From: Arenibacter arenosicollis
GTDB lineage: Bacteria; Bacteroidota; Bacteroidia; Flavobacteriales; Flavobacteriaceae
Assembly: GCF_014397245.1 (NCBI RefSeq)
Contig: NZ_JACLHY010000001.1
Span: 1 to 64,000, forward strand
Direction: 5' to 3'
DNA: 64,000 nucleotides
Shown: positions 1 through 64,000 of the stretch, in pieces
How the letters are laid out: each line of letters opens with the position of its first letter
Position numbering within the stretch: position 1 is the first letter of the stretch
Position numbers and translations under genes: made by a program
Notes under the pieces: model-generated
What the model was told of the DNA's origin: nothing
The model's input: the letters and a program-made list of their open reading frames with translations, nothing else
Databases searched by the model: none

Positions 1-592
1 TCATCCGTCTGATCAATGTGTGCTCTTCCGCTTTTTGGGAGGGCGTTAGATTGTTCTCCTCCATCTTTTCCAAGACAAAGGCATCGATCTCATTTTGGGT
101 CCAATCTGCCAGTTCCGTTTTTGGCAGCTCCGCTTTCTTGGGCGGGATAAAGGCCCAATGTTTTTCGAACTTGGCACCCTGTTCTATCCATTTTTTCAAC
201 AGTTTCTTTTCATAGGAATTCAGTGCCAATTGCGAATCCGGCGGGGGCATCAACTGCTTGGGGTCATCGGAAACCACGTGCTGGTACAAAAGACTATGGC
301 CAGGCTTTCCGGCCACAATGGCATATTTCCCGGGATTCTCCGGTAATTCGGAAAGTGCGGCTTTCTCCAGATCTAGCCGCAGGCCCGCTTTTCGCTTATT
401 GGCATCAGGGCCGTGACAGGTATAGCAATTATCAGAAAGTATAGGCTTTATATGGAAATTATAGTCCACGACCTCTGGCAGCTTCTGATCGGCGTACCCA
501 TCTCGGGAAGATTTGAAAAATCCCGATTTAAAGGCAAACAATAAAGCCACCAAGCCCAATAAAATAAATACTATGCCAACTTTTTGTTTCAT
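1..592 (-). CDS. PSCyt1/DUF1549-DUF1553 family protein, 5' part only
   Basis: Only the first 197 codons are in the window; the gene runs off the left edge. The ATG at 592 begins a short N-terminal membrane anchor (hydrophobic residues about 6-21), followed by a Planctomycete-type cytochrome c domain with one CxxCH haem-binding motif (CYTCH) and the downstream signature ending in WIEQGA and HWAF, which leads into a DUF1549 domain. It is clearly paralogous to the protein at 3683-6904: the block around the haem motif and the HWAF segment match closely. It lies 106 nt downstream of the DUF2231/haem/LRR gene on the same strand and probably belongs to the same operon. In this family the haem domain is thought to serve exported redox or polymer-degrading functions; the substrate is unknown. 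The family call is firm, the role is not. Confidence 0.85.
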   Translation of the reverse strand, partial: MKQKVGIVFILLGLVALLFAFKSGFFKSSRDGYADQKLPEVVDYNFHIKPILSDNCYTCHGPDANKRKAGLRLDLEKAALSELPENPGKYAIVAGKPGHSLLYQHVVSDDPKQLMPPPDSQLALNSYEKKLLKKWIEQGAKFEKHWAFIPPKKAELPKTELADWTQNEIDAFVLEKMEENNLTPSQKAEEHTLIRRM

Positions 593-698
593 TAGGGAAC
601 TAAATTTTCATTTGTTTAATTTTAAAGAGATAAAGTCCATACAGTTTCCTTTACCAAACCTCTAATATTCCATTGCCTATTCCTGACCAACTCCAATT

Positions 699-2093
699 TC
701 ACATTCCTAATATTATTGCAGGACTATTTCCATTTACCGCAAATCGATCTACCTCCTCCTGGGTTATGGCCGTTCCCCAGGCATACACGCGCTTTAATCT
801 CTTCATTTTGGCAAAGTTCTCCAAGCTCATTGCCGTTATTTTAGTTTGATATAAATTGAGTCCCGTAAGGCTCTGATTAGCCAATATTTCACCAATGCCA
901 GTATCGGTAATAGGATTTTTTTCAATCTCCAGTTTTTGAAGGTTTACAAATTTACTGATGGTTTTTAAATGCTTATCCTGGACTTTGTTGTTCTTTAAGG
1001 AAAGCCACATAATATTATCCTTAATAGGCAGAAGACTTTCCAGCTTCATATCCAATTCGCTACCATTCTTGGATGTAATTGATTGTGGGGGAAGAACAAT
1101 CTCATACAAACCGGATTCAAATATTAATTCCCGTATCTTAAATCCTGTGCTCTCTATATCCTTTAGCACCTCCGCACTTACAGCTTGCACTTTTGGCAAG
1201 GGTATTCCACTCTTACCTGTGGCATCTTCAAGTCCCAACATAGTGGAAGCTATACTTGTTATGTCCTCAGGGGTTTCCAAATTGGCCAGCTTCACCCTGA
1301 AATCGGCATTGCCCCTATCTATCCAAAAGGTCAAAATAGATTTCTCTTCATCGGTAAGAGGAGTCTTTCCTTCCGGTGGCATATAATCCTCATCATGTGG
1401 ATTCAACTTAACCCGCCTTATCATTTCGGACTTGGCTACATTCCCGGCTATAAAGACTTCTCCGTTTTTACCTCCCTTTTTTATGGCCATGGTATCCTGA
1501 AAGGAGAGCCCGCCCTTTTTCTTACTCGAATTATGGCAACTGGCACACTTGGCTTCAAGGATAGGGTTTACTAAATAATCATAAACAGCAGCTTCCTCCA
1601 ATTTGGCAATAGGTGGCAGTACTACCTTTTCCGTTCTCCCGAATGGGGCGTATTTTACCAAATAATCGCTTCCATGGGTTAAATTACCTCCATAATGACC
1701 GGTAACACTCACCAAAACCACTACTAAGGTCAGGGCAGCCATATTGGATTTTAGACCGTTTAATTTTTCTATATTAAGCCTGCCGGAACGTATGGCCCAA
1801 GCAAAAAAAGTGATTAAGGTTGTCGCTATTCCAAACCAAAAATGGGTATCCAACATGCTCTGGTCATAATCTCCACTCAAGGAAAGCATATATCCCAGTA
1901 TACTGGCCGCCAAGGCACTTATAGCGCCGCCGAACAAGGCCAAAGTAATTGCCATGGACAACGCAGGGTTTTTAATCCAACGCCCGTATAATTCCAAAAT
2001 AAACGCAAAGAACAAAAAACCAATAGGCAAATGCACCACTAGTGGATGAAATCGACCTAGAAACAATACAAAATCGGGCACACTACTATCCAT
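699..2093 (-). CDS. DUF2231 membrane protein with c-type haem domain and C-terminal LRRs
   Basis: A 464-residue protein. Four hydrophobic segments within residues 1-135 form a DUF2231-like membrane module (FHPLVVHLPIGF near the N terminus is typical). A Planctomycete-type cytochrome c domain follows, with CASCH (C183, C186, H187) and the MPPEGKTPL-type distal loop. The C-terminal 130 residues or so form short leucine-rich repeats of the kind seen in planctomycete proteins. Membrane-anchored with a periplasmic haem and an LRR docking surface is the natural reading. It starts 45 nt after the DUF1501 gene on the same strand, so co-transcription with the DUF1501 and DUF1549/DUF1553 genes is likely. 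The electron-transfer partner is not evident. A purely structural role cannot be excluded. Confidence 0.85.
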   Translation of the reverse strand: MDSSVPDFVLFLGRFHPLVVHLPIGFLFFAFILELYGRWIKNPALSMAITLALFGGAISALAASILGYMLSLSGDYDQSMLDTHFWFGIATTLITFFAWAIRSGRLNIEKLNGLKSNMAALTLVVVLVSVTGHYGGNLTHGSDYLVKYAPFGRTEKVVLPPIAKLEEAAVYDYLVNPILEAKCASCHNSSKKKGGLSFQDTMAIKKGGKNGEVFIAGNVAKSEMIRRVKLNPHDEDYMPPEGKTPLTDEEKSILTFWIDRGNADFRVKLANLETPEDITSIASTMLGLEDATGKSGIPLPKVQAVSAEVLKDIESTGFKIRELIFESGLYEIVLPPQSITSKNGSELDMKLESLLPIKDNIMWLSLKNNKVQDKHLKTISKFVNLQKLEIEKNPITDTGIGEILANQSLTGLNLYQTKITAMSLENFAKMKRLKRVYAWGTAITQEEVDRFAVNGNSPAIILGM

Positions 2094-2137
2094 TCCTAAC
2101 TTTTAAAACCAATTGTAACATATTTAATCTTTTTAAA

Positions 2138-3649
2138 TTAACTAAGAATGTCTTTCACTACATCTCCATGTACATCGGTAAGTCTAAAACGCCTACCCTG
2201 ATGTTTATAGGTCAATCTTTCATGGTCAATCCCAAAAAGATGCAATAAAGTAGCCTGAAAATCATGGGTATGTACTGGATCCTTGATAATATTGTAACCA
2301 AAATCATCTGTTTCACCATAGGAAAATCCAGGTTTCACCCCTGCCCCTGCCATGAACATGGTAAAAGCCTTAGGGTGGTGATCCCTTCCGTAGTTGGTGT
2401 CCGTTAACTGTCCCTGGGAATAGACCGTACGTCCAAATTCTCCGCCCCAAACCACCAAGGTATCTTCCAGCATTCCTCGCTGTTTAAGATCTTTGATCAA
2501 TGCGGCCGTCCCCTGATCTGTATTCTTGCTCTGATGTTTTACACCCCCTGGGCAATTGCCGTGTTGATCCCATCCCTGATGATATAATTGCACAAATTTC
2601 ACATCCTTTTCCAATAGTTTACGGGCCATTAAACAATTTGCCGCATAAGTTCCAGGATTTCGACTATCTGGCCCGTACATGTCAAAAATATAATCTGGTT
2701 CGTCAGAGGTATCGGTAACCTCGGGTACTGAAGTCTGCATCCTATAGGCCATTTCATATTGTGCTATCCGTGCATTTATTTCTGGATCCCCATAGGCATC
2801 ATAGGCTATTCCATTCAATTTTTTTAAATAGTCCAGCATCTGTCTACGATCATTACCGTCATAATTCTCCGGGTCTCCCAAATAAAGTACCGGGTCTTTT
2901 CCGGAACGGAACTGTACCCCTTGATGCTCTGTAGGTAAGAAACCATTGCCCCACAAACGGGAATACAAGGGTTGCCCCGAACCGTTTTTAGAGACTAAGG
3001 AAATAAAAGTCGGTAAATTATTATTATCGGACCCCAGCCCGTAACTGATCCAAGATCCTATGGACGGTCTACCCGGTAGTTGGCTCCCAGTTTGAAAAAA
3101 GGTAATAGCAGGATCGTGATTAATGGCATCGGTATGCATCCCCTTTATAAAACACAGATCATCTACTATCTCCGACAAATAAGGCATAGCATCACTGACC
3201 CATGCCCGGGATTCACCATATTGTTTAAAATTTAGGGTTGATGCTGCAATTGGGAAGGCGGTTTGATCCGCACTCATCCCCGTAAGACGTTGACCCGCTC
3301 TTATTGAATCAGGTAAATCCTGACCGAACATATCCTTGAGTTTGGGCTTATAATCGAACAAATCCAATTGTGAAGGACCACCGCTCTGAAAGAGGTACAC
3401 AATGCGCTTTGCCTTGGGCAAATGATGTGGTAATCCCAATTTATTTTTAGCGAAGGCATTTACGGAATTCTGTTGACCGGCGTAAGGATCAACAGCACTC
3501 CAAACCTTTTCTGTATTCAATAAAGAACCAAGCGCAATGGCACCAATCCCAAGGGAAGTTTTTTTAAAAAACTCCCTACGGTCCAATTGGCTTTCCAAAC
3601 TTTGAAGATCTCTGTTGTTAGATCTTAATTTATCATGATGATCGCACAT
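2138..3649 (-). CDS. DUF1501 family protein, Tat-exported
   Basis: A 503-residue protein of the DUF1501 family, which has an alkaline-phosphatase/sulfatase-like fold. The N terminus carries a twin-arginine signal (RREFFKK at residues 24-30 followed by a hydrophobic stretch), so it should be exported folded by the Tat system. Family features include QSGGPSQLDLFDYKP, the WDQHGN segment, WGGEFGRT and a C-terminal HHP and THDFQATLLHLFGID block; the histidines and aspartates are plausible metal ligands. In Planctomycetes and some Bacteroidota DUF1501 genes lie next to DUF1549/DUF1553 genes, as here: it starts 33 nt after the 3683-6904 gene. The true substrate of the family is not established, and a hydrolase role on sulfated or phosphorylated polymers is inference. 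Confidence 0.9.
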   Translation of the reverse strand: MCDHHDKLRSNNRDLQSLESQLDRREFFKKTSLGIGAIALGSLLNTEKVWSAVDPYAGQQNSVNAFAKNKLGLPHHLPKAKRIVYLFQSGGPSQLDLFDYKPKLKDMFGQDLPDSIRAGQRLTGMSADQTAFPIAASTLNFKQYGESRAWVSDAMPYLSEIVDDLCFIKGMHTDAINHDPAITFFQTGSQLPGRPSIGSWISYGLGSDNNNLPTFISLVSKNGSGQPLYSRLWGNGFLPTEHQGVQFRSGKDPVLYLGDPENYDGNDRRQMLDYLKKLNGIAYDAYGDPEINARIAQYEMAYRMQTSVPEVTDTSDEPDYIFDMYGPDSRNPGTYAANCLMARKLLEKDVKFVQLYHQGWDQHGNCPGGVKHQSKNTDQGTAALIKDLKQRGMLEDTLVVWGGEFGRTVYSQGQLTDTNYGRDHHPKAFTMFMAGAGVKPGFSYGETDDFGYNIIKDPVHTHDFQATLLHLFGIDHERLTYKHQGRRFRLTDVHGDVVKDILS

Positions 3650-3682
3650 AGTTTCCTTTTTAATTCTAGTTTTCCCAAAACA

Positions 3683-6600
3683 TTACCTTTTAGTGATACA
3701 TGGGTCTGCATTCATAATGGCATTGGCCACAACTGCATTTGCAGCCACCAAGGCTCTATCATCCCCACTATGCAATTTAAATTCACCCGTATTAAGCCAT
3801 CCTTTGGCTTTATCCATGTTGGCCGAGAATTTTTTGTATTCATTCTCCTGAAGTTCCACTAATAATTGCAGCTCATTTCCCTTGATTCTTCGCCCAGTCA
3901 GCTGTCTAAAAACATTGGAAATTGCCAATTTTATATCTTCGGTATCGCTCATGCGTTTGCCCAAAACCCTGGAAGCTTCAATATAAGTGGGATCGTTTAG
4001 CAATACCAAAGCCTGTAATGGGGTATTGGTTTCCTGTCGTCTAATAGTACACACATCACGTGCAGGAGCATCAAAAGTAGCCAGGGTAGGATGTGGCACC
4101 GAACGCTTCCAGATGGTATACATACTTCTTCTATAAAGTTTATCGCCCGTATCCTCCTTATAAGTAGCGTTGTTCACCCTCCATAATCCTTCTGGTTGAT
4201 AAGGACTTACACTTTCCCCTCCTATGGTTTTGTTTAGCAATCCTGAACTGGCCAAGGCATTATCGCGCAACATCTCTCCTGATAATCTTTTTGAAGGCCC
4301 TCTTGCCAAAAGTCTATTTTCAATGTCCATTTCCATCAATTCTTCACTCACCAATGATGATTGTTGATAGGTTTGAGACATAACTATTAATTTCTGCAAT
4401 GCCTTAACATCCCATCCCGAATCCCTAAACTCCAGAGCCAGCCAATCCAACAATTGAGGGTGACTCGGCATTTCACCCTGATTCCCAAAATCTTCAGAAG
4501 TCTTCACCAAGCCATTGCCAAAATAATGCTGCCAAAACCTGTTCACTGCCACTCGGGCGGTCAAAGGATGGTCCTTATGAAATAACCATTTGGCAAATCC
4601 CAATCGGTTTTTTGGATAGTCTTCAGGCATAGGCAATATAGCTTCTGGAGTATTCGGGAACACTTCTTCGCCCTTGGCGTTATAAACTCCTCGATCTAAT
4701 ATATAGGACGGTACAGGTTCAGGGGTCTCCTCCATGACCATTACCTCCTTTATTTTTTCCACACTATCCACATAACTCTTGCGCAATTCGGCCAATTTAC
4801 GCTCTTGCAATTTGGTTGCCTTGGAGACCAACTTCAAATAGTATTCTTGTAATAATTTTATATCACCGGACGCAAAACCACCTACCTCTCTTTTTATCAG
4901 ATCATTAAATTGAGGACTATCTGCGAGTTGCATTACCTCAAGGGCAGACAAATCCCTTTTATAAACCCGTATCTCATCGACCACGGCACCTTTTATTCCT
5001 TTTCCCCTTAATCTGGCGCCCAATTGTAGACCCGGCTCATTATTGTTTCTAAAAAGAATATCCTTGTATAAATTATCGGTTTTCACCAAGGTCTCCATCT
5101 CCTTGCCATTAACAAATAGTTTGTAACCGTCTGCTTTACTAGACCCATCATAGGTAATGGCAAAATGAACCCATTGATCCCTAGGAAATGCTTCTTTAGC
5201 AATTTCTATAATGGCATTGTTCGGGGCGGTATGTGCCATCATCAGTTCCAGCTTATTGTCCACAATCTTAAGATGATAACCTCGCCAATTGTACAAAATA
5301 GCACCATCGCCCTTATGAAATATATTCCCATTCTCAATATTCGAGGGTATATTGGCCCATAGACTTATACTGAAAGCATCATTACGCCCAAAAACACCGG
5401 CCTTTTTTAAATCCAACCACGTATCTCCATCCAACAGAACACCTTTGCCTTGTTTTCCGTCCGAAAGATGTATTTTTTGCCCTTCGGTGCCCTCCCGCTT
5501 CATAGTTCCCTTTTGATTTGGGTCGATGGTATTTTGTAAATTCTTATCATTGAGATCGAAGTAGGCCGTCAATCCGTTCGAAGGGACTTTCGATTCAATG
5601 GATTTATATTGTTTTTCGGATAACCATTTATCAAAATTTGCAGCTACCTCCTTTTGCTCTACTTTTTTAATCTCCCCTTCCGTCTCCTGAACAAGTTTAT
5701 GCATATAGGAAAGCACCTTTTCCTCCTCTTCGGTAGTCAACATCAAGGTGGGTACAGGTGTAGCATCATTCCAAGAAATTTGTCCCGACTCGTTTACATT
5801 GTTAAAAAAACTGGTGAGTTCATAAAAGTTCTTATGTGATATGGGATCATATTTATGATCATGACACCTAGCGCAGGCCACAGTAAGCCCCATAAAGGCC
5901 TGTCCTACTGTACTTGCCCTATCCACAGCATATTCCACCAAAAACTCTTCACTTACAATACCGCCCTCCATGTTTTGCGGATGAATACGGTTAAAAGCTG
6001 TGGCCAAGGTTGATTCCCGAGTAGGATTTTCAATAAGATCTCCCGCCAGTTGCCATGTTAAAAACTGCTCATAGGACATATTTTTATTAAAGGCATCTAT
6101 CACCCAATCCCGCCAAGGCGACATGTCCCGATAACGATCAACACTATAACCGTGGGTATCGGCAAAACGGGCCAAATCCATCCAATCCAAGGCCATTTGT
6201 TCGCCGTAGTGGGGAGAGTCCAACAATTTATCCACCACCTTTTCGTAGGCTTCGGGGGAGGAGTCCTTCATAAAAGCATCCATATCCTCCAAAGTTGGTG
6301 GTAATCCAGTTAAATCCAGATACAATCTTCTCAACAATAATTCCTTGTCCGCTTTGGGGGAGAATTGCAGTTTATCCTGCTCCAAGCGGGCCAGTACAAA
6401 ATTATCAATAGGGTTTTGTACCATGTCCTTGCCCTTAACTTTTGGTACATCGTATGCCTTTGGTTTAATAAAGGCCCAATGATCCTTGTATTCGGCACCT
6501 TGTTCTATCCATTTGATCAAAACTGCCTTCTCATGATTGGACAGGGAAAGGTGGGAATCCGGTTCCGGCATCACATAGTTAGGGTCTTCCGAGATAATTC

Positions 6601-6904
6601 TGTGAAACACCTCACTCTTATTTAGATTCCCAGGCTTTAATGCAAACTTGCCTGGTGACTCCTTTAATTCCTTAAAGGCTTTTTTAGGGGTATGCAACTG
6701 AAGATCAGCCTTTATTTTTGCCTTGTCCGGACCATGACATATGAAGCATTTATCAGAAAGAATAGGTTTTACATGCAGATTAAAATCGATCTGCTTTGGT
6801 AATTTATCATATTCCAGAGATACCAATTCCGGTAATTCGGGACCTCCACAAGATAAAACCAATAAAAACCAAGCATAAACTAAAATATTCTTAATAATTG
6901 CCAT
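3683..6904 (-). CDS. PSCyt1-DUF1549-LamG-DUF1553 lipoprotein
   Basis: A 1073-residue protein and probably the first gene of the cassette. The signal peptide ends in a lipobox (VLSC, Cys19). Domain order: PSCyt1 haem domain about 40-150 (CFICH, C53/C56/H57); DUF1549 about 160-370, containing a second CxxCH (CARCH, C344/C347/H348) in its conserved CARCHDHKYDPI motif; a LamG/concanavalin-like insertion about 440-660; and DUF1553 about 770-1040 with the RVAVNRFWQHYFG signature. LamG domains often bind carbohydrate, so a surface or periplasmic carbohydrate-linked redox role is reasonable but unproven. Two potential haems make it a diheme candidate. A TAnnTTTG-type -7 box sits 28 nt before the ATG. 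The AraC gene diverges from it across 213 nt. Confidence 0.9.
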   Translation of the reverse strand: MAIIKNILVYAWFLLVLSCGGPELPELVSLEYDKLPKQIDFNLHVKPILSDKCFICHGPDKAKIKADLQLHTPKKAFKELKESPGKFALKPGNLNKSEVFHRIISEDPNYVMPEPDSHLSLSNHEKAVLIKWIEQGAEYKDHWAFIKPKAYDVPKVKGKDMVQNPIDNFVLARLEQDKLQFSPKADKELLLRRLYLDLTGLPPTLEDMDAFMKDSSPEAYEKVVDKLLDSPHYGEQMALDWMDLARFADTHGYSVDRYRDMSPWRDWVIDAFNKNMSYEQFLTWQLAGDLIENPTRESTLATAFNRIHPQNMEGGIVSEEFLVEYAVDRASTVGQAFMGLTVACARCHDHKYDPISHKNFYELTSFFNNVNESGQISWNDATPVPTLMLTTEEEEKVLSYMHKLVQETEGEIKKVEQKEVAANFDKWLSEKQYKSIESKVPSNGLTAYFDLNDKNLQNTIDPNQKGTMKREGTEGQKIHLSDGKQGKGVLLDGDTWLDLKKAGVFGRNDAFSISLWANIPSNIENGNIFHKGDGAILYNWRGYHLKIVDNKLELMMAHTAPNNAIIEIAKEAFPRDQWVHFAITYDGSSKADGYKLFVNGKEMETLVKTDNLYKDILFRNNNEPGLQLGARLRGKGIKGAVVDEIRVYKRDLSALEVMQLADSPQFNDLIKREVGGFASGDIKLLQEYYLKLVSKATKLQERKLAELRKSYVDSVEKIKEVMVMEETPEPVPSYILDRGVYNAKGEEVFPNTPEAILPMPEDYPKNRLGFAKWLFHKDHPLTARVAVNRFWQHYFGNGLVKTSEDFGNQGEMPSHPQLLDWLALEFRDSGWDVKALQKLIVMSQTYQQSSLVSEELMEMDIENRLLARGPSKRLSGEMLRDNALASSGLLNKTIGGESVSPYQPEGLWRVNNATYKEDTGDKLYRRSMYTIWKRSVPHPTLATFDAPARDVCTIRRQETNTPLQALVLLNDPTYIEASRVLGKRMSDTEDIKLAISNVFRQLTGRRIKGNELQLLVELQENEYKKFSANMDKAKGWLNTGEFKLHSGDDRALVAANAVVANAIMNADPCITKR

Positions 6905-6931
6905 ATACCATCATACTATTTAGCACTTTTT

Positions 6932-6939
6932 CAAAGATA
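6932..6939 (-). promoter_or_regulatory. Putative -7 box (TATCTTTG) for the PSCyt/DUF1501 cassette
   Basis: On the minus strand the sequence reads TATCTTTG, an exact match to the Bacteroidota TAnnTTTG -7 element, ending 28 nt before the ATG at 6904. No good -33 TTTG is found at the usual spacing; the nearest lies 26 nt upstream. The rest of the 213-nt intergenic region is AT-rich and holds two copies of CCAAATC (near 6965 and 7095) that could be regulator half-sites. Confidence 0.45.
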
Positions 6940-7117
6940 AAATTTAAGGATTCATAATTCCCGTCCAAATCAGTTTAAGTATTGTACATTTCCGACATTG
7001 TCATTTTATAGATAGATAATATTTCCTAACTTTTACACTAAATTAGTACCTTGAATCTATATTTATAATGAATAATTAAATTATAAACATTACTCCAAAT
7101 CCGACAAAAAATTAATT

Positions 7118-7987
7118 ATGTCTAAAATACTTCAATCTTTAAAATTGGACTTATTAAACGTAGGGTATGCAAAATTGGACCCTCTATGGGACTATGATGA
7201 TGTCATTAGTCCGTTTCTCCGACTTTATTACATCACTACGGGAAGTGCCATGGTTTATCACAGTAATGAAGCCATAGAATTGAAGTCGGGACATATATAC
7301 CTTATTCCCAGTTATACCTTTGGCAGGTATAAATGCGATGACTACCACGAGCAATATTATATCAGCTGTTTGGAGGAGATAAAAAATGGTTATTCCATTT
7401 TTAATTTTAGCAGCTTTATTTACGAGTCAAAGGCCAACCCCATGGATCTGTATTACTTTAAGCGTCTTTTGGAGTTAAATCCCAATCGGCAGTTGACAAA
7501 CAACAATCCAAAAGTGTATGACAATAGGCCCACGTTGATGGATTTTAAAAAGAAGAACGAAGAATTAGGGCTTTCCGCATATATGGAAACCCATGGTATT
7601 TTGAAGATTCTTCTTTCCAGATTTATTAAGGATGCCCATTCGCAATCCCCAAAAAGTAATGTAAAAAAGGAATTTGGCATGGTCTTAAACCACATTCACG
7701 AAAATCTGCACGAACCATTAACGGTGAAACATTTGGCCGAGTTTTGTCATTTAAACACCGATTATTTTTCTAGGGTTTTCAATGAAAATTTTGGTATGCG
7801 TCCCAATAAATACATTCAATCCAAACGTATTGAAAGGGCACAGTTACTCCTACTTTCAACAAATAATTCCCTGAAGCAAATTGCAGAAAGGGTAGGATTG
7901 GAGAATCCGTCCTATTTTACAAGAATATTTAAGAATCATACTGGGAAAACTCCAGGAAGTTTCCGGGAGGAACAGTTAAAGAAATAA
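7118..7987 (+). CDS. AraC-family transcriptional regulator
   Basis: A 289-residue cytoplasmic regulator. The N-terminal half (about 20-160) looks like an AraC-type cupin ligand-binding domain, containing GHIYLIPSYTFGRYKC. The C-terminal 100 residues form the two helix-turn-helix AraC/XylS DNA-binding domain: LTVKHLAEFCHLNTDYFSR is the first helix-turn-helix, and LLLLSTNNSLKQIAERVGLENPSYFTRIFK with the GKTPGSFR end is the second. It is divergent from the haem/DUF1501 cassette, the usual arrangement for a local regulator, so control of that cassette is the best guess. The inducer is not identifiable. A weak TAccTTGa sequence around 7047-7054 may be its -7 box. Confidence 0.92.
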   Translation: MSKILQSLKLDLLNVGYAKLDPLWDYDDVISPFLRLYYITTGSAMVYHSNEAIELKSGHIYLIPSYTFGRYKCDDYHEQYYISCLEEIKNGYSIFNFSSFIYESKANPMDLYYFKRLLELNPNRQLTNNNPKVYDNRPTLMDFKKKNEELGLSAYMETHGILKILLSRFIKDAHSQSPKSNVKKEFGMVLNHIHENLHEPLTVKHLAEFCHLNTDYFSRVFNENFGMRPNKYIQSKRIERAQLLLLSTNNSLKQIAERVGLENPSYFTRIFKNHTGKTPGSFREEQLKK

Positions 7988-8057
7988 CGCTAGCCAGCAA
8001 TTATTAATATTTCACCCTACCGTCCTACAAAATCAGTCAAAGCAATCTAAGGCGGCC

Positions 8058-8609
8058 CTATCCCTTGGTAAAAACCAGATCAAAATCGATAGTGACATTA
8101 TCACCTACTATAATCTGGCCAAACATTGCCGTTGGCGGTTCCATATTAAAATCTTGCAACTTTATTTCCTTGTTGCCCTTAAAAACATACTTCCCACCTA
8201 CTTCTTGGAATTCAGATGTAATATCCACTTCTTTTTCAGTTCCAGCAATATTGAGCAAGCCCATAATATGAAAAGAATTTTCCGAGCCAGTGTCCTTCTT
8301 TATTTCTTGAAATTTAAAAGTTACCTCCGGATGCTCTTCCTTCTTTAGAGCGGCATGCATTTTCTTGTCCATAGCCGCACCACGTTCACTTTTTATTTGC
8401 TCCACCTCTACTTGAAACAGCAAATTTTTAAGTACCCCTGCATCCATTTTCATAGACCCCTTCATTGAATTGGCTGTTACTGTCCAATCATGAATTGTGG
8501 AACTACCATTAATTTTTAGGACACTTTCCTTGGCCAAGGTGTATGTTTCTTGTGAATAGCCCACAAAAACGAGGAATAAAATTGCTATAAAGGACAGTCT
8601 ATTTTTCAT
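8058..8609 (-). CDS. YceI family periplasmic protein
   Basis: A 183-residue protein with a clear signal peptide (MKNRLSFIAILFLVFVGYSQ). The body is a YceI lipocalin-like beta barrel that in this family binds isoprenoid or other long lipids: INGSSTIHDWTVTA near the start, HPEVTFKF in the middle, and a C-terminal FDLVF strand. It starts 49 nt after the GldK-like lipoprotein gene and both are on the minus strand, so they probably form an operon. Nothing identifies its ligand. Family membership is secure; a role tied to the neighbouring lipoprotein is inference from adjacency only. Confidence 0.88.
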   Translation of the reverse strand: MKNRLSFIAILFLVFVGYSQETYTLAKESVLKINGSSTIHDWTVTANSMKGSMKMDAGVLKNLLFQVEVEQIKSERGAAMDKKMHAALKKEEHPEVTFKFQEIKKDTGSENSFHIMGLLNIAGTEKEVDITSEFQEVGGKYVFKGNKEIKLQDFNMEPPTAMFGQIIVGDNVTIDFDLVFTKG

Positions 8610-8657
8610 CTGTTATATTTGTTATTCTAATTAGTAAGTGTTTTTATTAGGCTCTAC

Positions 8658-9674
8658 CTACTCATCCAATACGGTCTGCCAAAACTGTTTTTGTTCCTCT
8701 TTTGAAGGTTGCACTTTTGGACTCACCAATCTAAATCCAATAAAGTTGGAATCGGTGTTCCACCAAAAGCTTTTTGGAATCTGTGGATCCCTCTTTTGCA
8801 ATTTTAAGCTGGAGGCGATTCTTGCTGAAGACCTCAGTGTCTTTGCGTCATCATCCCATGACCCACCTTTTATCACTCGGGGATGAATTACCGTTGGTTT
8901 TACCCAAGGGTTCTTGGATTCGGTAATGGCAAAGGCATTTTCCTTATACTCATCCAATGTCCACTCGGAGACATTCCCGTGCATATCATAAAGTCCCCAA
9001 GGATTGGGCAATTTACTACCGACCTTGGCATACTGATTATTGGAGTTTTTATAATAAACAGCATATTCGTCCAATTTTGTTACATCATCACCGAAAGAAT
9101 ATGCGGTATTGGTTCCTGCCTTGGCGGCATATTCCCATTCCGCTTCTGTTGGCAATCTATAAAACCTGCCAGTAACGGTACTTAACCACTTACAGAATAC
9201 TAAAGCGGAATAAGCGGACATACTTATTGCCGGATACCCATCCTTTCCCATACCATAGGACGGATCCTCATAAGGAGGACTAGGCCTCGTAATGGCATCT
9301 ATATTATTTAACTTATCGGCGTCCAAAGTCTGGAACAATTCTTTGTTTTGTTTAAAGAACAACTCAAAAACCTCCCAGCCAAGTTCATATTTGCCCATAT
9401 AAAAGGCGTCCAATTCAACATCCTTCATAGGGCCTTCGTCGGCCTTTCTATTGACCTGGTTCTCTGGACTTCCCATCGTAAATTTTCCTTCGGGAATCAG
9501 CACCATTTCAAATGAAATATCCGTAGCCGGAATATTTTCTGTAAATACTTCTGCAGTATGTGTTTTTTTATCGGGCCCAGCCGTAACCGACTTTCCTGAT
9601 TTACAGGATCCCAAGGAAATTAACAATAAGGTAATTAAGAGAAAATTAAATACTCTGGAGATAATTCTAAGCAT
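8658..9674 (-). CDS. GldK-like SUMF1-fold lipoprotein (not a true formylglycine-generating enzyme)
   Basis: A 338-residue lipoprotein (lipobox LGSC, Cys24) with one sulfatase-modifying-factor fold: FTMGSPENQVNRKADEGP at the start, RLPTEAEWEYAAKAG, GLYDMHGNVSEW and a terminal FIGFRLV. Genuine formylglycine-generating enzymes have catalytic cysteines near the C-terminal GGS motif; here that segment reads KGGSWDDDAKTLRSSARIA with no cysteine, so it should not activate sulfatases. It shares its fold with GldK at 27695-29053 but is shorter and diverged. First gene of a probable two-gene operon with the YceI gene. A structural or binding role in the outer membrane is more likely than an enzymatic one. 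Confidence 0.85.
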   Translation of the reverse strand: MLRIISRVFNFLLITLLLISLGSCKSGKSVTAGPDKKTHTAEVFTENIPATDISFEMVLIPEGKFTMGSPENQVNRKADEGPMKDVELDAFYMGKYELGWEVFELFFKQNKELFQTLDADKLNNIDAITRPSPPYEDPSYGMGKDGYPAISMSAYSALVFCKWLSTVTGRFYRLPTEAEWEYAAKAGTNTAYSFGDDVTKLDEYAVYYKNSNNQYAKVGSKLPNPWGLYDMHGNVSEWTLDEYKENAFAITESKNPWVKPTVIHPRVIKGGSWDDDAKTLRSSARIASSLKLQKRDPQIPKSFWWNTDSNFIGFRLVSPKVQPSKEEQKQFWQTVLDE

Positions 9675-9797
9675 TGATAAAATCAGTTTTGGTTGATCGC
9701 ATAAAAATATTACTATTTTTTAAAAGAGCCATCCCAAAGTCTTATTTATAACAACAAAACTCAAAATTTCTAAGGTTTCAACTCCTAAAACACCCTG

Positions 9798-9806
9798 TAA
9801 TTTTTG
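9798..9806 (+). promoter_or_regulatory. Weak -7-like box before the M16 peptidase
   Basis: The sequence TAATTTTTG resembles TAnnTTTG with one extra base, 31 nt before the ATG at 9837. It is the best promoter candidate in the 162-nt region between the divergent lipoprotein and peptidase genes. Low certainty. Confidence 0.25.
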
Positions 9807-9836
9807 TATTATTGAACAACATAAAATTACACTACC

Positions 9837-12551
9837 ATGAAAACAAAAATCTTATCGCTTATTTGGATCGGATTAATTATTAGCAGCATATCCTATGGGC
9901 AAATAAAGAAAGTTGCATCTGTAGAGGGAATAACCGAATATAGAATGGATAACGGACTTAAAGTACTTCTGTTCCCTGACAATTCTTCCCAGACCATAAC
10001 CGTTAACATCACCTATCTGGTAGGATCCAGACATGAAGGTTACGGAGAAAAAGGAATGGCCCATTTATTGGAGCACATGGTTTTTAAAGGCACACCCAAC
10101 CATCCGGACATCCCTAAAGAGTTAAGCTCACATGGAGCCAGACCAAATGGCACAACTTGGTTCGATAGAACCAACTATTTTGAAACCTTCAATGCAACCG
10201 ATGAAAACCTGGATTGGGCTTTGGATTTGGAAGCCGATCGAATGGTGAATTCCTATATTGCCAAAAAAGATCTGGATTCGGAATTCAGTGTAGTTCGCAA
10301 TGAATTTGAAAGTGGGGAAAACGATCCCTCAAGGGTTCTTATGCAAAAGGTGATCAATGCTGGTTACCTATGGCATAACTACGGCAATAGTACCATTGGA
10401 AACAGGTCCGACATTGAACGTGTTCCCATTGATAATCTTAAGGCCTTTTATAAAAAATTCTATCGTCCGGACAATGCCATTCTAATGGTCACAGGCAAAT
10501 TCGACGAAAGCAAAACATTAGCCCTGATAGAAAAGAAGTTTGGTAAAATTGAGAAACCCTCTACTCCATTACGGGATTCCTATACCGAAGAGCCTGCACA
10601 GGATGGGGAAAAGACCGTGCATCTCAACCGTGTTGGCGATTTGCAGATCGTTGCTGCCATGTACCACACCCCAGCAGGCTCCCATGAGGATTATGCCGCT
10701 ATATCCTTAATAGAAAATGCCCTAGCGGATGAACCCTCGGGCAGACTCTACAAGGCTCTGATCGAAACCAACAAGGCTTCTTCCATATGGTCTTTTTCGC
10801 CTTTCACCAAAGAGCCAGGTTTTTTATATATAAATGTAGATGTGCCATCCGATAAGAATGCGGACGAAGTTGAAAAAATACTTAAAGAAACTTTGGACGC
10901 TATAAAAACTACTCCAATAACCCAGGATGAATTAGATCGCGCCAAAGCCAATCTTTTAAAACAAACAGATCAAATTTTTAGAAATTCGTCCTATCTAGGG
11001 ACATATATGAGTGAATTCATCGGTGCAGGCGATTGGCGCTTAGCATTTATACAACGTGATAGAATTGAAAACACTGACCTGGAAAAGGTAAATGAGGTGG
11101 CCAAAAAATACTTGATCAACACCAATAGAACAGTTGGCAGATTTAATCCTAACAAGAACCCCGAAAGAGTTGAGATAGAACATACACAAAATCTAGATGC
11201 CCTGGTAGTCGAATACAAAGGAAAAGAAGATATGGGGACGGGTGAAGCCTTCGATGTTTCCTATGATGCCATTCAATCTAGATTGGATAAGGGCAAACTT
11301 TCCAACGGTATTGAATATGGAATTATCAAAAAAGGCAACCGGGGCAAAACCGTAAGGGTTAGTTTTAGTACCAGAAATGGAAACGCAGAATCCTTGTCCA
11401 ACAAAGGTGTTGTTCCGTCCTTTACTGCAAGTATGCTTAACAAGGGTACCCTCACCAAAACAAGACAACAGATAGAGGACGAATTAAGCAAATTAAAATC
11501 TTCGATATCTTTTAGGGCCAGTAACGGTAATGTTTATGCCAATGTAGTTTCCACCGAAGAAAACCTCATGGCCACATTGGCCTTAATGACCGAAATGCTA
11601 AAAACCCCATCCTTTGAGGCAGCGGAATTGGAGAAATTAAAAACCGAGTCCTTGGCATATCTGGAAAGTAATAAGACAGAACCCCAATTTTTGGCTTCCA
11701 AAAGGTTATCGGAAATAAATAACACTTTTCCTAAAGGCCACCCTTTGTACTCCATGTCCGTGGAAGAGGAAGAAGCGGCCATTAAAGCAACAAACATTGA
11801 AGACATAAAGAAGTTTCATAAAGATTTCTACGGCCTGGGCAAGTCTATTCTGGTAAGCATAGGGGATATGCAACCCATGCAACTAAAAACCTATATGGAA
11901 AAAGAATATGCCAACTACAAGAGCAAAAAGGCCTACGAGCGACTTAAAGACCCCTTTAATGATTCTCGAGATGTGAATGAGGACATTCTTACCCCGGACA
12001 AAAAAAATGCTATGACCCTTGGAAACCTGAATATTAAGATTAGTCAGGACGATGAGGATTATGCTGCATTGAATATGGCGGCTACCATATTGGGTGGTGG
12101 TTTTCTAAATTCAAGGATTGCCGATAGGTTGAGACAGAAGGATGGTGTTAGTTATGGCGCAGGTGCTGGATTCCAAGCAGATTTCAATGCTGATGACCAA
12201 AATTCGGCCATGTATATCTATGCCATTTATGCACCTGAGAACTATAGCAAGGTACAACAGGGATTTATGGAAGAATTGGATCGTTTTATTAAGGATGGTA
12301 TTACTGAGGAAGAATTGAAGAATGCCGTAAACGGTTGGATTCAAGAGGAAAATGTTTCCAGAGCCAAAGATGCTGAACTAGCTGGCCTAATAAACAATAA
12401 CATATATTATGACCGTACCATGGACTTCCAAAAATCATTGGAAGAAAAGGTTAAAAATTTGACCGTAAACGACGTAAACAAGGCCATCCTAAAATATATT
12501 AAACCTTATAAAAATTGGACAGTGATAAATGCCGGGGATTTCAAAAAATAA
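9837..12551 (+). CDS. M16 family zinc metallopeptidase (two-half, periplasmic)
   Basis: A 904-residue protein with a signal peptide (residues 1-21). The N-terminal half has the inverted zinc motif HLLEH (H76, E79, H80) and a downstream glutamate within VVRNEFE (about E156) as third ligand, defining an active pitrilysin/insulinase-type peptidase. The second half (about 480-900) repeats the M16 fold without the HxxEH motif; it carries the usual RxxxxxYG-type element (LRQKDGVSYGAG) and so serves as the inactive half. Bacteroidota often fuse both halves in one chain, as here. Presumed role is degradation of peptides in the periplasm. It stands alone, followed by a strong bidirectional terminator. 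Confidence 0.93.
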   Translation: MKTKILSLIWIGLIISSISYGQIKKVASVEGITEYRMDNGLKVLLFPDNSSQTITVNITYLVGSRHEGYGEKGMAHLLEHMVFKGTPNHPDIPKELSSHGARPNGTTWFDRTNYFETFNATDENLDWALDLEADRMVNSYIAKKDLDSEFSVVRNEFESGENDPSRVLMQKVINAGYLWHNYGNSTIGNRSDIERVPIDNLKAFYKKFYRPDNAILMVTGKFDESKTLALIEKKFGKIEKPSTPLRDSYTEEPAQDGEKTVHLNRVGDLQIVAAMYHTPAGSHEDYAAISLIENALADEPSGRLYKALIETNKASSIWSFSPFTKEPGFLYINVDVPSDKNADEVEKILKETLDAIKTTPITQDELDRAKANLLKQTDQIFRNSSYLGTYMSEFIGAGDWRLAFIQRDRIENTDLEKVNEVAKKYLINTNRTVGRFNPNKNPERVEIEHTQNLDALVVEYKGKEDMGTGEAFDVSYDAIQSRLDKGKLSNGIEYGIIKKGNRGKTVRVSFSTRNGNAESLSNKGVVPSFTASMLNKGTLTKTRQQIEDELSKLKSSISFRASNGNVYANVVSTEENLMATLALMTEMLKTPSFEAAELEKLKTESLAYLESNKTEPQFLASKRLSEINNTFPKGHPLYSMSVEEEEAAIKATNIEDIKKFHKDFYGLGKSILVSIGDMQPMQLKTYMEKEYANYKSKKAYERLKDPFNDSRDVNEDILTPDKKNAMTLGNLNIKISQDDEDYAALNMAATILGGGFLNSRIADRLRQKDGVSYGAGAGFQADFNADDQNSAMYIYAIYAPENYSKVQQGFMEELDRFIKDGITEEELKNAVNGWIQEENVSRAKDAELAGLINNNIYYDRTMDFQKSLEEKVKNLTVNDVNKAILKYIKPYKNWTVINAGDFKK

Positions 12552-12581
12552 ATTTAGCCTAACACCCCTCTAAACTAAAAA

Positions 12582-12610
12582 ACAGCCTAAAAGAAATTAT
12601 TTTAGGCTGT
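12582..12610. terminator. Bidirectional intrinsic terminator
   Basis: A perfect 11-bp stem (ACAGCCTAAAA / TTTTAGGCTGT) with a 7-nt loop is flanked by A-runs on the left and T-runs on the right. It can terminate the M16 gene (+) and the CPxCG gene (-), which converge here. Confidence 0.9.
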
Positions 12611-12634
12611 TTTTCATTAAAACGTAGTTGATTC

Positions 12635-12817
12635 TTATTGGCCAATATCCATTGCTTCAAACCCTATAAGTTCACCATCATTAAAAACGGGAGAAACCGA
12701 TATTGGATTACAACAAACTTCACAATCTTCCACATAAGTCTGTTTCGTTATGGAAGGGTCCAATAACATAGATATTTCTTCCCAACAATAAGGACATTGA
12801 AAGAAATGTTCGCACAT
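12635..12817 (-). CDS. CPxCG-type cysteine-rich small protein
   Basis: A 60-residue protein with two pairs of cysteines, CPYC near residues 9-12 and CEVCC near 32-36, forming a probable zinc ribbon, and an acidic C-terminal tail. It matches the CPXCG-motif cysteine-rich small proteins that are widespread in proteobacteria and Bacteroidota and have no assigned function. It lies 78 nt after the TolC-family gene on the same strand and could be read from the efflux operon, though nothing suggests a shared function. Confidence 0.8.
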   Translation of the reverse strand: MCEHFFQCPYCWEEISMLLDPSITKQTYVEDCEVCCNPISVSPVFNDGELIGFEAMDIGQ

Positions 12818-12895
12818 GGATCAAGAGTTTAAATACATAACAATATAGTTGTAAAAAGCTAACTTTCACTCCATTGGACAAGAGATATAATACCT

Positions 12896-14260
12896 CTAGA
12901 ATTCTACCGACAACAACTGCCCTGTTAATTGTAAGAGCTGTAATTCCGCCAACTTGGCATCGTATTTGGCCAAATTCTTATTGGTCTGTGCATTTAGCAG
13001 GTTTATTTGGGCCTGCCTAAATTCTATAGATGTTATTCTCCCCAATTGAAATTGCTCTTTGGAACGTTCAAAATTATTCTGATTGGTAACCACATTCTGT
13101 TCCTGAATTTTAAATATCTGCAACCTATTTTCATAGATTCCCAGGGCATTTAAAATATCCCGGTCTACCTCAAGGGTTACCTGTTCTTTGAATAGCTCTT
13201 GATTTTCATAGGCAATTCTGGCATTTTTTACCCTCACGGTAGTTCCGCCACCGTCAAATAAATTCCAGGTAAGATTGGCCCCCAATGCTAAATTTAAACT
13301 ATTCCTATTGCTCCCAGGTATAATCTGGCCAGGGAGAAATGAAGTTGCTGCGCTTTGGTTTAAATTCCACCCATAGGCACCAGTTAAACCTAAGGTTGGC
13401 AAATAACCCGATCTATTCACTTTAACATCGTACTCGTTTATAGCCAAATTCCGCTCGGTCTGAAGTATGGCCACATTGTTTTCTTTAGATTGGGCAATAT
13501 AATCCTCCAACTGTAATTTCGGAATAAAACTCACTAAGGTATCCACCACAAAGGTTTCATTAAGATTTTGATTGAGCACTACATTTAAATCCCGCTTGGT
13601 ATTGGCCAAGTTCTGTTGAACGTTCATTAAACTTATGCTGTCGTTGGTTACATCTACCTGAGCATTAAGGATATCCAGTTTTGTATTTTGTCCATATTCA
13701 AAAGAATATTCAGTCCTTTTAATCCTGTCCTTGGAAATTTCCAGCGCTTGCCGCAACACATTCTCATTTTCGGTCAACCTAGCAATTTCGTAATACACAC
13801 TAAACAACTGCAGAACGGTATTCTCTATTGTTTCCCTAGCTTGCAGCTCTGTCAACTGATACTGTTCTTTTAAACGTTTAAAATTATAGAGTCTGCCCAT
13901 ACCATCGAAGAGGGTATAGTTTAAACTAAGTCCTGCATTATACAATTGGGACTCTGCATTTTTAATTTCCAAATCCTGTCTAGGATCACCATTGGTTTCA
14001 AATTGTCCAGGGTACTCTGTAGTACTATTAAAATCGTTATAGGTGGCTCCGGCCGTCCCAGTAAGTCTCGGCAAATAACCGGAGTTCAAGATTCCTGCGT
14101 TATTGTCGGCAATGGCCAACTGATTCTTGGCTACCTTAATGCCAAAATTGTTTTCCAAGGCCAGTGACACTGCCACATCCTTGGACAATAATTTCTCTTG
14201 TGCACTTAAACCCCCACAAATACCGATTAGTAAGGCTGTAATTAAATATCTATATCCCAT
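12896..14260 (-). CDS. TolC-family outer-membrane efflux channel
   Basis: A 454-residue outer-membrane protein with a signal peptide (ending near SAQE). Two repeated OEP (outer membrane efflux) domains of long helices and short strands are visible: SYNLTY-type strands and long heptad-like helices with many Q, N and A residues, ending in NLAKYDAKLAELQLLQLTGQ. It forms the trimeric channel through which the RND pump expels substrate. Its ATG overlaps the stop of the RND permease by one base (TAATG), so translation is coupled. It is the third gene of the efflux operon. Confidence 0.93.
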   Translation of the reverse strand: MGYRYLITALLIGICGGLSAQEKLLSKDVAVSLALENNFGIKVAKNQLAIADNNAGILNSGYLPRLTGTAGATYNDFNSTTEYPGQFETNGDPRQDLEIKNAESQLYNAGLSLNYTLFDGMGRLYNFKRLKEQYQLTELQARETIENTVLQLFSVYYEIARLTENENVLRQALEISKDRIKRTEYSFEYGQNTKLDILNAQVDVTNDSISLMNVQQNLANTKRDLNVVLNQNLNETFVVDTLVSFIPKLQLEDYIAQSKENNVAILQTERNLAINEYDVKVNRSGYLPTLGLTGAYGWNLNQSAATSFLPGQIIPGSNRNSLNLALGANLTWNLFDGGGTTVRVKNARIAYENQELFKEQVTLEVDRDILNALGIYENRLQIFKIQEQNVVTNQNNFERSKEQFQLGRITSIEFRQAQINLLNAQTNKNLAKYDAKLAELQLLQLTGQLLSVEF

Positions 14261-17200
14261 TATTTGTTGTCTTCCAATTCGTTAGATATTACAATTTCAT
14301 CTTCTAAGGATGTTGTAATTTCAGGAGATTGACCATTCTGCTCATGTTTTTCAAAATTTTGCATATGACTTTCTTCCACTTGTTCCTTTATAGCCCTTTC
14401 CACCTCCTCTTTGGTCACTTTTTTGCCTGTGAGCAACCATTTGGAACCTACCTTCATTTTATTGCTAAATGCTAGGAACAGTGGCAACATCAACAAAGTC
14501 AGCACCGTTGCATAGCCAATTCCGTATGCAATGGATATAGCCATAGGCTTAAGGAATTGGGCCTGACGGCTTTTTTCCAATAACAATGGCGCCAAACCTG
14601 CAATAGTAGTAATGGAAGTTAAAAATATGGCCCTAAACCTTGATTTGCCAGCCTCATAAATAGCGTCGTCAAATTTCATTCCTTCCCTAAGATTGCCATT
14701 AAATTTCCCAATAAGCACTAAACCGTCGTTAACCATTATTCCAATAAGGGCTATTATTCCCAACATGGATAAAACGTTAATAGGAAAATCATGAATCCAA
14801 TGGCCCCATGCTACAGCAGTAATACTGAAAGGCACTAAAATAATTAACATTAGGGGCTGACTAAAACTACGGAAGGTAAATGCAATGGTAATGTAGATCA
14901 ACATCAAAACCGTAAGACCCACAAATTTTAAAGAACCAAACAGTTTAGCGGTTTCCCTGTTCTGCCCCTCGTACGATGCCGTAACCGTAGGGTATTTAGA
15001 ATGGATATCCGGCATTATTACCGTCCTTATATCATTCATTATATCTGTGGCACTCGTGGTCTTGTCATCCTTTATATCTGCCGAAACCTGAATCTCCCGC
15101 TGCCCTTCCAAATGGTTAATGGCTACATCCCCCCGCTCAATGACATAGGTAGCAATTTCCTTTAAAGGCACCTTACTTCCGCTGGGAGTGGTAATCCTCA
15201 TATCGTCAAGATCATTGATAGAAGAACGGTTGGCACGGTCATATCTGACCCACACACGTATTTCATCCTGTCCACGCTGAAATCGCTGAGCCTGAGCTCC
15301 AAAAAAACCAGCTCGTACCTGATTCATAACGCTTCTTAAGTCCAACCCCATTAAATAGGCGTTCTCCTTCAATTCTAAACGAATTTCTTTTATTCCTGCA
15401 GGATCATTATCAGCAACATCTTTTAAAAGGGCATTATTTTCCAATATAGCCTTTAGCTCTTTTTTTGCCGCTTTTAATTCTGCTATATTATTTCCCAGAA
15501 GGGAGACAGAAACAGGGCTACCTCCAAAATTACCCCCTGAACCATAAATAAGGCTTTCCACCCCAATTACCGGACCTACCAATTCCTGTAACCTATTGGT
15601 AATCAAATCCGATCGTATTGCGTCCGGCCTTTCTTCCCCAGGTAGGAGATTAATATCCAAGGAAGCCGTAGAAGACCCCGGCCCCACTTTCCTTATCATG
15701 TTTTCAAACAGTTGTTTGCCCGTACCCTTTAAATATTTCTCGGTAAGCTCTTGGTCAACAATTTTTGCCTTTTCCTCTATCAAGCTGATAATAGAATCGG
15801 TTACCCTTTCATTCGTCCCATTGGGCATTAGCAAATCTACGGACACCCTATCACTCGCCACCCTAGGAAAAAAAGCTGTTCTGATGATACCTCCACCAAT
15901 GGAGCCGAAGCTCAAAAACAACAACATTACAAATATGGAAAACATCAACAATTTATAACGCAGGGAAAATCGCAATAAGGGACCATATAGCTTATCCCGC
16001 ATCCAGACCATAAAACTATCGCCCCACTCGTTAATCACCCTTAATTTCGCAAAAATCTTTGCCAATCCTTTTTTGGGCTTATTGTCCAAGGGCTGAAGGG
16101 CCTTTGAATGGGCCAAGTGAGCCGGTAATATAATAAGGGCCTCTACCAAGGAAACCACCAGGGTAAGAATAACAATAACGGAGACCTCCCCAAAAAATTC
16201 ACCGATCCTACTATCCAAGAACAGGAAAATAGAAAAAGCCAAAATCGTGGTAATGATAGCTGAGATTATCGGAGGCAACACCTCCATAACACCGTCAACC
16301 GCTGCCTGAATTGGGGGTTTGCCTTTTTCATAGTTCTGATAAATATTTTCGGCGATTACAATACCATCATCCACCAGGATTCCGATAACGATAATCATCC
16401 CAAAAAGCGACAAAACATTGATGGTTACATCAAAAAATCCGGCAAAAACGAACATTCCCAAAAAAGCTACCGGCAATCCGAATGCCACCCAAAATGCCAA
16501 ACGTGTATTAAGAAAAAGGGAAAGGAAAATAAGGACCAGGATCATTCCCATTATAGCATTCTCCGTCAAAAGTTGAGTCCGTTGGTTCAACGTAACCGAT
16601 TGATCGCTTACAACACTTAATTTTACATTGTTATGTTTCTGGTTGTATTCTTCAATATAGGCCTTGACCATTTCCGATGAGGTTAAAAGATCCTCCGTAT
16701 TGGTACTGGTGATAGAAATATTAACAGCCAGATTCCCATTAAAAAAAGTGGTGTTGGGAGTTTCTGAAAACCGGTCCCGAATTTCGGCCACATCTTTTAA
16801 ACGCACCGTTTTTCCTGACGAATTCGCCCTTACGACCAAATTGGACAACTCACTACCATAATAAGACCTATTGTTGGCCCTAATAAGAAATTCTTCTGCA
16901 TCGGTCTTAATATTACCCCCAGTAACCAAAATATTTGCGTTGGATACAGCCTGAGCCACTTCGTCAAACGAAACATTATAGGCCAGAAGGCTATTTTCGT
17001 TCACGGCAATTTCTATTTCCTCCGCTGGGTACCCGGTAATATTGATTTGGGAAATACCCTCCATGGCCCTAATATCATTCTCAACCTGCCTGCCAATCTG
17101 TTTTAGGGCCGACAAACTAATATTTTCACCACTAATAGCAAAACTAATAGTCTGCCTTACAGTCTCCAGTTTTGATACCACCAATGGCTCCATGCCTGTT

Positions 17201-17559
17201 GGAAATGAAGGTACCCTATCTACCGCATTTTTAACTTCCAGGAGCATAAAATCTATATCCCTGCCCTTTTCGATTTCGACATTTATAATACCACTGTTTT
17301 CCCTAGAAGTGGAAGTAACCCTGTCTACCCCTTCCAATCCTTTTAAATTATCTTCTATCTTAAGGACAATGCCCTCTTCCACTTCTTGGGGAGAAGCACC
17401 TGGATAGGTAACATTTATAGTAATGTTTTTAGAGTCCGTTAGTGGAAAATATGAAGATTTTAATGATAGTGCCCCAACGATACCAAAAATAAGGAAAGCC
17501 ACAATTATTACATTTACGGCTACGTGATACTTAATAAAATAGGCTATAATATTCCTCAT
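14260..17559 (-). CDS. RND efflux permease (AcrB/AcrD/AcrF superfamily)
   Basis: A 1099-residue inner-membrane proton-driven pump. It has the RND topology: TM1 at the N terminus, a large periplasmic loop (about 35-330), a TM2-6 block with the proton-relay VDDGIVIAENIYQNYEKG in TM4, a long central cytoplasmic linker, a second loop, and TM8-12 with GIMVNDGLVL. The C-terminal tail after TM12 (about 70 residues) is unusually long, acidic and rich in E/N, suggesting a cytoplasmic regulatory extension. The gene is translationally coupled to the adaptor upstream and TolC downstream by TAATG overlaps. The substrate cannot be told from sequence; the family includes drug and small-molecule exporters. 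Confidence 0.95.
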   Translation of the reverse strand: MRNIIAYFIKYHVAVNVIIVAFLIFGIVGALSLKSSYFPLTDSKNITINVTYPGASPQEVEEGIVLKIEDNLKGLEGVDRVTSTSRENSGIINVEIEKGRDIDFMLLEVKNAVDRVPSFPTGMEPLVVSKLETVRQTISFAISGENISLSALKQIGRQVENDIRAMEGISQINITGYPAEEIEIAVNENSLLAYNVSFDEVAQAVSNANILVTGGNIKTDAEEFLIRANNRSYYGSELSNLVVRANSSGKTVRLKDVAEIRDRFSETPNTTFFNGNLAVNISITSTNTEDLLTSSEMVKAYIEEYNQKHNNVKLSVVSDQSVTLNQRTQLLTENAIMGMILVLIFLSLFLNTRLAFWVAFGLPVAFLGMFVFAGFFDVTINVLSLFGMIIVIGILVDDGIVIAENIYQNYEKGKPPIQAAVDGVMEVLPPIISAIITTILAFSIFLFLDSRIGEFFGEVSVIVILTLVVSLVEALIILPAHLAHSKALQPLDNKPKKGLAKIFAKLRVINEWGDSFMVWMRDKLYGPLLRFSLRYKLLMFSIFVMLLFLSFGSIGGGIIRTAFFPRVASDRVSVDLLMPNGTNERVTDSIISLIEEKAKIVDQELTEKYLKGTGKQLFENMIRKVGPGSSTASLDINLLPGEERPDAIRSDLITNRLQELVGPVIGVESLIYGSGGNFGGSPVSVSLLGNNIAELKAAKKELKAILENNALLKDVADNDPAGIKEIRLELKENAYLMGLDLRSVMNQVRAGFFGAQAQRFQRGQDEIRVWVRYDRANRSSINDLDDMRITTPSGSKVPLKEIATYVIERGDVAINHLEGQREIQVSADIKDDKTTSATDIMNDIRTVIMPDIHSKYPTVTASYEGQNRETAKLFGSLKFVGLTVLMLIYITIAFTFRSFSQPLMLIILVPFSITAVAWGHWIHDFPINVLSMLGIIALIGIMVNDGLVLIGKFNGNLREGMKFDDAIYEAGKSRFRAIFLTSITTIAGLAPLLLEKSRQAQFLKPMAISIAYGIGYATVLTLLMLPLFLAFSNKMKVGSKWLLTGKKVTKEEVERAIKEQVEESHMQNFEKHEQNGQSPEITTSLEDEIVISNELEDNK

Positions 17560-18695
17560 TAGTCTTGATTGTTGGTTTCTTGGTCTTTAAATACTTTTAC
17601 CAACATTCCGGAATAGGCTCCCATTACCGGTTTGGATAAAATTGTAAGTCCATCCGGTACATCTTTGAGCACTACCTTACTATTCGAAAAATAGACAGGA
17701 TTAACTGGTATCAAATCCAATATGGAGTCTCTAACAACAAAAATTTGGTCGTTCTCCAACAACAAACTTCTGTTTACCTCAATAGCATCAACTTCTTCCC
17801 TTGCGGTAAGATTGGCCTCTAAGTACATCCCTTCCCTAAGGTCCGGATCCTTGACTTCTATAAATGCCGTTATGGTTTGGGAAGTTAAATCTACCCGTCC
17901 ATTGATTCTAGCAACTTTTCCTTTGTAAGTTTTAGACTTGTCAATGCTTTTTAACTCCACCACTTCACCCACCTTGAGCAAATCGCTATAGGTTTTACTT
18001 ATGGCTACTTCAAGTTCATAATCGCTGGTATTGATAAATTCTCCTAATTTTTGACCAGAACGAACCAGGGTCCCCTCTGTGACCAAGGCCTCTGTGAGAA
18101 CTCCATTAAAAGGTGCCGCAATAGTATATTTGGCCAAACGTTGCTCCAAATTCTTGGTAGAATAGTAATTGGTCAAAATACCTCGGCCCGAAATAAAATA
18201 TTTCTCCTTTTCGGTGGACATTTCAGGAAGAATGGGGACACTTTTATTTATATCAAAATTGGCCAGATATGTTTGCCACTTATTAAATACCTCCGGATAG
18301 TCCAACCGAAGGTCGGGCATTATGGAAGTTATTAAATTGTATAAATTACTTTTTGAAGATTGGACATTGGCATAATATTCTGCAGCATCAATTTGAATCA
18401 ATATTTCTCCAGCTCTATATTCCTGCCCAGGTTTAAATAATTTATTACCAGGTTTAAACACCCCCTGAACCTCTGCATAGAGCTCCACTCTTCTTTTGGC
18501 CACAAGATTTCCGTTTGCCGGAACAACAATGGGTACATTACCATTTTTGACAGTTTCAACAATAACCGTTTTTACCACCTTTTGCGGTCGTGGTTTTGGA
18601 GTATACTTACTGTTGATAATATATTTTGCACCAAAAATGGAGCCTATTATGAGGAGGACCCCAACAATAGATAAAACAATTTTTCTAGAATTCAT
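17559..18695 (-). CDS. RND efflux periplasmic adaptor (HlyD/MFP family)
   Basis: A 378-residue adaptor. An N-terminal membrane anchor (about 9-27) is followed by a biotinyl-lipoyl-like half (ANGNLVAKRRVELYAEVQGV; YRAGEILIQID), a short helical hairpin, and the second half of the lipoyl domain (TIAAPFNGVLTEALVTEGTLVRSGQKLGEF), then beta-barrel and membrane-proximal domains. It bridges the RND permease and the TolC channel. It is the first gene of the operon; a -7 box (TAGTTTTG) lies 27 nt upstream of the ATG. The helical hairpin region is short and carries the PDLRLDYPEVFNKWQTYL insert common to flavobacterial members. Confidence 0.93.
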   Translation of the reverse strand: MNSRKIVLSIVGVLLIIGSIFGAKYIINSKYTPKPRPQKVVKTVIVETVKNGNVPIVVPANGNLVAKRRVELYAEVQGVFKPGNKLFKPGQEYRAGEILIQIDAAEYYANVQSSKSNLYNLITSIMPDLRLDYPEVFNKWQTYLANFDINKSVPILPEMSTEKEKYFISGRGILTNYYSTKNLEQRLAKYTIAAPFNGVLTEALVTEGTLVRSGQKLGEFINTSDYELEVAISKTYSDLLKVGEVVELKSIDKSKTYKGKVARINGRVDLTSQTITAFIEVKDPDLREGMYLEANLTAREEVDAIEVNRSLLLENDQIFVVRDSILDLIPVNPVYFSNSKVVLKDVPDGLTILSKPVMGAYSGMLVKVFKDQETNNQD

Positions 18696-18721
18696 AAAAG
18701 GGCTGTAAGTTGGTTTGATTA

Positions 18722-18729
18722 CAAAACTA
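18722..18729 (-). promoter_or_regulatory. Putative -7 box (TAGTTTTG) for the RND operon
   Basis: Minus-strand TAGTTTTG fits TAnnTTTG exactly and ends 27 nt before the adaptor ATG at 18695. No convincing -33 partner. Confidence 0.45.
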
Positions 18730-18795
18730 TCTATAAGTTTAAGGGACTTTTGTTAAATGTATCTTAAAGTTCCAAAACAACATTATTCCAAAAAA

Positions 18796-18822
18796 AAAGG
18801 GAATACAAATTGTATTCCCTTT
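18796..18822 (-). terminator. Intrinsic terminator of the LRR gene pair
   Basis: A 27-nt inverted repeat (AAAGGGAATAC, 5-nt loop, GTATTCCCTTT) is followed on the minus strand by eight or nine T residues. It lies 30 nt past the stop of the second LRR gene and insulates the RND operon promoter. Confidence 0.9.
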
Positions 18823-18851
18823 AACCAAACCAACTTATTTTTAAGCATTTA

Positions 18852-19757
18852 CTATTCTTCCATTTCGTCCTCAAACTTCGTATCCGCCATTCTTGTCTTA
18901 TTGACATCAAAATCTTTATACTTGTTTTCTTTTTCTACCTTATCGTAGTCAAAAACTAGGAACTGACTTGAATTCATACTGTCCATGTTATCGAAGGAGA
19001 ATATATTGTTGTTCTGAATTTGAAGAATCTGAAGACTGGACAATTGTCCAAACTCTTTTGGAATTTCCCCGCCAAGTTCGTTGTTGGCCAGAACCAATTC
19101 CTTCAATTGACCCAATTTCCCTAATTCTCCAGGAATAGAACCGTACAATTTATTCTCAAAAAGTCCTAAACTCTCCAAGTTTGAAAGTTCTCCCAAAGAA
19201 TTTGGTATGCGCCCCGTTAGGTTGTTGCTAGACAAATTAAGTTCCTTTAAGGTCTGAATGTTTCCAAGACTTTCGGGAATTTTCCCGGACAGGAAATTAT
19301 TAAAAGCCGACAGCTTCACCAGCGATTTCATATTTCCAATTTCAGAAGGTATTTCGCCTTCCAATCTATTCATTTCCAATTTTAGAACCTCTAATTTACT
19401 AAGCCCAGCAAGGCTTTTGGGTATCTCTCCACTAATGGTGTTGAAGGCAAGGTTTAGATGTACCAAGTGTTTTAAATCTCCTAAACTTTCAGGAAGACTT
19501 CCCACTAGGTTGTTCCTAAAAAGGTTAATTTCTACCACATGGCCATTTTGCACGGTTACACCATACCATGTGTTAACCGGGGCATTAACATCCCATGTAG
19601 TATTCCATTTTTCACCTTGCATATTTTTATAAAGCTCCAACAGCACATTTGTCTCGCTTTTTGGAACCATGGCATTGACCATACTAGTAAATACCATACA
19701 AAATATAAGCAGCGCCAGAAATCCGGCATTTTGCAATTTTCGTTGTAACATAACCAT
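18852..19757 (-). CDS. Secreted plant-type leucine-rich repeat protein (second of pair)
   Basis: The open frame could begin at a TTG at 19784, but the ATG at 19757 is preferred: it begins 8 nt past the stop of the upstream LRR gene and gives a clean signal peptide (MVMLQRKLQ, then a hydrophobic core, then SMVNA). An N-terminal cap (LELYKNMQGEKWNTTWDV with NTWYGV) is followed by about eight 24-residue repeats of the type LxxLxLxxNxLxGxIPxxLGxL, the plant-specific LRR class, for example LSSNNLTGRIPNSLGEL. After the repeats a polar tail ends KDFDVNK, RMADTKFED. The first LRR protein of the pair has the same tail design. Role is likely extracellular binding or adhesion; the ligand is unknown. Terminator directly after. 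Confidence 0.85.
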   Translation of the reverse strand: MVMLQRKLQNAGFLALLIFCMVFTSMVNAMVPKSETNVLLELYKNMQGEKWNTTWDVNAPVNTWYGVTVQNGHVVEINLFRNNLVGSLPESLGDLKHLVHLNLAFNTISGEIPKSLAGLSKLEVLKLEMNRLEGEIPSEIGNMKSLVKLSAFNNFLSGKIPESLGNIQTLKELNLSSNNLTGRIPNSLGELSNLESLGLFENKLYGSIPGELGKLGQLKELVLANNELGGEIPKEFGQLSSLQILQIQNNNIFSFDNMDSMNSSQFLVFDYDKVEKENKYKDFDVNKTRMADTKFEDEMEE

Positions 19758-19764
19758 ATTTTTT

Positions 19765-20652
19765 TTAATTAACTCCATCCTCAAAACGCGTTTCAGCGGT
19801 TCTAATATCCTTTTCGCTATTTAATTTATTTATATCAAAATCTCTAATCTTATTACCATCAAAATCAAAGAGTGCCAACCTATCTTTAGCGGCATCATTA
19901 TTAAAATGATGTTTACCAAATTTGTTATTTTGAAGTTGTACCAATTCAAGATTAGGCAGGTTTAGGATATCTTCTGGAAAATCTCCCCTAAAATTATTTT
20001 CTGCCAAAACCAGCATTTTCAAGTGGGTAAGCTTATCCAGATTTTCTGGCACAATACCACTAAAATTGTTATCGGCCAACTCTAACCGCTCCAAATATTT
20101 TAATTTGCCAAATGTTAACGGAATAGTACCTATTAATTCGTTATGGGAAAGTAATACTACCTTTAGCTTTTTAATATCTCCCATACTAACAGGTAACTCT
20201 CCAGAAAGGCTGTTGTGAAAAAGGTCCAAAACCACAAGCTTTTCCAAATTTCCAATGTTTTCCGGAATTACGCCAGTAATTTTATTTTTGCCCAACCTTA
20301 GCACAACCAATTTTTCCAATTTTGTTATTCCTCCCGGAATATCCCCACCAATCCTATTTAAGGCTAGGTTCAAGACCTTTAAATTAGACAGATCGCCAAT
20401 AGAATTAGGTAAGCTCCCCCTAAGATTGTTATTCATTAAATTAATAGAAACCACTTTGTTGTTCTCAATTTTTACACCCTCCCAAGAAGAAACAGGGGCC
20501 TTAAGGTCCCAACTCTTGGTCCAAGTATCACCATTGGCAGTGTTATAGAGGTCTATTAGAGCATTTTTTTCCTGATCAGAAACCTGTCCAGAAAGAAATT
20601 GCCCAACAACAACCATAAATAACATGAATATGCTTTTTCTCATATTTTCCAC
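19765..20652 (-). CDS. Secreted plant-type leucine-rich repeat protein (first of pair)
   Basis: A 295-residue protein with a signal peptide (MRKSIFMLFMVVVGQFLSG within residues 4-22; the true start may be the second Met). An N-terminal cap (ALIDLYNTANGDTWTKSWDL with SSWEGV) is followed by about seven plant-type LRRs (LALNRIGGDIPGGITKL, LGKNKITGVIPENIGNL and others), then the tail RDFDINK ... RTAETRFED. It is a close tandem paralog of the downstream gene, 7 nt away, so the pair is one transcription unit. The repeats would form a solenoid on the cell surface or in the medium. No T9SS C-terminal domain of the usual length is obvious; the short shared tail is the only C-terminal feature. Confidence 0.85.
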   Translation of the reverse strand: MENMRKSIFMLFMVVVGQFLSGQVSDQEKNALIDLYNTANGDTWTKSWDLKAPVSSWEGVKIENNKVVSINLMNNNLRGSLPNSIGDLSNLKVLNLALNRIGGDIPGGITKLEKLVVLRLGKNKITGVIPENIGNLEKLVVLDLFHNSLSGELPVSMGDIKKLKVVLLSHNELIGTIPLTFGKLKYLERLELADNNFSGIVPENLDKLTHLKMLVLAENNFRGDFPEDILNLPNLELVQLQNNKFGKHHFNNDAAKDRLALFDFDGNKIRDFDINKLNSEKDIRTAETRFEDGVN

Positions 20653-20702
20653 CTAAGGATTAAGAATTACCCTACAAAATAAGATTATTGTTCGACAAAG
20701 AA

Positions 20703-20710
20703 CAAAACTA
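20703..20710 (-). promoter_or_regulatory. Putative -7 box (TAGTTTTG) for the LRR pair
   Basis: Minus-strand TAGTTTTG matches TAnnTTTG exactly and ends 50 nt before the first LRR start at 20652. It lies just downstream of a small hairpin that may end the ABC-F transcript. Confidence 0.4.
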
Positions 20711-20723
20711 TTCGATGAAAAAC

Positions 20724-20738
20724 ACAGGAAAGCCCTGT
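20724..20738 (-). terminator. Weak hairpin after the ABC-F gene
   Basis: A 5-bp stem (ACAGG / CCTGT) with a 5-nt loop is followed on the minus strand by GTTTTTC. It sits 62 nt past the ABC-F stop. The stem is short, so termination is uncertain and read-through into the LRR pair is possible. Confidence 0.35.
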
Positions 20739-20799
20739 TTTTGTTGTGAAAGTGCCAAAAGTTGTGGTGAAAGAAATTTAACCCTTTAGATTATTTTTC

Positions 20800-22716
20800 C
20801 TACAAAGAGAATTCTTCCAGCTCCAAGGTAATATTTTCCCAAATTTTCATCAGATTTTCAAGGTTCTTTTTTTTCTTCTGATAAGTGTCGAAAAAATTGG
20901 ATTTTGCAATGGTTGCATCATAATTCATAAGCAGATCATGGTCAATACTTGCTATTTCCTTTTCCAACTTGGATATGTCGCTCTCCGTTGAGCTGAGTCT
21001 GTTCTTAAGGGATTTTATCTTTTTTTGATCTTCAAAATCGACATGTCTGTCCTTGGATTTTTCTTTTTTTGGGACTACTGTCTGTTTCTTTTCTATTGCC
21101 CTAAAATCCTCGACTTTGCGCTGTTCCAAATAGAAATCGATATCCCCTAGATATTCTTTAATTTTACCATCTTTAAATTCATAGACCTTATTGGTAAGTC
21201 CTTGTAAAAAATCCCTGTCGTGACTCACCAAAATTAACGTTCCATCAAAATTCTGAAGAGCCTGTTTTAGCACGTTTTTAGATTTGATGTCCAAGTGGTT
21301 TGTAGGTTCATCCATCACCAACACATTAAAAGGCTGTAGGAGCATTTTAGCAAGGGCCAATCTGTTCCGCTCACCACCAGAAAGTACTTTTACATATTTA
21401 TCTACCTCATCTCCCCTAAAGAGGAAAGACCCCAGGATATCCCTTACCTTACTCCTGTTCTTTTCATTGGCAGCGTCTATCATTGTATCTAAAATGGTCT
21501 TTTCCCCATCCAAATATTCCGCCTGATTTTGTGCAAAGTATCCTATCTGAACATTATGCCCCAGTTTTAAATGCCCTTTATGATCCAATTCCCCCACAAT
21601 TATTTTGGCCAAAGTAGATTTTCCCTGTCCATTTTGCCCCACAAATGCAGTCTTGGAATCTCTTTCTATTAAAAGATCTATCCCTTGTAAAACGTGGTTA
21701 TCACCATAACTTTTGCCCAAACCTTCAATTTCGGTTACCACCTTACCTGGAGTGACCGAAATTTGAAATCTCAAATTCATTACACTATTATCATCCTCAT
21801 CCACCTCAATTCGCTCCATTTTATCGAGCTTCTTAATCAGGGACTGTGCCATGGAAGCCTTTGTGGACTTGGCCCTAAATTTTTCAATCAACCTTTCGGC
21901 TTGTTGTATTTCTTTATCCTGATTTTTTTGGGCATTTAACTGCTGTTCCTTTATTTCGTTCCTCAGCACCAAGTATTTGGAATAAGGCTTATTGTAGTCA
22001 TAGATTCTTCCCAATGATATTTCAATGGTTCGGTTGGTAACATTGTCCAAAAACATTTTATCGTGGGATACAATCATTACACCCCCGGAATAATTTTTCA
22101 AAAAATTCTCCAACCAAATAATGGATTCTATATCCAAGTGGTTTGTAGGCTCATCCAACAATAACACATCATTACTCTGCAATAATAGCTTTGCCAACTC
22201 TATCCTCATCCGCCAACCTCCGGAAAAAGTTTCTGTTTTACGATCAAAATCCTCACGCTTAAAACCAAGGCCCAACAATACTTTTTCGGTTTCACCCTGA
22301 TAGTTGTAGCCGCCCAATATTTCATAATGGTGGGTTACATCGTTCAAATCAATAATCAATTGATTGTACTCCACACTTTCATAATCTGTACGTTCCGCCA
22401 GCTGGTGATTAATATCGTCCAACCTAAGCTCCAAAGCCTTTATCTCTTCGAATGCCTGATGGGCTTCTTCCAACACGGTTCTTCCCAGTTCAAAATCGAT
22501 ATCCTGCCGTAGGAACCCCATTTTAATATCTTTATCAGAGGCTATAGTTCCCGAATCTATGGGCATATCCTTTGATAGAATTTTCAGCAGGGTAGATTTA
22601 CCTGCCCCGTTTTTCCCAATAAGACCAACCCGGTCTCCTGAATTTAAACGGAAAGATATTTCTTCAAATAAGTATTCTCCTCCAAAGGAAACGGAGAGGT
22701 TATGGATATTAAGCAT
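20800..22716 (-). CDS. ABC-F family ATPase (Uup/EttA-like)
   Basis: A 638-residue soluble protein with two ABC ATPase domains and no membrane segment. Walker A motifs are GLIGKNGAGKST and AFVGQNGQGKST; signature motifs are FSGGWRMRIELAK and LSGGERNRLALAK; each is followed by DEPTNHLD Walker B motifs. A charged interdomain linker (about 240-310) and a C-terminal lysine-rich coiled coil (about 530-635) are the ABC-F hallmarks, the latter as in Uup. Such proteins act on ribosomes to relieve stalled translation, and some give antibiotic resistance. It is divergent from the DUF983 gene across a shared palindromic promoter. Confidence 0.95.
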   Translation of the reverse strand: MLNIHNLSVSFGGEYLFEEISFRLNSGDRVGLIGKNGAGKSTLLKILSKDMPIDSGTIASDKDIKMGFLRQDIDFELGRTVLEEAHQAFEEIKALELRLDDINHQLAERTDYESVEYNQLIIDLNDVTHHYEILGGYNYQGETEKVLLGLGFKREDFDRKTETFSGGWRMRIELAKLLLQSNDVLLLDEPTNHLDIESIIWLENFLKNYSGGVMIVSHDKMFLDNVTNRTIEISLGRIYDYNKPYSKYLVLRNEIKEQQLNAQKNQDKEIQQAERLIEKFRAKSTKASMAQSLIKKLDKMERIEVDEDDNSVMNLRFQISVTPGKVVTEIEGLGKSYGDNHVLQGIDLLIERDSKTAFVGQNGQGKSTLAKIIVGELDHKGHLKLGHNVQIGYFAQNQAEYLDGEKTILDTMIDAANEKNRSKVRDILGSFLFRGDEVDKYVKVLSGGERNRLALAKMLLQPFNVLVMDEPTNHLDIKSKNVLKQALQNFDGTLILVSHDRDFLQGLTNKVYEFKDGKIKEYLGDIDFYLEQRKVEDFRAIEKKQTVVPKKEKSKDRHVDFEDQKKIKSLKNRLSSTESDISKLEKEIASIDHDLLMNYDATIAKSNFFDTYQKKKKNLENLMKIWENITLELEEFSL

Positions 22717-22747
22717 ATTTGGTGACTAATGTTACACTGATTACATC

Positions 22748-22768
22748 TACAAAATGTACTTTTGTAGA
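22748..22768. promoter_or_regulatory. Palindromic bidirectional promoter between ABC-F and DUF983 genes
   Basis: An inverted repeat CTACAAAA-N5-TTTTGTAG. On the plus strand it contains TACTTTTG (22757-22764), an exact TAnnTTTG box, 17 nt before the DUF983 ATG at 22781. On the minus strand it reads TACATTTTG, a -7 box with one extra base, preceded 19 nt upstream by TTTG. One palindrome seems to serve both directions. Confidence 0.5.
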
Positions 22769-22780
22769 AACTTTTTGCAA

Positions 22781-23170
22781 ATGTTAAAAAAAGGAAACAA
22801 ACTCTACAGTATTTTAACAGGAACTTGTCCTAAATGTCACGAAGAGAGTATGTATGAGGATAAAAATTCATATCATATTGGAAATATCTTTAAAATGAAC
22901 GAACGTTGTTCGCATTGTGGCACAAAATATAAAATAGAACCCTCTTTTTTTTATGGCGCCATGTATGTTAGTTATGGCGTAGGTGTAGCTTTTGCAGTGG
23001 CCACCTTCATAATTGCGTTTGTAATGTTCAAAGCTTCGTTGATAAATTCTTTTATTGCCATAATTGCTACAATGATAATCTTTATGCCCTTTATTATTCG
23101 CGTTTCTCGAAATATCTGGATTAATTTCTTTGTAAAATACGACCCCAAGGCCGCAAAGGTTAATTCTTAA
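22781..23170 (+). CDS. DUF983 family membrane protein
   Basis: The frame opens at 22754, but the -7 box at 22757-22764 lies inside that extension, so the ATG at 22781 is the likely start, giving 129 residues. It has two CxxC pairs (CPKCHEE near residue 16 and CSHCGTKY near 45) suggesting a zinc ribbon, followed by two transmembrane helices (about 60-105) and a basic end. This is the DUF983 family, of unknown function, common in Bacteroidota and alphaproteobacteria. Its 3' end overlaps the convergent flavoprotein gene by 11 nt. It is probably monocistronic. Confidence 0.88.
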   Translation: MLKKGNKLYSILTGTCPKCHEESMYEDKNSYHIGNIFKMNERCSHCGTKYKIEPSFFYGAMYVSYGVGVAFAVATFIIAFVMFKASLINSFIAIIATMIIFMPFIIRVSRNIWINFFVKYDPKAAKVNS

Positions 23171-24215
23171 AATGTTTTTTGGTAAAACGGGATAGGTCCA
23201 TTTCAGGTTTCAAAGCCTCATTATTTTCTATGAAATTGAAAAGCTGCTTGGAAGCTGTTGGGGCGATCATGACCCCGCGGGACCCCAAACCGTTAAGTAA
23301 AAACATATTTTTATGCTCAGGATGTCTGCCTACGAGTGGCTTCCTATCACTTACCGTCGGCCTTATTCCCGCTACGTGGTCTATGACCTCATAATTACAT
23401 TTTAAAAAGGTGTCCAACTTTTGCAGAAGTTCCTGTTTGCATTCTTCGGTTGGAGTATTGGTTTTATCCTTCCATTTATAGGTAGCGCCCACCCTATACA
23501 GATCATTGCCTAAAGGAATAATGAATACGGAAGATTTTATAACCCGCTCTTCTTTTAAGGCTGGCGCCTTAATGGTCAACAATTCACCTTTGGTACCGTT
23601 GAGTGGCAAATAATTGAAATACGGATTGGTTTTTAAACCAAATCCCGTGGCGAATACTATCTTGTTAACTTTTAATCCACGGTATTCCATATAGCCATCA
23701 TGTAGCTTAAGGGCTTCGAAATCAAAAGATTCCTGAAGTATTAAATTTTGTTCTGTAAGATATCGCTTATAATGGGATACCAATACGGAGGTATCTATCC
23801 TACCAGTATGCAACACTTCCCCGTAGCCATTAGGGGCATCAATGTTCGGATTATCATTAGGTAGTATTTTTGGAGTTATAAAACGACTTAAATTAGGCTT
23901 GTCTGAAGCTTCAAACCAAAGGTTCTGTTCATTTATACTTGAAAAACGCCTAAGGATAGGAATTTTATAATCCAATTGAATATTTAATTTTTTTTCCAAT
24001 GCCTTATAAAAGGGAATCGCCAGATCTAATTGCTCATGGGCGTTCCAGGCCAATGTAAATCTTTTAAGGGTAACCGGATTGTACAACCCGCCCGCCACCA
24101 CGGAGGAGGTTTGGGAACTATCAGTAATGACTTTAAACGACTTCTTATTAGTTTCCAATACTTCACAAAAGGAAATGCCGGCCAAGCCCAGGCCCACAAT
24201 TAAATAGTCTACCAT
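23160..24215 (-). CDS. FAD-dependent oxidoreductase (DAO family)
   Basis: The ATG at 24215 is chosen because the dinucleotide-binding motif VDYLIVGLGLAG begins directly after it; the longer frame to 24278 would run through the gldN terminator. The product is about 351 residues with an N-terminal GxGxxG Rossmann fold, a central substrate domain, and the C-terminal GIRPTVSDRKPLVG and LNGLGSRGVMIAP elements typical of D-amino-acid oxidase-type flavoproteins (glycine oxidase/MnmC-C-like). It is expected to oxidise an amine substrate in the cytoplasm; the substrate is not determinable. Convergent with the DUF983 gene, with an 11-nt overlap of ends. Confidence 0.88.
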   Translation of the reverse strand: MVDYLIVGLGLAGISFCEVLETNKKSFKVITDSSQTSSVVAGGLYNPVTLKRFTLAWNAHEQLDLAIPFYKALEKKLNIQLDYKIPILRRFSSINEQNLWFEASDKPNLSRFITPKILPNDNPNIDAPNGYGEVLHTGRIDTSVLVSHYKRYLTEQNLILQESFDFEALKLHDGYMEYRGLKVNKIVFATGFGLKTNPYFNYLPLNGTKGELLTIKAPALKEERVIKSSVFIIPLGNDLYRVGATYKWKDKTNTPTEECKQELLQKLDTFLKCNYEVIDHVAGIRPTVSDRKPLVGRHPEHKNMFLLNGLGSRGVMIAPTASKQLFNFIENNEALKPEMDLSRFTKKHFKN

Positions 24216-24270
24216 TGTGTAAAAGTAGAGAAGGAATTTTAAAACTTCAGTAAAATCGTGCAAAAAGAAA

Positions 24271-24296
24271 AGCGCCACATCATATGATGTGGCGCT
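24271..24296 (-). terminator. Terminator of the gld operon
   Basis: A perfect 26-nt palindrome (AGCGCCACATCAT and its complement) is followed on the minus strand by TTTTCTTTTTG. It lies 34 nt past the gldN stop and ends gldKLMN transcription before the flavoprotein gene. Confidence 0.9.
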
Positions 24297-24329
24297 CTGC
24301 TTTATATGTGAATTGGAATTTTATTAAGG

Positions 24330-25232
24330 CTAGTATGCCCACATATCTTGCTCTCTATCGCGGATAACCTCTTTAATTCGTTTGGATTCCAATAATTGGA
24401 ACAAGGCATTATCGGCTATATAATCTTTAACCTCTCGATCCCCATGCACGTTATCCTCTTTATAGATAGTTGCATTGAATCTTCTGGCATTCAACAACAT
24501 ATCAAAGGAAATAGGCTGTGCAGAATTTCGTTGGTTAAACACTTTGGCCTCATGTAATATTTGTCTTGCACTTGGGTACCATACCCAGAACAACGGAACT
24601 TTTGCTTCTGCCAAATCCATAGACTCATCATCTATAAAGTTAACATCCGGAGCTACGGGAGCAATACCCAACAATCGGTATTTTAACTCTCCCTGTCTTT
24701 TGTCGAAATACCAGATTCCTTTAACAAGGTACTCCTCCAAATCGGCAGCGGTAAGGTTCCTGCGATTAATATATTCAGGGGAAATTGGTTCTCCTGCATT
24801 ATACTGCTCGTAACCATAGTCTGTAGTATCCACCTTCTGCAAAGTAGCAGCCAAATCACTGAACTTTCTTTTCTCGGTAAAATAGGAATCCACGTAAACA
24901 TCTTCCAGTCTACCATTTTTAATATTTTTTATCAAAACATCGTATAGGGACCTTCTATCTGGACCTATATCAATGGTATCCAAAGGATAATACAGTGGAA
25001 AATTAACACGCTCATCCAAGTCGATGACTTCCCAAACGGTCTTGGACCAGAGTATATCCCTATCGTCCACATAAGCATAGGGCAAAGGAGCATCGTTATC
25101 TTTCTCGATCTGCGCCTGTGTCTTCTTACCTATCTCTTCCGGTAATTTGGCATTTAAAATATTTGCCTGGGCGGAAATAGACAATGGTAAAAGAACCACT
25201 ACTCCAATTAATAAAACATTTTTCAAATTCAT
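24330..25232 (-). CDS. gldN: Gliding motility / T9SS protein GldN
   Basis: A 300-residue periplasmic protein with a signal peptide (MNLKNVLLIGVVVLLPLSISAQ). The family segments are present: DRDILWSKTVWEVIDLDERVNFPLYYPLDT, the KLRYRLLGIAPV-type strand region and VPLFWVWYPSARQ. GldN forms the periplasmic ring with GldK around the type IX secretion system trans-envelope complex. It is the last gene of the K-L-M-N order and ends at a strong terminator. No second copy (gldO) follows, unlike in Flavobacterium johnsoniae. Confidence 0.95.
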   Translation of the reverse strand: MNLKNVLLIGVVVLLPLSISAQANILNAKLPEEIGKKTQAQIEKDNDAPLPYAYVDDRDILWSKTVWEVIDLDERVNFPLYYPLDTIDIGPDRRSLYDVLIKNIKNGRLEDVYVDSYFTEKRKFSDLAATLQKVDTTDYGYEQYNAGEPISPEYINRRNLTAADLEEYLVKGIWYFDKRQGELKYRLLGIAPVAPDVNFIDDESMDLAEAKVPLFWVWYPSARQILHEAKVFNQRNSAQPISFDMLLNARRFNATIYKEDNVHGDREVKDYIADNALFQLLESKRIKEVIRDREQDMWAY

Positions 25233-25331
25233 CAGTTTAAATTTATTGTTTTTAATCTTCAGTCCCGTTATCAGCAGACTGGTGAATTAACCATGGCAAA
25301 CATTTACCATGGTCCCTTCACAACATTTTTA

Positions 25332-26900
25332 CTAGTTTGTTATCTCCACAACAACAGGAGATACTTTTTTAAGCTTATAGCCTTTATTATTTGTGATATA
25401 GGCTTCGATATCAAATATCTGAACGGCATCTCCACGGCTTGCTCTTTTAAGGGCAGACTTAGCTCTAGCGTCCAATTTGTTACCGTTTACATCTACAGTT
25501 GGCTGTCCTGGAACTTTAAATTTAAATCCGCTAACCGCAAGGTTAAGATCAAAATCAAAATCTTCCAACAACGCACCTATAGTAGAAATCTCTAGGTTGT
25601 TTTTTCCCATTTTAGCACTTCCGGATTCTCCTCTTACAGAACCTGAAGGTCTTGGAATATCCTTAATTCTGAACTCAGAAGAAGTTTTGATCATTTGACC
25701 ATCAGGCAACTTACCTGAGGCGGTGATGGAAACAGTTCTTCCTGTACCAGGATTCATAGCATATTTACTTCCACTTTGCTTACTAAGTCCAGGGGCAGAT
25801 GCAGAAACATTGTTATCAGGAATACCAGGAATGGATATGGTGATAGGGTTGGAAACCCCACGGTATACCACATTCATTTTATCGGCTGAAATCACAGCAG
25901 CATTAGGCTTTGTAATAGTTGCAAATGTTGAGGATACCGGCACTTCTGTACGCTCCCCATCCTGCATAAATACTAAATTACCCGCTATTTTATGATCTCC
26001 AGCGCTTCCTGCACTAACAGTTAATCTAACTTTACCATCTTCGATCACATAATCAGTACCTTCGTTCAACTTTCTTCCGTCTAGGGTCAAGTTAACTTCA
26101 TTAGGTTTTGTTGTGGCATCTTTACGACCCAATACAATATTACCGGCAAACTTTTCACCTGCATAAAAAGCAGATTTTTCTTGCTCCAATAAGGTAGTAT
26201 AATTGGTCATGGAAACCTCACTGCTCAACTGACCTTGAAGCATAGCTTTTAATGCATCTTCTTCGGTAGCTTTTATATCCGCTTGAAGCGAAGTGATTTT
26301 AGTCAATGATGCTACTAAAGGATAGCCTTCAAAGTTGTAGTTCAACCAATCTTGTTTGGAACCATCCCTTTTTTCAACTTTACCGTTTTCATCACCAGTC
26401 TCGAACCTACTTTTTACAGAAGACTTTACAGACTCCAATTCTTTAGGCATAACCGCAGTAATTTGTGTGCGATAATTTACCAAGCGATCCAAGAATTCTT
26501 GTCCATCAGCTCCAAGTTTGTCTCCTTGGAAAAAACGTTGATCTAAATAATCTGTCTTGTCCATTACTTGATAATCTTTTGGGTCCTTAACATCGACCAT
26601 CATCTCCTTTTTCAAGTTTTCCAAGTACTGGTAATACTCCAGGGACAATTCCTTTATTTTCTTGGCATCTTCCAAAAGAGGACCAAATTTCTCAGCATTT
26701 TCCGATGCTTTAGTTTCAAGACCACTTAGGAAAGCCGTATTGTTTTCCGTGGTTTTTATGTTAGAAGCTTCTAACTTTTCGTTCATAAGACCGAAAGCCG
26801 ATAGAACTTCTTTTCCCATATTTAAGGCCAGCATCGCGATGAAGATCAAGTACATTAGGTTGATCATCTTCTGACGTGGTGTTGCTTTTCCTCCTGCCAT
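25332..26900 (-). CDS. gldM: Gliding motility / T9SS motor protein GldM
   Basis: A 522-residue protein with a single N-terminal transmembrane helix (KMINLMYLIFIAMLALNMGKEVLSAF) containing the conserved glutamate/lysine neighbourhood, followed by a large periplasmic region of stacked domains ending in beta-rich modules. GldM pairs with GldL to make the proton-driven rotary motor that powers type IX secretion and gliding, and its periplasmic part contacts the GldK/GldN ring. It is 58 nt downstream of gldL and 99 nt upstream of gldN in one operon. Length and start motif fit the family. Confidence 0.96.
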   Translation of the reverse strand: MAGGKATPRQKMINLMYLIFIAMLALNMGKEVLSAFGLMNEKLEASNIKTTENNTAFLSGLETKASENAEKFGPLLEDAKKIKELSLEYYQYLENLKKEMMVDVKDPKDYQVMDKTDYLDQRFFQGDKLGADGQEFLDRLVNYRTQITAVMPKELESVKSSVKSRFETGDENGKVEKRDGSKQDWLNYNFEGYPLVASLTKITSLQADIKATEEDALKAMLQGQLSSEVSMTNYTTLLEQEKSAFYAGEKFAGNIVLGRKDATTKPNEVNLTLDGRKLNEGTDYVIEDGKVRLTVSAGSAGDHKIAGNLVFMQDGERTEVPVSSTFATITKPNAAVISADKMNVVYRGVSNPITISIPGIPDNNVSASAPGLSKQSGSKYAMNPGTGRTVSITASGKLPDGQMIKTSSEFRIKDIPRPSGSVRGESGSAKMGKNNLEISTIGALLEDFDFDLNLAVSGFKFKVPGQPTVDVNGNKLDARAKSALKRASRGDAVQIFDIEAYITNNKGYKLKKVSPVVVEITN

Positions 26901-26958
26901 TTTTCTAATTAGTTTTAATTATTAATCGATTTGGGTTTGGTTATTGAATTATAACTAA

Positions 26959-27609
26959 TTAGTTTCTATTCATTGCAGATAACATACCACCGTATACTCC
27001 ATTCAAAGAAGAAAGGTTGGTTGCCAAAGATTCCATTTGATCTTTTAAGGCACTTGAATTCTGTACCACTTCCTCGTTGATAGACGCTTGTCTGCTTGCG
27101 CTTTCCAACTGAACTTTATAAAGACTGTTCAAAGATTCCATTTGAGAGGCAGCTTGTACCATTTCATCAGAATACTTTTTAGTAGACTCCATTGCATCAA
27201 CTGTTGGAGCAATTCCCTTGGCAGCTCCTTCAAAGTTTCTAATGCTAGATCCAAGACTTTCCATAAGACTGGCATCTACACCAGCTTCTTTTAACAAATC
27301 ATCCAATTTTTTGGATAAAGATGCTTCTGCTTCCTTCATTTCAGCATTGGAATTTGATTTTCCTGAAGCCGCTCCTCCACTTAATTCTGGATACACCAAT
27401 GACCAATCGTATTCGTCATCTACTGGTTCAAATGCACTAATAGCAAAAATTAATGCTTCGGTAATAAGTCCGATTGCCAATAACAGTCCTCCCGTAAGTG
27501 GGCCAAATTGCCAGTGAAGGATCTTAAATAATGCTCCTATAATTACTACAGATGCACCAAGGCCGTAGGCCATGTTAAATAATTTCTTAGTTGATTTTGA
27601 CTGTGCCAT
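26959..27609 (-). CDS. gldL: Gliding motility / T9SS motor protein GldL
   Basis: A 216-residue inner-membrane protein with two transmembrane helices (about 10-28 and 38-58). TM1 contains the ALFKILHWQFGP motif and TM2 has a membrane-embedded glutamate in LLAIGLITEALIFAISAFEP, the residue implicated in proton flow in the GldLM motor. A long cytoplasmic helical tail follows, rich in A/S/E. It lies 85 nt after gldK. Firm assignment. Confidence 0.96.
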   Translation of the reverse strand: MAQSKSTKKLFNMAYGLGASVVIIGALFKILHWQFGPLTGGLLLAIGLITEALIFAISAFEPVDDEYDWSLVYPELSGGAASGKSNSNAEMKEAEASLSKKLDDLLKEAGVDASLMESLGSSIRNFEGAAKGIAPTVDAMESTKKYSDEMVQAASQMESLNSLYKVQLESASRQASINEEVVQNSSALKDQMESLATNLSSLNGVYGGMLSAMNRN

Positions 27610-27694
27610 AATTTTAAATTTAATTAAGTAATGTTAATAATAAGTATTTGGTTTAACGTTTGATTTAATATAAAGGTCTTCTTTATTTTATATT

Positions 27695-29053
27695 TTAATT
27701 GGTAGAATCTTCTTCTCCCATGTAATCCTGTACGGTTCTAAAACCGATGTAACTACGTGCAGAATCCTGGTATTCGTAATCTCTGGTACTTACCTGTAGG
27801 AAATAAGCAACATCTTTCCAAGATCCTCCTCTTATAACTTTTCTTGCATTATTGGTAGATTCTGCATTTGGATTCATCGTAGACACATATTCGTATGAAT
27901 TTGGGTCATAACTACTATTCGTCCATTCAGAAACGTTACCAGCCATGTTGTATAGGTTATAATCGTTGGGCTCATAGGCCTTCGCCTCTACTGTGTACAA
28001 GGCCTGATCGGCAGCATAATCCCCTCGTTGAGGCTTAAAGTTGGCCATAAAACAACCAGTATCACTGATTACATAAGGACCACCCCATGGGTATGTTCCA
28101 CCTTCTATACCTCCTCTAGCAGCATATTCCCATTCCGCTTCGGTCGGTAATCTAAAGCGGTTGACAAATTGCTTGCCTCTACTTTTTTGATCGTCGTTCT
28201 TGTATTTAGTTCTCCAGTTACAAAAAGCCTGGGCCTGTTGCCATGAAACACCCACTACAGGATAATCACTATAGGCATCATGCCAGAAGTAATCGTTGTG
28301 CATTGGTTCATTATAGGAATATGAAAAATCCTTTATCCATACCGTGGTATCCGGATATATTTCCAATTCTTCCTGTTTTATGAAATCCTTTCTACTTCCC
28401 TTTTTGGCACGAGCTGCTGCTTCAATATCCATCCAGGTGTACTTGTATTTCAATTTGGTAACATCTATATTACGTTGCCCGTTATAAGATTCTTCTTCTG
28501 GCAAGTACATGGAATCTACCATGACTTCGGTGTAATACTCATCAGGATATTTAGATATATCCCATATTAAATCTACCCTTTTGTTCAACGCCCTACCTTC
28601 GTAGCCTGTTTCGCCCATACCGGAATAGTTGTTCAGCATATATTTATCGTAGGCAGATAATTTTGTGGTATCGGCATCCTTAAAGGCATATTCGCCTATA
28701 CCTCCATCATCTGGACCTAATCCTAATTCATCTGCTAGTATAGCCAATTTTGTTCTTGCAATGGAATCTTTGACCCATTCTACAAATTGGCGATATTCGC
28801 TATTCGTAATTTCCGTATCATCCATGTAGAAAGATCGAACAGTAACAGTCTTTGTCGGGGCGTTTTGTGTCTGAGCCTGATCCTCCTCACTTTTACCCAT
28901 GATGAACGCTCCTCTAGGAATCAATTCCATACCATAGGGTTTTTCGGGATACCACTTTTTTCCTTGAGCTCCGACCAGCTCTCCTTTTGTTTTGGACCCA
29001 CAACTTGAGAGTAAAAAAACAAATGCTATAGATGACAACAATAGCTTCTTCAT
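27695..29053 (-). CDS. gldK: Gliding motility / T9SS lipoprotein GldK
   Basis: A 452-residue outer-membrane lipoprotein (lipobox LSSC, Cys18) with a formylglycine-generating-enzyme fold: PRGAFIMGKSEED, FYMDDTEITNSEYRQFVEW, RLPTEAEWEYAARGG, NLYNMAGNVSEW and a closing YIGFRTV. The catalytic cysteines of true FGE are absent near GGSWKDVAYF, in keeping with a structural role. GldK makes the periplasmic ring of the type IX secretion system with GldN. It is the first gld gene, 115 nt after the ureohydrolase-like gene; a small hairpin lies in that gap. Confidence 0.96.
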   Translation of the reverse strand: MKKLLLSSIAFVFLLSSCGSKTKGELVGAQGKKWYPEKPYGMELIPRGAFIMGKSEEDQAQTQNAPTKTVTVRSFYMDDTEITNSEYRQFVEWVKDSIARTKLAILADELGLGPDDGGIGEYAFKDADTTKLSAYDKYMLNNYSGMGETGYEGRALNKRVDLIWDISKYPDEYYTEVMVDSMYLPEEESYNGQRNIDVTKLKYKYTWMDIEAAARAKKGSRKDFIKQEELEIYPDTTVWIKDFSYSYNEPMHNDYFWHDAYSDYPVVGVSWQQAQAFCNWRTKYKNDDQKSRGKQFVNRFRLPTEAEWEYAARGGIEGGTYPWGGPYVISDTGCFMANFKPQRGDYAADQALYTVEAKAYEPNDYNLYNMAGNVSEWTNSSYDPNSYEYVSTMNPNAESTNNARKVIRGGSWKDVAYFLQVSTRDYEYQDSARSYIGFRTVQDYMGEEDSTN

Positions 29054-29133
29054 ACGTTAGGTTAAATTTCGATTATGATTATAAAAGCAAACACAAGTAT
29101 TATTCTCTAAAACTTATTTTTAAATAATTTATT

Positions 29134-29153
29134 GTATAAAATTTGTTTTATAC
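29134..29153. repeat. AT-rich hairpin between the ureohydrolase-like gene and gldK
   Basis: An 8-bp perfect stem (GTATAAAA / TTTTATAC) with a TTTG loop. It is not followed by a T-run on the minus strand, so it is a weak attenuator, an RNA-processing site or a regulator site rather than a classical terminator. Confidence 0.4.
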
Positions 29154-29168
29154 CCTAAAATTATTATT

Positions 29169-30323
29169 TCAATTAAACCCTTTTTTGTAGGCTTTAAACC
29201 ACCGCTCAGGAATATTTTGATTACATGCATCTAGATAATCCAATTCGGTGCATGGTAATAACGCAGGTGAATTTGTTTTAGTATGTGAAGTTAAAATTGA
29301 AGGTACCTCTACCCACCATCTTTCGCTAAGATGACTTTTATAGAAGATAAGGGACTCATCTTCGGTAGGTACGGTATACTTGGTGAAGTCGTTACTACTA
29401 TTGGGCAACTCTTGAATCCTAAAGTTCAGCCCCTCTATAAAATACCATATTATTTGTGCGACAAGTTGAAAGGATTGATTACTATTCTCGCATTCGTATA
29501 TCCCAAAAACGGATACATTATCGCTTATACCGGCATATCTTGCTATGGCACAAATTTCCCTCCCGTTAAAACCGTTGGGTGAAAAATTTCTGGAATAGCC
29601 TATATCGGCGGCACGTATGGCACGTGCATCCAAACTTACCACATGGGCATTCCTTAGCACAGGTTCTGCCAGGGTAATGTTGGAAATTAATTCCCCCAAC
29701 CTATAGGAATCAAAGAAAAGTCGTTCCATAAGGTCCAATTCTTCCTGGGAATTAAAATAACTTTGATACCCTATATTGGAAAAATTAAAAAGATTGTTGG
29801 GTTTGTCGGTAATTATTTTACTCATATAGGAATGGGAAGAAATAAGTTCTTCGTCCATCCCAAAATCGAACCTGCTGTCTATTGACACCAAATTGACCAT
29901 ATTTTTAAGTCCGTCAAAAGCCCTATAAGTGGGATAGGTTAGGTCTTGGGTAGCGCCAATTACAATGGGAATAATATTTTCTTCCAATAATCCGGCAACA
30001 ATTTCCTTAACTACGAAATAGGTGTCCTCTACGGTCTCACCTTCCTCTATATCGCCCAAATCTACAATGGAACAGTTCCAATTGCCCAACATTAAATTAT
30101 AAAGCTGAAGCCTGATTTCCGAGATATCCAGTCGTTCTGGTTTCTTCTCGAAAGCATTCCTGGATTCGTTAACTCCCAGTATAGCTACACTAACATTTGC
30201 CAATACCGGAAGACCATGCCGTGCAGTATGCATATAAACGTGTTTCCCCAATGCTTGGGCCGGTAGTAATTCGCAGTGGGCCAATACCCTATCACTAACG
30301 GGTACTAAAAAATCGAATGCCAT
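29169..30323 (-). CDS. Ureohydrolase-fold protein (formimidoylglutamase-like), probable pseudoenzyme
   Basis: A 384-residue protein with the arginase/formimidoylglutamase fold, usually annotated as formimidoylglutamase. Reading its metal site against arginase shows losses: the GGDHS motif is GATQD (Gln126 for the ligand His), DAHxD is DSRFD (D149, Arg151, D153), and SxDxDxxDP is SLDARAIRAAD (D231, Arg233). Three of six Mn ligands are therefore replaced, so ordinary ureohydrolase activity is unlikely. It has no signal peptide. It starts 1 nt after the topA stop and precedes gldK, and no other histidine-degradation gene is nearby. A cytoplasmic binding or regulatory role is more likely; a link to T9SS is inferred only from position. 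Confidence 0.8.
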   Translation of the reverse strand: MAFDFLVPVSDRVLAHCELLPAQALGKHVYMHTARHGLPVLANVSVAILGVNESRNAFEKKPERLDISEIRLQLYNLMLGNWNCSIVDLGDIEEGETVEDTYFVVKEIVAGLLEENIIPIVIGATQDLTYPTYRAFDGLKNMVNLVSIDSRFDFGMDEELISSHSYMSKIITDKPNNLFNFSNIGYQSYFNSQEELDLMERLFFDSYRLGELISNITLAEPVLRNAHVVSLDARAIRAADIGYSRNFSPNGFNGREICAIARYAGISDNVSVFGIYECENSNQSFQLVAQIIWYFIEGLNFRIQELPNSSNDFTKYTVPTEDESLIFYKSHLSERWWVEVPSILTSHTKTNSPALLPCTELDYLDACNQNIPERWFKAYKKGFN

Positions 30324-30324
30324 A

Positions 30325-32814
30325 TTATTTTTTAGCCTTAGGTTTCGCTTTAGTTTTTTTCTTAGGTGCTTTTTTTGCTATTAATTCCTGTGCTTCTTTA
30401 AGGGAAATCTTGGTAGCATCCACATCTTTGGACACCTCCACTTTTATTTTACCCTTAATAATGGAATGCCTTCCCCATCTCGCCTTTTCTATACGAATTC
30501 CTTCCTCTGGCCATTCCTGGATCAACTTATCAATTTCCTTTTGTTTTTTGGCCTCTATGATCTCTTCAATATCCTGTTTGGAAAGATTATCAAAGTCATA
30601 TTTCTTACTTACATTGATAAACATTCCGTCCCATTTAATAAATGGTCCAAACCTACCAACTCCTTTGGTAACATCCTTGTCCTCGTAGGTAGTTATAGGG
30701 GCATCTGCTTTTTGTTTCTCCTTAATAAGCTCTACAGCGCGGTCCATATCTATCTCCATGGCATTTTCATCCTTGCCAAGGGAAACAAACTTTTTGCCAA
30801 ATCTTATATAGGGACCAAACCTACCTACATTGGCTTCTACTTCCTCCCCTTCGTACTCTCCAAGTTTTCTTGGCAACTTAAACAGATCCATAGCTTCTTC
30901 ATAGCTAATGGTATTTAGGGACTGGTCCGGTAACAGACTGGCAAACAACGGTTTTTCCTCATCATCTACGGTACCTACTTGCACCATGGGTCCAAAGCGG
31001 CCCAATCTTACCGAGACCTGTCTTCCGGTCTTGGGATCGGTCCCCAAAACACGTTCGCCACTGGCCCTATCGGCATTTTCTTCCACATCCAGTACCTTGG
31101 GGTGAAAATCCCCATAAAAATCCTTCAATACTTTTTGCCAATCCTCATCCCCTGAAGCAATCTCATCAAAATCTTCTTCCACTTTAGCCGTGAAATGATA
31201 ATCCAAAATTGTTTCGAAATGACTTACCAAGAAATCGGTTACTATCATTCCAATATCTGTTGGGACCAATTTACCTTTGTCGGATCCCACATTTTCGGAT
31301 AAATCTTTGGCAGTAAGTTTATCGGATTTCAACAATAACTGTACGTAATTCCTCTCCGTGCCCTCAATGGTACCCTTCTCTACATAGCCTCTATTTTGAA
31401 TTGTGGAAATAGTAGGCGCATAGGTAGACGGTCTTCCTATTCCAAGTTCTTCCAGTTTCTTTACCAAAGACGCTTCCGTAAATCTATATGGAGCCCTGGA
31501 AAAGCGCTCTGTTGCCGTTATATAATTGTTAATTAGCTTTTCACCCTCTTTCATTGCCGGAAGCATTCCTTCCTGCTCTTCACTTATATCTTCTTCATCT
31601 GTTCCTTCCAAGTATACCTTTAGAAAACCATCAAATTTGATTACCTCCCCGTTAGCGGTAAATTCTTCTTTATGGGTATTGGATTTTATTTTAACATTGG
31701 TGCGTTCCAATTCTGCATCACTCATTTGTGAGGCCAAGGTACGTTTCCAAATAAGTTCGTATAGTTTGGATTGATCCCTTTCCAAAGAAGGGGACTGATT
31801 GGTCATCTCCGTTGGTCGAATGGCCTCATGGGCCTCCTGCGCACCCTTGGATTTTCCGGTAAAATTCCTAACCTTACTGTACTCTTTACCGTAATTACTT
31901 ATAATGGCATCCTTTGCCGCATCTATGGCATCTTTGGAAAGATTAACACTATCCGTTCTCATATAGGTTATTAACCCTGCCTCGTACAAGCGTTGTGCCA
32001 CCTGCATGGTCCTTGAAACTGAAAAATACAATTTCCTTGATGCTTCTTGCTGTAATGTTGAAGTTGTAAATGGAGCAGCCGGTGATTTTTTGGCCGGTTT
32101 CTTATCCAGTGAAGCAACGGAAAAATTGGCTCCTATATTTTCCTTAAGGAAAGCTTCCGCCTCTTTCTGGCTGGCATAGGTCTTATTTAACTTGGCTGTA
32201 AATATACTGCCCTCATTGGTTTTGAATTCGGCCGATGTTCTAAACGCTGCTTCAGGATTAAAGGCTTCTATATCCCGTTCCCTTTCCACAATCAACCTAA
32301 CCGCTACAGATTGAACCCTACCCGCAGATAATCCCGGTTTAATTTTTTTCCACAGTACGGGGGAAAGTTCATAACCCACCAATCTATCCAACACTCTTCT
32401 GGCCTGTTGGGCGTTGACCAAATTGTAATTTATTTCCCTAGGATTTTCAATTGCCTTCTGAATGGCAGATTTTGTAATGGAATTAAATACTATCCTCTTG
32501 GTTTTATTCTTATCCAACTTTAACTCCTCGGCCAAGTGCCAGGAAATAGCCTCTCCCTCCCGGTCCTCATCACTAGCGAGCCATATAGTTTCGGCTTTGT
32601 CCGCCAAATCCCTAAGTTTTTTCACCAAGGCTTTTTTATCCTTGTCAACAATATATTTAGGGGCAAAATTATTATCCACATCCACTCCCAATTCTTTGGA
32701 AGGTAAATCGGCAATATGCCCAAAACTGGACTCTACCTTATAATCCTTTCCTAAAAATTTTTCAATTGTTTTTGCTTTAGCCGGGGACTCTACGATTACT
32801 AAATTCTTTGCCAT
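30325..32814 (-). CDS. topA: DNA topoisomerase I
   Basis: An 829-residue type IA topoisomerase. The Toprim domain is at the N terminus (LVIVESPAKAKTIEKFLG; SDEDREGEAISWHL with the acidic triad), and the catalytic tyrosine is in GLITYMRTDSVNLS. The C terminus has several Topo_C repeat modules (GRFGPMVQVG, GRFGPYIRFG, GRFGPFIKW) and ends in a lysine-rich tail (KKKTKAKPKAKK). It relaxes negative supercoils. It is the first gene of a unit with the ureohydrolase-like gene, with which it is nearly contiguous. Standard length. Confidence 0.97.
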   Translation of the reverse strand: MAKNLVIVESPAKAKTIEKFLGKDYKVESSFGHIADLPSKELGVDVDNNFAPKYIVDKDKKALVKKLRDLADKAETIWLASDEDREGEAISWHLAEELKLDKNKTKRIVFNSITKSAIQKAIENPREINYNLVNAQQARRVLDRLVGYELSPVLWKKIKPGLSAGRVQSVAVRLIVERERDIEAFNPEAAFRTSAEFKTNEGSIFTAKLNKTYASQKEAEAFLKENIGANFSVASLDKKPAKKSPAAPFTTSTLQQEASRKLYFSVSRTMQVAQRLYEAGLITYMRTDSVNLSKDAIDAAKDAIISNYGKEYSKVRNFTGKSKGAQEAHEAIRPTEMTNQSPSLERDQSKLYELIWKRTLASQMSDAELERTNVKIKSNTHKEEFTANGEVIKFDGFLKVYLEGTDEEDISEEQEGMLPAMKEGEKLINNYITATERFSRAPYRFTEASLVKKLEELGIGRPSTYAPTISTIQNRGYVEKGTIEGTERNYVQLLLKSDKLTAKDLSENVGSDKGKLVPTDIGMIVTDFLVSHFETILDYHFTAKVEEDFDEIASGDEDWQKVLKDFYGDFHPKVLDVEENADRASGERVLGTDPKTGRQVSVRLGRFGPMVQVGTVDDEEKPLFASLLPDQSLNTISYEEAMDLFKLPRKLGEYEGEEVEANVGRFGPYIRFGKKFVSLGKDENAMEIDMDRAVELIKEKQKADAPITTYEDKDVTKGVGRFGPFIKWDGMFINVSKKYDFDNLSKQDIEEIIEAKKQKEIDKLIQEWPEEGIRIEKARWGRHSIIKGKIKVEVSKDVDATKISLKEAQELIAKKAPKKKTKAKPKAKK

Positions 32815-32886
32815 TAACTAGTTTTTGGTGACACAAAAGTATATCAATTTTTTTATTTAACGGATTTTCATTTGTACCACCATAAA

Positions 32887-32914
32887 AAAACACCCCTATT
32901 TCAAGGGGTGTTTT
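32887..32914 (-). terminator. Terminator of the LVIVD gene
   Basis: An 11-bp stem (AAAACACCCCT / AGGGGTGTTTT) with a 6-nt loop, followed on the minus strand by a run of T. It lies 18 nt past the LVIVD gene stop. Confidence 0.9.
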
Positions 32915-32931
32915 AAATTATTTCGCATCTA

Positions 32932-34179
32932 TTAATTAAGCTTAAATGTGCTTATAAGCTTTATTTTATTTTCCAAATATTCATATTGATAAATGACTTC
33001 TTCCCCGATCATTAGCAAATTATCCTCCATTGGAATAACATCAAAAGTATTGATATCTTTGAAATGATTTAGCTGCACCAAATTTTGAACATCTGTTTTA
33101 TCATAGACCTTAAGTCCCGAAGTCCCGTCACAAACAAATAGTTTTTCAGCTTTTATCCCCAAGCCATAAGGACCATCCAGGGGATAGGTCTTAACCAATT
33201 CGGGGTTTGTAATATCTGAAATATCTACGATAAAGAGGCCACTTTCCGTGGCACCGCACATATTGCCTCCCCTTAGGGTTACATAGGCATAATCGCCATC
33301 AACCACCACAGGATCACAGGCTGTTCCGTGCTGAAATTCGGAAATCAAGGTAGGTGTGGCCGGTGATGAGATATCATAAATATACATACCGCGCATGCTC
33401 CCTAAAAATAATTGATCACCTCTATTAAAGATTGTTTCAATGTCAAAACCGGCATAAACGTCCTCCAAATCCTTGGGATTCTCCAAGTCCTGAATATTGA
33501 ATACATTAATATTATGACTATCCACAGCGTACAAATAATCGTTTACTATTTTAAAGCGAGCCAAGGACCCGCCTTGCCCTGTAGGTGAAGCATTTTGGGA
33601 GGCATTGGCCAGCATAATATCAAACTCACGTGAAAACTGAACTTCCACTTCTTCTATCAGCCTTCTTTCTTTTATCGTTTCCCATCCAATTACAATGTCG
33701 TTCTGATAGTCTATATCCTGCCATTCATAAATATCTACCTCAAAAGGAAAAACCACATTATCCCTTAGAACATCCTCCAAACGGTTTACCATTTTAACAT
33801 TATTGATATCGGATATATCGAGAACGATCAAATCGGTAATACTATCGGCATATAAATAATCACCCTTTACCGAGACATCAACGTTTCCAGGTATTTTAAT
33901 AAAGGCTATTTTCTTAGGGGCTTTGGGATTGCTATTATCCACTACGTGAACCCCTTTATATTTGTCATTGACAAATATAAATTCCCCATATACATAAATT
34001 TTTCCGGATTCGTTTAAAGGAATGGGAGCTATGATATCTACATCCTTTTTAAAATCGGCTTTGCTCATGGTTATCGGCTTGGCCACCAAGTACTCGGCAT
34101 ATTTGCCATCATCCTCATCATTACAGGAAACAATCCCAAGGGTAGCCAGTACAAAAAATAGTAATATTATGTTTCTCAT
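32932..34179 (-). CDS. LVIVD-repeat surface lipoprotein
   Basis: The frame extends to 34218, but the ATG at 34179 begins the real signal peptide (MRNIILLFFVLATLGIVSC, lipobox IVSC), giving 415 residues. The mature protein is built of LVIVD-type beta-propeller repeats: GVHVVDNSNPKAP, LIVLDISDINN, INVFNIQDLENP, MYIYDISSPATP, LFIVDISDITNP and LKVYDKTDVQN. A propeller of this kind is usually a binding or scaffold surface. Function is unknown. It stands between topA and miaB with its own terminator. Confidence 0.88.
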   Translation of the reverse strand: MRNIILLFFVLATLGIVSCNDEDDGKYAEYLVAKPITMSKADFKKDVDIIAPIPLNESGKIYVYGEFIFVNDKYKGVHVVDNSNPKAPKKIAFIKIPGNVDVSVKGDYLYADSITDLIVLDISDINNVKMVNRLEDVLRDNVVFPFEVDIYEWQDIDYQNDIVIGWETIKERRLIEEVEVQFSREFDIMLANASQNASPTGQGGSLARFKIVNDYLYAVDSHNINVFNIQDLENPKDLEDVYAGFDIETIFNRGDQLFLGSMRGMYIYDISSPATPTLISEFQHGTACDPVVVDGDYAYVTLRGGNMCGATESGLFIVDISDITNPELVKTYPLDGPYGLGIKAEKLFVCDGTSGLKVYDKTDVQNLVQLNHFKDINTFDVIPMEDNLLMIGEEVIYQYEYLENKIKLISTFKLN

Positions 34180-34290
34180 ATTGTTAAAGTTATTGGGATT
34201 ACTCTGAAGAGATACCATTGGACTTATAAAGTTGCGTGGATTTTTGAGAAATTTTTAACTGTCAATATGTCATATTTAGGCATATAATAC

Positions 34291-34298
34291 TATCTTTG
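34291..34298 (+). promoter_or_regulatory. Putative -7 box (TATCTTTG) for miaB
   Basis: TATCTTTG matches TAnnTTTG exactly, 35 nt before the preferred miaB ATG. It would start a transcript running through the sigma-54 activator, lptE, TPR gene and secG. Confidence 0.5.
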
Positions 34299-34333
34299 CA
34301 AACTCTTAAAGATGACGATGAATGCATAATAAA

Positions 34334-35779
34334 ATGGAGAAGACTATAGACGAATCTGTTCAAGGAACTGCCATAACCATTGCGGAAAAAGAAAATAGCA
34401 CTAGAAAACTATATATAGAAAGCTATGGTTGCGCCATGAACTTTTCAGATAGTGAAATTGTTGCCTCTATACTGGCCAATGAAGGCTTTAGCACTACCCA
34501 GGATTTAGAAGATGCCGACTTGGTATTGGTAAATACCTGTTCTATCCGCGAAAAGGCGGAACTCACCATTCGCAAGCGATTGGAAAAGTTTAATGCCGTT
34601 AAAAGACACAGGCCACATATGAAGGTAGGTGTTCTTGGCTGTATGGCAGAAAGGCTAAAAACGAAATTACTGGAGGAAGAAAAAATTGTGGATATGGTAG
34701 TAGGCCCGGATGCTTATAAGGACTTGCCCAATCTTATTCAAGAGGTGGATGATGGCAGAAATGCAGTAAACGTAATCCTATCCAAAGAGGAAACCTATGG
34801 GGACATCTCCCCGGTACGTCTCAATACCAATGGCGTTACTGCCTTTGTATCCATTACCCGTGGTTGTGATAATATGTGTACTTTTTGCGTAGTTCCCTTT
34901 ACCCGGGGACGGGAACGCAGCCGAGACCCACAATCCATTTTAGAAGAAGTAAACGACCTTGCCAGTAAAGGATTTAAGGAAATTACACTGTTGGGACAAA
35001 ATGTGGACAGCTACCTTTGGTATGGCGGTGGATTAAAAAAGGGATTCGAAAAAGCGACGGAAATGCAAAAAGCAACGGCTGTTAATTTTTCCAATCTATT
35101 GGAATTGGTAGCCTTGGCGCAACCAAAATTGCGTATCCGATTTTCTACTTCCAATCCGCAGGATATGACCTTGGATGTGGTTAGAATTGTAGCAAAATAT
35201 CAGAATATCTGTAATTACATTCATTTGCCCGTGCAAAGCGGAAGCAATAGGATTTTAAAGGAAATGAACAGATTACACACCAGGGAAGAGTATCTGGAAC
35301 TGGTTAAAAATATTAAGGAAATAATTCCGGATTGCACTATATCCCAAGATATGATCACAGGTTTTCCGTCCGAAACGGAAGAAGACCATCAGGATACACT
35401 GTCTTTAATGAAGGAGATACAATATGATTATGGGTATATGTACGCCTATTCCGAAAGGCCTGGCACCGCTGCGGCCAGGAATATGGTAGACGATGTGCCT
35501 CAAGAAGTAAAAAATAGAAGATTAACGGAGATCATTGCCCTACAAAGGGAACACAGTCATATCAGGAGCAAACAACAACTTGGAAAAACTGTGGAGGTTC
35601 TGATAGAGGGTTCCTCCAAAAAATCCGATTTGGATTGGATGGGAAGAAACTCCCAAAGCTTTGTTGTGGTATTTCCTAAGGAAAATTATAAAAAAGGCGA
35701 TTTTGTAAAGGTCGAAATTACAGATTGCACCTCGGGTACTCTAATAGGTAGACCTGTAGGGTATTCCAATAACAATTAG
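34334..35779 (+). CDS. miaB: tRNA-2-methylthio-N6-dimethylallyladenosine synthase MiaB
   Basis: About 481 residues from the second Met, preferred because flavobacterial MiaB proteins begin MEK-like; the frame opens 12 nt earlier. The N-terminal methylthiotransferase domain has three cluster cysteines ([30 protein letters not shown]). The radical-SAM domain has CDNMCTFC, and a TRAM domain lies at the C terminus. It adds the methylthio group to i6A37 of tRNA. First gene of a conserved flavobacterial run: 3 nt separate it from the sigma-54 activator gene. Confidence 0.96.
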
Positions 35780-35782
35780 AAG

Positions 35783-37051
35783 ATGGAATCGATTCAATCA
35801 ATAAAACAGCGCTTTGAAATAATTGGCAACGATGTAAAACTTAATCGTGCCATTGAAAAAGCCATCCAAGTGGCACCGACGGATATCTCCGTATTGGTAA
35901 CCGGCGAAAGCGGTGTTGGAAAGGAAGCTCTTCCTAAAATAATTCACTCCCTTTCACACAGAAAACACGCTAAATATATAGCTGTCAACTGTGGAGCTAT
36001 TCCCGAAGGCACCATAGACAGTGAGCTTTTTGGACATGAAAAAGGTGCTTTTACCGGAGCAACGGCCACTAGAAGCGGTTATTTTGAGGTAGCCGATGGC
36101 GGAACCATATTTTTGGATGAAGTTGGAGAACTGCCTTTGACCACCCAAGTACGCCTTTTAAGGGTATTGGAAAATGGTGAATTTTTAAAAGTAGGCTCCT
36201 CCCAGGTACAAAAAACAGATGTAAGAATTGTGGCTGCGACCAATATCAACATGTTCGAAGCCATTAAAAAGGAAAAATTTAGGGAAGACCTATATTATCG
36301 TCTGAGTACTGTTGAAATCAACATCCCCCCCTTACGCGAGCGCAAGGAAGACATACACTTATTATTCAGGAAATTTGCGTCAGATTTTGGTCAGAAATAC
36401 AAAATGCCCACTATCCGCTTGGATGATGATGCGGTACAGCTGTTGCTAAAATACAGATGGCCTGGAAACATTAGACAGTTAAGGAATATTGCGGAACAGG
36501 TTTCTGTCTTGGAGGAAAGCAGGCTTATTACCCTAGCTACCTTAAACGGTTACCTACCCAATTCCAGCAATTCCAATTTGCCAGCCGTTGTTGGAAAAGA
36601 AAAAAAAGAGGGCGATTTTAGTACGGAAAGGGAAATATTGTACAAAGTGCTTTTTGATATGAAAGGCGATTTGAACGATTTAAAAAAATTAACACTGGAG
36701 TTGCTTAAACACAACGACAGCGAGAAGGTACAGGAAGAAAACGAAAATCTTATCCGAAAGATTTATGGTGACGATGAGGAAGATTACACGGAACAAGAGG
36801 AAAGCACAAATAAAATTTTACAGCTTCCCGAGCCGTATTCAGAAAAACCGATTGTTAAAACTCCCCCAGTAGATAAGTATGATTTTGCAGAGGAAATACA
36901 AGAGGAAGAAACCCTATCTTTACAGGATAAGGAAATAGAGCTCATAAAAAAATCCTTGGAACGAAATAAGGGCAAAAGAAAAGCAGCCTCAGCAGAATTG
37001 GGCATCTCGGAACGCACCCTTTATCGTAAAATAAAACAGTACGACCTTTAG
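35783..37051 (+). CDS. Sigma-54-dependent activator lacking an N-terminal sensor domain
   Basis: A 422-residue AAA+ activator. The AAA+ domain begins almost at once: Walker A GESGVGKE (41-48), the sigma-54 contact loop GAFTGA intact at 88-93, Walker B GGTIFLDEVGEL, and the LRERKEDI sensor region. A Fis-type helix-turn-helix closes the protein (KRKAASAELGISERTLYRKI). There is no receiver, GAF or PAS domain in front, so activity is either constitutive or controlled by a partner protein, as with PspF. Between the AAA+ and HTH lies a long acidic linker (about 270-375). Its targets are unknown; a sigma-54-type promoter lies in front of groES in this window. A 7-bp tandem repeat begins right after its stop. 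Confidence 0.93.
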   Translation: MESIQSIKQRFEIIGNDVKLNRAIEKAIQVAPTDISVLVTGESGVGKEALPKIIHSLSHRKHAKYIAVNCGAIPEGTIDSELFGHEKGAFTGATATRSGYFEVADGGTIFLDEVGELPLTTQVRLLRVLENGEFLKVGSSQVQKTDVRIVAATNINMFEAIKKEKFREDLYYRLSTVEINIPPLRERKEDIHLLFRKFASDFGQKYKMPTIRLDDDAVQLLLKYRWPGNIRQLRNIAEQVSVLEESRLITLATLNGYLPNSSNSNLPAVVGKEKKEGDFSTEREILYKVLFDMKGDLNDLKKLTLELLKHNDSEKVQEENENLIRKIYGDDEEDYTEQEESTNKILQLPEPYSEKPIVKTPPVDKYDFAEEIQEEETLSLQDKEIELIKKSLERNKGKRKAASAELGISERTLYRKIKQYDL

Positions 37052-37083
37052 CAGTAGTCAGTAGTCAGTAGTCAGTAGTCAGT
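37052..37083. repeat. Heptanucleotide tandem repeat (CAGTAGT)n
   Basis: Four full copies of CAGTAGT plus CAGT start at the first base after the sigma-54 activator stop and end 21 nt before the lptE ATG. The unit is perfect. Copy number could vary by slippage. Confidence 0.95.
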
Positions 37084-37104
37084 AAAAAATACAAAAAGAA
37101 ATTA

Positions 37105-37623
37105 ATGATCAAGAGTAAACATATTATTTTAATGCTTGTATTGGTGCTAAGCATTTCTGGCTGTGGTATCTATAACTTTACCGGGGGTGATGTAGGAACA
37201 GCCAAAACCTTTCAAGTAAATTATTTTCAGAACTACGCGTCCCAAAATCCAGGATCTACTTTTGAACCTGGAATGGACAGGGATTTTACCTTGGCACTTC
37301 AGGATCTAATATTAAACCAGACTAGTCTGGATCTTGTTAAGTCCAATGGGGATTTGCTTTACGAAGGTGAAATTGTGGAATATCGTATTTCTCCCATGAC
37401 GGCCACCTCCCAGCAAACAGCTGCACAAAACAGGTTGAGTATAGGGGTAAATGTAAGGTTCTTTAACAACACCAAGGAAGATGTCGACTTTGAACAACGG
37501 TTTTCCTTCTTTTACGATTACCCTGCCAATTCGCAATTGGCCAGTGTTAAGGATGAAGCACATCAAATAATTTTTGAACGTATTACCCAAGATATTTTTA
37601 ATAAATCATTGGCAGATTGGTAA
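37105..37623 (+). CDS. lptE: LPS-assembly lipoprotein LptE family
   Basis: A 172-residue lipoprotein (lipobox SISGC near residue 20) of the Bacteroidota LptE family: CGIYNFTGGDVGTAKTFQVNYF at the mature N terminus, then DLILNQTSLDLVKSNGDLLYEGEIVEY and FFNNTKEDVDFEQRFSFFYDY. It plugs the LptD translocon that inserts lipopolysaccharide in the outer membrane. Its neighbours match the usual flavobacterial order, followed 3 nt later by a TPR gene. lptD is not in the window. Confidence 0.88.
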   Translation: MIKSKHIILMLVLVLSISGCGIYNFTGGDVGTAKTFQVNYFQNYASQNPGSTFEPGMDRDFTLALQDLILNQTSLDLVKSNGDLLYEGEIVEYRISPMTATSQQTAAQNRLSIGVNVRFFNNTKEDVDFEQRFSFFYDYPANSQLASVKDEAHQIIFERITQDIFNKSLADW

Positions 37624-37626
37624 TTT

Positions 37627-38556
37627 ATGAACGTACAGGACTTTACATATCTATTGCAGAACCCGGACAAAGTGGTTTCCCCTGTGCAGACCAATCAACT
37701 GGAAGATGTACTGGCCGAGTACCCATATTTCCAGGCAGCCAGGGCCATGCACCTAAAAGGCCTTAAAAACCTCAACAGTTTTAAATACAACAATGCCCTT
37801 AAATTAACCGCGGCATACACGGCGGACAGGGATATTCTTTTCGATTTTATTACCTCTAAAGATTTTCTACAAAATACAATCGCAGATTCTATTTTGGGCA
37901 AAGCCACTACTTTAAATGATACTCCAACAATTTCGGAGGAGATAGTTTCGGACTTCAAGGAAGAAAGCGCACTGATCGAAGAATCGGAAGACGAACCCTT
38001 GCCCAGGACGGTAAAAGACGCGGACAATATCCTGGATCCCTCCCTTTTTTCCTCAAAAGACCCGGAAATAGACAAATCTATTTCTGACGATAAAAAAAAA
38101 GCTGAAGAGGCACTGGAAATCGGGAAACCATTGAATTTTACCAAAAAAGAGAAGTATTCATTCGGGGAATGGCTCCAATTAACTTCTAAAAAGACCCACA
38201 AGCCGAAGTCAGAATCTGATACTACGAAGAAGATAGTACATAATAAGCAGCCGAAATCAACCCCAAAAGAAGACAGGCTAAAAAAGAAAAAATTCGATCA
38301 GATCGACAAATTTATTGAAACAAACCCAAAAATTGTACCTAAGCCAAATTCGACCAAAGTACCTATCAAAGACTCACTTACCTTTGATAAAAATGAATTG
38401 ATGACGGCTACTTTGGCCAAAGTTTATTTGGAACAAAAGAAGTATAAAAAGGCCATTCAGGCTTACAAAATTTTAAGTTTGAAATATCCAGAAAAAAGTA
38501 GTTTCTTTGCAGACCGAATTAAAGCGGTAGAAAAGATACAACAAGAAAATAATTAA
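37627..38556 (+). CDS. Conserved TPR-repeat protein
   Basis: A 309-residue protein without signal peptide. The N-terminal part (about 1-90) is a helical domain (EYPYFQAARAMHLKGLKNLNSFKYNNALKLTAAYTADR), the middle is long, charged and probably disordered (K/E/S/P rich, about 95-260), and the end is one tetratricopeptide unit (MTATLAKVYLEQKKYKKAIQAYKILSLKYPEKSSFF). The family is found between lptE and secG in Flavobacteriaceae; its function is unknown. Position suggests envelope or export biology. The frame closes 3 nt before secG. Confidence 0.75.
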   Translation: MNVQDFTYLLQNPDKVVSPVQTNQLEDVLAEYPYFQAARAMHLKGLKNLNSFKYNNALKLTAAYTADRDILFDFITSKDFLQNTIADSILGKATTLNDTPTISEEIVSDFKEESALIEESEDEPLPRTVKDADNILDPSLFSSKDPEIDKSISDDKKKAEEALEIGKPLNFTKKEKYSFGEWLQLTSKKTHKPKSESDTTKKIVHNKQPKSTPKEDRLKKKKFDQIDKFIETNPKIVPKPNSTKVPIKDSLTFDKNELMTATLAKVYLEQKKYKKAIQAYKILSLKYPEKSSFFADRIKAVEKIQQENN

Positions 38557-38559
38557 ATA

Positions 38560-38928
38560 ATGAATACAACATTTACAATATTCTTGGTACTGATCATCCT
38601 AGTTTGCATCCTATTGATGCTTGTTATTATGGTGCAAAACCCTAAAGGTGGCGGATTGTCCTCTTCCTTCGGTGGTGGTGGAACCCAAATTGTAGGAGGG
38701 GTAAAGAAAACTGGAGACTTTTTGGATAAAAGTACTTGGACATTGGCAACTATATTGGTTGTTTTAATTTTGCTTTCCAATGTTGCAATAAAGGGAAGTT
38801 TTAGTGATTCCGATTCAAAATTGCTTAATGGGGACCCTATTGAAACTACAGCACCTGATGCTTTACCAGACACACCTATCTCTGCACCTGCCACTAACGG
38901 TACAAACAACACCGACAGTGTTCAATAA
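38560..38928 (+). CDS. secG: Preprotein translocase subunit SecG
   Basis: A 122-residue membrane protein with two transmembrane helices (about 5-25 and 58-76). The family loop NPKGGGLSSSFGGGGTQIVGGVKKTGDFLDKSTW lies between them. SecG assists SecYEG-mediated export. A low-complexity acidic tail rich in T/P/A/N (about 85-122) extends beyond the usual length and is common in Bacteroidota. Last gene of the miaB run: a strong terminator follows. Confidence 0.93.
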   Translation: MNTTFTIFLVLIILVCILLMLVIMVQNPKGGGLSSSFGGGGTQIVGGVKKTGDFLDKSTWTLATILVVLILLSNVAIKGSFSDSDSKLLNGDPIETTAPDALPDTPISAPATNGTNNTDSVQ

Positions 38929-38954
38929 TTAGGAGAAAACACATTTAAAATATC

Positions 38955-38989
38955 AAAAATGCCAGCTTACGTGACAAGCTGGCATTTTT
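38955..38989 (+). terminator. Terminator after secG
   Basis: A 14-bp stem (AAAAATGCCAGCTT / AAGCTGGCATTTTT) with a 7-nt loop ending in T-runs. It separates the miaB-secG unit from groESL. Confidence 0.9.
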
Positions 38990-39018
38990 ATTTTAACAAA
39001 GTGTCAGTTTTAAGGCAA

Positions 39019-39033
39019 TGGCATAATTTCTGC
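39019..39033 (+). promoter_or_regulatory. Sigma-54-type -24/-12 promoter before groES
   Basis: TGGCATAATTTCTGC has GG and GC dinucleotides at exactly the spacing of the sigma-54 consensus TGGCACG-N4-TTGC (GG at positions 2-3, GC at 14-15). It ends 39 nt before the groES ATG at 39073. The upstream GTGTCAG may be part of a regulator site. Assignment rests on the two invariant dinucleotides and spacing only. Confidence 0.5.
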
Positions 39034-39072
39034 CTACAATAATCAAACTTAAAAACATAAAATCTAAATAAT

Positions 39073-39351
39073 ATGGCTAAAGTTAGCATTAAACCATTAG
39101 CGGATAGAGTTCTAATAGAACCTATGGCTGCCGAAACAAAGACTGCATCAGGTCTTTATATCCCAGATACCGCAAAAGAAAAACCGCAAAAAGGTAAAGT
39201 AGTTGCCGTTGGTCCTGGTACCAAAGATGAAAAAGTAACCGTTAAAGTTGGGGACACGGTGCTATACGGTAAGTATGCCGGTACCGAGTTAAAACTTGAA
39301 GGTACCGAATATCTTATGATGCGCGAAAGCGACATTTTAGCAATTATATAA
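39073..39351 (+). CDS. groES: Co-chaperonin GroES
   Basis: A 92-residue co-chaperonin ([12 protein letters not shown], mobile loop [16 protein letters not shown], closing [13 protein letters not shown]). It caps the GroEL ring during folding. It is preceded by a sigma-54-like promoter and followed after 103 nt by groEL; the spacer contains two sets of hairpins. Standard length. Confidence 0.98.
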
Positions 39352-39360
39352 CATTGCTCC

Positions 39361-39382
39361 TATTCCCTAAAAGTTGGGAATA
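39361..39382 (+). repeat. Hairpin after groES
   Basis: A 7-bp stem (TATTCCC / GGGAATA) with an 8-nt loop, 9 nt past the groES stop. No T-run follows, so it is more likely an RNA-stability or processing element between groES and groEL than a terminator. Confidence 0.5.
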
Positions 39383-39410
39383 TTCCAAACAACAAACTAA
39401 AGAGTATAAC

Positions 39411-39450
39411 TAATTTCATTCCGTTTTATCTGGAATGATAAATGAAATTA
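39411..39450 (+). promoter_or_regulatory. Mutually exclusive hairpins covering the groEL initiation region
   Basis: An outer 10-bp perfect stem (TAATTTCATT at 39411-39420 pairs with AATGAAATTA at 39441-39450) ends 4 nt before the groEL ATG at 39455. An alternative inner 7-bp stem (TCATTCC at 39416-39422 pairs with GGAATGA at 39432-39438) uses some of the same bases. The outer stem is 80 percent A/T. The arrangement could mask and expose the ribosome-binding zone, as in an RNA thermometer. That function is inferred. Confidence 0.45.
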
Positions 39451-39451
39451 A

Positions 39452-41083
<1,632 letters not shown>

Positions 41084-41104
41084 GCCTTACAATTTACAAG
41101 GATA

Positions 41105-41140
41105 AAAAAACCGCATTTGGAATTCCAAATGCGGTTTTTT
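41105..41140. terminator. Bidirectional terminator between groEL and the HMA gene
   Basis: A long near-perfect palindrome (AAAAAACCGCATTTGG, AATT, CCAAATGCGGTTTTTT) with A/T flanks. It serves groEL (+) and the HMA gene (-). Confidence 0.93.
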
Positions 41141-41186
41141 GTTTTAAGTATTGGATAATAAGAAGAACAACCAGATTGTTCCTCCA

Positions 41187-41561
41187 TTACTCATGATGTT
41201 GTCCATCATCCGAATTATCCTCACGATACTTGCAACAAGGATGTACGCTTTCATAAGCCTCCTCAGTAGCCTTTAATTCCTTGGTATCATGACCTACCCC
41301 TACAATAGCAGTTTTTATTGCCATCGAATTTGTTTTTCGCTCATCAATAATAACCGATAATTGATGCGTTGGAATATCCCATAAAGCATATTTAACCCCT
41401 TTTACCCCTAAGGCAGCCTCCTCTATCCTTTCTTTGCACATGACACATTTTCCATTGACCTCGAAACTCATTTTCTTGTTTTTCTCCTGGCTATAACCGG
41501 TAACGGTCAATACTCCAAAAACGGCTCCTATTATTAAATTTTTCATTGCTATACTTTTCAT
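41187..41561 (-). CDS. Exported heavy-metal-associated (HMA) domain protein
   Basis: A 124-residue protein with a signal peptide (KNLIIGAVFGVLTVTGYSQ) and an HMA fold. The metal motif GKCVMCKERIE is the CxxC-type loop, and the fold continues with GVKGVKYALWDIPTHQLSVIID. A tail carries further possible metal ligands: VHPCCKYRED and HHE at the end. It probably carries a soft metal such as copper in the periplasm. It is 25 nt after the TonB receptor gene on the same strand. The metal is inferred. Confidence 0.88.
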   Translation of the reverse strand: MKSIAMKNLIIGAVFGVLTVTGYSQEKNKKMSFEVNGKCVMCKERIEEAALGVKGVKYALWDIPTHQLSVIIDERKTNSMAIKTAIVGVGHDTKELKATEEAYESVHPCCKYREDNSDDGQHHE

Positions 41562-41586
41562 GTTTAATAATTAATATTTAATAAAG

Positions 41587-43824
41587 TTATAATTTATACC
41601 TGAATCCTGCATAAAACATCCTGCCCATGACGGGACCATATATCATTGTCGTGTCAAAACTAGTGCCAAATGGATTGTCTGCTGCCACTACTGGGTTCAC
41701 TTGGGTGAAATTGGTTAAATTCTCCCCTCCCACATAAATTTCCAAATTTTCATTGAACACTTTGGTCAGCTGTGCATTCATTAAACTATAGCTAGGTGAA
41801 TAATCCCCTAACTGATACTCCTCGGGATTATTGCTTGTATTCGGCAAGCGTTGTTTGCCCAAGGTATGAAGGGTATAATCCATACGCCAATGAGACCCAT
41901 TGGCTTTAGCAACCGTGATATACCCAAGATTGGCAAAAAATCGATGCTGGGCCTGTAATGGCTTTTGCAGGGAGCCACTGTTGTAATCAGTTTCAACATC
42001 ATAAAATTTGTAGGCCGTCCTAAGTTCCACATTCCTTAAAATATTATGATTTACTTCGAATTGGAAACTATGGGCCATGCTCTTGCCTTCCAAATTATAA
42101 AACGAAACCTCCTGTGGATTTTCCCAATCCACCACAACTTGATTCTTAAAATCGGTCACGTAGTAATCCACCGTAATGTTACCTACCCTGCTGAACAAAT
42201 TAAATCCCTGTAAGAAACTAGCACCATAATTCCAAGCATCCTCCGGATCCAATCCAAAAATATTCCCCGTGGTTCCCAGCAGTCTTATCTGTCTGGATGA
42301 GGCGAATAATTGTTGATTCTCGGCAAAGATATTGGCGGCCCTTTTCCCCCTTCCTACAGATGCCCTGAAACTACCTCTTTCCCAGGGCATATAACGCGCA
42401 TGTATTCTAGGAGTAACAAAGGTCCCCAAATTATTATGGCTGTCCACCCTTATACCTGCCGTAAGACTCCATTCCTTTAGATTATCATAACTATATTCAA
42501 AAAATGCGCCTATAGATCTATCCACTCGGGAGTAATCCAATGAATTTACCAATTCCCCATAACCATCGTAGGCAAAGGTGAAGCCCGTTTTAAATTTGCT
42601 CTTGGTATCCCCAATTATGGAATTGAACAACAGATTGGAATAAATACTTTCGTGATCAATATTATATTGTTTAAGACCAAAATAGGAATCCTGTTTGTGC
42701 AGACTATAGGAGGTTTGAAAACCAAAACTTTGAAAAGGGAGCTCTGGAAATACGTACCCTAATTTTAAGGAAGTATCAAACCGCTGTGTATTTATTTCGC
42801 TTCCCCAAGAATTGGTAGTGAATTTATCGTTTGCAGGATCAAAATTGGTCTCACCTACTTGTTTTTCGTCATTTAAAAAACGAAGATTTAGAAAACTCAC
42901 CCAACCTTTACTGGGATCCTGGTATTGCCACCTGTTCAAAATATTTATTTGATTCCCCACGGGAGCCTCCAAAAAACCGTCGTCATTGTCATCCTCCATG
43001 GTATCCCTCCTGTTGGCATGCAGATAGAGTCCGGCACTCCATTTATTGGTCAATTTTTTGTTCAGATGGGTATTTAATTCCAACCTACCGTTCATATTGG
43101 CATAACCATTAACAAACAGGGAATTATCCGTTAATGGTTTCACCAATTCCGTATTTATTTGACCCGAAATACTTTCGTAACCGTTAACTACACTCCCGGC
43201 CCCTTTGGTAATCTGTATACTTTCTACCCAAGTACCAGGTGTAAAGGTTAGTCCATAGGCCTGTGAAGCACCCCGGACCATAGGAATGTTTTCTTGGGTT
43301 ATTAATAAATAAGGACTTGTAAGGCCCAACATCTGAATTTGTTTGGTCCCTGTAAGAGCATCGGAAAAATTAACATCAATGGCCGGGTTGGTTTCAAAGC
43401 TTTCGGAGAGATTGCAACAGGCTGCCTTTAATAATTCGGCACTGTTTATAGTGACCACATTTTGTGGGCTAAAAAACGATTTCTGCACCGATTCCCGCTT
43501 TTTCCGGACCACCACCTCATTCAACTCATTGGATGGCTTTAACCAGTGATGAATCATTTTAGGAGAATTCACCAATAAGGTGTCCGACTCAAATCCCACA
43601 TAGCTTATCACCAGCCGATTAAACTCCTTTTTAAAAGGAATAACAAAGCTACCATCCTCTTTAGTGATGGTACCAGTTTGGGAATTTAACCAATAAACAT
43701 TGGCACCTGCCAACCCTAGATGCTTATTTTCAGGGTTGGCTTCCTTGACCATGCCCTCGATATTATTTTGGGAAATAGCCGAAAAAGGAATCCACAATAA
43801 AATACTTATAATAAAATTCTTCAC
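41587..43824 (-). CDS. TonB-dependent receptor, probable metal transport
   Basis: A 745-residue outer-membrane receptor. A signal peptide is followed by a carboxypeptidase-regulatory-like domain (residues about 21-95), a plug domain (about 105-240; QMLGLTSPYLLITQENIPMVRG) and a 22-strand barrel ending in an aromatic-rich FYAGFRYKL. The plug begins with an unusual CC pair (C136, C137 in AACCNLSESFETNP). Between an HMA protein and a HYC_CC_PP protein, it is likely to move copper or a metal chelate. Other TonB substrates cannot be ruled out. Confidence 0.9.
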   Translation of the reverse strand: MKNFIISILLWIPFSAISQNNIEGMVKEANPENKHLGLAGANVYWLNSQTGTITKEDGSFVIPFKKEFNRLVISYVGFESDTLLVNSPKMIHHWLKPSNELNEVVVRKKRESVQKSFFSPQNVVTINSAELLKAACCNLSESFETNPAIDVNFSDALTGTKQIQMLGLTSPYLLITQENIPMVRGASQAYGLTFTPGTWVESIQITKGAGSVVNGYESISGQINTELVKPLTDNSLFVNGYANMNGRLELNTHLNKKLTNKWSAGLYLHANRRDTMEDDNDDGFLEAPVGNQINILNRWQYQDPSKGWVSFLNLRFLNDEKQVGETNFDPANDKFTTNSWGSEINTQRFDTSLKLGYVFPELPFQSFGFQTSYSLHKQDSYFGLKQYNIDHESIYSNLLFNSIIGDTKSKFKTGFTFAYDGYGELVNSLDYSRVDRSIGAFFEYSYDNLKEWSLTAGIRVDSHNNLGTFVTPRIHARYMPWERGSFRASVGRGKRAANIFAENQQLFASSRQIRLLGTTGNIFGLDPEDAWNYGASFLQGFNLFSRVGNITVDYYVTDFKNQVVVDWENPQEVSFYNLEGKSMAHSFQFEVNHNILRNVELRTAYKFYDVETDYNSGSLQKPLQAQHRFFANLGYITVAKANGSHWRMDYTLHTLGKQRLPNTSNNPEEYQLGDYSPSYSLMNAQLTKVFNENLEIYVGGENLTNFTQVNPVVAADNPFGTSFDTTMIYGPVMGRMFYAGFRYKL

Positions 43825-43925
43825 TTGATATTTTTAATATTAGTTCATTATTAAACGCACAAACACAACCGTCCTTTTCCATAATCAATGACCGGAAAAG
43901 CGACAATACTAAGAACTAAATAAAA

Positions 43926-44327
43926 TCAAATAAGAAAAACCTGGTCCAGGATAGTGATATCCTTTACCAAAATGGGCGGTGGGTAATCGGCATGCGGAAC
44001 AAGCGGCTGTGCCTTGGGCTGAAACTGACTTATATAGTAAGCTGCATAGGCCACTAAGAACAATTGTTGACCCAAATCAATGTCATGGTAGGAGATTTTT
44101 AAATCGTCCTGCCCTGGGATAGTAATAACCTCATGGTCACAACAAGAATTACCCCTTTTGTCAAAGATAGCATCAACCAACCCCATATCCATACCACAGG
44201 TGTCCGCCTCATGAAAGAAAGCAATATCGACCAAGGAACCAAAGCAATAGTGTTTCTCTATCGTCCATGAAACGGTAGAGACCAGCATAAAAAATGCCAT
44301 CACCATAGCTAGTATTTTTTGAATCAT
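43926..44327 (-). CDS. HYC_CC_PP family membrane protein, probable metal binding
   Basis: About 133 residues from the ATG at 44327; the frame also has an ATG at 44336 and opens at 44354. The later start is chosen because a -7 box at 44342-44349 would place the transcript start between them. It has an N-terminal signal/TM segment, then EKHYCFGS, a CGM, a CCDHE and a closing PPP motif: the HYC, CC and PP hallmarks of this small Bacteroidota family. It is the first gene of the unit with the TonB receptor. Cysteine, histidine and methionine suggest metal binding, but the family's function is unproven. Confidence 0.78.
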   Translation of the reverse strand: MIQKILAMVMAFFMLVSTVSWTIEKHYCFGSLVDIAFFHEADTCGMDMGLVDAIFDKRGNSCCDHEVITIPGQDDLKISYHDIDLGQQLFLVAYAAYYISQFQPKAQPLVPHADYPPPILVKDITILDQVFLI

Positions 44328-44341
44328 TGGTTTCATGAATG

Positions 44342-44349
44342 CAAAAATA
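44342..44349 (-). promoter_or_regulatory. Putative -7 box (TATTTTTG) for the metal locus
   Basis: Minus-strand TATTTTTG matches TAnnTTTG exactly, 14 nt before the ATG at 44327. The same spacing is seen before the DUF983 and GAF genes, which supports the shorter start. Confidence 0.45.
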
Positions 44350-44474
44350 ATCAAAAGTTGGAACTCTATATTTTACATATAAGATATTAACTGAAAATTA
44401 AGGATAAAATTGCCCAAAGTAAATCTGCAACAAAAGTTTGAATCCGTAATGGAGAGTAGATTTGGAAATAGCCC

Positions 44475-44482
44475 TACTTTTG
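44475..44482 (+). promoter_or_regulatory. Putative -7 box (TACTTTTG) that decides the GAF gene start
   Basis: TACTTTTG is an exact TAnnTTTG box, 14 nt before the ATG at 44497. Because it lies inside the longer open frame that begins at a TTG at 44410, the shorter start is favoured. Confidence 0.5.
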
Positions 44483-44496
44483 CAAAAAATAATTTT

Positions 44497-44949
44497 ATGC
44501 TTACTACATTAAGACCAAAGGTTACAGCGATTATAGGTAATGATCAAAAAAGTAATACGGAGAAAATGCAGGCCATTTGCGAATTACTAAAAGAGAATGT
44601 TCCCTATTATAATTGGGTAGGCTTCTATTTTAAGAATGGTGATAAAGATGAGTTAAAATTAGGCCCATATGCAGGCGCTCCTACAGATCACACCATAATT
44701 CCTTTTGGAAAGGGCATTTGTGGGCAGGTTGCCGTTTCCAATAAAAACTTTGTAGTACCCGATGTACAGGCCCAGGACAATTATATAGCTTGTAGCATAA
44801 CCGTTAAAGCGGAAATTGTAGTCCCTCTATTTCTAAATGGTGAAAATATTGGACAAATAGACATAGATTCCGATACTCCAGACCCATTTTCCCCAGAGGA
44901 TGAAAGATTTTTGGAATACGTGAACCAAGAGGTAGCAAAAATTCTTTAA
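44497..44949 (+). CDS. GAF-domain protein, free methionine-(R)-sulfoxide reductase type
   Basis: About 150 residues from the ATG at 44497; this start fits the usual size of the family and the -7 box just upstream. One GAF domain fills the protein. Motifs VPYYNWVGFYF, GKGICGQVA and DNYIACSITVKAEIVVPL include the two conserved cysteines (GxCG and IAC) used by free methionine-R-sulfoxide reductases such as E. coli YebR. It reduces free Met-(R)-SO in the cytoplasm. It precedes purH with its own promoter between. Confidence 0.85.
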   Translation: MLTTLRPKVTAIIGNDQKSNTEKMQAICELLKENVPYYNWVGFYFKNGDKDELKLGPYAGAPTDHTIIPFGKGICGQVAVSNKNFVVPDVQAQDNYIACSITVKAEIVVPLFLNGENIGQIDIDSDTPDPFSPEDERFLEYVNQEVAKIL

Positions 44950-45000
44950 AACTTTAGGGCGATTATTAATAAACGTACTGATTTTTAAGTACAAAAAAAT

Positions 45001-45008
45001 TACATTTG
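45001..45008 (+). promoter_or_regulatory. Putative -7 box (TACATTTG) for purH
   Basis: TACATTTG matches TAnnTTTG exactly, 34 nt before the purH ATG at 45043. An imperfect -33 (ACTG) lies about 20 nt upstream. Confidence 0.5.
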
Positions 45009-45042
45009 TGTCCTTATAATCCATAACAACAATCACAACAAA

Positions 45043-46575
45043 ATGAGTACCACTAAAAAAGCTTCATCAGCCTTAATATCTGTATTTCATAAAGATGGCT
45101 TAGAGCCATTGGTAAAAAAGTTTAATGAATTGGGAATTACCATCTATTCTACCGGTGGTACCGAAGTATTCATTAAGGATTTAGGAATTGATGTAGTGCC
45201 AGTAGAGGACGTCACCAGCTATCCATCTATTTTGGGCGGCAGGGTTAAAACATTGCACCCTAAGGTATTTGGTGGAATTTTGAACCGTCAGGACAACAAA
45301 AGTGATCAGGACCAATTGAAGGAATTTGAAATTCCCCAGTTGGATATTGTAATAGTAGACCTATATCCTTTTGAGAAAACAGTTGCAAGTGGAGCTTCTG
45401 AACAAGATATTATTGAAAAAATAGATATTGGTGGTATTTCATTGATACGTGCAGCCGCCAAAAATTACAAGGATACACTTTGTGTTTCTTCCATGAACGA
45501 CTACGACGAAGTCTTGGAAATGATAACCAAAGGTAATGGAAGTACTACTTTGGAAGACCGCAGACGTTTTGCTACAAAATCTTTCAACGTTTCATCACAT
45601 TATGATTCAGCGATTTTTAATTATTTCAATAAGAATCATGAGGAGGCCTCATTTAAATTAAGTGCAATTGACGGACAAGTGTTGCGTTATGGAGAAAACC
45701 CCCATCAAAAAGGGTTTTTCTTTGGTGATTTTGACGCTATGTTCAACAAACTTCACGGTAAGGAACTTTCCTATAACAATTTGTTGGATGTGGATGCTGC
45801 CGTTAATCTTATCCAAGAATTTAAGAATGACGAACCTACCTTCGCTATTTTAAAACACAACAATGCCTGTGGTCTTGCAACCAGACCAACAATTCACCAA
45901 GCATATGTAGATGCCCTGGCAGGTGATCCCGTATCCGCATTTGGAGGAATCTTGATCAGCAACGTAGAGATAGACAAATCTACTGCCGAAGAAATACACA
46001 ATCTTTTCTGTGAGGTAGTCATTGCACCCAGCTATACCCCTGTAGCCCTGGATATTTTAAAAGGAAAGAAAAATAGAATAATCCTGGTTCAGAATGAAGT
46101 CGACCTTCCAAAAATGACCGTTAAAACATGTTTAAACGGGGTTTTGGTACAGGAAAAGGATGAAAAGACCGATCAAATTTCTGACCTTAGCAATGCTACC
46201 AATAAAAAACCCACGGACAGGGAATTGGAAGATTTAATATTTGCCTCCAAACTTTGTAAACACACAAAAAGTAATACCATTGTACTGGCAAAAAACAAAC
46301 AATTGTGCGCTAGTGGTACAGGGCAAACTTCTCGTGTTGATGCACTAAACCAAGCCATACACAAGGCTCAGTCCTTTAATTTTGACCTTAATGGTGCTGT
46401 ATTGGCCAGTGACGCCTTTTTTCCGTTTCCAGATTGCGTGGAAATTGCGCATAAAAGCGGCGTAACCAGCGTTATACAACCCGGAGGTTCTATTAAGGAC
46501 CAACTTAGTATCGATTATTGTAATGAAAATGGAATTGCTATGGTAATGACTGGCACACGTCATTTTAAACATTAA
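45043..46575 (+). CDS. purH: Bifunctional AICAR transformylase / IMP cyclohydrolase PurH
   Basis: A 510-residue bifunctional purine enzyme. The N-terminal MGS-like cyclohydrolase domain has STGGTEVFIKDLG and GRVKTLHPKVFGG. The C-terminal AICAR transformylase domain has LRYGENPHQKG and LKHNNACGLA. It makes the last two steps of IMP synthesis. Only 55 nt separate it from mreB, so read-through into the rod-shape genes is possible. Confidence 0.97.
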   Translation: MSTTKKASSALISVFHKDGLEPLVKKFNELGITIYSTGGTEVFIKDLGIDVVPVEDVTSYPSILGGRVKTLHPKVFGGILNRQDNKSDQDQLKEFEIPQLDIVIVDLYPFEKTVASGASEQDIIEKIDIGGISLIRAAAKNYKDTLCVSSMNDYDEVLEMITKGNGSTTLEDRRRFATKSFNVSSHYDSAIFNYFNKNHEEASFKLSAIDGQVLRYGENPHQKGFFFGDFDAMFNKLHGKELSYNNLLDVDAAVNLIQEFKNDEPTFAILKHNNACGLATRPTIHQAYVDALAGDPVSAFGGILISNVEIDKSTAEEIHNLFCEVVIAPSYTPVALDILKGKKNRIILVQNEVDLPKMTVKTCLNGVLVQEKDEKTDQISDLSNATNKKPTDRELEDLIFASKLCKHTKSNTIVLAKNKQLCASGTGQTSRVDALNQAIHKAQSFNFDLNGAVLASDAFFPFPDCVEIAHKSGVTSVIQPGGSIKDQLSIDYCNENGIAMVMTGTRHFKH

Positions 46576-46630
46576 TTTTATTACATTTAACGATCAAACT
46601 GACTTTTAATCCGAAATACAATAACATACA

Positions 46631-47659
46631 ATGGGATTCTTTGATTTCTTAACCGAGGAGATTGCAATAGACTTAGGTACTGCCAACACCCTCATCATTC
46701 ACAACGACAAAGTGGTGGTAGACAGTCCATCTATTGTAGCCAGGGACAGAATAAGTGGTAAAATCATTGCCGTAGGCAAGGAAGCCAATATGATGCAAGG
46801 TAAGACCCATGAAAACATTAAAACCATACGCCCTCTTAAAGATGGGGTAATTGCAGATTTTGATGCGTCTGAAAAGATGCTTATGATGTTTATAAAGAAC
46901 ATTCCTGCATTAAAGAAAAAATGGTTTCCGCCAGCACTTAGATTGGTCATTTGTATCCCTTCCGGTATTACGGAAGTGGAAATGCGAGCAGTTAAGGAGT
47001 CGGCCGAACGTGTTAACGGAAAAGAGGTTTATCTTATTCACGAACCAATGGCTGCAGCCATTGGTATTGGCTTGGATATAATGCAGCCCAAAGGAAATAT
47101 GATCGTTGATATAGGGGGTGGTACTACCGAAATTGCGGTAATTGCCTTGGGCGGAATCGTTTGCGACAAATCCGTTAAGATTGCAGGTGATGTATTTACC
47201 AACGATATTATCTATTATATGCGTACGCAACACAACCTATATGTTGGGGAGAGTACTGCTGAGAATATTAAAATTACTATCGGTTCTGCTACGGAAGATT
47301 TACAGACCCCTCCGGACGAAATGTCGGTTCAAGGTAGAGACCTTTTAACCGGAAAACCAAAACAGGTATCAATTTCCTACCGAGAAATAGCCAAGGCTCT
47401 TGACAAATCCATTCTAAGGGTAGAAGATGCCGTTATGGAAACATTATCACAAACACCTCCCGAATTAGCAGCAGATATCTATAATACAGGTATATATCTT
47501 GCCGGTGGTGGTTCTATGCTTAGGGGACTTGACAGACGTTTGTCCCAAAAAACAGATCTACCCGTATATATCGCGGAAGATCCATTAAGAGCAGTTGTAA
47601 GGGGTACCGGTATTGCTTTAAAAAACTTGGAGCGATACAAGAGTATTTTAATTAAATAG
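46631..47659 (+). CDS. mreB: Rod shape-determining protein MreB
   Basis: A 342-residue actin-like ATPase. Motifs include IDLGTANTLIIH, the phosphate-2 motif VDIGGGTTEIAV and the adenosine motif IYLAGGGSMLRG. It forms membrane-bound filaments that direct lateral wall growth. It opens the mreB-C-D-mrdA-rodA cluster, with a 116-nt gap before mreC that carries an inverted repeat. Confidence 0.98.
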   Translation: MGFFDFLTEEIAIDLGTANTLIIHNDKVVVDSPSIVARDRISGKIIAVGKEANMMQGKTHENIKTIRPLKDGVIADFDASEKMLMMFIKNIPALKKKWFPPALRLVICIPSGITEVEMRAVKESAERVNGKEVYLIHEPMAAAIGIGLDIMQPKGNMIVDIGGGTTEIAVIALGGIVCDKSVKIAGDVFTNDIIYYMRTQHNLYVGESTAENIKITIGSATEDLQTPPDEMSVQGRDLLTGKPKQVSISYREIAKALDKSILRVEDAVMETLSQTPPELAADIYNTGIYLAGGGSMLRGLDRRLSQKTDLPVYIAEDPLRAVVRGTGIALKNLERYKSILIK

Positions 47660-47710
47660 TTTATTTAATACATTGCACTTAGAACTACCTGATAACAAGG
47701 TAACAATTAG

Positions 47711-47749
47711 CAAATAGGCATTAATACCCTATTTGGCAATTGATCAATT
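47711..47749. promoter_or_regulatory. Inverted repeat and palindrome between mreB and mreC
   Basis: An 8-bp inverted repeat (CAAATAGG, 9-nt loop, CCTATTTG; 47711-47735) is followed at once by a perfect 12-nt palindrome AATTGATCAATT (47738-47749). No T-run follows, so this looks like a regulatory site or RNA-processing hairpin setting the mreB to mreCD ratio rather than a terminator. Confidence 0.4.
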
Positions 47750-47775
47750 TAGGAATTACAAAACAATTTAAGTGA

Positions 47776-48597
47776 ATGCAGCAGATTATCAACTTTATAT
47801 TAAGATATAAAAATTTCTTGCTATATCTTTTCTTGTTGACTATATCCTTGGCGCTCACTGTACAATCCCATTCCTATCACCGTTCCAAGTATTTTAATTC
47901 CTCCAACTGGCTAACTGGCAATATCTATAAAACCACAAGCAGTATAACCACCTATTTTGGATTAGTTGAGGAAAACAAAAAATTGGTGGAGGAAAATAAG
48001 CGTTTGCACACCCTTCTTTTTAATCAAAAAAAGGAAGATTCCATGCAATTGGATACTGCGAATATTATTTACAAAGTCATTGCTGCCCAAGTAATAAAGA
48101 ACAGTTACGGACTACCCCGTAATTATATTACCATCAACAAAGGAAGCAATAATGGAATTAAACCCGATATGGGGGTAATTACCTCCAATGGCATCCTTGG
48201 AATAGTAGAAAATACCTCCAAAAATTTTGCAACGGTACAGAGTATCCTGAACACTAAATCCAGGATCAACGCCAAAATCAAAAACACCAATCATTATGGT
48301 TCATTGGTTTGGGACACAAAAGACTTCAATACTGTACAACTGGTAGATATTGAACGGTTGGTACCTCTAAAAATTGGGGACACCATAGTTACGGGCGCAA
48401 GTTCCAGCATCTTCCCTGAAAATATTCCGATTGGCATTATCAAGAAATTTGATTTAAACAACTCACAAAGCTCCTACAGTATAGATATTAAGCTATTTAA
48501 CAATATGGCCGCTATAAAAAGCATTTATGTATTGGACAATGTGCAACGGGAAGAAATAATAGAATTAGAAGCCAAGACCAATAATGATGCGCAATAG
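47776..48597 (+). CDS. mreC: Rod shape-determining protein MreC
   Basis: A 273-residue protein with an N-terminal TM (about 12-32), a leucine-zipper-like coiled coil (LVEENKKLVEENKRLHTLLF), and a periplasmic double beta-barrel (GIKPDMGVITSNGILGIVENTSKNFATVQSI). It organises the elongasome in the periplasm. Its end overlaps mreD by 14 nt. Confidence 0.95.
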   Translation: MQQIINFILRYKNFLLYLFLLTISLALTVQSHSYHRSKYFNSSNWLTGNIYKTTSSITTYFGLVEENKKLVEENKRLHTLLFNQKKEDSMQLDTANIIYKVIAAQVIKNSYGLPRNYITINKGSNNGIKPDMGVITSNGILGIVENTSKNFATVQSILNTKSRINAKIKNTNHYGSLVWDTKDFNTVQLVDIERLVPLKIGDTIVTGASSSIFPENIPIGIIKKFDLNNSQSSYSIDIKLFNNMAAIKSIYVLDNVQREEIIELEAKTNNDAQ

Positions 48598-49093
48598 CTA
48601 CTTTATTAATGTAATTAGATTTGTACTATTAATATTGGTGCAGGTATTAGTCTTTAATAAGCTCAATTTTTTTGGATATATCAACCCAATGGTGTATATT
48701 CTATTCCTATACTGGTATCCCATTAAGGAAAAAAGGCAACTGTTTCTTCTCTTAAGTTTTTTACTTGGCTTTATGGTTGATTTATTTTCGGATACCGTTG
48801 CCATACACGCCGCTGCCACCGTCACTATTGCTTATTTAAGGCCAACCATTATGCGCTTTTGTTTTGGGGTGAATTACGAATTTCAAAATTTTAAACTAAC
48901 CAACACCACTAGAGCACAACAAATTACATTTTTAGCGTTATTAATAATAATACACCATTTGGTTTTCTTCACTCTAGAAATTTTCAGTTTAGCAAATACA
49001 CTGTTAATTTTGAAGAAAGTTTTAGCTATCAGTGCAGCTACTTTAATATTGTGCTTACTGTTAAGTTCACTTTTTAGTGTTAAAAAAGAATGA
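48584..49093 (+). CDS. mreD: Rod shape-determining protein MreD
   Basis: A 169-residue membrane protein with about five TM segments and the family loops NPMVYILFLYWYP and FLLGFMVDLFSDT. It completes the MreBCD complex. It overlaps mreC by 14 nt and mrdA by 4 nt (ATGA), so expression of the three is coupled. Confidence 0.93.
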   Translation: MMRNSYFINVIRFVLLILVQVLVFNKLNFFGYINPMVYILFLYWYPIKEKRQLFLLLSFLLGFMVDLFSDTVAIHAAATVTIAYLRPTIMRFCFGVNYEFQNFKLTNTTRAQQITFLALLIIIHHLVFFTLEIFSLANTLLILKKVLAISAATLILCLLLSSLFSVKKE

Positions 49094-50958
49094 GAAAAAT
49101 CTTATTATCCTCCATTATATTGCTGGTTGGAATAACTTTTATCGGTAGATTGTCATATCTCCAGATCTTTAGTTTTTCTCCTAACCAAGTATTGGAAGAT
49201 CCCGCCATTAAAGCAGTTTACGATTATCCGGAAAGGGGCTATATATATGACAGAAATGGAGAACTATTAGTTGCCAACCAGCCGGCATATGACGTTATGG
49301 TTATCCCAAGGGAAGTAAAGCCCTTGGACACCCTTGAATTTTGCAACCTTCTTGGAATTGATAAAGAAAGGTTCGTATCCCAATTAAAGAAAGCTAGGGT
49401 TTATTCCCCAAGACTACCCTCTGTTTTAGTACCTCAACTTTCCAAAGAAGATTACGGTCGACTTCAAGAAAAAATGAGAAGATATGAAGGGTTTTATATT
49501 CAAAAAAGATCCTTGCGATATTACGACACCAATAGTGGCGCCAATGTTTTGGGATACATTAGTGAAGTCAACGAATGGGACTTGGAAAGAAATCCTTCCT
49601 ATGCTGCCGGGGAATTAAAAGGAACTACCGGTATTGAAAAGGAATACGAAACTATCCTTAGGGGGCGCAAAGGCGTAAAATACATTCAGAAAGACCGATT
49701 TAATAGGGATATTGGACCCTATAAGAACAGTACTTTGGATACCCTGCCCGAACAAGGAAAACAAATAACCGTAACAATAGATAAAATACTTCAGGAATAC
49801 GGTGAAAAATTGATGACTGGGAAACATGGAGGAGTTGTAGCCCTTGAACCTGCAACCGGTGAAATACTGGCGTTAATTTCCGGTCCAACCTATGACCCAG
49901 CCCTTTTGGTGGGTAGGGAGCGATCTAGAAATTATAGCAAATTGCACTATGACACTATTTCAAAACCAACTTTTGATCGTTCCCTATTGGCATCACAATC
50001 CCCTGGATCACCATTTAAGACCTTAAATGCACTCGTAGCACTTCAAGAAGGGGCAATTACCCCGGAAACTACTATTCATTGCTACAACGGATTCTATGTG
50101 GGAAAAAGGAAAAGAGGCTGCCATTGCGGAGGAGGAAGCAGAAATTTAAATTCTGGCATATATCTATCCTGTAATGCCTATTTTGCGGGAACTTTTCGCA
50201 AAATCTATGACCAATATCCAACCTCTGCCGAAGCAATGGATGTCTGGGAAAAGCATATGAAAAGCTTTGGCTTGGGAACATTTTTGGGTTACGACCTTCC
50301 TACTGGAAGACCCGGAAGAATTCCAAATAAGGAATATTACAACCGAATATACGGAGAAAAACGATGGTCTTCGTCTACCATTATTTCCAATTCCATAGGT
50401 CAGGGAGAAGTAGAGGTTACTCCTATCCAATTGGCCAACATGACCGCAGCCATTGCCAATAGAGGACATTATTTTACACCACATATACTCAAAAAAATTG
50501 GCGCTGAAGATATTAGTATTCCAGAATTCACCGAAGCCAAACATACCACTATTGATATAAAATATTTTGAACCGGTTGTCCAGGGAATGGCCGAAGTGTA
50601 CAGGAAAGGTACAGCTGCACGGCTCCAAATAGAAGGTATCGAAATCGCAGGCAAAACAGGAACCGTTGAAAACTTTACAAGAATAAATGGGGTACGCACC
50701 CAACTCACGGATAACTCCGTTTTTGTTGCCTTTGCACCAGTGGACAATCCAAAGATCGCCATTGCGGTATATATAGAAAACGGATACTTTGGATCTCGTT
50801 TTGCCGGCCATATCGCTTCCTTAATGATTGAAAAATATCTAAAAGGTGAAATTACCCGTGGTGACTTGGAGAAAAGAATGTTGGAAAAAACTTTGGAGGA
50901 GGAATATGCAAAGCCCTATAGTGGACAACCCTTTAAAATAAATGAGCGTGTCTGGTAA
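49090..50958 (+). CDS. mrdA: Penicillin-binding protein 2 (elongasome transpeptidase)
   Basis: A 622-residue class B penicillin-binding protein. One N-terminal TM is followed by a pedestal domain (YPERGYIYDRNGELLVANQPAYDV) and a transpeptidase domain with SxxK (GSPFK), SxN (SCN in GIYLSCNAYF) and KTG (AGKTGTVEN). A cysteine/histidine stretch, KRGCHCGGGSR, lies between SxxK and SxN and could bind metal. It cross-links side-wall peptidoglycan with RodA. Overlaps rodA by 17 nt. Confidence 0.96.
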   Translation: MRKILLSSIILLVGITFIGRLSYLQIFSFSPNQVLEDPAIKAVYDYPERGYIYDRNGELLVANQPAYDVMVIPREVKPLDTLEFCNLLGIDKERFVSQLKKARVYSPRLPSVLVPQLSKEDYGRLQEKMRRYEGFYIQKRSLRYYDTNSGANVLGYISEVNEWDLERNPSYAAGELKGTTGIEKEYETILRGRKGVKYIQKDRFNRDIGPYKNSTLDTLPEQGKQITVTIDKILQEYGEKLMTGKHGGVVALEPATGEILALISGPTYDPALLVGRERSRNYSKLHYDTISKPTFDRSLLASQSPGSPFKTLNALVALQEGAITPETTIHCYNGFYVGKRKRGCHCGGGSRNLNSGIYLSCNAYFAGTFRKIYDQYPTSAEAMDVWEKHMKSFGLGTFLGYDLPTGRPGRIPNKEYYNRIYGEKRWSSSTIISNSIGQGEVEVTPIQLANMTAAIANRGHYFTPHILKKIGAEDISIPEFTEAKHTTIDIKYFEPVVQGMAEVYRKGTAARLQIEGIEIAGKTGTVENFTRINGVRTQLTDNSVFVAFAPVDNPKIAIAVYIENGYFGSRFAGHIASLMIEKYLKGEITRGDLEKRMLEKTLEEEYAKPYSGQPFKINERVW

Positions 50959-52231
50959 AAGTGTCCTTAAACGCTTAGACTGGTTTAGCGTTCTAATATA
51001 CATTTCCTTAGTATTTATAGGTTGGATAAATATTTATTCAAGCACCTTCACCGAGGACGACCCTTCGATATTCAATTTTGCTTCATTACACGGAAAGCAA
51101 TTGTTTTTTATTGGAACTAGTGCCGTCGCAATTATAATTATTCTGGCCTTGGAAGCCAATTTTTACGAACGATTTTCAAGCCTGTTTTACATTATATCCC
51201 TTGCAATGCTCTTAGGCCTCTTTGTCTTTGGCAAAACTATTGCCGGGGCTACCTCTTGGTACGACCTTGGTTTTTTCAATCTCCAACCCTCAGAATTTGC
51301 AAAAGTTGCCACCGCCCTGGCATTGGCCAAATATTTAAGCGATATACAGACAGACATTAAGCGACAGAAAGACCAAATGATCTCAATACTGATAATTTTG
51401 ATTCCGGCTTTCTTGATCATTCCACAGCCAGATCCAGGAAGCGCCCTGGTCTTCTTTGCCTTGATCTTTGTAATATTTAGGGAAGGTCTCCCGCTTTATT
51501 ATCTAAGTATAGGAATTATGGTGATCCTTATATTTATTTTAACCCTAATGTTCGGGACTATCTGGGTAGCCATAATCCTAGGACTCCTATTAGCTTTGTT
51601 CCTATTATTGAAAAAGCCATCATTCAAAGTACCCATTATCCCGGTTACCCTTATTTATGTTGCCATTGTTCTATTCTCCCTATCGGTTAATTTTGTTTTT
51701 AATTCGGTTTTTGAACAACGCCATAGAGACCGGTTCGGTCTTTGGCTTCGATTGGAAAAAGACCCCAAAAAATTGGAGGAAATCCGAAAAACCATAGGGT
51801 ACAATACTTATCAATCTGAAAAAGCTATAGAATCAGGAGGCCTTTTTGGGAAAGGATTTTTGGAGGGAACGAGAACCAAGGGCGACTTTGTTCCTGAACA
51901 ACATACAGATTACATATTTAGTACTGTAGGTGAAGAATGGGGGTTTATTGGTACGGCAACCGTTGTTATCCTATTCACACTATTGCTTTTGAGGTTGGTT
52001 CATTTGGCCGAGCGACAGAAAAATGATTTCAGTCGTATGTACGGCTATGGTGTCATTTCCATTTTATTCATACATTATTTCATAAACATAGGTATGGTCA
52101 CAGGTGTCCTGCCCACCATAGGAATACCACTACCCTTCTTCAGTTATGGAGGATCCGGCCTACTTTTTTTTACAGCCTTATTGTTCATTTTCCTTAAATT
52201 GGATGCCAATAGATTAAATGAATTGACCTAA
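50942..52231 (+). CDS. rodA: SEDS glycosyltransferase RodA
   Basis: A 429-residue polytopic protein (about 10 TMs) with SEDS family motifs: LGFFNLQPSEFAK, PDPGSALVFFALIF, EQHTDYIFSTVGEEWGF and GIPLPFFSYGGSGLL. It polymerises glycan strands with PBP2. Last gene of the cluster; its end overlaps the convergent endonuclease gene by 4 nt. A long extra loop (about 205-270) enlarges the central periplasmic part, as is common in Bacteroidota. Confidence 0.96.
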   Translation: MSVSGKSVLKRLDWFSVLIYISLVFIGWINIYSSTFTEDDPSIFNFASLHGKQLFFIGTSAVAIIIILALEANFYERFSSLFYIISLAMLLGLFVFGKTIAGATSWYDLGFFNLQPSEFAKVATALALAKYLSDIQTDIKRQKDQMISILIILIPAFLIIPQPDPGSALVFFALIFVIFREGLPLYYLSIGIMVILIFILTLMFGTIWVAIILGLLLALFLLLKKPSFKVPIIPVTLIYVAIVLFSLSVNFVFNSVFEQRHRDRFGLWLRLEKDPKKLEEIRKTIGYNTYQSEKAIESGGLFGKGFLEGTRTKGDFVPEQHTDYIFSTVGEEWGFIGTATVVILFTLLLLRLVHLAERQKNDFSRMYGYGVISILFIHYFINIGMVTGVLPTIGIPLPFFSYGGSGLLFFTALLFIFLKLDANRLNELT

Positions 52232-53040
52232 AATTTCCAACCGCCAGTACTTATGTTGGCTTCCAAAAAATCTTCTTGATCATCTGGCAAATTAGGAAAG
52301 AAATCGATTCCCGTCATTTTTTCCACTTCATCTACCGAAACTACAAATCGATTCAATTTCCCAATATCTTCCCTGTGCGGGAAAAGAAATGCTAAAATCT
52401 TGAGGTCCTTACCATTACCTTTGGCAATAATTTTATAGTAAAATTTTGGGACTGCCACATCCTCTTCTCCTATGCTGGGCAAACCTTTTTCCAAAACTCC
52501 CCCGGTAACGACGAACAATGGCCCATCTTTTTTGGCCCAATACCGCAGCTTCTGCTCTAGCCGATTCCAGATTCCCGCGTTAAAATCCCTATCCTGTGGG
52601 CTAATATTACTTGTATAAAAGGTTTCATTATATGCTTTTTCGGAGAATCTGCGGTCACCCGCAGGACACAGATGGCCCCTATCGTAACCAGAACCCTTAT
52701 AGTTTCTCCAGTCCGCAGACTTGGTACTAACCTTGGGGTCTTCCAAAAAAAAAGGTCTTTTTCTATCGTCTGTAGTCAAATGGGATTTATCCAAAACATA
52801 AGCCACCCACTCCGCCTGCTCATAGGCTTCATTATAGGATAAGGTAAAATGGGCATGTTGCACTATTTCACCAGTGGTGGAACTGGGCCTTAGGAGTTCA
52901 GGGATTTCGGTCCTACTACCTTCCCCTTCAGGCAGTGTATAGGGAGCAGGCGTGTAGAAATTCTCAAACATCCAAAATAGGACTACACAAACCAGCAACA
53001 GAGTTGTATAAATGACCCTATTTTTGTTATATTTATTCAT
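52228..53040 (-). CDS. DNA/RNA non-specific endonuclease, membrane-anchored or secreted
   Basis: The ATG at 53040 is preferred over the frame opening at 53067, giving 270 residues. An N-terminal signal or anchor (VIYTTLLLVCVVLFWMF) is followed by a NUC1-type beta-beta-alpha-metal nuclease: the DRGH motif in YDRGHLCPAGDRRF and the metal asparagine in FNAGIWNRLEQKLR. It should cleave nucleic acids outside the cytoplasm, for nutrient use or clearance of DNA. It is convergent with rodA. Confidence 0.9.
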   Translation of the reverse strand: MNKYNKNRVIYTTLLLVCVVLFWMFENFYTPAPYTLPEGEGSRTEIPELLRPSSTTGEIVQHAHFTLSYNEAYEQAEWVAYVLDKSHLTTDDRKRPFFLEDPKVSTKSADWRNYKGSGYDRGHLCPAGDRRFSEKAYNETFYTSNISPQDRDFNAGIWNRLEQKLRYWAKKDGPLFVVTGGVLEKGLPSIGEEDVAVPKFYYKIIAKGNGKDLKILAFLFPHREDIGKLNRFVVSVDEVEKMTGIDFFPNLPDDQEDFLEANISTGGWKF

Positions 53041-53222
53041 AATGTAAATATAATTTAAAGTTGCCAATTGGGATTTGTCGCCCTTGTAAGTTTAGAGGTT
53101 TTGGAGCGACAAAATAGGTGTACTAAAAATCTTATTGGACCAAAAATGCCAACATCCCAAAAACCCCAATCAGATTAAATACCGACTACTATTTATACCA
53201 TAAAAAAGAAAGGAAAATATAT

Positions 53223-53687
53223 ATGTTGACTTGGAAAGATATCATCAACTTCAGTGTTAAAGGAAATCTACAACCTGATAAAAGAGTTGAGAAAACTGAG
53301 GAGGAATGGAGACAAATACTAACTCCTGAACAATTTAGAATTGCCAGAAATAAAGGAACAGAAGCACCGCATAGTGGAGCACTTTGTAGCACCCATGATG
53401 CCGGGAAATATAGTTGTATATGCTGTGATACCCCTTTGTTCGATTCCACTATAAAATTTAATTCCGGAAGCGGTTGGCCCAGTTTTACACAACCAATAAA
53501 AGACAATGCCATTAAATACCATAAGGACACTTCCTATGGCATGGTCAGGGTAGAAGTAATGTGCAATACCTGTGATGCCCATTTGGGGCATGTATTCCCA
53601 GACGGGCCCGAACCCAGCGGACTGCGCTATTGTATTAATTCAGAATCTATGAAAATAATTAAAGAAAGGGTAACCGATGAAAAATAA
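53223..53687 (+). CDS. msrB: Peptide-methionine (R)-S-oxide reductase MsrB
   Basis: A 154-residue MsrB. Two CxxC zinc-binding pairs (CICC, CNTC) and the catalytic cysteine in GLRYCINSES are present with GHVFPDGP. No signal peptide, so cytoplasmic. It overlaps msrA by 11 nt; together they repair both diastereomers of methionine sulfoxide. Confidence 0.97.
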   Translation: MLTWKDIINFSVKGNLQPDKRVEKTEEEWRQILTPEQFRIARNKGTEAPHSGALCSTHDAGKYSCICCDTPLFDSTIKFNSGSGWPSFTQPIKDNAIKYHKDTSYGMVRVEVMCNTCDAHLGHVFPDGPEPSGLRYCINSESMKIIKERVTDEK

Positions 53688-54228
53688 AAAATTAGAAACC
53701 GCAACCTTTGGCGGTGGATGCTTTTGGTGTGTGGAGGCCATTTTTCAGGAAATAAATGGTGTAGAAAAAGTAATTTCTGGTTATACTGGGGGGAATGCAC
53801 CGGGTAAACCAACATACAGGGAAGTATGTTCTGGACTTACCGGCCATGCAGAAGTAGTTCAAGTAACCTTTGACGCCAATATTATTGCCTACGAAGACCT
53901 CCTGGTCGTTTTCATGACCAGCCACGACCCAACCACCTTAAACCGTCAGGGAGCAGATACCGGCACACAATATCGTTCGGTTATTTATTATCACGATAAT
54001 GCCCAAAAGGAAAACGCAGGCCTGGTATTAAAGGAAGTGGCACCATACTTCGACAAACCAATTGTAACAGAAATTAGTCCGTTGGGAACATTTTACGAAG
54101 CTGAAGAATATCACCAGGATTACTATAGGAACAATCAGTCCCAGGGTTACTGTAGTGCAGTTATAACCCCAAAGTTGAGCAAGCTCCGAAAAATGCATGC
54201 CGATAAACTTAAAAAAGCAAAAGTGTAA
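53677..54228 (+). CDS. msrA: Peptide-methionine (S)-S-oxide reductase MsrA
   Basis: A 183-residue MsrA with the catalytic GGGCFWCVEAIF motif, GYTGGNAPGKPTYREVCSGLTGHAE and YHQDYYRNNQ. It reduces Met-(S)-SO. Its start lies in the end of msrB (11-nt overlap). A thioredoxin-fold gene follows after 110 nt. Confidence 0.97.
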   Translation: MKNKKLETATFGGGCFWCVEAIFQEINGVEKVISGYTGGNAPGKPTYREVCSGLTGHAEVVQVTFDANIIAYEDLLVVFMTSHDPTTLNRQGADTGTQYRSVIYYHDNAQKENAGLVLKEVAPYFDKPIVTEISPLGTFYEAEEYHQDYYRNNQSQGYCSAVITPKLSKLRKMHADKLKKAKV

Positions 54229-54338
54229 TTGCGCTTTCAAATAATCGGAAGTAACCATTAAGAATTAAACAGATGTTATAAAAGCATCCCTCCCTACTAT
54301 AGAATTTGTATTAAAGTAAACTGAAAAGGATATTTTAA

Positions 54339-54833
54339 ATGAGTGATAGCACTTTGGATGACAAGAATATTTTTAAGGCTCGTGAATTCGGGGTAGCACA
54401 ATGGATAGATGCCAGTGGAAATATCACCAAGGCTATTAAATTGTCCGATTTTCAGGGAAAATTCAAGGTTGTTTATTGTTTTCAAAGTTGGTGTCAAGGA
54501 TGCCATAGCAGAGGATTTCCGGCGCTTAAGGAAATGGTTACTGCTTTAAAAGACAACCGAAATATTGTTTTTTTGAGCATTCAGACCGTCTTTGAAGGGC
54601 ATGATACCAACACCTATGACAAGATACTCGAAACCCAAAATCAATACGATTTAAAAATTCCCTTTGGCCATGATCCCGGCGATGAAAGCTCCAACAATAT
54701 ATCGAAGATCATGATAAATTACAGAACTGGAGGAACACCCTGGTTTATACTAATAGATCAACACGATAATCTAGTTTTTGCAGATTTTCACTTAAATGTA
54801 CAAAATGCAATTAATTTCTTAAGGACCATATAA
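54339..54833 (+). CDS. Thioredoxin-fold protein with CxxC (TlpA-like, cytoplasmic)
   Basis: A 164-residue protein with no signal peptide and one thioredoxin-like domain: FKVVYCFQSWCQGCHSRGFPALKEMV has the WCxxC active site, and GGTPWFILID supplies the cis-proline. It may provide electrons to MsrA/MsrB or reduce other disulfides. Placement 110 nt after msrA supports this but does not prove it. It could also be a peroxiredoxin-like protein without the resolving cysteine. Confidence 0.82.
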   Translation: MSDSTLDDKNIFKAREFGVAQWIDASGNITKAIKLSDFQGKFKVVYCFQSWCQGCHSRGFPALKEMVTALKDNRNIVFLSIQTVFEGHDTNTYDKILETQNQYDLKIPFGHDPGDESSNNISKIMINYRTGGTPWFILIDQHDNLVFADFHLNVQNAINFLRTI

Positions 54834-55069
54834 TTTAACGGACAGTCTTTTACCAAAAACCCTTTATGGTGTACAAAGATTCGCTAAAACCGAGTTCTAT
54901 TATGATTGTTTGGAATCGCAGCATTTTTCATTCACATTCCTGAACGTGAAAAACAATTCTTGCCCTGCCCAAGAATTGCGTAATTTGTATGAATTAGGGA
55001 AACTCAATTTAAATACTCTAAACTTTTGATCAAAAAACTGAGAAAATCTACCGTAAAAGAACTAAATAA
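54834..55069. other. Gap with an unexplained 68-codon open frame
   Basis: 236 nt between the thioredoxin-fold and GNAT genes. On the plus strand a frame is open from 54823 to a TGA at 55027-55029, with no ATG and no recognisable protein family (it contains NNSCPAQELRNLYELGKLN). It may be a gene remnant or chance. No promoter or terminator of quality is seen. Confidence 0.35.
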
Positions 55070-55366
55070 ATGGATAACAATTTAACAACAGGTAATTTAA
55101 AGGTACAGCACGATAAAGAGAACAAGAAATTTACCATGGTTATAAATGGTGAAACGGCTATGGTTACATACAAGCTAGTTGATGGGAAGATGTATTTGAC
55201 CTATTCCGAAGTACCCTTTAAGCTAAGGGGCAAAGGGTATGGCAAGAAACTTGTGGAAGGTACCTTTGAGCAATTGACCAATGAAGGATACAAGGCGGTG
55301 GCGGTATGTTCTTATATAAAGGCCGTTGCCAGAAGAGGTAAAATATGGAACTCAATAATAGATTAG
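55070..55366 (+). CDS. Small GNAT-type N-acetyltransferase
   Basis: A 98-residue protein of the small GNAT (YjdJ/GTLF3B-like) family. The acetyl-CoA motif FKLRGKGYGKKLVEGTF and the C-terminal AVCSYIKAVARR (a Cys-x-Tyr plus arginines typical of the family) are present. It is a minimal one-domain acetyltransferase; its substrate is unknown. The SelO gene starts 8 nt later, so the two are co-transcribed. Confidence 0.85.
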   Translation: MDNNLTTGNLKVQHDKENKKFTMVINGETAMVTYKLVDGKMYLTYSEVPFKLRGKGYGKKLVEGTFEQLTNEGYKAVAVCSYIKAVARRGKIWNSIID

Positions 55367-55373
55367 GAATTGT

Positions 55374-56942
55374 ATGAATTTGAATGTTAAGGATACCTTT
55401 AATACAGAACTACCAGCGGACCCTATTTTGGAAAACACAAGAAGGCAGGTCATGCAGGCATGTTACTCTGTAGTAACTCCAAAATTAACTGCTACACCAA
55501 GCATGATTCACACTTCAAGTGAATTGGCATTAGACCTGGGGTTAACGGAGGACGACCTTAAGTCCGAAGAGTTCCTAAATATTTTTACAGGAAACGCCGT
55601 ATTACCAGACACGCAACCCTATGCCATGTGCTACGGTGGCCACCAATTTGGCAATTGGGCCGGACAGCTGGGTGATGGAAGAGCTATAAATTTATTTGAA
55701 GTTAACCACAACAATAAACAATGGGCGCTACAGCTTAAAGGGGCAGGTGAAACACCTTATTCCAGAACTGCCGATGGTTTGGCCGTATTGCGGTCTTCCA
55801 TTAGAGAATATTTGTGCAGTGAGGCCATGTACCACCTAGGAGTACCCACCACAAGAGCCCTTTCCTTGGCGTTAACGGGCGATCAAGTACTTCGCGACAT
55901 ACTTTATAATGGTTATCCCGCTTACGAAAAGGGGGCGGTTGTATGCAGGGTGGCACCATCTTTTTTACGCTTTGGGAATTTCGAAATATTTTCTTCAAGA
56001 CAGGATAAAAAAACTTTAAAGGATCTTACTGATTATACTATTCGGCATTTCTTTCCCCATTTGAATAAAGGTACAAAGGAATCTTATATCCAGTTTTTTA
56101 GGGAAGTGGCCAATAGTACACTCGATATGATCATCAACTGGCAACGTGTTGGCTTTGTACATGGGGTTATGAACACGGACAATATGTCTATTCTTGGCCT
56201 TACCATAGACTACGGACCTTACGGATGGTTGGAAGGTTATGATGAAGGTTGGACCCCTAATACAACGGACCGACAGCATAAGCGCTATAGATATGGCAAT
56301 CAAATAAATATAGGACTTTGGAACCTATATCAATTGGCTAACGCCCTCTTTCCTTTGATAGAAGATGCAGCACCCCTTGAAACGATCTTAAAGGAATACA
56401 GAGAAGATTACCAGACAAAATATCTCTCGATGATGAAATCTAAAATTGGACTTTTTGATACAGATAAAAATGATGGCGAACTCTTGGGTAGACTAGAAGA
56501 AAACTTGCAATTGACAGAAACCGATATGACCATCTTTTTTAGAAACTTGAACAAAATTAGAAAAGAAAGCCCTATTGATGATTACTTTTTAAACCCGGTG
56601 AAGGATGCCTTCTATGTCTTTGAAGAAGTTGATGGCGACATTTTTGAAAAATGGAAAAAATGGTTTACCGATTACCAATTAAGATTGCAAAAGGAAAACC
56701 TGACTGACGAGCAGAGAAGCGAAAAAATGAATAAAGTGAACCCCAAATATGTCCTGAGAAATTATATGGCACAATTGGCCATAGATGAGGCGGACAAAGG
56801 GGATTATGCCTTAATCAATGAATTTTTTCAACTTTTAAAGCATCCATACGACGAACAAATGAAAGCTGAAAAATGGTTTGCCAAGCGTCCGGATTGGGCT
56901 AGGAACAAAGTAGGATGTTCCATGCTCTCCTGTAGTTCATAA
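55374..56942 (+). CDS. selO: Protein adenylyltransferase SelO (YdiU/UPF0061)
   Basis: A 522-residue pseudokinase-fold AMP transferase. Conserved elements: YGGHQFGNWAGQLGDGRA, LKGAGETPYSRTADGLAVLRSSIREYL, HGVMNTDNMSI and DYGPYGW. The C terminus is LSCSS, with a cysteine where eukaryotic SELENOO has selenocysteine. It modifies redox proteins with AMP during oxidative stress in other bacteria. It closes a redox-linked run with msrB, msrA and a thioredoxin-fold gene. Confidence 0.95.
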   Translation: MNLNVKDTFNTELPADPILENTRRQVMQACYSVVTPKLTATPSMIHTSSELALDLGLTEDDLKSEEFLNIFTGNAVLPDTQPYAMCYGGHQFGNWAGQLGDGRAINLFEVNHNNKQWALQLKGAGETPYSRTADGLAVLRSSIREYLCSEAMYHLGVPTTRALSLALTGDQVLRDILYNGYPAYEKGAVVCRVAPSFLRFGNFEIFSSRQDKKTLKDLTDYTIRHFFPHLNKGTKESYIQFFREVANSTLDMIINWQRVGFVHGVMNTDNMSILGLTIDYGPYGWLEGYDEGWTPNTTDRQHKRYRYGNQINIGLWNLYQLANALFPLIEDAAPLETILKEYREDYQTKYLSMMKSKIGLFDTDKNDGELLGRLEENLQLTETDMTIFFRNLNKIRKESPIDDYFLNPVKDAFYVFEEVDGDIFEKWKKWFTDYQLRLQKENLTDEQRSEKMNKVNPKYVLRNYMAQLAIDEADKGDYALINEFFQLLKHPYDEQMKAEKWFAKRPDWARNKVGCSMLSCSS

Positions 56943-56978
56943 GAATATATCCTTATTACAACAAAGTGTATTGCTGCC

Positions 56979-57230
56979 ATGTTAACAGAAAGAATAAAAG
57001 CCATCCCCTTAGGTTACTCCAGGGTACTATTTCAAAACAAAAGATACGGAGTAACGCGGTCCAATTTCAATAACGGCAAAAGCATTAAAGTATATGCCGA
57101 AGAGTTGGGTGGTAACGATTTTATCAGTTTTAACTTTTATATTACAGACAAGGTGGAGCAGTTAAAACCATGTGAAATGCCAGAAGCCAAAGTAATCATC
57201 TTTATAAACAATTTCCAATTACAGGATTAA
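56979..57230 (+). CDS. Conserved small protein of unknown function
   Basis: An 83-residue soluble protein, 36 nt after selO. It has YSRVLFQNKRYGVTRSNFNNGKSIKVYAEELGGNDFISFNFY and closes with KPCEMPEAKVIIFI. I recall this sequence type as a stand-alone or C-terminal piece beside peptide methionine sulfoxide reductases in Flavobacteria; no fold or reaction is assigned. Redox clustering suggests a link to methionine repair. A bidirectional terminator follows. Confidence 0.7.
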   Translation: MLTERIKAIPLGYSRVLFQNKRYGVTRSNFNNGKSIKVYAEELGGNDFISFNFYITDKVEQLKPCEMPEAKVIIFINNFQLQD

Positions 57231-57253
57231 GCATCTGGCTAATTATTGACATA

Positions 57254-57282
57254 AAAAAACCTGCTCTATGAGCAGGTTTTTT
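57254..57282. terminator. Bidirectional terminator between the 83-residue gene and prc
   Basis: A 13-bp stem (AAAAAACCTGCTC / GAGCAGGTTTTTT) with a 3-nt loop, A- and T-flanked. It serves the selO run (+) and the protease gene (-). Confidence 0.92.
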
Positions 57283-57296
57283 ATTTTATTCAAAAA

Positions 57297-59480
57297 TTAT
57301 CCTTTAACACTGGCCAATTTGGAATTCTTTATATTATTCATTTTTAGATCCTCCAAAACATTAACAGCCTCTTCTACATAAACGTCTTTAGCTAAATCCT
57401 TATGCCAGCGGTCACGCTTTTCCCTTAAAATCGAATCTTGGGTAAATAGTTCTTTTTCGTATTTTAGAGATTCAAATGATAGATGGGAATCATAATCCGA
57501 TATAGTTTTAAAATACTTGGCCTTTTCCTTATCCGCTTCCAATCCTTTCTTATAATCCGCGTATTTTAAAGAAACCACAGTTTCGTCCTGTGCCTTTTTT
57601 ATCCATTGCGCATTTTCCTCAATCAATTTTATTTGAGAATTCTGGTTCATTCTTTTAGTGCTGTTCGCAATGGTGGCCTCGTAGTCTATATAGCCATCCC
57701 AAGGAGTATATTCTGCTGGGGAAATCTTATCCCAGGTCAATGGATTTTCTTGATCCCTTTCCCCTAGGTCAATATAACTATAACGATCTGGTACAACTAC
57801 ATCACTTTTAACACCTTCCAACTGGGTAGACCCACCATTAATTCTATAGAATTTTTGGGTAGTAAGTTTTATAGCACCCAAATCTCCATGCTCATTGCTT
57901 CTAACGATATTCTCTAAGGGGATTACATTTTGAACCGTACCCTTTCCAAAGGTTTGTTTACTACCAATAACCACCCCTCTCTTATAATCTTGCATAGCTG
58001 CCGCCAATATCTCAGAAGCAGAGGCCGATAATTCATTTACCAAAATTACCAAAGGACCGTCCCACTGAATGCGCTCATCCTTATCGTTATAAACCTCGGG
58101 TTTTTTATCGGTAGACCTTACCTGTACAATTGGACCATCCTTAATAAAGAGTCCAGCCATTTCCACTACTGTTTTTAGAGATCCACCGCCATTATCACGA
58201 AGATCTAAAATTAAGCCTTCGGCTCCAGCTTCTTTTAGTCTTTCCACTTCTTGGGCCACGTCCGTAGCCGCGTTCCTTTCATTATAGTCCTCAAAATCTA
58301 CATAAAATTTTGGCAAATTAATAAGGCCATATTTTTGATTACCCTTGATTATGGAGGCAGATTTCGCATATGATTCTTCCAGTTCAACTACATCCCTAGT
58401 CAGGGAAATAACTACCATAGAACCATCCACTTTTTTAACGGTTAAATCCACCCTTGTACCTTTAGGGCCTTTTATAAATTTGATGGCATCATCCAAACGC
58501 ATACCAACAATATCAACAGGCGTTTCCCCATTTTGTCCTACTTTTAAAATCTCATCGCCAACTTCCAACTGTTGATCTCTCCATACCGGACCTCCTGAAA
58601 TAATCTCTACTATTTTAGTTTGATCTTTTTTCTTTTGTAATCGAGCACCAATACCTTCAAATTTACCTGACATACTGGTGTCGAATTTTTCCTTGTCATC
58701 CGGTGCAAAATAAAAAGTATGTGGGTCAAAGACTTCGACTATGGTATTTAAATATTGTACAAACCAATCTTTACGTTCCAAATCATCAACAAAATCGAAA
58801 TAATCATCCAAGGTACTTTTTGTTAAATCCCTAGCAGCCTTTTCGGCTTCAGCGGGGCTTAATGGCTTGGAAGAAACATTTTCATCAGCAAAGGCTTTGG
58901 AATTATCTCCACTATTGGATGCCTCACTACTATTTGGCCCTGAAGATTCTTTATTGAGTTCCAATTTGGAATCGTAAGTGCCCAGAGTTGCATACTTTAG
59001 TTGTTTTCTCCAACGCTCTTTTAATTCCTTACGTGAGTCTACATACCCCTGCCCATCATAATTGATTTCAATGAATTCATCCTCATTGTAATCAAATGGT
59101 TCCTCTAAAACCTCTTTATAAATCACTTTGGCATCATCCATACGCTTCAATAAGCGTTGATATACCATGTCAAAAAAGGAAATGTCGGTATTCTTGATTT
59201 GATCATCTATCTGAAACTTGTATTTTTCAAATTCCTGGATATCACTTTCAAGAAAATAACGCTTGGTAGGATCTAAAATATCCAAAAAACCCTCAAAGAC
59301 ATTAACGGAAAAATCATCGTTAATAGCTTTCGGCTGATAATGACCACGTTCCAAAACGTATGTAATAAGGTCCAATAATAACTTGTCCTTATCATCAGTT
59401 TCAAATGATTTGTTCGTAAAACTGCATGAAGCTACCGCAACAAGCATTACTATTAAGGCGTAGGCTAAATTTCTTTTCAT
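57297..59480 (-). CDS. prc: C-terminal processing protease (Prc/Tsp, S41 family)
   Basis: A 727-residue lipoprotein (signal peptide and VASC lipobox near residue 19). Domain order: N-terminal helical region, PDZ (about 240-330; ISGGPVWRDQQLEVGDEILKVG), S41 peptidase with the serine in NELSASASEILA and the lysine in QTFGKGTVQ, and a C-terminal DUF3340 domain. It degrades periplasmic proteins with free C termini and helps control peptidoglycan hydrolases. Divergent from surE across 353 nt. Confidence 0.95.
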   Translation of the reverse strand: MKRNLAYALIVMLVAVASCSFTNKSFETDDKDKLLLDLITYVLERGHYQPKAINDDFSVNVFEGFLDILDPTKRYFLESDIQEFEKYKFQIDDQIKNTDISFFDMVYQRLLKRMDDAKVIYKEVLEEPFDYNEDEFIEINYDGQGYVDSRKELKERWRKQLKYATLGTYDSKLELNKESSGPNSSEASNSGDNSKAFADENVSSKPLSPAEAEKAARDLTKSTLDDYFDFVDDLERKDWFVQYLNTIVEVFDPHTFYFAPDDKEKFDTSMSGKFEGIGARLQKKKDQTKIVEIISGGPVWRDQQLEVGDEILKVGQNGETPVDIVGMRLDDAIKFIKGPKGTRVDLTVKKVDGSMVVISLTRDVVELEESYAKSASIIKGNQKYGLINLPKFYVDFEDYNERNAATDVAQEVERLKEAGAEGLILDLRDNGGGSLKTVVEMAGLFIKDGPIVQVRSTDKKPEVYNDKDERIQWDGPLVILVNELSASASEILAAAMQDYKRGVVIGSKQTFGKGTVQNVIPLENIVRSNEHGDLGAIKLTTQKFYRINGGSTQLEGVKSDVVVPDRYSYIDLGERDQENPLTWDKISPAEYTPWDGYIDYEATIANSTKRMNQNSQIKLIEENAQWIKKAQDETVVSLKYADYKKGLEADKEKAKYFKTISDYDSHLSFESLKYEKELFTQDSILREKRDRWHKDLAKDVYVEEAVNVLEDLKMNNIKNSKLASVKG

Positions 59481-59596
59481 CTATTTTATTTTATTATTCC
59501 ACATTTGGAGTAAATTTTAAAGTATAAAACAACCCCTCCCTGAATGTACTAAAGCAAACATCTAAAATTAATCAAACGATGAGTGCAATCCAAGTT

Positions 59597-59626
59597 TTGC
59601 CATTTAATTATGACCTTTAATGGCAA
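59597..59626. promoter_or_regulatory. Candidate operator: imperfect inverted repeat upstream of prc
   Basis: TTGCCATTTAA and TTTAATGGCAA form an 11-bp inverted repeat with one mismatch and an 8-nt spacer, centred about 130 nt upstream of prc. The symmetry fits a dimeric regulator site. Nothing in the sequence names the regulator. Confidence 0.35.
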
Positions 59627-59807
59627 TTACTCTAAGATAACGAAAAAATCGTGCCATATTATACCAATATGACATTAATCTTTTGTTAATATCTCAATCT
59701 CATTGGACACTGACAACGGTTGGACCTATTTTGGAATTCTATAAATTCGGGACAAAATTTCATTGTGTACTCTCCATGTTAGGAAATCCGATAATAGATT
59801 AAAAACG

Positions 59808-59815
59808 TATTTTTG
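59808..59815 (+). promoter_or_regulatory. Putative -7 box (TATTTTTG) for surE
   Basis: TATTTTTG matches TAnnTTTG exactly, 18 nt before the surE ATG at 59834. It lies where a longer frame with a TTG start would begin, so the ATG is the better start. Confidence 0.5.
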
Positions 59816-59833
59816 CAGCATAAATTATATACC

Positions 59834-60613
59834 ATGGCGAAACCTTTGATCCTAGTCACAAACGACGATGGCATTACAGCTCCCGGACTAAGAGCATTAA
59901 TACGATTTATAAAGGACATAGGGGACGTAGTTGTAGTGGCTCCGGACAGTCCGCAATCCGGAATGGGCCATGCGATAACAATAGACAACACCTTGTATAT
60001 AAAAAAGCTTACAGTAGATTTGGAAAATGGAGCAAAAGAAGAATACAGTTGCAGCGGAACTCCCGCAGACTGTGTTAAACTTGGTCTACAGGAACTATTG
60101 GATAGAAGGCCCGACCTCTGTGTAAGTGGAATAAACCATGGATCGAATTCTTCAATCAACGTTATTTACTCGGGAACCATGAGTGCAGCAATAGAAGCAG
60201 GGATTGAAGGAATTCCGGCTATTGGATTTTCACTTTGTGACTATTCCTGGAATGCCAATTTTGAGGCTTCCAAGGAGGCTATTCAAAAAATAGTCAAAGA
60301 GGCATTAAAAAATGGCATCCCCAATGGTGTTGTACTCAATGTGAATATTCCCAAAACCGATAACAAACCTCCCAAAGGCATAAAAATTTGTAGACAGGCA
60401 CGGGCCAATTGGAAAGAAAAATTTGACAAAAGAACCAGTCCAAGTGGCAAGGAATACTACTGGCTAACGGGAGAGTTTGAACTTCTGGACAAGGGAGAAG
60501 ATACGGATGAATATGCCCTGTCCCAAGACTATGTCTCTGTAGTCCCAACCCAATTTGATTTAACCGCACACCATTCCATTCAACACATTAATAACTGGAA
60601 ACTAAATGATTAA
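59834..60613 (+). CDS. surE: 5'/3'-nucleotidase SurE
   Basis: About 259 residues from the ATG at 59834. The phosphatase motif LVTNDDGITAPG supplies the metal-binding aspartates; GINHGSNSSINVIYSGTMSAA and APDSPQSGMGHAIT complete the family signature. It dephosphorylates nucleoside monophosphates and is a survival-type enzyme. Its end overlaps the next gene by 8 nt. Confidence 0.96.
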   Translation: MAKPLILVTNDDGITAPGLRALIRFIKDIGDVVVVAPDSPQSGMGHAITIDNTLYIKKLTVDLENGAKEEYSCSGTPADCVKLGLQELLDRRPDLCVSGINHGSNSSINVIYSGTMSAAIEAGIEGIPAIGFSLCDYSWNANFEASKEAIQKIVKEALKNGIPNGVVLNVNIPKTDNKPPKGIKICRQARANWKEKFDKRTSPSGKEYYWLTGEFELLDKGEDTDEYALSQDYVSVVPTQFDLTAHHSIQHINNWKLND

Positions 60614-60887
60614 AAAAGAAATACTCATTGGATTTATAGTAGGTATCATCGCCAATTCAGTCGGAACTTTATTATATATTCTTATCTTCTCCGACTTTGG
60701 AATTGTAGAAACCTATAATGTAGCTGTTCAACAAGGGCATATTGGTAGTTTATTGGCGCTTGGAGCCATTCTAAACCTGTTTGCCTTTTTTGGTTTTTTA
60801 AAAATACGTAGAGATTATAGGGCAAGGGGTGTAATGATTGCTACCCTGGTGACGGCTATGTTAATACTGTATTATAAGGTTTTTTAG
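60606..60887 (+). CDS. Small conserved membrane protein between surE and lpxB
   Basis: A 93-residue protein with three hydrophobic segments (about 5-25, 45-62 and 76-92) and few charged residues apart from an internal KIRRDYRAR. It overlaps surE by 8 nt and precedes lpxB by 67 nt, so it is likely read with both. I recognise the position as conserved in Flavobacteria but not the function. Confidence 0.7.
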   Translation: MIKKEILIGFIVGIIANSVGTLLYILIFSDFGIVETYNVAVQQGHIGSLLALGAILNLFAFFGFLKIRRDYRARGVMIATLVTAMLILYYKVF

Positions 60888-60954
60888 ATTCAGGAAACGG
60901 ATTATTCAATATATTAAAAGGGAGAACTGGTAATAAACCATACAAACTAAACGG

Positions 60955-62079
60955 ATGAAATATTACATCATCGCTGGTGAGGCCTCTGGCGACCTTCATG
61001 GCTCAAACTTGATTAAAGCCCTTAAAATAAAGGATTCGGAAGCCGACATTCGTTGTTGGGGAGGCGATTTAATGAAAGCTGCAGGTGGCACCTTGGTAAA
61101 ACATTACAAGGAAATGGCGTTTATGGGTTTCCTTGAAGTAATCACTAACATTAACCAGATCTTTAAAAATATTGACTTCTGTAAAGAGGATATCGCAAAT
61201 TTTAATCCTGATGTAATTGTCTTTATCGATTATTCCGGCTTTAACCTTAGAATTGCCTCCTGGGCCAAAAAGAACCATTTTAGGACAAATTACTATATTT
61301 CCCCCCAAATATGGGCTTCTAGAGAAGGACGCATCCATAAAATTAAAAGAGACATTGATGCTATGCACGTAATTCTTCCTTTTGAAAAGGAATTTTATGA
61401 AAAAAAGCACCACTTTCCCGTTAATTTTGTGGGCCATCCTCTTATTGATGCTATTGGGGATATTCCAAGAACCTCCGATAAAAAATTTAGGAAAGAACAT
61501 AATTTAGATTTAAAAAAGCCCATTATAGCACTATTACCTGGAAGCAGGAAACAAGAGGTTCAAAAAATGCTCACCTTAATGTTGTCGGTGACACAGTCCT
61601 TTCCTAAATATCAATTTGTGATTGCCGGGGCGCCCAGTTTGGATTTGGAATTCTACCAGCCTTTTTTAAAATCTTCCCAAGTAAGCTTAATTTCCAATAA
61701 GACCTATGATTTATTAAGTCTGTCCTATGCCGCCTTGGTAACTAGCGGAACCGCTACTTTGGAGACGGCACTTTTTAAGATTCCGCAAGTGGTCTGCTAC
61801 CGTGCCAATTGGATATCATATCAAATTGCAAAACGGATCATCACCCTTAAATTTATCTCCTTGGTAAATTTAATAATGGACAAGGAAGTTGTTAAAGAAC
61901 TAATTCAAAACGATTTAAATACCAAAAACATTACCGCAGAACTAACCAAGATATTGGATGGACCAGAGAGAAAAAGACAGTTTGAAGCCTACTACGAATT
62001 GGAAAAAAAACTAGGGGGCAAAGGCGCTAGTGAAAAAGCGGCGTCCCTAATTGTGGAGAGTGCCAAAATTGCTCAATAA
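60955..62079 (+). CDS. lpxB: Lipid-A-disaccharide synthase
   Basis: A 374-residue glycosyltransferase (GT19). Motifs IIAGEASGDLHGSNLIKAL, VGHPLIDAIG, LLPGSRKQEV and the TSGTATLETAL nucleotide-binding segment are present. It joins UDP-diacylglucosamine with lipid X in lipid A synthesis. Together with lptE in this window it confirms a full LPS pathway. The 246-nt gap after it holds no gene. Confidence 0.96.
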   Translation: MKYYIIAGEASGDLHGSNLIKALKIKDSEADIRCWGGDLMKAAGGTLVKHYKEMAFMGFLEVITNINQIFKNIDFCKEDIANFNPDVIVFIDYSGFNLRIASWAKKNHFRTNYYISPQIWASREGRIHKIKRDIDAMHVILPFEKEFYEKKHHFPVNFVGHPLIDAIGDIPRTSDKKFRKEHNLDLKKPIIALLPGSRKQEVQKMLTLMLSVTQSFPKYQFVIAGAPSLDLEFYQPFLKSSQVSLISNKTYDLLSLSYAALVTSGTATLETALFKIPQVVCYRANWISYQIAKRIITLKFISLVNLIMDKEVVKELIQNDLNTKNITAELTKILDGPERKRQFEAYYELEKKLGGKGASEKAASLIVESAKIAQ

Positions 62080-62289
62080 AAATTTCATGAATCCCAATTT
62101 TGGCAGGTTTTGCTTAACTTTTGTAAATAATTCTAATCTGAAATCCATTGATTTAATCACTTTTAGGTCCCCATTTGAACAATAACTACAGTACCAATAC
62201 GTTGTTGGAATAACGACATTATTGGCGATTTATCCTGAAACATACATAAGGGTTTTTCCAAAAAAATAACGGATTTTAAATTAATTATT

Positions 62290-62297
62290 TAAATTTG
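62290..62297 (+). promoter_or_regulatory. Putative -7 box (TAAATTTG) for the NlpC/P60 gene
   Basis: TAAATTTG matches TAnnTTTG exactly, 28 nt before the ATG at 62326. The preceding 200 nt after lpxB are AT-rich with no other feature I can support. Confidence 0.45.
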
Positions 62298-62325
62298 ATA
62301 TCCAAGAGCACTAACTTTTACTTGG

Positions 62326-62886
62326 ATGATACAAAGATTTTTTTCTTTATTCCTAATTATTTCCCTGGTCGGCTGCGGTGCAGCCAAGAAAAAAACAGTC
62401 CATCGCGAAGACAGAAAAATAACTGTTGAAGCCTCCGAAATACCTGCCGAAGTAAAGGCTGAGACCGCTTTAGGAGGTGAGACAATAAGTAAACCTGCCG
62501 CCAAAATAACCGAGCAAATCGTAAATACTGCCCTAACATTTTCCGGGGTCCGTTATAAATTTGGAGGCACAACCGATAGGGGTATGGATTGTTCCGGATT
62601 GCTCTATGTGGCCTTTGGGGAGCACGATATTCAACTGCCCCGAGCCTCCTATCAAATGGCAGAGGAAGGGGAAAAAATAAATTTAAAGAACATTAGCAAG
62701 GGCGACCTTCTTTTCTTTGGAACCTCTAGAAGAAAAAACAATATAAACCACGTTGGTTTAGTGGTCCAAGTTGACGGCGATGAAATAAAATTCATTCACT
62801 CCACCTCATCCAGGGGAGTTATAGTTTCCTCTCTGCGGGAGGGTTATTGGAATTACGCCTTTATAAAGGCTACGAGGATTCTGTAG
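62326..62886 (+). CDS. NlpC/P60 (C40) peptidoglycan endopeptidase lipoprotein
   Basis: A 186-residue lipoprotein (lipobox LVGC, Cys17) with one C40 domain: catalytic cysteine in GMDCSGLLYVAF and histidine in NHVGLVV, with QLPRASYQMAEEGEKI and KGDLLFF between. It cuts peptidoglycan peptides (D-Glu-diaminoacid bonds) in the periplasm. The comEC gene starts 2 nt after its stop codon, so the two are co-transcribed. Confidence 0.93.
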   Translation: MIQRFFSLFLIISLVGCGAAKKKTVHREDRKITVEASEIPAEVKAETALGGETISKPAAKITEQIVNTALTFSGVRYKFGGTTDRGMDCSGLLYVAFGEHDIQLPRASYQMAEEGEKINLKNISKGDLLFFGTSRRKNNINHVGLVVQVDGDEIKFIHSTSSRGVIVSSLREGYWNYAFIKATRIL

Positions 62887-62887
62887 C

Positions 62888-64000
62888 ATGCGGTTGCTAA
62901 GGTTTACAACCATAAAACTTACCCTATTTCTTATATGTGGAATTTTAATTGGATATTTTTTTAATCCATCACTTGCCTTATCCTTTAGCTTAACCATAAT
63001 TTTATTAATTGCCCTTGGAGGTGTATTTGCATATAACAACAAAGCACCCTCAATGCTTTTTGGGCTTCTGACCGGGCTTTTGACGGTGGCCATTGGCATA
63101 TTCAGCCTTACCCTAAGTAAACCCAACAATATTGGTTCTCATTATACCCATCATTCCGTGGACGGGAAGAGGGCCTATACTCTAAAAATCCGCGAAGTAT
63201 TAAAATCCAACGATTTTTCAGATAGATATGTAGCGCATGTTAAACACATGGATAGTTTAAGGGTTTCTGGAAAAGTACTCCTTAATATCGCCATAGATTC
63301 AACCAAGGGAACTCTGCTGGTGGATGATGAAATAGTGGTCTTCACTACACTCCAACCCATTACACCTCCCTTAAACCCATATCAATTTAACTATAGAAAA
63401 TACCTTGAGAACATAGGAATAGAGCATCAGGTTAGGATTGCCCAAGATAACTACATGGTACATCCCCTCCCCGATAAGACCATCTTTGGTCTGGCTTCCA
63501 ACATAAGGAACCACATCATTGAAAAATTAAGTAAAGAGAATTTTGGCACTGAAGAATTGGGAGTAATCCAAGCCCTTCTCCTTGGCCAACGAAATGAGAT
63601 TACAACTGAAATAGATGCAGATTATAAAAACGCAGGCGCCTATCATATCTTGGCATTGTCCGGTTTACACATTGGAATTCTTTTGGGACTGCTCCATTTT
63701 TTGTTGATGCCCTTGGAGCTTCTTCCAAAAGGAAAAACTATAAAGCTGGTTGTCATTGTATTGCTATTATGGAGCTTTGCCCTGCTAGCCGGTCTTTCCG
63801 CCTCTATCCTTAGGGCGGTGACCATGTTTAGTTTCGTAGCCTATGCCCTGTACTTGAATAGGCCCACAAGTAATTTTAATATACTGGCATTGTCCCTGTT
63901 TTTTATTCTATTACTACTAGACCCCAAATTATTATTTCAAGTTGGGTTTCAACTAAGTTATGCCGCAGTTTTTTCCATTGTTTGGATATTCCCTCTATTA
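62888..64000 (+). CDS. comEC: ComEC/Rec2 family DNA-uptake channel, 5' part
   Basis: 371 codons to the right edge; the gene continues outside. From the ATG at 62888 the protein has two N-terminal TMs, a soluble DUF4131/OB-like domain (about 55-205) and the start of the Competence TM domain with YHILALSGLHIGILLGLLHFLL, a family hallmark. ComEC moves single-stranded DNA across the inner membrane in natural transformation. The C-terminal metallo-beta-lactamase part, if present, is outside the window. Confidence 0.93.
   Translation, partial: MRLLRFTTIKLTLFLICGILIGYFFNPSLALSFSLTIILLIALGGVFAYNNKAPSMLFGLLTGLLTVAIGIFSLTLSKPNNIGSHYTHHSVDGKRAYTLKIREVLKSNDFSDRYVAHVKHMDSLRVSGKVLLNIAIDSTKGTLLVDDEIVVFTTLQPITPPLNPYQFNYRKYLENIGIEHQVRIAQDNYMVHPLPDKTIFGLASNIRNHIIEKLSKENFGTEELGVIQALLLGQRNEITTEIDADYKNAGAYHILALSGLHIGILLGLLHFLLMPLELLPKGKTIKLVVIVLLLWSFALLAGLSASILRAVTMFSFVAYALYLNRPTSNFNILALSLFFILLLLDPKLLFQVGFQLSYAAVFSIVWIFPLL

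Follow-up and report, generated by a model that had tools for sequence, protein, structure and literature searches.

A probably AraC-regulated operon of predicted c-type cytochromes and a DUF1501 protein in flavobacteria, with a possible role in carbohydrate oxidation

Introduction

The PSCyt1, PSCyt2 and PSD1 domain families, of which the latter two are DUF1549 and DUF1553 in Pfam naming, reportedly go back to a 2004 domain paper on Rhodopirellula baltica, as later citations have it. PMC5615132 describes these domains in Planctomycetes (R. baltica) and Verrucomicrobia MAGs, in the same order as in the locus presented here, and gives their function as unknown, in keeping with the first-pass annotation of this DNA, which credited the gene set with no agreed biochemistry. 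According to PMC5615132 and PMC2754498 the PSCyt/PSD genes also have carbohydrate-binding inserts, a conserved neighbouring gene and a frequent sulfatase neighbourhood. A search of open-access journal papers returned no work on the function of DUF1501, DUF1549 or DUF1553.

The 3-keto-glycoside pathway combines Gfo/Idh/MocA glycoside 3-dehydrogenases with 3-keto-disaccharide hydrolases. Other systems that resemble parts of the locus are the bacterial cytochrome c peroxidase, MauG and MbnH enzymes, which contain two c haems, and the S1 sulfatases and nucleotide phosphodiesterases, which share their fold with DUF1501. The flavobacterial version described below differs from the Planctomycete type in having a divergent AraC gene with a candidate operator, a DUF2231-cytochrome-LRR partner and, in 18 of 28 loci, a Tat-exported propeller protein.

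Results

A Pfam profile search of the window, a 64,000-nt stretch that starts at a contig end, placed four cassette genes (D, C, B and A) on the minus strand with an AraC gene diverging from them (Table 1), the arrangement that had first been proposed. The gaps within the cassette are 33, 44 and 106 bp. The five proteins contain exactly four CxxCH motifs (one in A, one in B and two in D), compared with 0.003 expected from composition; the earlier count was of at least four.

Table 1. Features of the cassette at the left end of the window
Feature	Position	Strand	Basis
Gene A, 5' part, running off the contig end	2..592	-	PSCyt1 2.4e-16 (CYTCH); first 30 of 209 PSCyt2 positions
Gene B, DUF2231 membrane domain, PSCyt1 cytochrome (CASCH, Met238), LRR	699..2093	-	Pfam, alignment
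Gene C, DUF1501 protein with Tat signal and the fold of the alkaline phosphatase superfamily	2138..3649	-	Pfam, alignment, fold comparison
Gene D, putative lipoprotein PSCyt1-PSCyt2-LamG-PSD1, two haem c motifs	3683..6904	-	Pfam, alignment
Laminin_G_3 (LamG) insert within gene D (residues 492-657)	4934..5431	-	Coordinates calculated from residue range
Operator-like site in the AraC-D intergenic region, TCGGAAATGTACA-N9-CTGATTT	6967..6995	-	Intergenic comparison, genome scan
AraC-family regulator, C-terminal HTH_18	7118..7987	+	Pfam; orthologue in 20/28 loci

The protein encoded by gene D matches PSCyt1, PSCyt2 and PSD1, in that order, with 48.2, 284.2 and 343.7 bits (cut-offs 22, 29.8 and 28.5), and is thus a member of the three-domain family; the carbohydrate-binding insertion noticed earlier lies between PSCyt2 and PSD1. 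Its haem motifs are CFICH at residue 53 and CARCH at residue 344. In PSCyt1 the residues C53, C56, H57 and M112 are present in every row of the alignment that has a residue there (81-82 of 86 rows), the CxxCH plus conserved Met of a class I c-type cytochrome, and the domain is predicted to bind haem. Around the second motif C344, C347, H348 and H350 are invariant in 86/86 rows, and no conserved Met ligand for this haem was found in the same alignment. The nearest named orthologues, which are 57-59% identical, are from Maribacter, Flavivirga and Aquimarina, making the earlier identification of the host as a flavobacterium plausible at family level.

Gene C matches PF07394 over its entire length (518.5 bits, cut-off 27, positions 1-390 of 390), and the twin-arginine pair at residues 24-25 is invariant in 67/67 rows, in agreement with its earlier description as a Tat-exported DUF1501 gene. 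By its fold the protein belongs to the alkaline phosphatase superfamily, and its Pfam Sulfatase score is 19.4 bits, below the cut-off of 25. H178, D361, H363, E404, F405 and H424 are invariant in 67/67 DUF1501 rows. The Asp-Asn/His metal pair of S1 sulfatases is replaced in all of these rows by Glu404-Phe405, as aligned by both HMMER and hhalign. The sequence H178-D-P180-A lies at the place of the sulfatase C/S-x-P-x-R formylglycine motif when positioned by its spacing to a conserved T-G, outside the hhalign alignment; so placed, we read the invariant His178 as occupying the position of the formylglycine Cys, the nucleophile of sulfatases. Judged by its metal pair, DUF1501 is not a standard sulfatase, and the rebuilt active site is a caution against annotating such proteins as sulfatases.

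Gene B was described earlier as a DUF2231-haem-LRR protein; the DUF2231 and PSCyt1 domains bear this out, while the LRR matches fall below cut-off. The CxxCH motif and Met-Pro (C183, C186, H187, M238) are invariant in 35/35 rows, the His/Met pattern of a class I c-type cytochrome, and haem binding is again predicted. His 16, 21, 84, 133 and 140 of DUF2231 are likewise invariant in 35/35 rows; the domain may be a di-haem b membrane cytochrome, in which four axial histidines would bind two b haems. This DUF2231-cytochrome-LRR partner occurs near D in 7/17 Bacteroidota/Rhodothermota loci with 5 kb of flanking sequence, and in 1/33 others.

The visible part of gene A matches PSCyt1 (60.5 bits, cut-off 22) and, up to the contig end, 30 positions of PSCyt2 (24 bits, cut-off 29.8). 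The window was said to contain two DUF1549/DUF1553 proteins; D fits, and no DUF1553 domain is visible in A because the window begins at the contig end. The genome contains a near-identical second copy of gene A: the left end of contig C33 is 95% identical to positions 235-625 of the window, its right end contains the C-terminal part of an A-type gene (PSCyt2 tail), and the last 213 bp of this part match the left end of contig C48 at 96.7% identity. These end identities suggest C48(reversed)-C33-C1 as the simplest order of the unjoined contigs, C1 being that of the window. In this order gene A would extend into C33 and have a gene other than DUF1501 after it, and a DUF1501 gene next to A at the window's own locus was therefore rejected. 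On C48, the genes after an A-type tail encode DUF1501, a PSCyt1/LRR protein of the DUF2231 type and ApbE, so that the earlier suggestion of another DUF1501 gene beyond the left edge holds for one copy, and probably not for A itself. C33 also carries SusC/SusD and two GH92 genes. The whole genome has 14 DUF1501 and 13 PSCyt2 places, of which 13 and 12, respectively, exceed their cut-offs; they include 11 complete PSCyt2-DUF1501 pairs, one of which is the window cassette. Another copy has a CBM6 domain in the same insertion position as LamG.

PSCyt2 was found in 49 of 395 sampled Bacteroidota genomes. This frequency makes the description of the set as known mostly from Planctomycetes outdated and, together with the Maribacter, Flavivirga and Aquimarina orthologues, led us to reject a Planctomycete-specific cassette. 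In 28 orthologous Flavobacteriaceae loci, DUF1501 adjoins D in 27, an AraC orthologue is present in 20 (missing in 8), the propeller gene in 18 and a B-type gene in 15 (missing in 13); the genes run in the order D, C, then the propeller and B where present. Unlinked genes in relatives had been named as the outcome that would speak against a cassette; D and C stay linked, whereas B is present in only 15 loci.

The AraC gene belongs to the operon, a feature that is new here. The N-terminal half of the regulator has no Pfam match. Between AraC and D lies a 29-bp operator-like site. Of 19 intergenic regions adjacent to AraC, 14 contain its 13-mer half at two or fewer mismatches, compared with 2 of 1150 shuffled ones; five regions have no such half-site, and in one of these (L156) the genome scan finds the site. 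As these intergenic regions had also served to define the site, a genome-wide scan of 27 genomes is the more independent test. All 14 matches at two or fewer mismatches lie upstream of gene D. A further 19 matches have three mismatches, two of them upstream of D; these are mostly noise, as a reversed control pattern also gives 8 matches at up to three mismatches. The conserved adjacency and the conserved candidate site in the promoter region are those of an AraC-regulated operon, and the genes are probably switched by their own adjoining regulator. The conserved gene order and this dedicated operator-like site support the earlier proposal that the exported redox genes act together and have an AraC regulator of their own.

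Fucose is a sugar of algae, and an L-fucose dehydrogenase is encoded within 20 kb of 9 of the 28 loci, compared with 0.3 expected when relatedness and clustering are left out of the calculation, and two of the nine genomes (G182 and G616) are from one genus. Neighbouring families, named from representatives, include a FucP-like permease (8 loci), a dehydrogenase (7), a lactonase-like protein (6) and a Gfo/Idh-like protein (9), the best NCBIfam match of whose representative is glycoside 3-dehydrogenase BT_2158 (155.9 bits, cut-off 750). Neither the window's own genome, in which L-fucose dehydrogenase and FucP are on contig C23, nor the closest orthologues (L132-L136) show the fucose link. Sulfatases lie within 20 kb in 11/28 loci; the expectation, again without relatedness and clustering, is 4.9 (P 0.004) with scoring ended at 59 candidates in 10 of 26 genomes, and 6.2 (P 0.026) when every candidate is counted. 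The own-genome proximity tests used 48 of 52 sulfatase and 32 of 33 SusD rows, with split pieces, DUF1501 and weak fragments dropped: 5/48 sulfatases lie within 10 kb of PSCyt2, against 1.7 expected (P 0.027), a weak association, and SusD shows none (2/32, 1.1 expected, P 0.31). No SusD was found in the window (C1:1-64000), and a typical SusC/D polysaccharide utilization locus was thus rejected. The carbohydrate context (LamG, CBM6 in another copy, and fucose genes and sulfatases near relatives' loci) suggests action on a carbohydrate; the earlier idea was of a redox system acting on a polymer.

Discussion

The best reading of the locus, which we favour tentatively and at somewhat less than even confidence, is a locally regulated, inducible respiratory module predicted to oxidize an exported carbohydrate. 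AraC would sense a sugar (of fucose type in several relatives) and bind the 29-bp site to switch on D-C-B. Lipoprotein D may hold the glycan through LamG, and electrons from a sugar residue would enter its second haem (PSCyt2), pass to the His/Met haem of PSCyt1 and from there to the His/Met cytochrome of B, whose histidine-rich membrane domain could deliver them to an oxidase or the quinone pool. DUF1501 would fold before its export by Tat and may be a metal-dependent partner in preparing or processing the substrate. The oxidized product would be finished by species-variable neighbours, among them an exported Gfo/Idh/MocA enzyme, L-fucose dehydrogenase, a fuconolactonase-like enzyme and sulfatases. 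The likeness to the 3-keto-glycoside pathway extends to the exported Gfo/Idh/MocA gene near 9/28 loci and a 3-keto-disaccharide hydrolase near another cassette of the same genome (L010), although neither gene is within the operon of the window. No dedicated dehydrogenase fold was recognized in the operon.

Other explanations assign the chemistry differently. It is unlikely that the module is hydrolytic, with a decorated glycan as the substrate of DUF1501, a variant esterase/sulfatase or phosphodiesterase in this reading, and with cytochromes that only sense or poise the redox state: the sulfatase metal pair is replaced by Glu404-Phe405 and, by spacing, an invariant His stands at the formylglycine position. 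Peroxide or cofactor chemistry, in which PSCyt1-PSCyt2-PSD1 would be a di-haem enzyme like cytochrome c peroxidase or MauG, with a high-spin haem and a low-spin relay, and would use peroxide on a glycan or protein, is similarly unlikely. It is consistent with the two haems of D, one His/Met and the other without a conserved Met, and with the CCP_MauG/MbnH-like di-haem gene directly after B in 6/28 loci (one representative, L148, identified); however, D has no CCP_MauG-type match among Pfam or NCBIfam matches at E <= 0.001, and no solved structure was found to match PSCyt2-PSD1 by sequence, the fold search of this part being dominated by LamG matches. The haem proteins with a membrane cytochrome, and the weakness of the enrichment near sugar genes in the own genome, would also fit extracellular electron transfer or general electron storage independent of carbohydrate, with the sugar genes as chance neighbours. 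The LamG and CBM6 inserts, the L-fucose dehydrogenase linkage and the dedicated AraC make this improbable.

Beyond the respiratory module itself, a broader proposal, to which we give a rather low probability, is that these genes represent an unrecognized means of glycan dismantling or activation. In a respiratory complex bound to the surface or in the periplasm, the di-haem PSCyt2-PSD1 protein would work with DUF1501, itself redox-coupled and with its metal site rebuilt (His for the sulfatase nucleophile and Glu-Phe for Asp-Asn), to oxidize sugar residues, and the DUF2231 membrane cytochrome would pass the electrons into respiration. If so, a species would have many copies that differ in lectin insert and regulator, just as it has many glycoside hydrolases. 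One operon, one regulator and one candidate operator, together with the L-fucose pathway of relatives, make the function of the family testable, and the fucose-linked operons of some relatives offer a concrete route to the function of a widespread protein family.

The cassette and the left contig end

The first-pass annotation described a four-gene exported haem cassette with a divergent AraC regulator. Pfam bore out the haem gene D (PSCyt1-PSCyt2-LamG-PSD1), the DUF1501 gene C, the DUF2231-cytochrome-LRR gene B and the AraC gene, and four CxxCH motifs were counted. The exception is gene A, listed there as a second haem protein, which is cut at the contig end, its visible part comprising PSCyt1 and 30 of 209 PSCyt2 positions. 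A lipobox-like sequence stands at the start of gene D, likewise in 25 of its 28 orthologues, and gene C opens with a twin-arginine signal (RR kept in 67/67 rows). Next to AraC are genes for a protein of the YceI type and for a lipoprotein-like product with an FGE-sulfatase domain; neither looks like an operon member in relatives.

The genome (5.4 Mb) is in 77 contigs, and the left edge of the window is the end of contig C1. At the left end of contig C33 the first 392 bases share 95% identity with window positions 235-625; its right end carries a C-terminal PSCyt2 gene fragment whose last 213 bp are 96.7% identical to the start of contig C48. The simplest cause of these contig ends would be two near-identical copies of gene A, with the order C48(reversed)-C33-C1. 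C33 encodes SusC/SusD, two GH92 enzymes, one GDE_C and one ROK protein; if that order is right, a mannose-type glycan locus would have gene A at its end.

A candidate operator upstream of gene D

Every match to gene D of at least 56% identity in the sampled Flavobacteriaceae genomes (the next is 49%) was included, giving 28 loci in 26 genomes, whose neighbours were labelled with local profiles. DUF1501 occurs in 27 of these and an AraC orthologue in 20 (18 directly adjacent, two with one gene between), while a Tat-exported propeller gene, absent from the window, a B-type gene and a sulfatase occur in 18, 15 and 11, respectively. In six (L148, L152, L153, L156, L157 and L158) a CCP_MauG/MbnH-like di-haem gene, identified from one scanned representative, lies directly 3' of B. 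Every main branch of the tree holds AraC-linked copies; gene D pairs with that of locus L132 (82% identity, support 100/100), which is flanked by GH95, an NPCBM/melibiase-like gene and a large AraC-HTH protein.

Nine-base words are common to up to 11 of 18 AraC-adjacent intergenic regions, where shuffles reach at most 4. The candidate operator is TCGGAAATGTACA-N9-CTGATTT. Its 13-base half, allowing two mismatches, occurs in 14 of 19 AraC-adjacent intergenic regions versus 2 of 1,150 shuffles, in 1 of 10 upstream regions lacking a directly adjacent AraC, and in none of the nine upstream regions of other haem genes in the window's own genome; it is also present in the named loci L020, L021 and L022, which may overlap with the sampled genomes already counted. 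Across 27 genomes the whole site gave 14 matches with up to two mismatches, all just upstream of gene D, and 19 with three, two of them upstream of gene D; a reversed control pattern gave 8 with up to three. These results are good evidence for a dedicated local regulator, which may act through this site.

Related cassettes

DUF1501 was found at 14 places in the genome (13 above the cut-off), PSCyt2 at 13 (12 above) and DUF2231 at 10, with eleven complete PSCyt2-DUF1501 pairs. Between PSCyt2 and PSD1 the insert differs among scanned copies (LamG in two, CBM6 in one and none recognized by Pfam in the others). Recent duplication of such cassettes is indicated by two whole haem/DUF1501/DUF2231 cassettes, C11:18852-24497 and that on C34, which share 96% identity across 5.6 kb, and by a tandem pair on C27 with 90% identity across 4.35 kb. 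The fusion of DUF2231 directly to PSCyt1-PSCyt2-PSD1 in the C25 and C34 copies supports the view that gene B physically partners the haem protein.

The adjacent regulator also varies: AraC at the window cassette, a LytTR/histidine-kinase pair at the C22 copy and, at the C32 copy, a divergent neighbour without an assigned family. Another haem cassette type has a divergent gene of ~400 residues, without a significant Pfam family at its three loci, which is perhaps an unnamed regulator. Locus L018 represents a cassette type without haem genes.

Coordinates of features in the window and in compared loci
Feature	Location	Coordinates	Basis
Exact candidate operator (one)	window	6967-6995	
YceI and FGE-sulfatase-domain genes	window	8058-9674	Pfam
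DUF2231-PSCyt1-PSCyt2-PSD1 fusion, single protein	L016 (C34 copy)	12697-15531	Pfam
DUF2231-PSCyt1-PSCyt2-PSD1 fusion, single protein	L017 (C25 copy)	8979-11819	alignment
Cassette of 96%-identical pair	L015	4868-10513	
Cassette of 96%-identical pair	L016	5552-11197	
~400-aa divergent gene	L010	11727-12977	
~400-aa divergent gene	L025	8689-9882	
~400-aa divergent gene	L027	8659-9900	
502-aa gene without CxxCH, then DUF1501 gene	L018	5053-8288	

Protein features

The DUF1501 model (pLDDT 85.7) displays an alkaline-phosphatase-superfamily fold. Whereas sulfatases have Asp-Asn/His, gene C has E404-F405 at that position; H178, D361, H363, R407 and H424 are invariant, and together these residues could form a new metal site. 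In gene D (model pLDDT 93.8) the Met of haem 1 (M112) is conserved, and haem 2 shows the motif C344-C347-H348-x-H350 in 86/86 rows; among window-Met positions none except M112 and the start is conserved at 85%, leaving no such Met for haem 2. Five His, the CxxCH and a Met-Pro are invariant in gene B (35/35 rows).

Distribution and fucose-related neighbours

Of 395 Bacteroidota genomes sampled, 49 have PSCyt2; of 249 sampled from Flavobacteriaceae, 64 have gene-D-like matches (E <= 1e-100). The only other genome of the genus sampled, G593, has a shorter haem gene (786-aa frame), with no full-length LamG-type match at that threshold. A scan of named genomes confirmed 583 stretches, of which the best 80, representing 79 loci, belong by record title to Bacteroidota, Rhodothermota, Verrucomicrobiota, Planctomycetota, Acidobacteriota and other groups. 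Where at least 500 bp was available beside the haem gene, DUF1501 is its direct neighbour at 17 of 19 loci of this set from Bacteroidota/Rhodothermota and at 41 of 51 from elsewhere, with groups taken from record titles and L072 (no usable frame) excluded.

Among the conserved neighbours at the 28 loci are a FucP-like permease (8 loci) and L-fucose dehydrogenase (7), for each of which both NCBIfam-scanned representatives exceed the cut-off, and an L-fuconolactonase-like amidohydrolase (6; the two scanned reach 269 and 271, below the cut-off of 400). A Tat-exported Gfo/Idh/MocA enzyme (one representative scanned) lies near nine. With 29 places in 25 of 27 genomes, L-fucose dehydrogenase is close to single-copy. 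At 9 of 28 loci it is no more than 20 kb from gene D, versus 0.3 expected; it is not near the window cassette, the gene of this genome being on C23. A respiratory-oxidation mechanism is the best-supported reading, with somewhat less than even confidence. The PSCyt/PSD haem family is already known, if uncharacterized; what is new is its regulator, the candidate site, the membrane partner and the fucose neighbourhood.
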